Shown piece after piece: positions 1-33,858 of a stretch of DNA of 33,858 nucleotides; position 1 is the first letter of the stretch, and every line of letters starts with the position of its first letter. The DNA is from Alphaproteobacteria bacterium (GTDB lineage Bacteria > Pseudomonadota > Alphaproteobacteria > UBA9219), in NCBI GenBank assembly GCA_028708035.1, contig JAQVZU010000012.1:1-33858 (forward strand), written 5' to 3'. The position numbers were made by a program, and so were the translations under genes. The notes beneath the pieces were generated by a model, which was not told the origin of the DNA, searched no databases, and saw nothing but the letters and a program-made list of their open reading frames with translations.

Positions 1-1
1 C

Positions 2-18
2 CGACGCTCTTCCGATCT
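2..18 (+). other. Residual Illumina sequencing adapter
   Basis: These 17 bases are identical to the 3' end of the TruSeq read-1 adapter (core GCTCTTCCGATCT preceded by CGAC). The sequence sits exactly at the contig edge, as expected for untrimmed adapter. It is not biological, and base 1 is also suspect. Genomic sequence should be read from about base 19. Confidence 0.93.
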
Positions 19-1334
19 ACTATCTCGCGGGAAGGTGCGGAAAGGACGAACTCCAAAAAAAATATCCGGAAGAGTGGAAGCGTGCCGAGTCCTCGGCAGT
101 GATGATGGAACTTGGCGAACACAACCACGACAATGTGAGGAAGTTGATAGCTCAGCGAATTGGCGAAGAAAAAAAATGGGTGTTGGTGGGCGGCCCTCCG
201 TGCCAAGCATACTCGCTGGTGGGCAGATCAAGGCGAATAAACGACCCAAAGTTTGAAGAGGACGAAAAGCATTTTTTGTACAAAGAATACTTGCAGATCA
301 TAATAGATCATAAGCCCCCGGTTTTTGTCATGGAGAATGTGAAGGGGTTGTTGTCGGCAAAGGTCGAGGGAGAGCTTGTCGTCAAAAAGATTCTTGAGGA
401 CTTGGCGAACCCGATCAAGGCGATAAGCAAAAAAGATAACGGACTTAAATACAGACTATATTCGTTAAGTGCGGGGACGTCAGAAGAAGAAATCGATCCC
501 AAAAGCTTTGTTGTAAAGGCGGAGGAATACGGCGTGCCACAAGCACGCCACAGGATGTTCGTTGTGGGGGTGCGTTCGGATTTCCAGATCAAACCATGCC
601 TCCTAAAAAAGAAAAGCCCCCCTAATGTTCAAGATGTGATTGGCGATTTGCCTTCTATCCGAAGCGGGATATCCAAGCAGCCGGACAGCTTGGAACGCTG
701 GCGGAAAACAGTGGCGTCCAAAACCACATGGGCCACGCTTCGTCGGGCAAAAAAATGGAAGAAGATCGTAAAGGTCATCGACGAAACAGTGCAAGATATC
801 CTCAATGGACCGGATGCAATATCATCAACGCACGTAACCACTCCATCCGCGATGCAACAGTGGTTTGCGGACAAAGGTCTTAAAGCGCTTACTGGTCACG
901 AGGCGCGGGCACATATGAAATCCGACATTTTGAGATATATGTTCGCCAGTTGTTACGCGAAAGCAAATGGCAGCTCCCCCCAATTGTCGGACTTTCCAAA
1001 ACGGCTTCTTCCCTCTCACAAGAACGTTGAAGAAGGATGTAATGGGGACATGTTTTCTGACCGTTTCAGGGTACAGCTGGGGGATCGTGTATCAACTACA
1101 GTCACCTCCCACATCTCGAAGGATGGGCATTATTTTATACATTATGATCCGCTTCAATGCAGGAGCCTGACGGTCAGGGAAGCCGCAAGGCTGCAAACAT
1201 TTCCTGATAACTATCACTTTGAAGGGCCTCGAACGGCCCAGTTTCACCAGGTCGGAAATGCAGTGCCGCCCTACTTGGCGAAGCAAATTGCCAAAATAAT
1301 TCAAGAACTGCTCGACAAGATTCCAGAGGAGTAA
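19..1334 (+). CDS. DNA (cytosine-5) methyltransferase, 5' end missing
   Basis: This is a C5-cytosine DNA methyltransferase (Dcm/HhaI fold), expected to protect host DNA for the restriction operon that follows. The reading frame is open right up to the contig edge. Visible motifs, in order, are IV (GGPPCQAYS, with the catalytic Pro-Cys), VI (VMENVKG), VIII (QARHRMF), IX (RSLTVREAARLQTFPD) and X (QVGNAVPPYLAKQ). Motif I (the FxGxG SAM-binding loop) is absent, so roughly the first 50-80 residues lie outside the contig. The ATG at 99 is internal, not a real start: the in-frame sequence before it reads as normal family sequence (YYLAGRCGKDELQKKYPEEW). The long, variable segment between motifs VIII and IX holds the target-recognition domain, and the recognition site cannot be read from it. 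The gene ends 24 bp before the sigma-factor fusion. Confidence 0.92.
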
Positions 1335-1358
1335 TTCTCCAGTGAAGACGTATAGAAA

Positions 1359-3422
1359 ATGTCCCTCAATGCAGCCAAAATAAACCCGCTCTTCCGATTA
1401 GCGGCAATTCGTGGGAGCAAGCCTACGGTCGAGCTGTTTCTTCGGCGCGGGGAGAATTTGGATGCAAGGGACGAGAACGGCTTTACTCCGCTTATGTTGG
1501 CAGCGATGGGAGACAATATTACAATATGTGAGTTATTGTTGGATGGAGGGGCTGATCCTTCTGCGAGGAATAATGAAGGAGACGACGTTTTTGATCTTTT
1601 AAGAAAAATGGGAAAGCGAGAACTGATGGCTCTTCTTTCTCTCAAGACCAAAAATAATAAAATTCAAACCATCCAACAGAGACCAGACGAACCCAAGGAG
1701 CCTAACGCAGTGCCTGACGAGGCCGGTTGGGAGCACGAGCATATCCCGGTCAAACCCGTCCAAGACGACACGTGTCTAGTCGAGGCGAGCGAGAGACGAC
1801 GGCGCGACATGTTGCTGGTGGCGCAAAACACGGATGAAGACTGGTCCGACATAGCTGCCGCATTCTCGCCTACGAAAAAAGCCAAGTTGGAAGATGGCGC
1901 TGACACAGAAGTTGATCCCCAAGTTTGGATCGAGATCAGAAAGCTGTTGCTTAAAGCGATGGTATCGCGGGTAGCAAGTGAAGAACATGTTTGTTTCTGG
2001 CTTGAAAGATACGTTTCGCCGGAAGATGCAAAAAAGTTGTCGAGGCTGACATTGGCGCATATAGAGATGCTGGATGCCTATACGGACGAATATTGTGATG
2101 TTTTTGATTTTGATGATGCTCCCTTGTCGCGCGCTCCAATCGACCGGGAAATGGCCCGTGAGGCGGGCCAGCGCATAAAGCATGAGTTTTTGGGTTTTTC
2201 TGAAAGCTTGAACATCCACAAACGCAAAATCGCCGCATCCGGTGTGCTGGGCGCGAGCGATCAGCAGATATTGTGCTATCAGATCCGTCAATTTCGGAAA
2301 GACATGTTAGCCTTACTTGCACAATCGGGAACCGCGATGCAGCAGATTGCGAACCTGATTGGGGAGATTAGGAAAACTCCAAACCGCATCGTCGAGCTTG
2401 TCGGGGAGGAAGTCGGTTTTGGGGTTGATGCGGTTATATCGGCGGCTGCGGTTGTAACTGAAGACGTGAAAGCGGTACTGGAGTCGCAGACCCCTTTGGA
2501 GACCCTTTTGGGTCCAGTCGAGGCAATATATACACAGATGGTTCAATCAGGTGGGCCGGGAAAGGACCCGCGCCTGTTGCGTTACATGCTCAGAGAGTTG
2601 GAGCGTATTCACTTACCTATGGAACTTGTGGAGAGGTTGTCCAATAACCGCCCTAGTGATGTGGAGGACGGCAGGATTCTTGAAAAGTTAAGATTAAAAA
2701 TTCACCAGCAGAGAAAAATTCAAAACCAATTTGTTTCCTCAAATTTGAGGCTCGTTTTATGGCTTGCAAAGCGTTACGTTGGCAAGGGAGTTGACATTGA
2801 GGACCTTATACAAGAAGGCAGCATCGGGCTGTTAAAAGCTTCAGAAAGATTTGACTATTCGTTTGGTACCAAATTTTCGACCTACGCAGTTTGGTGGATC
2901 AGGCAGGCGATGACGCGCGCAATTGCGGATACGTCGCGGACGATAAGAATTCCGGTGCATTTGTTCGAGAAGCTGCAAAGGGTTAGGCGAAAGATGGATG
3001 GACCGGATGCCCTTCAAAGTTTTTCGGAGCTTGCCGACGAGTTGGAGATAACTGACAGGAGGCTGGAATTTCTTTTGAACGCGGCCCAAGATCCAATTGC
3101 AGTCGATGCGGTGGATGAAGACGATTGCCCAAGCGATCTTCGCTCCGCGAGTACAATAAGTACAGAGTCCGAAATTATAAAGAGAGATTCACAAAAGTAT
3201 GTAGGAACGATTCTTCATCTTCTTTCGGCGAGGGAGAAACATATAATCAGTTTAAGATTTGGCTTTGGAAATTTGGACGAGCACACCCTTGAAGAGGTGG
3301 GATCGAGTTGGGGATTAACAAGGGAAAGGATCAGGCAAATTGAGGCCAAGGCATTAAGAAAGTTGCTTCAAAAAAAGAATATCCGGGACATGCGCGGATA
3401 TTTAGAAGATTTGGGGGCATGA
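1359..3422 (+). CDS. Ankyrin-repeat / sigma-70 RNA polymerase sigma factor fusion
   Basis: This 687-residue protein has three parts. Residues about 8-100 carry two to three ankyrin-like repeats (NGFTPLMLAAMGDNITICELLLDGGADP is one unit). Residues about 110-450 form a charged, largely helical region I do not recognise. Residues about 460-680 are a primary-type sigma-70. They include region 2 (NLRLVLWLAKRY, DLIQEGSIGLLKA, FSTYAVWWIRQAMTRAI), region 3 (TSRTIRIPVHLFEKL) and region 4 (LSAREKHIISLRFGFG, then the helix-turn-helix TRERIRQIEAKALRKL). Regions 2 and 4 look intact, so it should bind core RNA polymerase and promoter DNA. It lies 24 bp after the methyltransferase and 3 bp before the GHKL ATPase, so it is part of the operon. 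I infer that the ankyrin part senses a partner or phage component and gates transcription. The ribosome binding site is weak (GAAGACG region). Sigma assignment is firm; role is unknown. Confidence 0.88.
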   Translation: MSLNAAKINPLFRLAAIRGSKPTVELFLRRGENLDARDENGFTPLMLAAMGDNITICELLLDGGADPSARNNEGDDVFDLLRKMGKRELMALLSLKTKNNKIQTIQQRPDEPKEPNAVPDEAGWEHEHIPVKPVQDDTCLVEASERRRRDMLLVAQNTDEDWSDIAAAFSPTKKAKLEDGADTEVDPQVWIEIRKLLLKAMVSRVASEEHVCFWLERYVSPEDAKKLSRLTLAHIEMLDAYTDEYCDVFDFDDAPLSRAPIDREMAREAGQRIKHEFLGFSESLNIHKRKIAASGVLGASDQQILCYQIRQFRKDMLALLAQSGTAMQQIANLIGEIRKTPNRIVELVGEEVGFGVDAVISAAAVVTEDVKAVLESQTPLETLLGPVEAIYTQMVQSGGPGKDPRLLRYMLRELERIHLPMELVERLSNNRPSDVEDGRILEKLRLKIHQQRKIQNQFVSSNLRLVLWLAKRYVGKGVDIEDLIQEGSIGLLKASERFDYSFGTKFSTYAVWWIRQAMTRAIADTSRTIRIPVHLFEKLQRVRRKMDGPDALQSFSELADELEITDRRLEFLLNAAQDPIAVDAVDEDDCPSDLRSASTISTESEIIKRDSQKYVGTILHLLSAREKHIISLRFGFGNLDEHTLEEVGSSWGLTRERIRQIEAKALRKLLQKKNIRDMRGYLEDLGA

Positions 3423-3425
3423 AAT

Positions 3426-4925
3426 ATGGAGACGAAGAGACGCAATCTTCCGCCCAAGGCGAGTGCTATGGCAGAGTCTCTTCGTGGCCTTGGCTATTCC
3501 ACAGCAACCGCTCTCGCCGACATCATTGATAACAGCATAGCTGCCCAAGCCGACACGATTTCTATCAGATTTGTTTGGGGAAAAGACAAAAGCCTTATCT
3601 ACATCCTTGATAATGGACTGGGGATGGATGACAAGGAATTGGAATTGGCAATGAAACTTGGAGGCAGAAGTCCTACCGAAAAAAGATCAAGGACAGATTT
3701 GGGCCGTTTCGGCTTGGGACTCAAGACCGCTTCGTTTTCACAAGGCCGTTGTTTAACGGTCGCCAGCAAAAAACGCGATGTTCTCTCCTGCTTGCGCTGG
3801 GACCTTGATGCCCTTGCCGAAGGAACTGGTGAGGATTGGAATCTTTATGAAGGGCCAAGTGTAGATGGTGAAGTATTACTTGCGCTTCTCAAGAATTTTC
3901 AAAACGGCACTTTGGTCGTATTGGAAAAGCTGGATCGTGTCACTTCACCGGAATCAACCGAACAGGATTTCCTCGATCTGATGGATGCGGTAGAGTTTCA
4001 TTTGGGGATGGTGTTTCACCGTTATCTTGGAACGCGAGTGTCAATCACAATAAATGACATTCCTGTTAAACCTTGGGATCCATTTCTTCCGACCCATTCG
4101 GCCACATGGTCTTCACCGGCGGAGAAAATAAAAACACCTTCGGGAATTATCGAAGTCCAGTGCCACGTGCTACCCCATAAGGATCGGCTGGACGATCAGA
4201 CTTATCTGCGCTCCGCTGGCCCTGATGGATGGACGGCTCAGCAAGGATTTTATGTTTACCGGAATGAAAGGCTGCTGGTGGCAGGTAGCTGGTTGGGATT
4301 GGGGCAGGGACGAGCATGGAGCAAGGAGGAGGCGCATAAGCTTGCGCGCATCCGTTTGGACATTCCCAACACAGCTGATGATGACTGGAAGATCGACATC
4401 AGAAAATCCACCGCTCGTCCGCCAGTTACAACAAAATTGCGTTTGATCCGCTTGGCGGAGGATACAAGAGAAAGGGCAAGACGGGTTTTTGCCCACCGGG
4501 GGCAAGCTGTGCGTATTGGACAGGCCCGAGAACTTCAACAAGCGTGGAAGATTGAACGGATTAAGGGGGGCGCAAGGTATTCAATCGACGAAGAGCATCC
4601 CGCCGTAAAGCTCGTATTGGAAAGTGCGGGCGACTTTAGTTCGTCTGTAAGGGCCATGTTGCGGGTCATTGAGGAAACAATCCCGGTGCAGCGAATATGG
4701 TTGGATACAGCTGAGGCCGGAGAGCCTCCGCAGACCGGTTTTTATGGAAATGCGCCAAGCGAGGTTCAGGGTGTCTTGCTGGTGCTGTTCAGGAACCTCA
4801 CCGAGAAAAAGGGGATGTCTATAGAAAGGGCAAAGCAGTATCTGAAGGAAATCGAACCGTTTCACCTTTGGCCCGAACTGATTGACGCGTTGTCTGAGGA
4901 AACCTTGAGCGAGGTTAGATCATGA
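3426..4925 (+). CDS. GHKL ATPase (MutL/MORC/Hsp90-like) of a restriction system
   Basis: This 499-residue protein begins with a GHKL (Bergerat) ATP-binding fold. The N box is ADIIDNSIAA (D32, D35, N36), where an Asp stands where MutL and MORC proteins usually have the catalytic Glu. G1 is LDNGLGM (D62, G64, G66) and G2 is LGRFGLGLKT (about 92-101). The following segment (to about residue 330) resembles the S5-like transducer domain of this superfamily. Prokaryotic members of this group are known from restriction-modification loci next to Z1 helicases and methylases, and were proposed as relatives of eukaryotic MORC ATPases. The gene starts 3 bp after the sigma-fusion stop, and its own stop overlaps the Z1 start (ATGA), so the two proteins are probably made in equal amounts and work together. 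The likely role is an ATP-driven DNA clamp or switch. Confidence 0.87.
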   Translation: METKRRNLPPKASAMAESLRGLGYSTATALADIIDNSIAAQADTISIRFVWGKDKSLIYILDNGLGMDDKELELAMKLGGRSPTEKRSRTDLGRFGLGLKTASFSQGRCLTVASKKRDVLSCLRWDLDALAEGTGEDWNLYEGPSVDGEVLLALLKNFQNGTLVVLEKLDRVTSPESTEQDFLDLMDAVEFHLGMVFHRYLGTRVSITINDIPVKPWDPFLPTHSATWSSPAEKIKTPSGIIEVQCHVLPHKDRLDDQTYLRSAGPDGWTAQQGFYVYRNERLLVAGSWLGLGQGRAWSKEEAHKLARIRLDIPNTADDDWKIDIRKSTARPPVTTKLRLIRLAEDTRERARRVFAHRGQAVRIGQARELQQAWKIERIKGGARYSIDEEHPAVKLVLESAGDFSSSVRAMLRVIEETIPVQRIWLDTAEAGEPPQTGFYGNAPSEVQGVLLVLFRNLTEKKGMSIERAKQYLKEIEPFHLWPELIDALSEETLSEVRS

Positions 4926-7780
4926 GCGAAGAACAAAGCCAAAAGAATTTTTACAATGTAATAAAGATCGCACAGGTGCTTTTGGAAGAGGAACCTCAGA
5001 GCAGCATAACTCCAGCGTTGATCGCCGAGAAAATCAATTTCGTTCTTGGCATGACTCCCAAGTGGAATGATGGCTTGGACAAGAACGAGGTTGCCGACGA
5101 ATTGATCAGGCGCTTCAGTGTATGGGTCGGGTCGAGCGCCATATTAAAAAGTGAAGAGGGGCACAAGGACTGGCTTAATGCGATACGGAAAAGCGATTGG
5201 AGATATTGGCAGCGCTATCGCCAATGGATGGAACAGAAGCTTCCTTCCAAAGCGATAGAGTCATTGGACGAGTCCAGCGATGAGGTGCTGTCCTTGCTTG
5301 AAGACCCACTTAGGGAGGACGCGTGGGACAGGAGAGGACTCGTTGTCGGTCATGTTCAATCCGGCAAAACCGGAAACTATACCGGCCTTATCTGTAAAGC
5401 CGCTGATGCCGGATACAAGATCATCATAGTGCTCGCAGGCCTTCATAATAATCTCCGCTCGCAAACGCAGACTAGGCTTGATGAAGGATTTCTTGGATAC
5501 GAGACCAGTCCTTTACCGGAAGAAGCAAAAATAATTGGCGTGGGGGCGATTGATCGCGATCCGACAATACGGCCAAACTACGCAACGAACAGGTCGAACA
5601 ACGGCGATTTTAGCACAAGCGTTGCGAGGAACCTTGGCATCTCTCCAGAGGAAAAACCTTGGCTTTTTGTTGTGAAAAAAAACAAGACGGTGTTGGAGCG
5701 ACTGTTGCACTGGATCAGGAACCACGTCGCAGATGCGCTGGACCCGGAAACAGATAAAAGGATCGTCACGACCCTTCCGCTCCTTCTTATAGATGACGAA
5801 GCTGACCATGCATCTGTTGACACTGGAGAGCAAGTCTATGACGGCGAGGGTAAGCCGGATGAAGAGCATCAGCCAACCACGATAAACCGGCTGGTAAGAA
5901 AGATTTTGGCTTCCTTCTCACGTAAAGCATATGTGGGATACACTGCCACTCCATTTGCGAACATCTTCATTCATGAAAGAGGGCGCACCAAAGAGGAAGG
6001 TCTCGATCTTTTCCCGTCCGCCTTCATCATAAATTTGGGCGCACCTTCGACATACATTGGGCCGGCAAAAATATTTGGCTTGCACGAAAATGAGGAGGGA
6101 TTGCCGCTTGTCCGGACGGTAAACGATTACGCTTCAGAAGACGGTTCGCACGGGTGGATGCCGCAGAACCACAAAAGCGGTCATTTCCCCTTGGTAAATG
6201 GTGTAGCCACAATCCCACCCTCGCTACAAGAAGCGATAGATGCCTTTATTTTGGCCTGCGCCGTGCGCAACCTCCGCAAGCAGGAGAAAAAGCACTCGTC
6301 AATGCTCATACACGTTACTCGATTTAACAATGTGCAGGAGCAGGTGTTTCAGCAGGTGAACGAGCATATCCGCCACATAAGGCAAAGGCTGCAACGGCGG
6401 ATTGATGATGCCGACATAAAGGCCCGCTTGGAAAAGCTTTACAAGGAAGATTTCATTCCAACCCACATCTCGCTCAGCGCGCGGGAACCGGATTTGATCT
6501 CGAACGAGCTGCCCGCATGGGAGGAGATTTTCGATGTTCTTTTCGAGGTCGTTTCGGACATCCAAATCAAGATGATCAATGGCACTGCCAAGGATGTTTT
6601 GGACTATGAGGAACATGAAAATACGGGGCTTAAGGTAATTGCGATAGGCGGCGACAAGCTTGCTCGCGGTTTAACATTGGAGGGGCTTTGCACGAGCTAT
6701 TTCCTTCGGGCCTCAAAGATGTATGACACCCTTATGCAGATGGGGCGATGGTTCGGATATAGGCCCAATTATTTGGATGTTTGCCGGTTGTATACGACTC
6801 CCGAATTGATTGAATGGTTTTCGCACATAACTAACGCGGCTGAGGAATTAAGGGAGGAATTTGACTTGATGGTCGCGTCGGGTTCTACCCCGAGAGACTT
6901 TGGACTCAAGGTTCAGTCCCACCCGGTACTGATGATCACCTCTAGACTCAAAATGAGATCAACAAAGAATTTAATGCTCTCATTCAGCGGTCAGCTTCTC
7001 GAAACTGTCTCTCTCTTCCGTAGTCGCGACGTTCTCCTGCGGAATTATGAGGTGACAAAACATTTTCTACAAAAACTTGGACATTGTTCACTTAACCCGG
7101 AACATTTAAGGGGCGACAAAGCTCAACGGTGGACTGGGTGTTTATGGCACAGTGTTCCATGGCGCGAGGTCGTTGATTTCTTTGATGCGTATGAAACTCA
7201 TCAGGAGGCGTACAAGGTAAGAAGTGCTCTCATCTCCGAGTTTATCCAATCCATGGCCGCAAATGGAGAACTCATCGAATGGACTGTCGCTCTAATAGGG
7301 GCAAAAGGTGGACGGGACTCAAAATTGGTTCCTGAAGCGGAAATAGGAATGCTCGAACGAAGAAGTAAACCGGGCCATTCGGATCGGTACTCCATCGGGC
7401 GTCTAATGTCGCCAAGGGATGAAAGCATAGACCTTGAGGATAATGAATGGGCTGCGGCGCTCGAATTTACGAAAAGACACCAACAAGCAGATCCAGGAAG
7501 ATCACACTCCAAAGCGCAGCCTGAGGAGCCAAATGGTCCAGCAATACGATGGATAAGGGGATTCGGGGCTGAAGGAGTTCCAGCCCATCCAGAACGAGGA
7601 CTTTTGCTCCTTTATGTTCTTGACCCCCTGAAAGCGAATTGCTCATTCAGTGATGAGATTGCGCCCGTCGTCGCATTTGGGACGAGCTTTCCGCAAAGCA
7701 AAAAAGGTGTAAAGGTCGAATACAAGGTCAACAGTGTAGAGTGGATGCAGTGGGAGAAGGAATATGGCTCCTCAGAATAA
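4922..7780 (+). CDS. Z1-domain superfamily II helicase-like ATPase
   Basis: The 952-residue protein has the full Z1 motif set: Walker A GHVQSGKTGNY (about 143-153), Walker B LLLIDDEADHAS (about 287), VGYTATPFANIF (about 337), GGDKLARGLTLEGL (about 576) and QMGRWFGYR (about 605). Z1 ATPases are fused to or encoded beside DNA endonucleases and MutL/MORC-type ATPases in bacterial defence loci, and are thought to translocate on DNA. The start codon overlaps the previous stop by 4 bp (ATGA at 4922-4925), and the 3' end overlaps the DUF4420 gene by 17 bp. Together these mean tight translational coupling. No lesion is visible. Confidence 0.93.
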   Translation: MSEEQSQKNFYNVIKIAQVLLEEEPQSSITPALIAEKINFVLGMTPKWNDGLDKNEVADELIRRFSVWVGSSAILKSEEGHKDWLNAIRKSDWRYWQRYRQWMEQKLPSKAIESLDESSDEVLSLLEDPLREDAWDRRGLVVGHVQSGKTGNYTGLICKAADAGYKIIIVLAGLHNNLRSQTQTRLDEGFLGYETSPLPEEAKIIGVGAIDRDPTIRPNYATNRSNNGDFSTSVARNLGISPEEKPWLFVVKKNKTVLERLLHWIRNHVADALDPETDKRIVTTLPLLLIDDEADHASVDTGEQVYDGEGKPDEEHQPTTINRLVRKILASFSRKAYVGYTATPFANIFIHERGRTKEEGLDLFPSAFIINLGAPSTYIGPAKIFGLHENEEGLPLVRTVNDYASEDGSHGWMPQNHKSGHFPLVNGVATIPPSLQEAIDAFILACAVRNLRKQEKKHSSMLIHVTRFNNVQEQVFQQVNEHIRHIRQRLQRRIDDADIKARLEKLYKEDFIPTHISLSAREPDLISNELPAWEEIFDVLFEVVSDIQIKMINGTAKDVLDYEEHENTGLKVIAIGGDKLARGLTLEGLCTSYFLRASKMYDTLMQMGRWFGYRPNYLDVCRLYTTPELIEWFSHITNAAEELREEFDLMVASGSTPRDFGLKVQSHPVLMITSRLKMRSTKNLMLSFSGQLLETVSLFRSRDVLLRNYEVTKHFLQKLGHCSLNPEHLRGDKAQRWTGCLWHSVPWREVVDFFDAYETHQEAYKVRSALISEFIQSMAANGELIEWTVALIGAKGGRDSKLVPEAEIGMLERRSKPGHSDRYSIGRLMSPRDESIDLEDNEWAAALEFTKRHQQADPGRSHSKAQPEEPNGPAIRWIRGFGAEGVPAHPERGLLLLYVLDPLKANCSFSDEIAPVVAFGTSFPQSKKGVKVEYKVNSVEWMQWEKEYGSSE

Positions 7781-8804
7781 TGAATGCGAAGACCTCCAAT
7801 CTGCTTGGCGCGCCCTTGCGACAAAGTGGAATCCCGATGGGTGGAGCACAATACCGGTCCTTGCGGTTCGCGCTGTGAAGGTGCTTGCAGGGCGGTATTT
7901 CCCTGAAAATCGAGAGGCGATCCTTATCTGTTTCCCCAGTGTGCATATTCCTTCGGAGGTTGAACTGCCACAAGCCCAAGGTTTTGCCACGAAAAGAGTT
8001 GTTATAAAAGATGAGCAGAAACCTGTTTGTGCGGTTAGTCTGACTCGTTCGGAGGAAGGCGATCCCGAGCTTTTTGCTACTATTGCATTGGATATCATTG
8101 CCCTTATTCAGCAGTATCACGACGCCCCTGAGGCGACCCTCTTTAGAACATTTATCAACAGGATATTGGCGTGGCAGTCTTTTATGCTGCGTGGGGGCAG
8201 CCGATTGTTGAGCAACGACGAGGAGACGGGATTATTTGGCGAACTGGTCGTTTTGGATGCCATGCTTTCGGACGAGGTTCTGTTTATCGACGCGGCTGAC
8301 AGTTGGACGGGACCTTTGGGGGCGCTGCGAGACTTCACGTACAGAAATACGGCACTGGAGGTTAAAAGCACTCTTTCTGTCAGCAAGTTCTCCGCTCATA
8401 TTGGAAGTATCGACCAGCTTGACACGCAAAGGCTGGAACATCTTTTCCTTGTTGGTTTGTGCTTGACGTTAGACCAGTCAGGAATGAGTCTTTCAGAAAA
8501 AGCCCTGTCAGTTCGCGACAAAATTCGCAAAATGAGCAATGGCGCTGTTAGTACTTACGAGACCCGACTTATCTCAGCAGGGCTTCTTGAAAGAGACTAT
8601 GACAGATACATGAGAAGATTTTCCCATGCTTCGACAAGGTTCTATGAAGTCTCTGAAAGGTTTCCAAGACTTGTTAGAGCCAACACCCGAAGGGAAATAA
8701 CTGGTGTGCAGTACCAAATTGATCTCGACATGATTGAACAAAAGGGCAACTCGTTTGATGAATTGTTCGAGCTAATCAAGGGGGGCGAAAATGACCCTGG
8801 ATGA
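7764..8804 (+). CDS. DUF4420 family PD-(D/E)XK nuclease
   Basis: This 346-residue protein is of the DUF4420 (PD-(D/E)XK motif) type usually found after Z1 genes. The nuclease core is around residues 155-205: LFGELVVLDAML (with the early conserved Glu), then LRDFTYRN (catalytic Asp near 190) and ALEVKSTLS (the E-x-K pair near 198-200). It is therefore the predicted DNA-cleaving subunit of the restriction system. A good ribosome binding site (GAAGGA) precedes the ATG, which lies inside the end of the Z1 gene. Its own 3' end overlaps the AIPR start by 14 bp. Catalytic residues appear intact. Confidence 0.85.
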   Translation: MAPQNNECEDLQSAWRALATKWNPDGWSTIPVLAVRAVKVLAGRYFPENREAILICFPSVHIPSEVELPQAQGFATKRVVIKDEQKPVCAVSLTRSEEGDPELFATIALDIIALIQQYHDAPEATLFRTFINRILAWQSFMLRGGSRLLSNDEETGLFGELVVLDAMLSDEVLFIDAADSWTGPLGALRDFTYRNTALEVKSTLSVSKFSAHIGSIDQLDTQRLEHLFLVGLCLTLDQSGMSLSEKALSVRDKIRKMSNGAVSTYETRLISAGLLERDYDRYMRRFSHASTRFYEVSERFPRLVRANTRREITGVQYQIDLDMIEQKGNSFDELFELIKGGENDPG

Positions 8805-10581
8805 ATTTCTTCTTCTAACGCACGGACAAGTCCGATCAGAAACGTCAGACCCATCTAGCTCTCATCCTTATGAGGAATCCGTTTTTTCTGAGATCGTGAT
8901 GCAGCACATGGCGGATGTTGGGATGACCTACGAGCCGCGTGTCTGTCATTATTCAGCCAAAATTGGCAATGCAAACCTCCGCCTTAGCGGTTATGCGGTT
9001 TCCGAAGACGGGGATCAGCTCGATTTGTTTGTTAGCATATATTCGGGAGCGGACAGCCTGACGTCCATACCGGACTCGGAGACGAAAAATGCTGCGGATC
9101 AATGTTTGCGATTTTTGAACAAATGCGCCGAGGGCCGCTTGGCAGCAACCATGGATGAATCCAATGACGCTTATGTGTTGGCCTTAACCATTCAGGAAAC
9201 CTTTCAGCAAATAGATGAAATCCGGGTGTTTGTCCTTACAGACAGAGTGGCGAAGGCAAAGAACTTCAAGCCGAGGGACATCAGTGGAAAGACCGTGAAG
9301 CTGGAAGTTATGGATATCGAGCGCCTTCATCGTCATTGGGCGGAAGGTAAACCACGTGATGAGCTGGTAGTAAACTTCGAAGAAATTGGTGGTGCGCCGC
9401 TGCCATGTATATATGTGCCAGGGGAAACGACGGACTATGATTATGCGCTGACCGCTATTCCTGGGGAGGTTCTGCGGCACATATATGAAAAATTCGGTGC
9501 ACGGCTATTGGAAGCGAACGTTAGATCGTTTCTTAGCGCAACAGGAAAGGTCAACAAGGGGATTCGTGACACGTTGCGACGAGACCCGGAGAAGTTCATG
9601 GCGTACAATAATGGTATTGTACTTGTTGCCGATGAAGCGCAGTTGGGGCGTTGTGCTGACAAGATTCCGGGCATTTCATGGCTAAAGGGGATGCAAATTG
9701 TCAATGGGGGCCAGACTACGGCATCGTTGTATTTTACAAAGAAGAAATATCCTGAAGTTGACCTTGGAAAGGTAAGGATTCCGGCAAAAGTAATCATTTT
9801 ACACGTCGTGAACTCGACCGAAGAAGAAGCGCTGATCTCGGACATTTCAAGATATGCCAACAGCCAAAACTCGGTCAAACAATCCGATCTTTCCGCAAAC
9901 AAGCCTTTTCATGTTGAATTGGAAAAGCTGGCAATGTCCGTTTTTTGCCCTGATGGGAATAGTCGTTGGTTTTATGAACGCGCTGCGGGCAGTTACAATA
10001 CGATGTTGGCCAGAGAGGGTACCACTTTAGCGAAGTTGAAGCAGTTGAAGAGCACAATTCCAACTTCAAGGAAAATCACAAAAACAGATTTGGCAAAATT
10101 TCTTTGCTCATTTGACCAAAAGCCAGACCAAGTCAGCTTGGGTTCCCAAAAGAATTTCGAGAAGTTTATGGAATCGTTGAGGACAAACTCGGAGAACGAG
10201 AATGAGGTTCGACTTCCTTCTGTGGCGGAATTCAAAAGAATCATAGCCAAAGCCATCATATACAAAGGGGCACAGAAACTTATCCGACCTAAGTTTCCTG
10301 CATTCCAAGCAAATATAACGACGTATGTAGTGTCCCTTTTGGCAAGCAGAGTGGGCGATAGACTCGATCTCGAACAAATATGGGGCGCGCAAGATATCTC
10401 TCAAGAGCTGCAAAAGCTAATCTTGGAATGGGCCGGAGAAGTCAATGGCGTCCTCCATGCGTCTGCAAATGGAAGGATGGTTTCAGAATGGGCAAAAAAG
10501 CCAGATTGTTGGGAAATTGTCAGATCAGCGAACTACAGCAGCGGACTCTGTGATGATGTCCCGGAGTTGAGACCCATTTAA
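8791..10581 (+). CDS. AIPR family (abortive infection phage resistance) protein
   Basis: The 596-residue protein carries the AIPR signature in its middle: FMAYNNGIVLV (about 268-278), MQIVNGGQTTASLYF (about 300-314) and ISRYANSQNSVKQSD (about 350-364). AIPR proteins, named for the lactococcal AbiR-like phage-resistance proteins, commonly close Z1/DUF4420 operons; their biochemistry is not well defined. A strong GGGGGG ribosome binding site lies 5 bp before the start, inside the end of the nuclease gene. This is the last gene of the operon. Its final 57 bp overlap, on the opposite strand, the 3' end of the helicase-nuclease gene. Confidence 0.9.
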   Translation: MTLDEFLLLTHGQVRSETSDPSSSHPYEESVFSEIVMQHMADVGMTYEPRVCHYSAKIGNANLRLSGYAVSEDGDQLDLFVSIYSGADSLTSIPDSETKNAADQCLRFLNKCAEGRLAATMDESNDAYVLALTIQETFQQIDEIRVFVLTDRVAKAKNFKPRDISGKTVKLEVMDIERLHRHWAEGKPRDELVVNFEEIGGAPLPCIYVPGETTDYDYALTAIPGEVLRHIYEKFGARLLEANVRSFLSATGKVNKGIRDTLRRDPEKFMAYNNGIVLVADEAQLGRCADKIPGISWLKGMQIVNGGQTTASLYFTKKKYPEVDLGKVRIPAKVIILHVVNSTEEEALISDISRYANSQNSVKQSDLSANKPFHVELEKLAMSVFCPDGNSRWFYERAAGSYNTMLAREGTTLAKLKQLKSTIPTSRKITKTDLAKFLCSFDQKPDQVSLGSQKNFEKFMESLRTNSENENEVRLPSVAEFKRIIAKAIIYKGAQKLIRPKFPAFQANITTYVVSLLASRVGDRLDLEQIWGAQDISQELQKLILEWAGEVNGVLHASANGRMVSEWAKKPDCWEIVRSANYSSGLCDDVPELRPI

Positions 10582-13500
10582 TGTCGTGTAAGGAGCTGGC
10601 TCAATATATGCATACGCCTTTGCCCAGCAAAGCGTATTAACGAGGCGCATCTGATGGATGTGGTGGCATGGAATTTCAAGCAGTTTTGGATTTGCGTAGA
10701 TGACGGCCAAGCAGCGTGCGCGGCTGATCGCGACGTTTAGGCGGTTCCGGCTGAAAAGGAATTCGATGTCTCTCGGCAAATCTTCTTCTGACGATGTTGC
10801 CATTGAGATGAGGACAACGGCGGCTTCTTGTCCTTGGAACTTATCAACGGTGCCAACTCGTGCGCCGGAGGGCAGGGTGCTCTCCAGTAAATCGACCTGC
10901 ATATTATAGGGCGTCACGACCAAGATGTCGTTTTGGGTTATGGCCTGCTCGACACCTTTTTCATCGCCCCACTTCATGCTCAGAAGGCTTGCGTAGGTTT
11001 GCCGAATACGGTTGGCTTCTTCTTCGCTTTTTTGAGCGCATCCGTCATGTTGAACATCAACAAAGCGCAAACCCGCTGAAATAATAGCCTCAGGGTCGGC
11101 GTTCTTGTTCAGGATAATCTTTTGTCTGGAATTGTTCTGTCCGGGCTTCAAACGACCATCGTAAACGGCATCGGAGATAAACTGACATATTTGTGGGTGC
11201 ATGCGCCTGGTTGTCGAAAGAAAGATGCCTCTGTCTTCCGGCACGGTTGCGGAGTTACCCAATAGGTATTCCAAAGCTGAAAGGCCGGAGTTGCCAGGAT
11301 GCGTTCCTTGGATCGGTTGAGCCAACTGCATTTGATAGCCTACGAGAACAATGTTTTTCGCGCTGCTCCCCATAGCGACAATATTTGCAAGGCTAACTTG
11401 TCCCGCTTCATCGACAAATAGGTAGTCAAGCGTCTGATCGAGTCCTTGCCGCGCAAAAAGCCAGGCCGTCCCGGCAATAAGCTGATAGCCGCCGTTCTCC
11501 ACGTCGTTGTTGTCTGTCGTGTTATTTATCAGGCCAGAGCCTTCAAAAAATTGCTCCTCATTTGAGGATTTTTTGATTCCATTGAAGCGAATATCGCGCA
11601 GAGCCGCCTGTTTCTCGACGGCGAGAAGGAGATTGTTTACGGCCTTATGCGAGTTTGAAGCAATGCCAACCCGTTTACCTCGCTTCAGCAGTTCGACGAT
11701 TGCATGCGACGAGGTAAAAGTTTTCCCTGTTCCTGGGGGGCCTTGTATAAGCATGTGGCTGTTATCAAGACGACAGACTGCATCCACTGCCGAATCCAAT
11801 GGGGCGGCACTGGGGGGTATGATTGCCTCCCCCGCGTTGGTCCCTGCCAATCGAGGATGCTCTTTGCGCAGAATGCTGGTGATTGCGGCATAATGTTCTT
11901 GGCGGCCACCAATGACGGCCTCGGCGTAGCGATAAATGGCATCCCTTAAGACCTGATCGCCAATCGGGCCGTTGGGAATAAGCGATAAGGTGTCGGGCAG
12001 GGGAGTGCGTGTTGGCCCGAGTTTCAGCGCTATAATCCGGTTCTTGTCGTCAAGGGAGATAATCTGTCCTGCCGATTCCAACGTACCGGGCCGCAGAGGA
12101 CTGTCATTAACCCGCATCTTAAAGTCTTGGGCGGGAAAGCGATAAGTGTGAACGACCGATCTCTTTTCCTTATAAGGAGGGCAACCCGGATCGCGGGAAA
12201 GTTTTCCGATGCACTCGGCATCATCGACTAGGCTTTCGTCGGTCATTTCCTGTCGGTTAAACATTGCCCACCATTGCGGTTTGGCTTCTCGGCGATGAAA
12301 CTCCAACAGATGCCCCACCAGCTCCCGCCACGGTTTTTCTTCCTCTGGCCCGCCCTCGCTTAGCTTTGCCACGAACATGGTCGTGCGGGCCTCGGCTTCA
12401 TGCCGGTTATTTTCTTTTTCAAGATCGGAGGCTTCCTTGGCGACTTGTGGCGAAAACCATTGAACTCCCGCCGTTGGGCGCAGAGTTAACAACCAGTCGC
12501 GGCACATCAGAGTGGAACGGCAATCAAACTCGTTATAATCCGAGATTTCCTTGAGGATGGCGTCATCTCGCAACTGACGCCATTTTTCGTACATAACGAT
12601 ACTGTCTCCCGCGTTTGTGACTTCTCCCGCCCGCTTTTCTGCATAGAAGTGTTCCATGTTTTTGATCGAATAACGAGGTTCGGACACGCGCACGGCTTCG
12701 CGGACGACCTTGAAAAGATCAACAAGTTTCCGGCTTCGCAGCAAGTGATCGACCTCGGCCTCGCGTGTGCCGTGATACATAGCCAGGTTTTTGAGCGCCG
12801 TTTCTTCGTAGTTGGCATAGTGATAGATATACGCGTCTGGATACGTCTTTAGCCGATCCATGATGAAGTCCATTACCCCTTCAAAGGTCTTCTTCTCTTG
12901 CTGACGATCATGCGCCCAGAAGGCCCTGAATTCGGGCTTTGATCCCCCGTTTTGCAAGACAAAGCCAAACAGATATTCAAGCCGCATTCTGGGCTCATAT
13001 AGAGGATCGCCTTCCATGTCGAAGAAGAGATCGCCCGCAGTGGGCGGCGGGAGACGCGCAAATCCCTTGTTTGGCAGAAGCGGCAAGACCTCGCAGCGGT
13101 TTTGGCCGTCGTCCCGTTTGGCAATCTGCAATCGCGCCTGCTCCCTTAATCGTGAGAGGGTTTCCAGCTGTAGTTTGGCGGAGAGTGATGGAGACATTTG
13201 CGCCAGCTCGCGCATGCTGTTGACGCCCGCTGCGCGCAGTTTCTTGATTTGATCCCCGGAAATGTTTGCGACAAGGCTTAGATGCTCCTTCTTTTCCCAA
13301 TCCGCTTCGCATCGATCCAACCAACGGCAACGATCACATTTGCCACACGGTTCGCCGGAGGACGGTATCGGCGCGTTGTCCATAAAAGTCTCAAAACGGC
13401 ATGCCGCCAGTTTTTGGAAGTATTTGAACTCGTCAACGCGCAAAGATGTCTTGCTGGAATCTCCAAGGACTATATGCAATTCATGCGGCTGTCGTTGTTG

Positions 13501-13977
13501 CTCGACGGCGAGAAGATCGCAGTAGACACAGAGCTGGATCACGTAATCCGGTTTTGCGGAGAGGGCCAATTTTGTATCGGCGACCTCGTAGCTGTAGCTT
13601 CCAAACTTGGAAGGACGGTTCTCTATGCGCAGAAGGAAATCGGCAAAACCATTCCAGGGGCTCCTGATAAGCGCCGCCTGATAAATAACCTGAGCGCCTT
13701 TTTCCATCGCTGTTTTTGTCTGAGCGACGCGGCTGCTTATTGGAATATCAGAAGGGATTTCTGCGATTGTTAAGCCGCTTTTGCGCAGATGCTCCAAGTA
13801 TGTGCGCTCATGTTGAAGCCCTTTTTCTTTTAATAGTCGATCGCTGTCTTCTCCCGAGGGAAGTTCAACCGGCGCGCACATCTGTTGCAAATCAAAGACG
13901 GTGGCGTATGGGCATCCCAAATAAGTGACAAGATCAGAAGGGGAGAAGAAAGTCTTTCCATTTTCGGCCCTACGCAT
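10525..13977 (-). CDS. TM0106-type RecB-like nuclease fused to UPF1-like SF1 helicase
   Basis: About 1150 residues. The N-terminal part is a RecB/Cas4-like nuclease (SPSDLVTYLGCPYATVFDL, then YEVADTKLAL with the catalytic Asp and Lys). It ends in a cysteine cluster (CGKCDRCRWLDRC) that suggests an iron-sulfur site. A middle RNase H-like exonuclease segment follows (FFDMEGDPLYEPRMRLEYLFGF near 320, YNEFDCRSTLMCRDWL near 500). The C-terminal half is an SF1B helicase: GPPGTGKT (about 745), FVDEAGQ (about 855), VVTPYNMQVDLL, VGTVDKFQGQEA and NRLNVAISRAR. I chose the ATG at 13977 because AAGGAAGGG precedes it; an in-frame extension to 14046 lacks family sequence. It likely processes DNA ends, as a defence or repair factor. 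It could be a stand-alone defence gene, since it opposes the restriction operon. Confidence 0.9.
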   Translation of the reverse strand: MRRAENGKTFFSPSDLVTYLGCPYATVFDLQQMCAPVELPSGEDSDRLLKEKGLQHERTYLEHLRKSGLTIAEIPSDIPISSRVAQTKTAMEKGAQVIYQAALIRSPWNGFADFLLRIENRPSKFGSYSYEVADTKLALSAKPDYVIQLCVYCDLLAVEQQRQPHELHIVLGDSSKTSLRVDEFKYFQKLAACRFETFMDNAPIPSSGEPCGKCDRCRWLDRCEADWEKKEHLSLVANISGDQIKKLRAAGVNSMRELAQMSPSLSAKLQLETLSRLREQARLQIAKRDDGQNRCEVLPLLPNKGFARLPPPTAGDLFFDMEGDPLYEPRMRLEYLFGFVLQNGGSKPEFRAFWAHDRQQEKKTFEGVMDFIMDRLKTYPDAYIYHYANYEETALKNLAMYHGTREAEVDHLLRSRKLVDLFKVVREAVRVSEPRYSIKNMEHFYAEKRAGEVTNAGDSIVMYEKWRQLRDDAILKEISDYNEFDCRSTLMCRDWLLTLRPTAGVQWFSPQVAKEASDLEKENNRHEAEARTTMFVAKLSEGGPEEEKPWRELVGHLLEFHRREAKPQWWAMFNRQEMTDESLVDDAECIGKLSRDPGCPPYKEKRSVVHTYRFPAQDFKMRVNDSPLRPGTLESAGQIISLDDKNRIIALKLGPTRTPLPDTLSLIPNGPIGDQVLRDAIYRYAEAVIGGRQEHYAAITSILRKEHPRLAGTNAGEAIIPPSAAPLDSAVDAVCRLDNSHMLIQGPPGTGKTFTSSHAIVELLKRGKRVGIASNSHKAVNNLLLAVEKQAALRDIRFNGIKKSSNEEQFFEGSGLINNTTDNNDVENGGYQLIAGTAWLFARQGLDQTLDYLFVDEAGQVSLANIVAMGSSAKNIVLVGYQMQLAQPIQGTHPGNSGLSALEYLLGNSATVPEDRGIFLSTTRRMHPQICQFISDAVYDGRLKPGQNNSRQKIILNKNADPEAIISAGLRFVDVQHDGCAQKSEEEANRIRQTYASLLSMKWGDEKGVEQAITQNDILVVTPYNMQVDLLESTLPSGARVGTVDKFQGQEAAVVLISMATSSEEDLPRDIEFLFSRNRLNVAISRARCLAVIYANPKLLEIPCHHIHQMRLVNTLCWAKAYAYIEPAPYTTLNGSQLRDIITESAAVVR

Positions 13978-14026
13978 AGTCGCCCTTCCTTTCGGAGCTT
14001 TGCCAAGGAACCTGTACGAAGGAGCA

Positions 14027-14170
14027 TTATTTATAAACCCACCCAACTAGGAAGCCAATCATCGCGGCAGAAATAGCAACCGCAGCGTAAACTATAACAA
14101 AACCGGCCTTGTCGCTCTCATAGTGACGTTCGCTATCCTGCGGGGCTAAAGCTTCCTTAATAGGTTCCAT
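14027..14170 (-). CDS. Small single-span membrane protein, unknown function
   Basis: A 47-residue protein starting at the ATG at 14170, with AAGG a few bases upstream. A polar N-terminal half is followed by one hydrophobic helix (VIVYAAVAISAAMIGFLVGWVY), giving a predicted inner-membrane anchor with almost no C-terminal tail. A longer form from TTG at 14230 is possible but lacks a clear ribosome binding site. It lies 49 bp before the helicase-nuclease and is probably co-transcribed with it, so it may tether or regulate a defence protein. I do not recognise the family. Confidence 0.5.
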   Translation of the reverse strand: MEPIKEALAPQDSERHYESDKAGFVIVYAAVAISAAMIGFLVGWVYK

Positions 14171-14320
14171 TTTGGCCTTGGTCAGATGTCTTGTGCTAGA
14201 AACCCCATCTATATTACGCAACCATGACAAATATGGTCTTATTCCGGCTTACTGGAAGGCTGTTTGGAACAAGTTACCGGAGAAGAGCGGCGGCGATGGC
14301 ACAACGCTTCAAGAGGCGTA

Positions 14321-14340
14321 CTATCTGCATATGCAGATAG
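14321..14340. repeat. 20-bp perfect palindrome
   Basis: CTATCTGCAT is followed immediately by its exact reverse complement. With one bulged C, the pairing extends by GTA/TAC on the outside. It starts directly after the stop codon of the minus-strand gene at 14341. There is no T-run after it on either strand, so it is not a standard terminator. It could be an operator, an mRNA 3'-end stabiliser or a recombination half-site pair. Confidence 0.85.
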
Positions 14341-14784
14341 CTACTGTTCGATCTTTGGTTTTGCAATCCTTTGTCCAGAAAAGAACATAGCATCGGAACC
14401 GGCGAACCGTTCTGCGGAGAAATATCCATCCCCAACCTTATATTGCACCAGCGCCGCAACCGGGGTTGAGACACCTGCGTCTCCTTCAAATTCTATTTTG
14501 GCGATGCCGCTTTTTGATGCCACTAATTCGGCGCGGGCGGGAACGGCCAAGCGATTAGCCTTAAGCCACAAAATCCATTGTGCCTTGCCCCAACGGACAA
14601 ACCAATAACGCTTAAAAACATCCTTTCTATCTGAACTAAGCGTGTAGCTCGGCCAGCCGAATTTCTTTCCATCGAAACTTTCGAGAGAATACATATCAAT
14701 GCCGACAAGCCTGCCAGTGATCTTCTTTCCCTTAACGGCCACAGAAATCAAATCGTTAAGTTTGAAGTCCTGCGCGTTCGACAT
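14341..14784 (-). CDS. Hypothetical protein, partner of the acyltransferase
   Basis: A 147-residue soluble protein starting at the ATG at 14784, preceded by GAGGCG. The start lies 29 bp inside the end of the acyltransferase gene, so the two are translationally coupled. Visible features are an SH3/Sm-like beta-rich opening (DLISVAVKGKKITGRLVGIDMYSLES), aromatic-rich middle strands (WFVRWGKAQWILWLKAN) and a C-terminal strand region (YKVGDGYFSAERFAGSDAMFF). No catalytic motif or signal peptide is seen. I do not recognise it with confidence; a DUF4178-like fold is a weak possibility. Confidence 0.65.
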   Translation of the reverse strand: MSNAQDFKLNDLISVAVKGKKITGRLVGIDMYSLESFDGKKFGWPSYTLSSDRKDVFKRYWFVRWGKAQWILWLKANRLAVPARAELVASKSGIAKIEFEGDAGVSTPVAALVQYKVGDGYFSAERFAGSDAMFFSGQRIAKPKIEQ

Positions 14785-15892
14785 TTGACGCCTCGTCTGA
14801 AATGATTTTACGGCTCTTTGACCTATTGGCGAGTTTAGAAAATTGCCGATAGCCGCCGTTAATTCTAACATCGACCGAGCATAAGTCGATAGTTATCGCT
14901 GGAGCGAATTTCCTTTTATAAGCGTCCAGATTTTCCGTTTCAGATCCGCCGAGATTAACGTACTCAATGCCCTGATTATGCAAGGTTCCACAGCACTGAA
15001 CCATCGAAAATTCCGAAAGGCCAGGGATTTCAGTGTTACAGAAATTGACATAAACGTTTGCCGTTTTCCGGTGATTATTAGAGACATCCCACAAGCCTAC
15101 GGCCTGTAGTTTGCCGTCAACAAATATCATCTGGCCTGATAGCCCCGAGGACTTATCGATGCCGTGTGAGAACAAGGTTTCATAAGGCGCATACAAAAGC
15201 TCGTATTCGGAGCGGCTGGTCGCATTGTGATTGGTCCAGCGATGAAGGAGGTTCTCTAGTGCGCGGCTGTGGCTAATGGCATCAAAGGGCGCTGTCTCAA
15301 CGAAATGCCTTTTCAGTTGGCGAATATGATTTCTGATTCTCATGAAGTTATGCCCCGATAGTGCGGCCACATGAGAAGTGGACAGAATACGCACGGGGTA
15401 TCTCCAATCGAGGACGTCTTCTTTGCATTTGTTCAAGGAGACATGACGATTATCGAAATACATATCTCTGAGTTCAGCTACGCCAGCCGATTTAGATCTC
15501 GCTATACGGACGCCGCCGGGAGGTTCAGGGATAGAGCTCAACAGGTCGCCAATCAAATCAACTTCCGATTTAACGAGCTGAGGAAAAACTAGAATCTGGC
15601 CCTGAATATTCGGATGCCAGCAGGCCAACACGAAAGCGCCATCCTTTTCATAGGCCCACAAACCGTTCCGCCCGGTGAAGGAATAGTAAATCGGAGAAGT
15701 TAGGTAAGAGTCCGAATCCTCGCATGAAGCGAGTAATTGTCTCAAGCGGGTAAAGTCGTTCTCCGGGATGCGGGAAACGTTAGAAATCAGTTCAAATTTG
15801 CTTTCCCATGCCCGTTGATCGGAGGTGTCGGACAACGCGAAGGCTTTGTTTTCCTGATCGGTGTACGCGATGTCTTTATATGTCGGGGTCAT
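14756..15892 (-). CDS. DUF2156 / GNAT-like acyl- or aminoacyltransferase
   Basis: A 378-residue protein. The C-terminal third resembles the acyltransferase domain of DUF2156 and phosphatidylglycerol lysyltransferase-type proteins: LSGQMIFVDGKLQAVGLWDVS, then YVNFCNTEIPGLSEFSMVQ and EYVNLGGSETENLDAYKRKFAPA, which is the family's typical G-x-S/E...L..YKRKF..P signature. The N-terminal half (SPIYYSFTGRNGLWAYEKDGAFVLACWHPN) looks like a second, degenerate acyltransferase fold, as in other two-lobed members. No membrane segment is present, so it is cytosolic, unlike MprF. The substrate is unknown. Its ATG overlaps the stop of the HTH regulator gene by 4 bp, so the regulator and the enzyme are made from one message. 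Confidence 0.68.
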   Translation of the reverse strand: MTPTYKDIAYTDQENKAFALSDTSDQRAWESKFELISNVSRIPENDFTRLRQLLASCEDSDSYLTSPIYYSFTGRNGLWAYEKDGAFVLACWHPNIQGQILVFPQLVKSEVDLIGDLLSSIPEPPGGVRIARSKSAGVAELRDMYFDNRHVSLNKCKEDVLDWRYPVRILSTSHVAALSGHNFMRIRNHIRQLKRHFVETAPFDAISHSRALENLLHRWTNHNATSRSEYELLYAPYETLFSHGIDKSSGLSGQMIFVDGKLQAVGLWDVSNNHRKTANVYVNFCNTEIPGLSEFSMVQCCGTLHNQGIEYVNLGGSETENLDAYKRKFAPAITIDLCSVDVRINGGYRQFSKLANRSKSRKIISDEASNVERAGLQT

Positions 15893-16554
15893 CTGTTCCC
15901 CTTCTTGTCAGGCGGAATGTTTAGTCTCTCGGCGTGTTGCCAAACAAAATTAAAAAGCCGTCTCGCGCTTTCTGCAAATGCTTCGTCGTGAATGATCGTA
16001 CAGCGCCTAGCGGGTGCCCATGCAACCAAGGCCAATTTAGGCCCATATATATAAAGGGGATATGGATTATGAAATTGGGCGTCTATGCAGCGATAGCTAT
16101 CTTCCGGAACAGTAAGGTGATCGTCTCCCTTACGAATGAGCATGCGCTCTTTAATGTTGGCTTTGTTCAGGCGTTCGATATGAGCATTTAGGAACGTTTC
16201 ATCCACATCTCCTATCGCTCTGCTTTCGTCGACACCGGCGATCAAGACCTCACCGCCAACGACATCCCGAAGCGTATGATAAACATCGTCCAGCAATTTC
16301 CTGTTTGCATCCTCGCCCTCATACGTCTCCACAAGGCGGTCTTTTTTTCTTACTCCCTCGCCAGGAAGAAATTCGATGCCATACATTTCGAGAATGTTGC
16401 GAATTTTGCCAATGGTGGCTTCTCGGTTGGCTCCGGTATTGTTCAAAATGTTGATGAGCGTGTTTTTCGCTATAGCGGCTTCTTTGCAAAGCGCTTCTCT
16501 GGTCAAGCCAGCTAAAGATATAGCTGCTGCTATTTGGGGTCCGGTGAGTTTCAT
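15889..16554 (-). CDS. HTH regulator with C-terminal sensor domain (paralogue A)
   Basis: A 221-residue protein. Residues 1-60 form an XRE-like helix-turn-helix (TGPQIAAAISLAGLTREALCKEAAIAKNTLINIL) ending in the motif GIEFLPGEGV, common in alphaproteobacterial XRE proteins. Residues about 80-215 form an alpha/beta domain (GGEVLIAGVDESRAIG, LYIYGPKLALVAW, CTIIHDEAFAESARRLFNFVW) that resembles a degenerate phospholipase-D/TrmB-like sensor. The same two-part layout occurs in the regulator at 17279-17971. It is the first gene of the minus-strand operon, coupled by ATGA to the acyltransferase. It likely represses its own promoter through the operators at 16660-16701. Confidence 0.8.
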   Translation of the reverse strand: MKLTGPQIAAAISLAGLTREALCKEAAIAKNTLINILNNTGANREATIGKIRNILEMYGIEFLPGEGVRKKDRLVETYEGEDANRKLLDDVYHTLRDVVGGEVLIAGVDESRAIGDVDETFLNAHIERLNKANIKERMLIRKGDDHLTVPEDSYRCIDAQFHNPYPLYIYGPKLALVAWAPARRCTIIHDEAFAESARRLFNFVWQHAERLNIPPDKKGNR

Positions 16555-16659
16555 GGTTAATTTTCCCTCGGGAGATTACCCCCTAGAACTACCGTACAAA
16601 ACTTTCAGCCCAATTAAAAGGGACTTTTTGTTTCGGTAATATTATTTCGTTTTTCATTC

Positions 16660-16701
16660 ACCTACCTCTTTTTGGTAATAACCTACCTTGAATTGGTAAC
16701 A
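16660..16701. promoter_or_regulatory. Tandem 21-bp operator repeats with TACC-N7-GGTA dyads
   Basis: Two back-to-back 21-bp units (16660-16680 and 16681-16701) share 16 of 21 bases: ACCTACCT at the left and TTGGTAA at the right. Each contains the inverted repeat TACC-N7-GGTA. A third half-site, CGGTAAT, lies at 16634-16640. The 21-bp period is two helical turns, so dimers would sit on one DNA face. The site is in the divergent region between two transcription units, both linked to HTH regulators. Confidence 0.75.
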
Positions 16702-16739
16702 AAATAGAACGAAAGGCCCAATGCGCTTGTGCTTTTCGT

Positions 16740-16767
16740 TTTACTTGCGCCAATTGCCGGGTATTAT
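16740..16767 (+). promoter_or_regulatory. Candidate sigma-70 promoter for the plus-strand genes
   Basis: A -35-like TTTACT (16740-16745) and a -10-like TATTAT (16762-16767) are separated by 16 bp, about 35 bp before the ATG at 16803. It lies just downstream of the operator repeats, so bound regulators could affect it. Sequence match only. Confidence 0.45.
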
Positions 16768-16802
16768 TCTTGCATAGAGCAAAACAAAATTTGGAGTAAA
16801 AA

Positions 16803-17036
16803 ATGTTAACGAACGAAAATTTTACTTTCAAGGATATGGCAGCTCGGTTTGGCGAAATTATCGCCTACTCCTATTTGCATGAGATCGAACGCGCCGCAGG
16901 CCTGGTCCCCACACTCATGATCGGCATCGAGCCTGAACTTCGGCTTACGAGCGCCTTCCGCATACAGGACGCAAAGCGGAAGACTCCGGCCAAAGAACAG
17001 CAGACAGATAATAACACCATGCTGGAGGCAGCTTAA
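16803..17036 (+). CDS. Small hypothetical protein
   Basis: A 77-residue protein with a clear ribosome binding site (GGAG, 6 bp before the ATG). The first half is helical (FKDMAARFGEIIAYSYLHEIERAAG), the tail is polar and lysine-rich, and no membrane segment or known motif is present. It is the first plus-strand gene after the divergent operator region, and its stop is one base before the next ATG. I do not recognise it. Confidence 0.62.
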   Translation: MLTNENFTFKDMAARFGEIIAYSYLHEIERAAGLVPTLMIGIEPELRLTSAFRIQDAKRKTPAKEQQTDNNTMLEAA

Positions 17037-17037
17037 A

Positions 17038-17265
17038 ATGATTTCCACATCGTTACAAAGCGACGATCCCTTAACGCGAGAAGAGCTGACCTCGATTACA
17101 GCGATAATCGAATACTTGGCGTTCAAAAAGGGCAGCCACATCGAAAACACGTACTGCCACTTGGCGACCGAATTCAAAGTGCCGGACGTGAAGCAAATCA
17201 AGCGCTGCGATTACGACCGCGCGGTTAAATATTTGGTTGATTTGGATGAGCTTGAAGTAAATTAG
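17038..17265 (+). CDS. Small hypothetical protein, possibly ORF6C/antirepressor-tail-like
   Basis: A 75-residue protein with GGAGG about 9 bp before the ATG, inside the end of the previous gene. The layout LTREELTSITAIIEYLAFKKGSH...LATEFKVPDVKQIKRCDYDRAVKYLVDL resembles the C-terminal segment of phage antirepressors and BRO-like proteins, where a polar helix is followed by Y/F-D-x-A-v-x-x-L. This link is weak. It sits between a hypothetical gene and the HTH regulator B, 13 bp from the latter, in one operon. Confidence 0.6.
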   Translation: MISTSLQSDDPLTREELTSITAIIEYLAFKKGSHIENTYCHLATEFKVPDVKQIKRCDYDRAVKYLVDLDELEVN

Positions 17266-17278
17266 GAGAACCCGTGCC

Positions 17279-17971
17279 ATGCTAATGATTACCGGATCGC
17301 AAATCAGGGGAGCTAGGGGACTGTTAAACTGGTCTCAGGATAACCTGGCCGAAATCTCTAAAGTCTCGCGGCGGACTGTCCAGCTTATCGAAAGCGACTT
17401 TCCTGCGCGGAGCAGCAACCTTCGTAAGATACACCAAACCCTGACCGATCATGGCATTGAGTTCTTACAGGGCGCCGGTATCAAGCTACGCTCAAAAGGC
17501 TTCCACGATTTTATTGGTGCGGAAAGTTGCGACGATTTCTTTGATTATGCTCAGAGAACGATTAGCGACCGGGGTGGGGACCTGGTCTGCATGATTTCTG
17601 AGATGGACATGCTGACAAAAACCTGCTGCTCCTCAGGCCTCACGAATATTCAACGCCTTGAGCAGATACAGAAAACCGCCAGCGTTAAATGCCTTATCGA
17701 CGAGGCTCTTAAGCCAGCCTTCCCGCCGCCATCCTTTGAGGTTCGGGTATTTCCGGACGAACCTACCATTATCCCAATATCCGTCTTTGTCTTCGGCAAC
17801 CAATGGGTCGGCGGGTTTCAGGACGACGATAAAACGAATTTCACATTTGTCGTGTTTAACAAAGCTCGCTTGGCGAATAAAACCCAAGACTATTTTCTGC
17901 CGCGCTGGCATGAAGCCAAGGCATTGCCGACGGAAGTGAAAATGAAAAGAATATCGAGGCAAAAATCGTGA
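17279..17971 (+). CDS. HTH regulator with C-terminal sensor domain (paralogue B)
   Basis: A 230-residue protein with AGGAG 10 bp before the start. Residues 3-65 are a classic XRE helix-turn-helix (ITGSQIRGARGLLNWSQDNLAEISKVSRRTVQLIES) ending in GIEFLQGAGIKL, matching paralogue A (GIEFLPGEGV). The C-terminal domain (GGDLVCMISEMDMLTK, IPISVFVFGNQWVGGF, FTFVVFNKARLANKTQDYF) follows the same strand order as paralogue A's, but with little residue identity. The pair probably binds related operators and forms a two-regulator switch across the divergent region. Four short repeats follow its stop and could be a further binding array. Confidence 0.8.
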   Translation: MLMITGSQIRGARGLLNWSQDNLAEISKVSRRTVQLIESDFPARSSNLRKIHQTLTDHGIEFLQGAGIKLRSKGFHDFIGAESCDDFFDYAQRTISDRGGDLVCMISEMDMLTKTCCSSGLTNIQRLEQIQKTASVKCLIDEALKPAFPPPSFEVRVFPDEPTIIPISVFVFGNQWVGGFQDDDKTNFTFVVFNKARLANKTQDYFLPRWHEAKALPTEVKMKRISRQKS

Positions 17972-18054
17972 GCGAAAAGCGCAGACAATTTAGCAAAACG
18001 CGCAGCTGAAAATTTTCGGAGCAGAAAGCGCCGTCTCGTTACGCAAAACGCGCA
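17972..18054. repeat. Four 12-bp degenerate repeats, helically spaced
   Basis: Copies start at 17972, 17993, 18021 and 18043: GCGAAAAGCGCA, GCAAAACGCGCA, GCAGAAAGCGCC, GCAAAACGCGCA. Spacings of 21, 28 and 22 bp are close to two or nearly three helical turns. The first begins within the last codon of the regulator gene. The array lies just before the small-protein operon starting at 18120, so it is a candidate binding array or promoter element. Confidence 0.6.
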
Positions 18055-18119
18055 AATATTCATGTTGTCGGACGAGAAAAAATAATGACATTTAGAAAAT
18101 ACGAAAGGAGCGGGCGAAC

Positions 18120-18362
18120 ATGGAAGCGGTGGGGGAGATGATCTCTAGTCAGCACGCCCAGCGGGGAGCTTTTCAGACGGAACGACCCCTTCATCACCTG
18201 GCTGCACGCATCGCCAACGAGATCATTGACTGCCTTTGCAAAAAAGGAACGTGGAAAATTGAGGATTTGAGAGCTGCTAACTTTTCATATGCGGAAATTG
18301 GGCGTCATTTGCCGGAGGCCTGTCGGATCGCGGAACAACGGCCTCGTCCATTGCTGCGGTAG
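18120..18362 (+). CDS. Small protein of a three-copy family (copy 1)
   Basis: An 80-residue protein with a strong ribosome binding site (AAAGGAG, 9 bp before the ATG). The core reads AARIANEIIDCLCKKGTWKIEDLRAANFSYAEIGRHLPEA. The same pattern (x-A-x-x-I-I-x4-KKG-x3-x-DL-x3-x-F-x3-E) occurs in the genes at 18368 and 19153. The C-terminus is shorter and arginine-rich compared with the other two, and could be frame-damaged. Function unknown. It opens the long coupled operon that ends with the five-enzyme cluster. Confidence 0.6.
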   Translation: MEAVGEMISSQHAQRGAFQTERPLHHLAARIANEIIDCLCKKGTWKIEDLRAANFSYAEIGRHLPEACRIAEQRPRPLLR

Positions 18363-18367
18363 ACATA

Positions 18368-18628
18368 ATGGAACAGGGAGTGACGCCCAATTTAGTCGTT
18401 ATCGACCTGATTTCGGATAACGAAGCTCTCAAATTTGAAGTCGCCGACCGACTGGCAAAGGCCATCATCGAACTCCGGAGAAAGGACGGAGGATGTATGC
18501 CTCAGGACCTAAACGAAAAAGGATTTACGGTGTCAGAGGTGGTCGAAAATTGGGATGCGGCTCATTTTCTAATTGCGATCACTGACATGACAGAATGGGG
18601 CAAAGACGATGGAAAACGTAAAACATGA
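18368..18628 (+). CDS. Small protein of a three-copy family (copy 2)
   Basis: An 86-residue protein starting 5 bp after the previous stop. It contains VIDLI near the N-terminus and the core AKAIIELRRKDGGCMPQDLNEKGFTVSEV, which aligns without gaps to the core of the gene at 19153 (AGAIISVSLKKGCCEPQDLLPLGFTQKET). Conserved positions are the A-I-I helix, a Gly-Cys turn, P-Q-D-L and G-F-T-x-x-E. This layout suggests a small helical domain, perhaps a winged or FlhD-like fold, but I do not recognise it. No clear ribosome binding site, so it probably depends on translational coupling. Confidence 0.62.
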   Translation: MEQGVTPNLVVIDLISDNEALKFEVADRLAKAIIELRRKDGGCMPQDLNEKGFTVSEVVENWDAAHFLIAITDMTEWGKDDGKRKT

Positions 18629-18722
18629 AAAAACGCAGCGGCCTCTCGGCAATATCCTGAACTGGGGCATACACCCAATCCATCCTTGGGAAGCACAACA
18701 CCACTTGGAGAATTCCAAATGA
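18609..18722 (+). CDS. 37-codon candidate microprotein linking two genes
   Basis: An ATG at 18609, about 6 bp after TGGGGC, opens a 37-residue frame starting MENVKHEKTQRPLG and rich in His, Trp and Pro. It overlaps the end of copy 2 by 20 bp and ends with TGA at 18720-18722, overlapping the next ATG in an ATGA arrangement. This chain of overlaps bridges what would otherwise be a 90-bp gap. It could be a real small protein or only a translational coupler. Confidence 0.45.
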   Translation: MENVKHEKTQRPLGNILNWGIHPIHPWEAQHHLENSK

Positions 18723-19156
18723 TGCAAGTTGCCATGCAACAGCGCCTCTGCGTCATGTTGGCTTTCCAAACCATGATCGCCAGTGGCAAGAAAACGAATG
18801 CGCCGGGTGTAGCAACGTTGATCATTAAACTCGCACAACATATGAATGAATTCTGCAATCGGTACGTTCGGGAAGCTTTTCCTCCGGGCACAATGAATTT
18901 CGTTGATGACAAAGGGGCGGCAAAGCTAGACGAGGCCATAGACCAACATATCCGGGAGCTAAAGACAAAAGAGCAAACGCATCTCCCCGAAGACAGGGAG
19001 ACGCTGATCCAACTCTACGACCGCCTCCAACAGCGCAAATCACGCCGGATGCAGTGGGAATTCTATGCCACGGCCAAGGAGGACAAACTCGCCGATCTGA
19101 TCCTTAAATACCTTGATGAAGAAATCGAAGACATCGAGGGAGGGGCGCGTCAATGA
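18719..19156 (+). CDS. Hypothetical helical protein
   Basis: A 145-residue protein. I place the start at 18719 because GGAG lies at 18707-18710 and the ATG overlaps the microprotein stop; an upstream in-frame start at 18686 has no comparable signal. The protein is mostly helical and charged (LCVMLAFQTMIASGKK, RETLIQLYDRLQQRKSRR, LADLILKYLDEEIEDIEGG), with a possible coiled coil in the C-terminal half. No membrane segment or catalytic motif is seen, and I do not recognise the family. Its stop overlaps the next start by 4 bp. Confidence 0.62.
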   Translation: MMQVAMQQRLCVMLAFQTMIASGKKTNAPGVATLIIKLAQHMNEFCNRYVREAFPPGTMNFVDDKGAAKLDEAIDQHIRELKTKEQTHLPEDRETLIQLYDRLQQRKSRRMQWEFYATAKEDKLADLILKYLDEEIEDIEGGARQ

Positions 19157-19440
19157 TGTCCTCTCCACAGGCAAACCTTGTCCCGCATGTAATCGACCTT
19201 ATCGGGGTCAGTTTCGATAAGAAGTTCGCGTCGCACCAACGCATGGCGGGTGCCATTATCAGTGTAAGCCTTAAAAAGGGTTGTTGCGAACCTCAAGACC
19301 TCCTGCCTTTGGGATTTACGCAAAAGGAGACCTCGGGAATGTGGCATATGGCGCAAGCGATGGCCAATGTTGAACTCAAGCTAATAAAGAGTACCGCCTG
19401 TCAAGGATACGAAAGGGAAAAGGAACATGCCGCCATCTAA
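19153..19440 (+). CDS. Small protein of a three-copy family (copy 3)
   Basis: A 95-residue protein with a very strong ribosome binding site (GAGGGAGGGG) and an ATGA overlap with the preceding gene. It shares VIDLI, the A-x-A-I-I helix, a GC turn, PQDL and GFTxxE with copy 2, and a looser version with copy 1. A short lysine/glutamate tail follows. The three copies flank other small genes rather than lying side by side, so they may form a mixed complex. Function unknown. Confidence 0.62.
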   Translation: MMSSPQANLVPHVIDLIGVSFDKKFASHQRMAGAIISVSLKKGCCEPQDLLPLGFTQKETSGMWHMAQAMANVELKLIKSTACQGYEREKEHAAI

Positions 19441-19792
19441 GAAATCCAACAAGGCGGCCAAGAGCATAGATTTTTGTTCGCTCCCGCTGACCAGTTCAAA
19501 TTTCGGAAGCCAATCCGAAATCGATGCCGAGGTTGGAACGCCCCCACAGTGGAAAACGATAGCTACTGTTTATTCCGCCGCCGATGTGGATGCGGAGGAT
19601 ATTGCGAATCAGATTATGCTTGCGATGAGCGGTCGCCCCAAAATGCAGGCGGCTCTGGATACCGCACTAACATGTCTGGAGGCGTGTAGAGATTGCGAAC
19701 GCCTTGATGCCAAAATCAAAGCGAACATCAAAGGGGCTGTCGAAAGCATCCAAGAAATAACCGACGAATATGGAAGCAGGAGAGCGAGATGA
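19427..19792 (+). CDS. Hypothetical protein with four cysteines
   Basis: A 121-residue protein with AAAAGGAAC just before the ATG. It overlaps copy 3 by 14 bp, and its stop overlaps the SDR start by 4 bp. The N-terminus is basic and disordered-looking. The C-terminal half is helical with a short cysteine stretch (TCLEACRDCERLDAKIK: C-x3-C-x2-C) that could bind a metal or a cluster. No homology that I recognise. Its position directly before the enzymes makes it a possible carrier or precursor protein, but no leader-core pattern is evident. Confidence 0.6.
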   Translation: MPPSKKSNKAAKSIDFCSLPLTSSNFGSQSEIDAEVGTPPQWKTIATVYSAADVDAEDIANQIMLAMSGRPKMQAALDTALTCLEACRDCERLDAKIKANIKGAVESIQEITDEYGSRRAR

Positions 19793-20754
19793 GCGACGAG
19801 AGCAGAAAGAATATTCTTCTTATCGGTGGATCGGTCTTCGTCGGGAAGACAATCGCTGAATATCTTCTTCGGGAAGGAAGCCAAGTCACTCTTTTGAACA
19901 GAGGGACGCACCCGATTTCGGGAACCCGGCAGCTCATAGCCGACCGAAACGTACCGGAGGAGGTGCAACGGGCGGCCTTGGGCGCGGATGCGCATTACGA
20001 TGCGATCATAGATACCTCGGCTTTTAACGGAGAACAGACGCGGATCGCTTGGGAGGCTCTTTCGTCCAAGACAGACCACTGGCTTCATCTGAGCAGCGCC
20101 TCAGTTTATAGCGATGCAAACGACAATCTTCCAAACGAACAAGCGGCGATAGGCGGAGCTGATGTTTGGGGAAGCTATGGTCGGGACAAAAGCGCCTGCG
20201 ACTCCTTTTTGCAGGCACAAACAAGTGGGCCTGCGGTAACAATTTTCCGCCCGCCCTACATTTACGGGCCGGGAAACAATCACGACCGAGAGACGTTCAT
20301 TTGGAGCCGCGCCTTACGCGGACGCCCCGTGCTTATCCCCAGCGGAGGGAAAACGCAGATCCAATTCGTTCATGCGAAAGACTTGGCTGCCGCGTTTGTC
20401 CGCGCCCTTGGTCGGGACTTCAAGCATAAGGTTGCTGTCTACAATATCGGCACAAGCGAGAGATTCTCGCTTCGGGAGTGGGTTTCGGGCTTGTGCGCTA
20501 TCGCCAAGGCCAAGGATATCGGCGTTTGCGTTGGGCAGAACGCCTCGAAATACAGCCCTCGCCAGTATTTTCCATTTCGCGATTTTCAGTGCGTTGTTGA
20601 TGTAACCCGGATTGGGGCCGAACTCGGATGGAAGCCCACATTTGGTTTCACTCTTGGTTTTGAAAACACGCTGGCAGCCTATGATCTCGATTTTCTAAAA
20701 GCCAAGCCAATCGAGACAGCCATAGAGGACGAAATACTGAAACTGATTTCGTAG
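19789..20754 (+). CDS. NAD(P)-dependent epimerase/dehydratase (extended/atypical SDR)
   Basis: A 321-residue Rossmann enzyme. The dinucleotide loop is LLIGGSVFVGKTIAEYLL (about 10-27), of the GG-x-x-F-x-G type seen in CSP41-like atypical SDRs. The catalytic set is the Ser of LHLSSASVYS and the pair Y130-x3-K134 (SYGRDKSACD). After these come the typical FRPPYIYGPGNNHDR and VHAKDLAAAFVRAL segments. It probably acts on a nucleotide-sugar or a related polyol/keto substrate. It is coupled to the gene before (ATGA, with AGGAG just upstream) and lies 26 bp before the radical SAM gene. It is the first of five consecutive enzyme genes, and its sequence looks intact. Confidence 0.88.
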   Translation: MSDESRKNILLIGGSVFVGKTIAEYLLREGSQVTLLNRGTHPISGTRQLIADRNVPEEVQRAALGADAHYDAIIDTSAFNGEQTRIAWEALSSKTDHWLHLSSASVYSDANDNLPNEQAAIGGADVWGSYGRDKSACDSFLQAQTSGPAVTIFRPPYIYGPGNNHDRETFIWSRALRGRPVLIPSGGKTQIQFVHAKDLAAAFVRALGRDFKHKVAVYNIGTSERFSLREWVSGLCAIAKAKDIGVCVGQNASKYSPRQYFPFRDFQCVVDVTRIGAELGWKPTFGFTLGFENTLAAYDLDFLKAKPIETAIEDEILKLIS

Positions 20755-20780
20755 CAAAAGTATTTTGAAAAGGAGCAAAG

Positions 20781-21695
20781 ATGTTTGACCCCGTAGACGG
20801 TTTAAATACGGGACTGGAAGAACTCGCGTCCAGTGTTCTCCAGTCCGCCTATTCCGGCAGCATTTCGCTGCGGCCCAAATTACGCGAGCAGCTCAATGCG
20901 CGCGGCGAAAAGCAAGCAATTTTGGCTCGGACCGCGCGAGATACACGGGAAAAGACCGGCGACAACTATTTGGTCGTTCGCGCAAGCATCGAGTTTTCAA
21001 ATTATTGCCGTCAAATATGCTCATACTGCGGAATGGCGGCGACGAATAGCACGCTTCAGCGCTATCGACTGAATTCAAGCCAAATGTGCAAAATTATCCA
21101 AGAGGTTTCATCCCTCGGCGTGACCGACCTTCACCTAGCCTCGGGAGAAGACCGCTCTTTCAAGGCTGTCGAGCTTGTTCCCGTTATTGCCGAAGCCGTT
21201 TCGGCGGGAATGGAAGTCACGCTTGTTAATGGACAACGAAGCATTGGCGACTATGCGCTGTGGAAGGATGCCGGGGCAAGCCGTTATATCCTGAAGGTCG
21301 AGACAACCAATCCAGAGGTGTTTAAGGATGCAAAGCCGGGTGCAGACCTAACTCAACGAGTGTCGCACCTGCTTTATCTGAGAGAACTAGGCTTCAAGAT
21401 CGGCAGCGGAGTAATTTCGGGGTTGCCGGGTCAAACGGTCGATGATCTTGTCGGCGATCTCATATTCCTAAAAGAGCTGAAGCCCGACATGAACAGCGTG
21501 AGCCGGTTCTTGCCGAATTCACAAAGCCGTTATGCAAATGCTTCAGAAGGCGACCCGGATACCGCGCTCAACTTCCTTTCTCTGTTGCGGATTGAAATGT
21601 CCAGACCGGGCCTCCGGATTCCCGCCGGAACGTCCTTGGGACGCAGGCAAATCGACGCTTTCGATCATGGAGCCAATGTCGTCTCTTGCACATGA
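20781..21695 (+). CDS. Radical SAM enzyme, BioB/HydE/PylB-like, C-terminus split off by a frameshift
   Basis: A 304-residue radical SAM protein with AAGGAG before the start. The [4Fe-4S] motif is NYCRQICSYCGM (C76, C80, C83: C-x3-C-x2-C). It then shows the usual barrel segments: LGVTDLHLASGEDRS, ILKVETTNPEVFKDAKPG, IGSGVISGLPGQT and RIPAGTSLGRRQIDAFDHGANVV. Overall layout matches the biotin synthase/HydE/PylB group. These enzymes normally continue past GANVV with a short region of the form (M)TPx-x-Y-x-x-LY. Here that sequence is present, but in the -1 frame (21692-21817), after a TGA at 21693-21695. The enzyme core is intact but the last strand/helix would be missing unless the frame is restored. 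The reaction is unknown. Confidence 0.85.
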   Translation: MFDPVDGLNTGLEELASSVLQSAYSGSISLRPKLREQLNARGEKQAILARTARDTREKTGDNYLVVRASIEFSNYCRQICSYCGMAATNSTLQRYRLNSSQMCKIIQEVSSLGVTDLHLASGEDRSFKAVELVPVIAEAVSAGMEVTLVNGQRSIGDYALWKDAGASRYILKVETTNPEVFKDAKPGADLTQRVSHLLYLRELGFKIGSGVISGLPGQTVDDLVGDLIFLKELKPDMNSVSRFLPNSQSRYANASEGDPDTALNFLSLLRIEMSRPGLRIPAGTSLGRRQIDAFDHGANVVSCT

Positions 21696-21817
21696 CCCCA
21701 AACGAATATGCGGACCTCTATTCGAGCTACCGCGCGGAAAACCGGATTTCGACCAAGATGGAAAAGATCAAAAACTTTGCACGCGAGACCGGAATGCCAT
21801 TACGGCTGAATTTGTGA
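21692..21817 (+). pseudogene. Displaced C-terminal end of the radical SAM enzyme
   Basis: A 41-codon frame begins at an ATG overlapping the preceding stop (ATGA at 21692-21695) and starts MTPNEYADLYSSYRAENRI. This is what follows GANVV in HydE/PylB-type proteins. Joining it needs a -1 shift (re-reading the A at 21692), equal to one missing base. Options are a sequencing or assembly indel, a true frameshift mutation, a programmed -1 shift, or stop-start re-initiation giving a two-chain protein. Confidence 0.75.
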
Positions 21818-21841
21818 CGAAGTTTATATTTGGCAAAGCTT

Positions 21842-22801
21842 ATGAGCAAATTTAGTGAACCCATATTTGCGAACGGATTGGAAAAAATCGCCTCATCCTT
21901 CGACGCGTTTATCATCGACCAGTGGGGCGTCATTCACGATGGTAAACACGTTTTCCCCGGCGTCGTCGATGCCCTGGAGCACATCACTGCGCTTGGAAAG
22001 CCTGCAATCATTGTCACGAATTCCGCGAAGCGCAACGCCTATAACATGAGGCGGCTGGCAAGCCTCGGTATTCCGCGTGAGATATATACCGACCTGGTGA
22101 GCTCAGCCGAAGTCATGCGCGGTTTGCTTGTCGAGCGGCAATGCGCGCCTTGGGATTCCCTTGGAGAGAAAGCATTTCTTGTAGCCAATGAGGAGGATCG
22201 CGGCTTCCTTCAGGGGACGGAGTACCAAGCGGTTCGAGACGTGGGGCAAGCGGATTTCGTGCTGTTGCTGAGCACGAAGAAGGAAACGCCGCTCTCGGCG
22301 CATGAATCGTGGATCAATATTGCGGTAGAACGAAAGCTTCCGGTTTTCAGTGCGAGCGCCGATCCTTTGACTTTCGGCCCCGAAGGCATTTTCTCCGGCT
22401 CTGCGGGCATCATCAAAATAATCGAAGAAAAAGGCCATACCGTCATTAACACCGGCAAGCCGAGCGAGCTGGTTTATAAGCGTTGCTCTCAACTTATTCC
22501 CGGCATCAAACCGGAAAAGGTTCTCGCCATCGGCGATCAGATAGCAACCGATATTATCGGCGCGAAGCGTTTCGGATTCAGCGCTGCGCTCATTATGAGC
22601 GGCGCGAGCGAACGGATATTTGAAAATGCTGGTTCGCCGGAAGATGCCATACGGATAGCAAAGTCTTTGGCTTCACCCGAGTTGCTGCCGGACATAATTT
22701 TGCTCGGCTTGAGATGGGACGGGAACGAGACCTCCGCCCCTTTCCGCCGGACGGCGTCATTACATCACGGACAGGCAAACAACGAAAAATTAGAGCAATA
22801 A
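21842..22801 (+). CDS. HAD-IIA family hydrolase (TIGR01459 type)
   Basis: A 319-residue HAD hydrolase of the alphaproteobacterial TIGR01459 group, related to NagD-like sugar phosphatases. Motif I is DAFIIDQWGVIHDGKHVFPG, with the nucleophile Asp, and Trp rather than a second Asp two positions later. Motif II is IIVTNSAKRNA. The motif III/IV region is NTGKPSELVYKR...VLAIGDQIATDIIGAKRFGFSAALI. All HAD catalytic positions appear present. The ATG at 21842 starts MSKFSEP; a TTG at 21830 in the same frame is possible, and neither has a strong ribosome binding site. Lying 24 bp after the split radical SAM end, it probably removes phosphate from a pathway intermediate. Confidence 0.87.
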   Translation: MSKFSEPIFANGLEKIASSFDAFIIDQWGVIHDGKHVFPGVVDALEHITALGKPAIIVTNSAKRNAYNMRRLASLGIPREIYTDLVSSAEVMRGLLVERQCAPWDSLGEKAFLVANEEDRGFLQGTEYQAVRDVGQADFVLLLSTKKETPLSAHESWINIAVERKLPVFSASADPLTFGPEGIFSGSAGIIKIIEEKGHTVINTGKPSELVYKRCSQLIPGIKPEKVLAIGDQIATDIIGAKRFGFSAALIMSGASERIFENAGSPEDAIRIAKSLASPELLPDIILLGLRWDGNETSAPFRRTASLHHGQANNEKLEQ

Positions 22802-22827
22802 ATTGAAGTCAAATTTGCGAGGTTATT

Positions 22828-24009
22828 ATGAGCTTTGACATACTGGTTCTTCATTCCGATCGTTCGACAGGCATGAATTTTGTCCAGTGCCTTCAAGAAG
22901 CAAAGAGGCAGGGCTGGGGTAAAGACATCAACATCATCGGCCTCAGTTCCCACCCGTTGAGGATGCAGCTATGCAAAAACGACGCTACTTATCTTTTCGA
23001 TGAGGACGATACAGACATTGTAAAGCACGTAGGGCGCATCGAAAAAGACATCGGGAAGCCGATTGATCTTGTCTATGAGACCAAAAGCGCAGTGTACATG
23101 CTGGATATTTCGAAGCTGCGCAACAGGCTGCCGGTTTTTCTGCCTCCCCATGAGCTGGTTGAGGTTTTTGAAGACAAATTTCTAACGTACAAACATCTTT
23201 CCGAGAGAGGACTTCCGGTCCCTGAAACCCATCTCGTAAACTCGCCCGAAGATGTCGAAGCCGCGTTCCGCAGCATAGCCAAGAATGCGGTTTGGGTGCG
23301 AGAGACCAAAGGGCAGGCGGGGCTTGGCGCGTTTAGCGCTTCAACGCCGAAGGAAGTGATCGGAGAATTAACCCAAAGAAATGGGTGGCGGCACCATACG
23401 GTTGCCGAAAAATTGCCCATTAATACCCCGAACACCTGGGAAGACCAGTTGTCTTCGGATTTTTTCCCCGGAGAGATGGTCACATGGGCTGCCTTGTACA
23501 ACAACGGGCAGCTAATCGGGAGTCAGGTCCGAAAGCGCCTTTATTGGGAACACGCGGATCTGACTGTATCCGGCGTAACGGGATATTCTGGCGCGAACAT
23601 GACGGTATCCCGCAGGGACGTACATGACCTTTCGGACAAAATTGTGCGGTCGTTTGATTGGAAGCCGCATGGCGCAGTCGGGATAGATTACGTCGCCGAC
23701 GAAAACGGCAAAATCAAGCTGACCGAAATCCAAGCCAGCCGCTTTTACACTTCGACATACCCATTGGCGCTCTTGGGGCTGAATTTACCGAAGCTATACA
23801 TAGACGTTTTTCGCGGAAAAGAAACTTGCAATGACGCAATAAATCCTTGTCCGGAAGGGATGATCTACATCCAGCGTTTTGGCGCGGAAAGCGTCATGAT
23901 TCACCGTGACACAATTCTTTCTGAACTTTCCAGCGGAACGTCGCGGCCCAAGTTTGCGGCCGGAAGTTTGGGAAACAGCTCGCATGGTCCGCTCAAGCAT
24001 GAATTTTAA
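22828..24009 (+). CDS. ATP-grasp ligase
   Basis: A 393-residue ATP-grasp enzyme of the CarB-like, carboxylate-amine ligase superfamily. The N-terminal pre-ATP-grasp domain opens with DILVLHSDRSTGMNF. The ATP-grasp region includes FEDKFLTYKHLSERGLPVPET (the classic entry Lys), VWVRETKGQAGLGAF (glycine-rich loop) and AVGIDYVADENGKIKLTEIQASRF (metal-binding acidic positions, usually E-x-N-x-R; here E-I-Q-A-S-R). It should activate a carboxylate with ATP and join it to an amine or other nucleophile. GAGG lies 6 bp before the start. The aminotransferase start signal (GGGAG) directly follows its stop codon. Confidence 0.87.
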   Translation: MSFDILVLHSDRSTGMNFVQCLQEAKRQGWGKDINIIGLSSHPLRMQLCKNDATYLFDEDDTDIVKHVGRIEKDIGKPIDLVYETKSAVYMLDISKLRNRLPVFLPPHELVEVFEDKFLTYKHLSERGLPVPETHLVNSPEDVEAAFRSIAKNAVWVRETKGQAGLGAFSASTPKEVIGELTQRNGWRHHTVAEKLPINTPNTWEDQLSSDFFPGEMVTWAALYNNGQLIGSQVRKRLYWEHADLTVSGVTGYSGANMTVSRRDVHDLSDKIVRSFDWKPHGAVGIDYVADENGKIKLTEIQASRFYTSTYPLALLGLNLPKLYIDVFRGKETCNDAINPCPEGMIYIQRFGAESVMIHRDTILSELSSGTSRPKFAAGSLGNSSHGPLKHEF

Positions 24010-24073
24010 GGGAGATATTATAATGAACTAGGTTATTGATTTATCCAGAAACGAGTTTCTTTAAGAACATCCG
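24010..24073 (+). other. Original aminotransferase start region interrupted by TAG and TAA
   Basis: GGGAG at 24010-24014 lies 8 bp before an ATG at 24023. Reading on in the aminotransferase frame gives M-N-stop-VIDLSRNEFL-stop-EHP and then the known protein. The stops are TAG (24029-24031) and TAA (24062-24064). The peptide between them is a typical aminotransferase N-terminus (IDLS-x-NE). Each stop is one C-to-T change from a glutamine codon (CAG, CAA). Confidence 0.8.
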
Positions 24074-25102
24074 GTGCTGCGCGACTACGCGTTTCCAAAA
24101 CTAACCGCTCGCGAGATATGCCAGTACCCGGCTGGCTCGGAGCTGATGCAAAAGCTTTCGGCTTTTCATCAGGTCGATCCCGAAAATCTTTGCCTTTGCA
24201 ACGGGGCAGAACAGGCATTGAAAGTCGCTATCGGAGCAGTGTCGAACATGAAGGACGCGACATTATTGATGCCCAGCCCCACATGGGAACACTATTGGAA
24301 GCTTGCAACAGCATTCGGAGTTCGCACAGTCCCTTATCATTATGAAGAGACAAAAAATGGGTTGTTTGAGCTAAACATGCACTGCCTTGAAGATAAGATC
24401 GACAAGGCCAAACGCGTTGTCCTGCTCATTGCATCGCCGTCGAACCCATTGGGATGCCGGACGGACGATAAAACAATCCACAAAATGGTCGAAATGGCTG
24501 CGGAGAAAGGCTACTCCATTATAGATCAAACGTATGCGGGCTTTTCGGGCGGCGAAGAGGAAACATTGGCATCGTGTCTGAACACACTTCCGAAAGCGCT
24601 TATAACGCGGTCCCTTTCCAAATACTACGGCATGGCCGGACTGAGAGTTGGCTTCGTCGCGGCAACACCAGAAACACAAAAAGCGTTTTCGATATTCGGC
24701 GATTACCTCGGATTTAATTCCTTTGCGGATAAATTTGCCGCCGAATGCCTGGATCGTCATATCGAGTTCGAGGAGATTGCCAACAAAACCGTTCAGGGAC
24801 GGGAGCGTCTTAGTAGTTATTATTCCTCTTTGTTAGGGTTTATGCCCTTTAAGTCGGCAACAAACTTTTTGCTAGTTCGCGTTCCTGAAGGATATGCGGA
24901 ACATTTGTCGAGAAACGGCATCAAGGTGCGCACGTTTTCCGACGAGACTATAGGTGATTGCGTGCGGATCACCATTCCTCCTAAAACGATCATTGAGCGC
25001 ATTGAGAATTTGACGGACATTTTCTGTTCGAGTGTCGAGATCAAGCCGCAGACACCTCGAAATGCCTCCCGAAGAATAAACGTAATCGGCTACAGTTCTT
25101 GA
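24074..25102 (+). CDS. PLP-dependent class I/II aminotransferase (HisC-like), N-terminus interrupted
   Basis: Fold-type I aminotransferase, about 342 residues from the GTG at 24074. Catalytic features are all present: SPSNPLG (Asn of the PLP site), IIDQTYAGF (Asp that pairs with the PLP nitrogen), SLSKYYGMAGLRVGF (Schiff-base Lys, residue 183 in this numbering) and VRITIPP (carboxylate-binding Arg). It resembles histidinol-phosphate aminotransferase. The natural start is more likely the ATG at 24023, which has a good ribosome binding site, but two in-frame stops separate it from this part. The GTG at 24074 has no convincing ribosome binding site. The product is therefore either a shortened protein, absent, or made by readthrough. 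It is the last enzyme of the five-gene cluster. Confidence 0.82.
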   Translation: MLRDYAFPKLTAREICQYPAGSELMQKLSAFHQVDPENLCLCNGAEQALKVAIGAVSNMKDATLLMPSPTWEHYWKLATAFGVRTVPYHYEETKNGLFELNMHCLEDKIDKAKRVVLLIASPSNPLGCRTDDKTIHKMVEMAAEKGYSIIDQTYAGFSGGEEETLASCLNTLPKALITRSLSKYYGMAGLRVGFVAATPETQKAFSIFGDYLGFNSFADKFAAECLDRHIEFEEIANKTVQGRERLSSYYSSLLGFMPFKSATNFLLVRVPEGYAEHLSRNGIKVRTFSDETIGDCVRITIPPKTIIERIENLTDIFCSSVEIKPQTPRNASRRINVIGYSS

Positions 25103-25618
25103 CAACATTCCGGGCCAGTCTGAATCACGGTTTTGGGCGCTGTCCCTAAGATGGCGACAGGCCGAGGATGACCTACGAAAGTATGTAAAATGCAACTCCC
25201 TGTAAGCGATTTCCGTTAATTTACCAACTTTCTCGCCTAAGGCACGGCACCGATCAGGCCGGATCGAAGCACCTTTTCTCAGGCAACGGATTGGGCCTTT
25301 CTTGTAAGGCATTGTTTTATAATACAGACGTGCTATGGGTTGGGCATGTTGCGGTGCACAATGCAACGACATTTTTTTACAGGCGAGGAGGAAATTATGC
25401 TTCTCAGAAAGTCGATTAAGGTACCTGCCAATTTCAGCAAAACCATTAAGGCCGACGTATGGGTATTCCGAGTTAGCAAATTCGTAAGAGTCGTCGGTCG
25501 TATCAATTAAACCTCCCCACCATTTGAGACCTTCCGATGTCGAGGCAAAATCACAAAGGCAGTGTGTAGATCGTAGTGAAAATAATTTTGGAGATTTGAA
25601 AAGCCTCTTCAGGCGCTG
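25103..25618. other. 516-bp intergenic region with possible leader elements
   Basis: No long gene is visible on either strand. It holds a TATAAT hexamer at 25318-25323 without a good -35, a weak inverted repeat GTTGC...GCAAC (25348-25352 and 25363-25367) followed by seven T at 25372-25378, and the small ORF at 25397-25510. It separates the enzyme cluster from the mobile-element backbone and may mark a junction, but I see no direct repeats or attachment site. Confidence 0.5.
25397..25510 (+). CDS. 37-residue basic candidate small protein
   Basis: An ATG 4-5 bp after a near-perfect GAGGAGGA ribosome binding site opens a 37-codon frame ending in TAA. The product begins MLLRKSIKVPANFSKTIK and has nine Lys/Arg and no acidic residue except one Asp, giving a strongly cationic peptide. 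Hydrophobic residues alternate in the second half (VWVFRVSKFVRVVGR), suggesting an amphipathic strand or helix. It could be a leader peptide, a toxin-like peptide or a nucleic-acid-binding microprotein. The frame is short, so the start signal is the main support. Confidence 0.45.
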   Translation: MLLRKSIKVPANFSKTIKADVWVFRVSKFVRVVGRIN

Positions 25619-26545
25619 GTGGTGTTCGAATGGTGTCTCGCTGAAAAGTTGTGTTTAGCGAGAGTTATTCGTTTCGGCATCGCTGTGAGTTTGAGCGTTT
25701 TGCATGGGGCTGCTTCCACTTTTCAAAGCATCGACTGGTGCAGTGCCGAGTATTACCAATCATTTAGAGAATATGATCGCCCTAAATTTGCGGGAGAATT
25801 TCTCTGCCGCATCCCCGATTTCATCAACGACGTGCGGCAAATGCCATGTTTCTCGCAAACCGCCAATCCTTGTGCGGACGGAGGAACCGGCATCACAACC
25901 TGTTGCCGAACCTGTCCGTTGGCGCGCTGGGGGTTACGCTGTTGCCGGATGGTCGAGCGCCAGCCGGTTTTTCTATGGTTGCCGCAATACAATCCGCAGG
26001 TGCTCACGGTCGAAGCCGAAGCTGCGGGGAGCGCGGAGGATACTTTCGATTTTCGCCAATGTTCTTTTCTCAAAGCAGCGGTGAGCGTTTCAGAACAAGA
26101 ACTCCATTTGTTATTCAGCGACGGCGCACGGACTCTTCAAGTAATTGCGCGCGGGAACCCGGTTCTCGAAAACCCCGTTCTTCTCCGATGTACATTGCGC
26201 GGCATGGAGGAATTTGAGACCAAGCCGCAGACACTACGCCGCCTCTGCTGCCTCTATCGGCAAGGACGGCTGGTCAAGTCCCTCTATCCAAAAGAAGAGC
26301 GAGCGCACTATTGGATCAAAGCATTGCGCGCCTGGGACGGTTTTCAGGCCGGAGCGTCCTATCGTGAGATTGCCGAAGCGATTTATCCCGACGAGATTAA
26401 AAATAATGGGGACTGGGAGGAGGTCTATCGTACCCGCGTGCAAAGGTTGTTCCGGTTTACGAAACAGATGTTTGACGGCAGGTATCGGACGCTCTTGCGG
26501 GGGCCGGAAGAGAAAAAGAAAAGCCTTGAGCGGGGTGGAACTTAA
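25619..26545 (+). CDS. DUF6499-DUF2285 regulator (FseA-like, mobile-element activator)
   Basis: The C-terminal 90 residues are a DUF2285 domain (YWIKALRAWDGFQAGASYREIAEAIYP, then VYRTRVQRLFRFTKQMFDGRYRTLLRG), a helix-turn-helix-like DNA-binding domain. Residues about 38-70 (DWCSAEYYQSFREYDRPKFAGEFLCRIPDF) fit DUF6499. This pair is the layout of FseA of the Mesorhizobium symbiosis island, where two genes are joined by a programmed +1 frameshift to activate excision. Here they are in one frame. The linker is cysteine-rich (TCCRTCPLARWGLRCC). The first 35 residues from GTG do not resemble the family, so translation probably starts later, for example at the TTG just before HGAASTFQS. It likely controls excision or transfer of the element. 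Confidence 0.78.
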   Translation: MVFEWCLAEKLCLARVIRFGIAVSLSVLHGAASTFQSIDWCSAEYYQSFREYDRPKFAGEFLCRIPDFINDVRQMPCFSQTANPCADGGTGITTCCRTCPLARWGLRCCRMVERQPVFLWLPQYNPQVLTVEAEAAGSAEDTFDFRQCSFLKAAVSVSEQELHLLFSDGARTLQVIARGNPVLENPVLLRCTLRGMEEFETKPQTLRRLCCLYRQGRLVKSLYPKEERAHYWIKALRAWDGFQAGASYREIAEAIYPDEIKNNGDWEEVYRTRVQRLFRFTKQMFDGRYRTLLRGPEEKKKSLERGGT

Positions 26546-26565
26546 ACCGCAAAGGAGAAAAGAAC

Positions 26566-27003
26566 ATGTTTCGTTTCGTCAGCAGGACTGCCGCTTTCGG
26601 CATGTTGTTTTGGGCATTCGTTTGTCTCTACCCGGCCGTGGACAATAAGCACGCCGGACCGGCAACGGTCATTGACGCCAACACCATCGAGGTCAAGGGA
26701 GAGCAGCATCGGCTGTACGGCCTCGTGAAAAGCAATCGCCAAGAGTCCGTCGCGGCGCTTACCGAATTTCTCGCAGGACAAACCGTAAAATGCCAGCTTC
26801 GCCGGAAGCATGAGTCCGCCGATAAGCAGTTTGTCTCAACCTGCTATGCCAAAACTGAGGATGTTTCGGCATGGATGGTGACCAACGGCTGGGCCTTGGC
26901 CGACCGTAACGCGAACCGCTTCTATAACTATACCGAAAATGAGGGGATGGCGCGTTTCCTTCACAAGGGGATATGGAAAAAAACGGCATCTGTCGTGCGG
27001 TGA
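26566..27003 (+). CDS. SNase-like protein lacking catalytic residues, membrane-anchored or secreted
   Basis: A 145-residue protein with AAAGGAG before the ATG. An N-terminal hydrophobic helix (FGMLFWAFVCLY) is a signal peptide or anchor. The rest follows the staphylococcal nuclease (thermonuclease) barrel: GPATVIDANTIEVKGEQHRLYGLV, then TVKCQLRRK, STCYAKTEDVSAWMVTNGWALADR and KGIWK. Active members have R-x-x-G-I-D-A-P-E; here the segment reads RLYGLVKSNRQ, so the conserved Asp and Glu are missing. The second active-site Arg (usually in DRYGR) is also not found. It is probably a binding protein, not a nuclease. It lies 20 bp after the DUF2285 gene and ends 7 bp from the convergent immunity gene. 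Confidence 0.7.
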   Translation: MFRFVSRTAAFGMLFWAFVCLYPAVDNKHAGPATVIDANTIEVKGEQHRLYGLVKSNRQESVAALTEFLAGQTVKCQLRRKHESADKQFVSTCYAKTEDVSAWMVTNGWALADRNANRFYNYTENEGMARFLHKGIWKKTASVVR

Positions 27004-27010
27004 GCCGAAA

Positions 27011-27253
27011 CTAATCCAGCTTACCGCGGGCTATCAGGCGGAGATCAGGCTCAGGCTCAGGCTCTTCATAGTGAATCAATCCATACGAAGGAAAGCGGAC
27101 GATCACACCCTTTTTCAGATAGCCCCAATCCTTTTGAGTACAAATTTCATTGAATTCATTTGTGTCGATTGAGCAAACGACGACGCCTGCTTCGTTTTTG
27201 CCCAGTTCGACCCTATCGCCCAATTGAACTTCTTGGCCGTCTGGATATTTCAT
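27011..27253 (-). CDS. Putative immunity protein, small SH3-like type
   Basis: An 80-residue protein. The ATG at 27253 overlaps the stop of the preceding gene by 4 bp, so I prefer it to the ATG at 27274. It reads KYPDGQEVQLGDRVEL, GVVVCSIDTNEF, DWGYLKKGVIVRF and YGLIHYEEPEPDL-type segments. This family of small beta-barrel proteins is often seen among Rhs and polymorphic-toxin loci, probably as immunity proteins. It is the last gene of the minus-strand operon. The acidic EPEPEP stretch could be a charge mimic. Family recall only. Confidence 0.6.
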   Translation of the reverse strand: MKYPDGQEVQLGDRVELGKNEAGVVVCSIDTNEFNEICTQKDWGYLKKGVIVRFPSYGLIHYEEPEPEPDLRLIARGKLD

Positions 27254-27816
27254 CTGGTCCGTTTCCAGAGGCACACTGGGTATAGCGGATTGTGGCTGGG
27301 AATCTCGGCTCCACGAACATCGGCATATTTCTGAGCCGTCCCAATGTCCTCAAATAGTCCATACCTGTTTATTCCAGAAGAAAACTTCGCTTTCAGTTCT
27401 GCGCTGTACGGTCCTAGGTTAAAAAGGCCACTAATGAGTCCATTCAGATCAACGACATCGTAGCCAAGCCATGTCCAATTGTTTTCCTTTAAATCTGCCG
27501 CCGTTGACATCGGACCTTTCGTGAGTGAACCGCCAAATTTTTCCGATAATTTATTGAAGATCGCGGGGGCGACCGTGGCCGCAATTTCATATTGTTGTGG
27601 ATCGGCGACGGGCTTGAAGATGGGAGCTACTAGCAAACCCAATATGTTCTTATCGGCTTGCTCTCGCCTTTCGATGACCGAAACTGGCGAGACCATAGGA
27701 TCGACAGAAATTACGGTTTCGACCGTTTCTTTCAGCAGATTTTCTGGAAACCAAGGGTTGGTTGGCCCTCTCAGCACTCTCAGGTCAAAGCCAATGATGC
27801 GGTCGTCTAATTCCAT
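27250..27816 (-). CDS. Putative immunity protein for the mini-Rhs toxin
   Basis: A 188-residue soluble protein. The ATG at 27816 has AAGGAG 9 bp upstream; an ATG at 27834 directly after the toxin stop codon has none. It shows an N-terminal beta region (DDRIIGFDLRVLRGPTNPWFPE), a helical middle and a C-terminal FEDIGTAQKYADVRGAEIPSHNPLYPVCLWKR segment. No signal peptide or enzyme motif is present. Its place directly after a secreted Rhs-type toxin gene, on the same strand and essentially without a gap, is the standard position of a cognate immunity gene. The family name is not known to me. Confidence 0.6.
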   Translation of the reverse strand: MELDDRIIGFDLRVLRGPTNPWFPENLLKETVETVISVDPMVSPVSVIERREQADKNILGLLVAPIFKPVADPQQYEIAATVAPAIFNKLSEKFGGSLTKGPMSTAADLKENNWTWLGYDVVDLNGLISGLFNLGPYSAELKAKFSSGINRYGLFEDIGTAQKYADVRGAEIPSHNPLYPVCLWKRTR

Positions 27817-27834
27817 CGGAATAGGCTCCTTCAT

Positions 27835-28410
27835 TTAGTTGTTCGGCCAACTTGAATAGCTACTGCAAGAAGCCATACCAGCGGGGGGAGATTGGGCGGT
27901 GCCGGAGGTTCCTGCGGTTCTATTCCAATAGCACTTGCCTGTCGATGAATTTTGGTTCCTTGCCCAGATATGATAGTGGGGATCCCAACCGTTGTGAGTA
28001 TGACCGACATTCTGTTCGTAACACATGGTTCCAGAGGGGGGATCGCAGGGCGGGTGACTATTCGATGCCGCGTTGCAGTTCTGCGCGGCGTCGCTTGAAG
28101 CTCCGGGCGTCGGAATTTTGGGCATAACCTGCTGCATTATTATGGGAACCGCAACAGCAGCGCCGCACGCAGCAGTGCCCCAAGGCACGTCAAAACATAG
28201 CGGTATAGGCGCAGGGACGGCTTGAAGCCCTTGCGGATCGACTGCGTTTACCGGATTCTGATTTACGTATCCGTAAGTATTCACTCCGCCCGCAAGCCCG
28301 ATAGGATCGCTTTGCACGTAACGCGCTTGCGCCGAGCCGCAGAATAAAGTGAGTACGAATACGGCTACGATCAGAAACGCCCTAACCGGCTTACATTTGT
28401 TGTCTATCAT
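27835..28410 (-). CDS. Secreted mini-Rhs protein with a C-terminal toxin-like domain
   Basis: A 191-residue protein with a strong ribosome binding site (GGAGGAG, 7 bp). Residues 1-29 are a signal peptide ending GSAQA. Directly after it comes a complete Rhs-associated core motif: RYVQSDPIGLAGGVNTYGYVNQNPVNAVDPQGL (about 30-62). In full-length Rhs proteins this motif sits at the end of a shell of more than 1000 residues. Next is a hydrophobic stretch (AACGAAVAVPIIMQQVMP) and then a variable C-terminal domain of about 75 residues with several Cys, His and Trp (VGHTHNGWDPHYHIWARNQNSS). No Rhs/YD repeats occur upstream. This looks like a toxin tip exported without the shell. Toxic activity is inferred. 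Confidence 0.72.
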   Translation of the reverse strand: MIDNKCKPVRAFLIVAVFVLTLFCGSAQARYVQSDPIGLAGGVNTYGYVNQNPVNAVDPQGLQAVPAPIPLCFDVPWGTAACGAAVAVPIIMQQVMPKIPTPGASSDAAQNCNAASNSHPPCDPPSGTMCYEQNVGHTHNGWDPHYHIWARNQNSSTGKCYWNRTAGTSGTAQSPPAGMASCSSYSSWPNN

Positions 28411-29353
28411 GGCGATACTCCTCCGTCGCTACATCCAAATCTTTCAATCTGCCTTCGTAGTAGTTTGCTTTCTCTTCGTACGTTTTGGCCTTCTGCGCCG
28501 TGGCCTCTTGATGGTCAACGGCGGCCATTTTTGCGACGCCAGTTGCTCTATCTCGATAGATTATTGACAAGGCTAATACGGCTACGTCGAGGTGCGGATC
28601 GATCTCAAGCGCTCTTTCGTAATACACGATAGCCTTATTATATTGGCTGAAATGAACAAAATAATTGGCATTTATCGCCAATAGACTCGCCAGATACTCG
28701 TGATGCGTCAGCGTCCGCATATACGTGCCCTTGGCAAGCGCCTTCTCGGATATGTGGAACTCCCTGATATAGCTCGAATCCAATTTTGTACCGCCGCTGG
28801 TGGCCTCGATATTTTTGTACGTTGCTTTCGGATCGGTTATTCGCAGAAAGCTGTGGTCCGGTGCTGAAACCGCATAAACAGGCAAGCCGACGCGTTGAGC
28901 TACGGCCAGGTAAAGCAGCGGCAACGAGGCGCATATGCCTTTCTTGGTATCGAGGACGGCGGGTAGAAAATAGTTCCCGACCAGTTCTCTTGCATCAGGC
29001 GAGAAGTCGTAGCTGAAGCCCTCTCGTTGATAAAGCACCGTGTTAATCGCCATGAGCGCTTCATCCGGGCCGCTTTTAGGGGGAATAAGCTTCCGCGCCT
29101 CGACCGCCAAACGATCCAACTCACGCGAATACCGCATCTCATCGAAAGGCCCGGTTGCTATGTCCTTGGCAAAGACTATCGCGGCCGTGCCGATATCGAT
29201 TTTCTTTTCCGGCAGTGCGAGGATTTTTTCGACTTCGGGAGAAATGGTTTCGACCGCCTGAGAAGCTTGTGGAAAAACAAGTAATGCTGCGAAGAAGGCG
29301 ACGACTTGAAATGTGCGGGCTCTCCTTAAGCCAAATGGATTAAACAACGCCAT
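28391..29353 (-). CDS. Periplasmic transglutaminase-like (SirB1-type) protein with TPR repeats
   Basis: A 320-residue protein. A long signal peptide ends ASQA near residue 33. Residues about 70-190 form a transglutaminase-like cysteine-protease fold: KKGICASLPLLYLAVAQRVGLPVYAVSAPDHSFLRI gives Cys141 and His167, and YKNIEATSGG supplies the third polar position. Residues about 215-300 form one or two TPR units (YFVHFSQYNKAIVYYERALEIDPHLDVAVLALSIIYRD). Its 3' end overlaps the mini-Rhs start by 20 bp, so the two exported proteins are co-made. It may process, cross-link or help mature the toxin. Confidence 0.78.
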   Translation of the reverse strand: MALFNPFGLRRARTFQVVAFFAALLVFPQASQAVETISPEVEKILALPEKKIDIGTAAIVFAKDIATGPFDEMRYSRELDRLAVEARKLIPPKSGPDEALMAINTVLYQREGFSYDFSPDARELVGNYFLPAVLDTKKGICASLPLLYLAVAQRVGLPVYAVSAPDHSFLRITDPKATYKNIEATSGGTKLDSSYIREFHISEKALAKGTYMRTLTHHEYLASLLAINANYFVHFSQYNKAIVYYERALEIDPHLDVAVLALSIIYRDRATGVAKMAAVDHQEATAQKAKTYEEKANYYEGRLKDLDVATEEYRHDRQQM

Positions 29354-29483
29354 AACGAAGACCTGCGGGATAATTACCGGCTTATTCTGCTATTCCGAGT
29401 AGAAAAGGTCAAACCGTAATCGCGTTAAAATCATATGGTTAAAGCTTTTGTATCAAACGCTCATTTTTCTCGCATAGATTACT

Positions 29484-29492
29484 TGTGGATAA
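29484..29492 (-). promoter_or_regulatory. Perfect DnaA-box-like site
   Basis: The minus strand reads TTATCCACA, the consensus DnaA box. It lies in the 293-bp gap before the ParB-like gene, next to the hairpin at 29496-29520. A single 9-mer can occur by chance, but its position in front of a partition-type gene is suggestive. Confidence 0.4.
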
Positions 29493-29495
29493 AAG

Positions 29496-29520
29496 CCTTT
29501 GGGCAGCTTCTGCTCAAAGG
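29496..29520. repeat. Inverted repeat (11-bp stem, 3-base loop) before the ParB-like gene
   Basis: CCTTTGGGCAG and CTGCTCAAAGG pair over 11 positions with one G-T wobble, separated by CTT. There is no T-run on the plus strand. With the DnaA-like site just before it, this is the main structure in the gap 29354-29646. It could be an operator, an RNA leader hairpin or part of an origin. Confidence 0.6.
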
Positions 29521-29646
29521 GAAGCAAAGACGGGCGGCAATATGCGGCTCGGCGAGACCCAAAAGAGTAAAAGTTGGGAGAGGTTTTTCGTGGCAGACCT
29601 AATGGGAAAGAGAGGGCTCTTTCCGGGTCTGCCAAGGAGAACCGAC

Positions 29647-31692
29647 ATGGCAAAAATTGAAAAAATATCGTTGTCCCAATCGCGGGACATTCCGTTTGAC
29701 AAGCTGGTGCTGTCGAGCCGCAACGTGCGGCGCATTCAGACCGGCCTATCCATCGAAGAGCTGGCCGAGGACATCGCGAAGCGCACGTTGCTGCAATCGC
29801 TGAGCGTCAGGCCGATGCCCGACAAGGATGGCTTCTACGAAGTCCAGGCTGGTGGGCGGCGCTATCGCGCTCTTGAGATGCTCGTCAAACAAAAACGCTT
29901 GGCTAAGAACGCGCCCATCCCCTGCATCGTCCGCGAGGACGGAATTTTGGAAGAGGATTCTCTTGCCGAGAATATCCAGCGCATCAATCTTCATCCACTC
30001 GATCAATTCCGAGCGTTTCAGTCGTTGCGCGATCAAGGTATAGGCGATGAAGAAATCGCCGCACGCTTCTTCGTAACGCCGCAAATCGTCAAACAGCGCC
30101 TTAAGCTTGCAAGTGTGTCGCTGAAACTCTTGGAAATATACGCGGCGGACGAAATGAGCCTTGAACAGCTCATGGCTTTTAGTGTCTCCGACGATCACGC
30201 GCGACAGGAGCAGGTTTGGGAGACGGTCAATCGTGGCTATAATCACGAGCCTTACCTCATCAAGCGGCTCCTCACCGAAAACAGCATCCCCTCAGATGAT
30301 AAGCGCGCGCTGTTTGTCGGCATCGAAGCCTATGAAGCCGCTGGGGGCGCGGTCTCGCGCGATCTGTTCTCCGCGGATGACGCGGGCTGGCTTCAGGATG
30401 TCGCGCTATTGGAACGGCTGGTTGCCGAGAAGCTCAAGCGCGAAGCCGAAGCGATTAAAAACGAAGGTTGGAAATGGCTTCAAGTCGCCGAGGATTTTCC
30501 TTATGGACATATCGGCGGGTTGCGCCGGATCAACGGTGAGATCGAGCCGCTTAGCGAAGAAGACCAGAACCGCTATGCCGCCTTGCAGGAGGAGATGGGG
30601 AGCATCGAGGAAGAGTACGTTCAGGACGGCGAAGAAGTGCCGGAGGAAATCGAGAAGCGCCTCGTCGAAATCGAAAATGCGCTGAACGTTTTTGAGAACC
30701 GCCCCGTCCATTACGATCCTGCCGAAGTTGCCATAGCCGGAGCTTTTGTCAGCATCGATGACGACGGCAGCCTGAAGGTCGAGCGCGGCTTTGTCCGCCG
30801 GGAGGATGAAGCCGGGAAGGGCGATGATGCGGAAGGCAATTCCGACACGCCGGATCGCTCTTCGAACATCATGATCGTGTCCGTGTCCGATCGGACTCCT
30901 TCCAACGACGGTTCCCCAAGCGCGGGTGATGAGGCTGAGGAGGACGCCACGAAGCCTCTTTCGGACCGGCTTGTGATGGAACTGACGGCGCACCGGACGC
31001 TTGGTCTGCGCAATGCGCTTGCCAACGATCCCGATACGGCCTTCCTTGCCGTGCTTCATGTGCTTGTCCTCAATGCCTTCTATCACTACGAAACCGAAAG
31101 CTGTTTGGAGATTACGGCGAAAAATCCGCGTTTTTCGGTTCAGTCGCCCGATCTCAAGAGCTGTGCTTCGGCAAAGGTCATTGATGAGCGCCACGCAGCT
31201 TGGGAAAAGCAGCTTCCCCAGGATGCCAAGGAGCTTTGGAATACGCTTTGCGCTTTTGACGCGGACAGCCGAAGCGCGCTGTTCGCGCATTGCGCATCCA
31301 TGACCATAAACGCCGTGCATGAACCTTGGAATCGCGCTTTGGGGCGCAAGCGCCATGCAGATCAGCTTGCCGAGATGCTTTCTCTCGATATGGTCGCAGC
31401 CGGATGGAAGCCAACGGCATCCAATTATCTGAGCCGCGTTTCCAAGGTGCGAATTTTGGAAGCGGTCACGGAAGCCAAAGGCGCGGCAGCGGCGGAATGG
31501 ATCGAGAACCTGCGCAAGGCCGACATGGCGAACCAAGCCGAACGGCTTTTGGAGGATACAGGCTGGTTACCGGAGCCGCTGCGGTCGCCGGGAGTTGAAC
31601 GTGTTGCAGTTCAAGCAACCACGTCGCCCGACGCTTCGGCCCAACAAGGTGCGTCCGCTGAACTTCCCGCATTCCTGTCCGAAGCGGCCTAG
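29647..31692 (+). CDS. ParB/RepB/Spo0J-family protein
   Basis: 681 residues from the ATG at 29647, chosen because AAGGAG precedes it and the protein family begins here; an in-frame extension to 29485 has no such support. The N-terminal ParB CTPase/nuclease-like domain contains PFDKLVLSSRNVRR, QAGGRRYRALEML and EDSLAENIQRINLHPLDQ (the E-N-x-Q-R motif). A helix-turn-helix follows (IGDEEIAARFFVTPQIVKQRLKLASVS). The long C-terminal region is acidic and probably partly disordered around residues 370-440. Large ParB-like proteins like this are common next to DUF7007, DUF6117 and strawberry-notch genes on alphaproteobacterial plasmids and integrative elements. The probable role is DNA binding for maintenance or regulation of the element. 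A strong terminator follows. Confidence 0.88.
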   Translation: MAKIEKISLSQSRDIPFDKLVLSSRNVRRIQTGLSIEELAEDIAKRTLLQSLSVRPMPDKDGFYEVQAGGRRYRALEMLVKQKRLAKNAPIPCIVREDGILEEDSLAENIQRINLHPLDQFRAFQSLRDQGIGDEEIAARFFVTPQIVKQRLKLASVSLKLLEIYAADEMSLEQLMAFSVSDDHARQEQVWETVNRGYNHEPYLIKRLLTENSIPSDDKRALFVGIEAYEAAGGAVSRDLFSADDAGWLQDVALLERLVAEKLKREAEAIKNEGWKWLQVAEDFPYGHIGGLRRINGEIEPLSEEDQNRYAALQEEMGSIEEEYVQDGEEVPEEIEKRLVEIENALNVFENRPVHYDPAEVAIAGAFVSIDDDGSLKVERGFVRREDEAGKGDDAEGNSDTPDRSSNIMIVSVSDRTPSNDGSPSAGDEAEEDATKPLSDRLVMELTAHRTLGLRNALANDPDTAFLAVLHVLVLNAFYHYETESCLEITAKNPRFSVQSPDLKSCASAKVIDERHAAWEKQLPQDAKELWNTLCAFDADSRSALFAHCASMTINAVHEPWNRALGRKRHADQLAEMLSLDMVAAGWKPTASNYLSRVSKVRILEAVTEAKGAAAAEWIENLRKADMANQAERLLEDTGWLPEPLRSPGVERVAVQATTSPDASAQQGASAELPAFLSEAA

Positions 31693-31719
31693 CGCGGCTT
31701 CCTCATCCTCAACCTTCGC

Positions 31720-31750
31720 GGCCCGGCTCCATGCCGGGCCGTTGCTTTTT
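31720..31750 (+). terminator. Rho-independent terminator or attenuator after the ParB-like gene
   Basis: GGCCCGGC (31720-31727) and GCCGGGCC (31733-31740) form a perfect 8-bp GC stem with loop TCCAT, followed by GTTGCTTTTT. The next gene's ribosome binding site starts only 2-3 bases later, so it may act as an attenuator rather than a full stop. Confidence 0.8.
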
Positions 31751-31764
31751 CAAGGAGATTCAAA

Positions 31765-32373
31765 ATGTCTATTCACGTCAAAGCCATCCATACGCCTTGG
31801 GGCTTGGCCGATCACGAGAAAACCTATGCCGACGGCATCGTTTTCTATGGCACGCCCTCGCACGGCGGACTGAAGCTTGATGCCGAACGTAACGCCAAAG
31901 TTCATCCAGCTTTGCGCGAGCAAGACGGATGGTATGAAGAGGATTGCGCTTGGGCCAAGGTCGCTTTCACCTTTCCCGAGGCTTTCCCCGAGACGGAGCG
32001 CGAGGTCGTGGTTCAGACGCTCAAAAATTGGTTTCCGGACGAATACGAGGCCGTAACCGGCACTGTTCTCGCGCTTGGCGAGTCTCGCATCAAAGATGAA
32101 CGATATTTCCTTAGGGAACATGCCGACGACTGGATAGTGATCTCGGCGATAAATTCGGACCGGCATCCTGGCATGGTCGAGTGCGTGGCCACGAAGGGCG
32201 GCGACTGCAATGGAGGCGTCGCGCGGCGTTATCTCGTCGCCGAAGGCGAGTACGACAAACGTGGTTCGTTCGGTTTCGTGATCGACGAAGCCCGCCACAT
32301 GCCTTACGACGGGCCAAGCAGCTTTGCCACATTCCGCGCCTATTCCGCTCATCACGTTCAGGCGGGAGGCTGA
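31765..32373 (+). CDS. DUF7007 domain protein
   Basis: A 202-residue protein with AAGGAG 8 bp before the ATG. It opens HVKAIHTPWGLADHEKTYADGIVFYGTPSHGGLKL and includes HPALREQDGWYEEDCAWAKVAFTFPEAFP, typical of DUF7007 proteins on alphaproteobacterial plasmids and integrative elements. The protein is acidic, soluble and aromatic-rich, with no membrane segment. Its biochemical role is unknown. It is followed after one base by the DUF6117 gene, so the two are co-translated. Confidence 0.8.
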   Translation: MSIHVKAIHTPWGLADHEKTYADGIVFYGTPSHGGLKLDAERNAKVHPALREQDGWYEEDCAWAKVAFTFPEAFPETEREVVVQTLKNWFPDEYEAVTGTVLALGESRIKDERYFLREHADDWIVISAINSDRHPGMVECVATKGGDCNGGVARRYLVAEGEYDKRGSFGFVIDEARHMPYDGPSSFATFRAYSAHHVQAGG

Positions 32374-32374
32374 C

Positions 32375-32590
32375 ATGGCTATACCTGATTATGCCCGCGA
32401 GAACTTCGAGACGTTGCTCCGCGCCGCGGAAAGCGGCGACCTTGCGCTGATGGAATGCACGGAAGTCGCGAGCGGTTCGACGCGCTATGTCATCGTCGCC
32501 GTGGGGCGCGACAAAGAGGATTACGTCTTTACGCCATTCGGGCATCTGGCGGAAGGCAATCCGTTCGAGATGTACTGTCCGCCAGAGTGA
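32375..32590 (+). CDS. DUF6117 family small protein
   Basis: A 71-residue protein beginning MAIPDYARENFETLLRAAESGDLALMECTEVASG and containing YVFTPFGHLAEGNPFEMY, which fits the DUF6117 family. The start is the ATG right after the DUF7007 stop; GGGAGG just before it overlaps that gene. No function is known. It is one of the standard small genes in the ParB to strawberry-notch block. Confidence 0.78.
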   Translation: MAIPDYARENFETLLRAAESGDLALMECTEVASGSTRYVIVAVGRDKEDYVFTPFGHLAEGNPFEMYCPPE

Positions 32591-32597
32591 GAGCGCG

Positions 32598-32667
32598 CCG
32601 GGATGAGGCGAGCCGGAGAAGACAAAGAGAGCTTTCTCCGGCCCGTTCCTCAACCTCATTCCCGGAG
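32598..32667 (+). promoter_or_regulatory. Nested RNA stem-loop covering a ribosome binding site
   Basis: An inner perfect stem pairs GCCGGAGAA (32612-32620) with TTCTCCGGC (32634-32642). An outer stem pairs CCGGGATGAGG (32598-32608) with CCTCATTCCCGG (32654-32665), with one bulge. The GGAG ribosome binding site of the next gene is at 32664-32667, so its first two bases are within the outer stem. This could limit translation. There is no T-run, so it is not a simple terminator. Confidence 0.68.
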
Positions 32668-32675
32668 ACAAACCC

Positions 32676-33858
32676 ATGAATCTGATGCTTTCCAAGGCGG
32701 ATGTCAGTACCGCCGTTCCTCTTCGTACGCCCGAAGACACTGCCTCCTGCATTCTGCAAGCAGCGGAGCAAATCCTTCTCTCCCTTGAAAAAGGCGTCCT
32801 GATCGAAGCCAAAATCCTGCGACTGGCGATGGAGGTCGCTTTCGGCGGCTCCGATGCCGAAGGACTATGCACATGGAAAACGGCTTACGAAGTCTGCGAA
32901 GCCGCTCAGGTCCTTTTCCTTCGCAAATATGGACGCGCGATGCAGTCGCGCACAGTCACTCCCGCCGCTCTTCTTTCCATGATTGCGAAGATAGCGGAAT
33001 TGCTCCCGACGCACACGCGCCGAACGCAGGAATCCGAAGCCCTTCAGCAATTTTCAACGCCCGTGCCGCTCGGCCTTATAGCTTCCATAGCCGCAGGCAT
33101 CACCCAAAACGATGTCGTTCTGGAGCCTTCGGCTGGCACGGGCATGTTGGCGGTTTTCGCAGAAATTGCTGGCGCTCGCTTGGCGCTCAACGAAATCGCC
33201 GATGTCCGGGCAGCGTTGTTGAAGCGGCTCTTCCCCGACGCCGTTCTCTCAATGCACGACGCCGCAACCATCCATGACCGGCTCGATGCCGAGGTAAAGC
33301 CTTCCGTCGTTCTTATGAACCCGCCATTTTCGGCGGCCCTTCATGTGGCGCAGCGGATGCAAGACTCGGCATTCCGTCATATTGCGTCAGCATTTGTGCG
33401 GCTTGCTCAAGGCGGACGCCTTGTCGCCATCACTGGCGCGAATGTCGGGCCGGACAATCCCGCGTGGCGCGCCGCATTTGTCGAGCTTCAGGAGAAGGGA
33501 GGGCATGTCCGCTTCTCCTGCGCCATTGATGGCTCGGTCTATGCGAAGCACGGCACGATCTTCGACACGCGCCTGACCGTTATCGACAAGCTGCCGACAG
33601 CGGATGCGAATTCTCTTCCTTCGTCCATGTCCGCCGCGACGGTTGCCGAGTTGTTGACGCACGTAGCCGCACATCTCCCGCCGCGATCCGCTGTTTCCGG
33701 CCCTGTTGGTATTCTGGAAGCGACAAAACCGAATGTTGCGATCAAGGCAGTTTCGCCGCTAGCGATCAAGCCTCAAATTGCTGTCGTCTCTGCCGCTCCT
33801 GTTGCCATCGAGCTTGGTTATGAGCCGGTTACCGAAACGAGTGTGCCTCAACGCGCCG
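32676..33858 (+). CDS. Strawberry-notch/N6-methylase-type protein, 3' end beyond the window
   Basis: The frame is open from the ATG at 32676 to the window end (394 complete codons). After a helical N-terminal region there is a Rossmann-fold DNA methyltransferase-like domain: VVLEPSAGTGMLAVFAEIAG (SAM-binding loop, about 147-165) and VVLMNPPFSAAL (catalytic NPPF, about 212-218). Before these, LLPTHTRRTQESEALQQFSTPVPLG is the usual Q-x-F-x-T-P entry motif. This N-terminal methylase is typical of the large strawberry-notch helicase proteins on alphaproteobacterial mobile elements, in which an SF2 helicase follows. The helicase part is not in the window. It may modify or protect the element's DNA during transfer. 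Confidence 0.85.
   Translation, partial: MNLMLSKADVSTAVPLRTPEDTASCILQAAEQILLSLEKGVLIEAKILRLAMEVAFGGSDAEGLCTWKTAYEVCEAAQVLFLRKYGRAMQSRTVTPAALLSMIAKIAELLPTHTRRTQESEALQQFSTPVPLGLIASIAAGITQNDVVLEPSAGTGMLAVFAEIAGARLALNEIADVRAALLKRLFPDAVLSMHDAATIHDRLDAEVKPSVVLMNPPFSAALHVAQRMQDSAFRHIASAFVRLAQGGRLVAITGANVGPDNPAWRAAFVELQEKGGHVRFSCAIDGSVYAKHGTIFDTRLTVIDKLPTADANSLPSSMSAATVAELLTHVAAHLPPRSAVSGPVGILEATKPNVAIKAVSPLAIKPQIAVVSAAPVAIELGYEPVTETSVPQRA

Follow-up and report, generated by a model that had tools for sequence, protein, structure and literature searches.

We have analysed here a run of enzyme genes in the window, the whole 33,858-nucleotide stretch of DNA under study, and suggest that on balance they probably form a regulated cassette for an amino-acid-derived metabolite. 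The cassette would lie at the 3' end of the operon of an XRE regulator (XRE1), within a two-sided XRE locus on a mobile island, and would be decaying in this copy. The earlier note regarded the genes as a small-molecule cluster without a described counterpart, and there is indeed none in the family libraries and literature searched; the open literature searched likewise describes neither the cassette nor the XRE modules.

Organization of the locus

Profile matches bear out the five consecutive plus-strand genes at 19789-25102, with the families that had been assigned to them (SDR, radical SAM, HAD, ATP-grasp and aminotransferase) and the short gaps between them. The view of these genes as a self-contained five-enzyme set is not supported, as the run extends upstream unbroken to 17038 and the set in another genome has seven enzymes. 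The full run (17038-25102) comprises a small protein, an XRE regulator, five small proteins and then the enzymes, with all gaps at or below 148 bp, and we infer co-transcription across it. The genes of the locus are as follows.

14756..15892, minus strand: LPG_synthase_C-like transferase (GNAT-fold, MprF/FemX-type; PF09924, E=6.4e-10), partner of the minus-strand XRE regulator
15889..16554, minus strand: XRE2 regulator with TrmB/PLD-like C-terminal domain (by alignment); 4-bp overlap with the transferase start
17038..17265, plus strand: small protein d110, which opens the plus-strand operon (iterated HMM, 85 bits)
17279..17971, plus strand: XRE1 regulator, HTH plus TrmB/PLD-like domain (AlphaFold2 model; Foldseek and VIA-align matches)
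18120..18362, plus strand: small protein, w86 family (by family membership)
18368..18628, plus strand: small protein, w86 family (54% identity to its counterpart in another genus)
18686..19156, plus strand: small protein, w156 family (by family membership)
19153..19440, plus strand: small protein, w86 family (by family membership)
19427..19792, plus strand: small protein, w121 family; stop codon and SDR start codon overlap (ATGA, 19789-19792)
19789..20754, plus strand: SDR, NAD-dependent epimerase/dehydratase family (PF01370, E=6.5e-20)
20781..21818, plus strand: HydE-like radical SAM protein (PF04055, E=3.1e-13); open reading frame ends early through a frameshift, homologous end about 21818
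21842..22801, plus strand: HAD-IIA phosphatase (TIGR01459, 142 bits, above the cut-off of 103.75)
22828..24009, plus strand: ATP-grasp protein, divergent from known families (PF14397, 24.5 bits, and PF02655, both below cut-off)
24023..25102, plus strand: HisC-like PLP aminotransferase, class I/II (PF00155, E=3.3e-39)

In this arrangement the enzymes would constitute the 3' end of a single operon, 17038-25102, that opens with d110 and XRE1. The locus as a whole would be two-sided, with a divergent XRE pair in which XRE2 is cotranscribed with the LPG_synthase_C-like transferase and XRE1 with the small proteins and enzymes.

The radical SAM gene is cut by a frameshift, its open reading frame ending at 21695, and similarity to the intact homologue runs on in another frame to ~21814-21818. 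The aminotransferase has an open frame only from GTG 24074, whereas the alignment takes in the first residue of the intact homologue and places it at ATG 24023; this ATG is preceded by a good Shine-Dalgarno sequence, and the frame read from it is broken by stops at codons 3 (TAG) and 14 (TAA). The radical SAM frameshift and these two stops in the aminotransferase frame make it probable that the window copy is the remnant of a cassette in decay, although the lesions are known from one assembly and may include assembly errors. The HAD gene most likely starts at ATG 21842 rather than TTG 21830. The predicted structure of the ATP-grasp protein (pLDDT 42) is too poor for use, and the aminotransferase scores 160.8 bits against the HisC profile TIGR01141, below the cut-off of 276.55.

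The cassette and its module in other genomes

The regulator module and cassette occur together in one other genome only (G015), which belongs to a different genus of the same family; no further cassette was found among ~1,000 other genomes searched. The SDR and radical SAM proteins are 50% and 72% identical to their G015 counterparts (both in locus L012), and the ATP-grasp and aminotransferase proteins 69% (locus L002) and 55% identical to theirs in the other genome, a metagenome-assembled genome with 9% estimated contamination whose cluster was pieced together from two contigs through an overlap of ~92 bp. The HAD protein is only 30% identical to its L002 homologue, which occupies a different place in the cassette, and so may be a separate acquisition. 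The set in G015 comprises seven enzymes; the two not present in the window are an APH-like kinase and a fusion of guanylate kinase and nucleotidyltransferase. The gene order XRE1, w156/w86, w121, SDR, radical SAM is common to the two genomes. Such an orthologous run in another genus implies that the cluster is more than a chance assembly, and the sequences indicate that module and cassette share ancestry across the two genera. The recurrence of the five-protein set in a neighbourhood search, proposed earlier as a check, holds for one other genus of the same family, where the set has seven members.

The module is also found by itself, and an enzyme cassette is missing from many XRE loci. In the window's own genome a second copy (L075) matches window positions 14341-19813 at 83-85% identity and lacks the enzymes, and a 77% identical copy of the LPG_synthase_C-like transferase lies beside this second module; a further genome (G001) likewise carries the module without enzymes. 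These bare modules, together with the unrelated cargo of the island, which includes a complete MZA defence operon, are what would be expected if the enzymes were an independent natural-product cluster that lies next to the regulator module as mobile-island cargo and is functionally unconnected with it. We consider this unlikely in view of the ATGA overlap between the w121 and SDR genes, the presence of the same junction in two genera and the piece of SDR left at the second module: the L075 match ends ~24 bp inside the SDR gene, and the L075 module therefore once carried an SDR.

The MZA operon, which with a methyltransferase occupies 99-10581 of the window, could alternatively suggest that the cassette makes an antiviral or defensive metabolite as part of a defence island. 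This is improbable, as a PADLOC scan of two cluster proteins, the ATP-grasp and the kinase/nucleotidyltransferase, returned no match, no neighbours of defence type were recognised in the G015 contigs, which were judged without PADLOC, and sister cassettes are metabolic, containing stand-alone class II aaRS-like genes, argininosuccinate synthase, DDAH, a DAP-decarboxylase-type enzyme, aminotransferases and radical SAM enzymes.

Searches of viral contigs gave no match, and PHROGs returned generic families only. Plasmid records offered ordinary HydE/BioB-like proteins as the only radical SAM matches and a single aminotransferase match, at 24%, with none for the ATP-grasp. The ATP-grasp also has distant relatives in surface-polysaccharide clusters (L013, L014), which were set aside because they have no other cassette gene in common, and a match in Acetobacteraceae (L003), where the surrounding genes are unrelated, looks like chance.

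The radical SAM enzyme and the candidate pathway

The best family for the radical SAM protein is HydE (TIGR03956), at 178.7 bits for the shortened window protein and 191.9 bits for the intact homologue, and the closest solved structures are also HydE. The cassette enzyme resembles HydE in its radical SAM core, in its CxxxCxxC motif (CRQICSYC) and in similarity over the full length (~30-36% identity). A role as HydE in [FeFe] hydrogenase maturation is nevertheless very improbable and we reject it as largely refuted: both scores lie under the cut-off of 254.6, and the genome has its own HydE beside HydG on contig C20 and a HydF above cut-off on C13, neither partner being at the cassette. Moreover, the genome's own HydE has LQ(S/G/A)GE and IPATTA, which we take to be HydE substrate-site motifs, whereas the cassette enzyme has LASGE and IPAGTS, and it sits on a long branch in the tree.

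The earlier note was also reminded of pyrrolysine biosynthesis, in that PylBCD likewise combine a BioB/HydE/PylB-group radical SAM enzyme with ATP-grasp and Rossmann enzymes, and PylB is the second-best radical SAM family here. The likeness does not survive comparison: the PylB profile gives 99.9 bits (window) and 106.5 bits (intact homologue) against a cut-off of 348.2, and the cassette adds an aminotransferase, HAD, kinase and nucleotidyltransferase. The same note's observation that pylS and tRNA-Pyl are missing and that the ATP-grasp is not clearly PylC agrees with our data, the best PylS match in the 96% complete genome scoring 22.8 bits against 178, the window containing no tRNA and the ATP-grasp giving no match to PylC. 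As far as family membership goes, a pyrrolysine-like amino-acid pathway is refuted, and we assign it a next to negligible probability.

An amino-acid-derived product, as previously proposed, is plausible from the PLP enzyme, the ATP-grasp protein, the aminoacyl-transferase-like enzyme at the locus and the amino-acid enzymes of sister loci, though the term rests on context since the aminotransferase and SDR belong to generic families. The intact cassette would build a modified amino-acid-derived compound through a phosphorylated intermediate. In this scheme the APH-like kinase would phosphorylate, the HisC-like enzyme aminate and the HAD dephosphorylate; the SDR would carry out a redox step or an epimerisation, the HydE paralogue a radical step, and the ATP-grasp would form an amide. 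The kinase/nucleotidyltransferase fusion might provide activation.

XRE regulators, partner enzymes and related systems

The XRE regulator family is present in all 32 genomes of the order that were searched, and d110 lies near 33 of 43 XRE groups. The AlphaFold2 model of XRE1 (pLDDT 91.9) shows a second domain with a predicted TrmB/PLD-like fold, residues 72-221 matching Nuc (Z 14.4), TrmBL2 (13.3) and TrmB (11.6). The HKD motif is absent from 72 of 73 family members. This domain may bind a small molecule, probably the product of the locus or a precursor, and control the operon.

An XRE gene is commonly followed by one for a small-molecule enzyme (methyltransferase, cyclodipeptide synthase, GNAT, formyltransferase or LPG-synthase-like), and pairings of the family with enzymes of amino-acid or aminoacyl-tRNA type recur. 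Of 42 partner-class genes, 36 come immediately after an XRE gene, a partly circular count because the classes were partly defined from that set; outside the order, 5/7 XRE genes are directly followed by CDPS, MT33 or LPGc. Simple loci of just two genes, XRE and CDPS, occur as well, for example L127 and L129. The XRE-LPGc pairing recurs in other families, the LuxR, NUDIX and LPGc families being rough assignments by HMM from one seed each. It is possible, and we put it forward tentatively, that XRE/TrmB-like regulators and their adjoining enzymes (CDPS, LPG-synthase-like, EgtD-like methyltransferase, GNAT, formyltransferase) are regulator-synthase modules of an undescribed kind, with as many as tens in one genome, for making and sensing amino-acid-derived signals. 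The HydE-like cassette would then be one elaboration, using HydE-type radical chemistry outside hydrogenase maturation. If so, a whole order of small-genome alphaproteobacteria would carry an unrecognised regulator-synthase locus in many copies, the amino-acid-derived products would become directly searchable and a HydE paralogue would gain a substrate outside hydrogenase assembly.

Among known systems, the archaeal regulators TrmB and TrmBL2 resemble the XRE proteins in the predicted C-terminal fold (Z 11.5-13.3) and in the missing phospholipase motif, but the XRE proteins have an XRE-type DNA-binding domain and a bacterial host. LuxR/LuxI-type pairs are similar in that a ligand-sensor-like regulator gene directly adjoins a small-molecule synthase gene, as at the XRE loci, and in their many variable copies; they differ in that an XRE plus TrmB/PLD-like sensor stands in place of LuxR and the candidate synthases are not LuxI. 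Amino-acid metabolite clusters of the aaRS and MprF/VlmA type (PMC2922099) share with the XRE loci the placing of aaRS paralogues and transferases of the aminoacyl-tRNA type next to enzymes that modify amino acids. They differ in their regulators and enzyme sets, with no HydE-like enzyme in the passages considered.

The five-enzyme run and its counterpart in another genus

ORF and family-profile searches place five genes head to tail at 19789-25102 (SDR, radical SAM, HAD, ATP-grasp and aminotransferase), as the earlier note had proposed. Family scores are solid for all except the ATP-grasp, which matches general ATP-grasp models only, below cut-off. Small genes upstream (18120-19792) share the strand of the cluster, no gap exceeding 148 bp, and the SDR start overlaps the preceding gene's stop by four bases. 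Our preferred reading is that these enzymes form the variable and partly decayed end of a regulated small-molecule locus.

The earlier note took recurrence of the five-gene set in unrelated genomes as a sign of a single pathway. The same gene run was found in one genome, G015, from a different genus of the window's family. This MAG has an estimated contamination of 9%, and its run is split over two contigs sharing an identical end of ~92 bp:

G015 cassette, in order: SDR, radical SAM, guanylate-kinase-like/nucleotidyltransferase fusion, ATP-grasp, APH/choline-kinase-like kinase, aminotransferase, HAD

Identity to the window is 72% for the radical SAM, 69% for the ATP-grasp, 55% for the aminotransferase, 50% for the SDR and 30% for the HAD; homology extends to both regulators and the small genes upstream (28-54%). 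The HAD gene is differently positioned in the two cassettes, and the window copy lacks the fusion and the kinase. No third copy was found through the ATP-grasp (190 relatives, 33 genomes of the order, 299 of the phylum) or the radical SAM (385 genomes of the class, 398 of the phylum), and no counterpart of the fusion in 32 genomes of the order, among them the window's own.

In a comparison with the intact homologue, similarity of the radical SAM gene extends past the stop codon, with a change of frame, as far as about 21814. Residue 1 of the intact aminotransferase aligns at 24023. The frame opens there with ATG-AAC-TAG behind a strong ribosome-binding site and meets another stop at codon 14, which leaves GTG at 24074 as the sole in-frame start. 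Because three lesions accompany two missing enzymes, the sequence suggests that the cassette has decayed, sequencing errors being possible in this single assembly.

Regulators and genomic setting

99-10581: C5 methyltransferase, then a complete MzaABCDE-type anti-phage defence operon (PADLOC MzaA-E)
15889-16554, minus strand: XRE protein
17279-17971, plus strand: XRE protein, divergent from the preceding one

All 32 searched genomes of the order have XRE family members, as many as 39 matches coming from a single genome. Across 142 genomes sampled from the class, matches outside the order are mostly confined to the HTH, and a few other families have long ones. Genome G023 has about ten family genes within 8.6 kb (L084 8-8587) and at least 39 matches genome-wide. 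The predicted structure, built from 73 sequences (pLDDT 91.9), comprises the HTH and a second domain that structurally matches Nuc, TrmBL2 and TrmB. The HxKx4D motif is absent from 72 of the 73 members, and by analogy with TrmB the domain may bind rather than catalyze.

The window's genome has a second module (L075) with 83-85% identity to 14341-19813, adjoining the conjugation genes TrbE, CagX/TrbG-type, TrbI and TrbL. Similarity stops about 24 bp into the SDR gene, which means that the SDR stood here in the common ancestor of the two modules. The MZA operon, whose MzaA-like protein carries an ankyrin repeat, together with a RovC-type regulator and a ParB-like gene, fits an island that is mobile or variable. 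A 1173-aa RNase_H_2 and AAA helicase protein (10525-14046, minus strand) ends beside the operon.

Enzymes associated with related modules

Other genomes carry differing enzyme sets downstream of the w156/w86/w121 small proteins:

L087: radical SAM, two dCTP-deaminase-like proteins (by eye), AlaRS-like protein
L092: class II aaRS-like proteins, methyltransferase (by eye), LD-carboxypeptidase
L085: class V aminotransferase, HAD (by eye), phosphodiesterase
L086: argininosuccinate synthase, DDAH
L088: D-Ala-D-Ala dipeptidase, methyltransferase (by eye), PLP decarboxylase, aminotransferase

Not every module has such a cassette, although they are common: the remaining loci have housekeeping genes or nothing recognizable. 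Stand-alone class II aminoacyl-tRNA-synthetase-like proteins lie in the cassettes behind XRE modules at L092 11530-14855 and L087 3761-4846.

The small protein d110 lies within 1.5 kb of 33 of 43 XRE groups in the fetched loci. Directly 3' of XRE genes are EgtD-like methyltransferases, GNAT proteins, LPG_synthase_C-like transferases, formyltransferases, others and cyclodipeptide synthases (CDPSs), the last assigned by sequence resemblance and a Pfam match of 22.8 bits, below cut-off. Of 42 partner-class genes, 36 stand directly after an XRE, a count for which the classes were partly defined from such neighbors; the independent evidence is therefore that CDPS, MT33 or LPG_synthase_C-like genes directly follow 5 of 7 XREs in other families of the class. 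On an Agrobacterium Ti plasmid, phosphoribosyltransferase and purE-like genes adjoin a transferase (L145 7977-8966) related to the LPG_synthase_C-like one at 32% identity. PMC2922099 describes MprF/VlmA-like GNAT enzymes and CDPSs as using aminoacyl-tRNA and making amino-acid metabolites. From context, we infer that the cluster's product may be of amino-acid origin and that the locus may sense it.

Comparison with pyrrolysine and hydrogenase systems

The likeness to pyrrolysine biosynthesis raised earlier is ruled out: PylB scores of the radical SAM fall far below cut-off, and no PylS above cut-off occurs in the window's genome.

Two other HydE-like radical SAMs with no recognized hydrogenase genes nearby occur beside FAD and AMP-ligase-like genes (L040 7153-8175) and, in Bradyrhizobium, beside amino-acid transporter genes (L011 5972-7093). 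In the window's genome, HydE adjoins HydG on another contig and HydF is present above cut-off. HydG, HydE and HydF were judged genuine (L033 6536-9124 and G000:C13:3032-4216), and this small-genome alphaproteobacterium probably makes [FeFe] hydrogenase. The window radical SAM sits on a long branch of uncertain placement. It is largely ruled out as the hydrogenase HydE by that separate HydE/HydG/HydF set, by a score under the HydE cut-off and by its altered motifs, which around the substrate site differ from those of the fetched HydE proteins.
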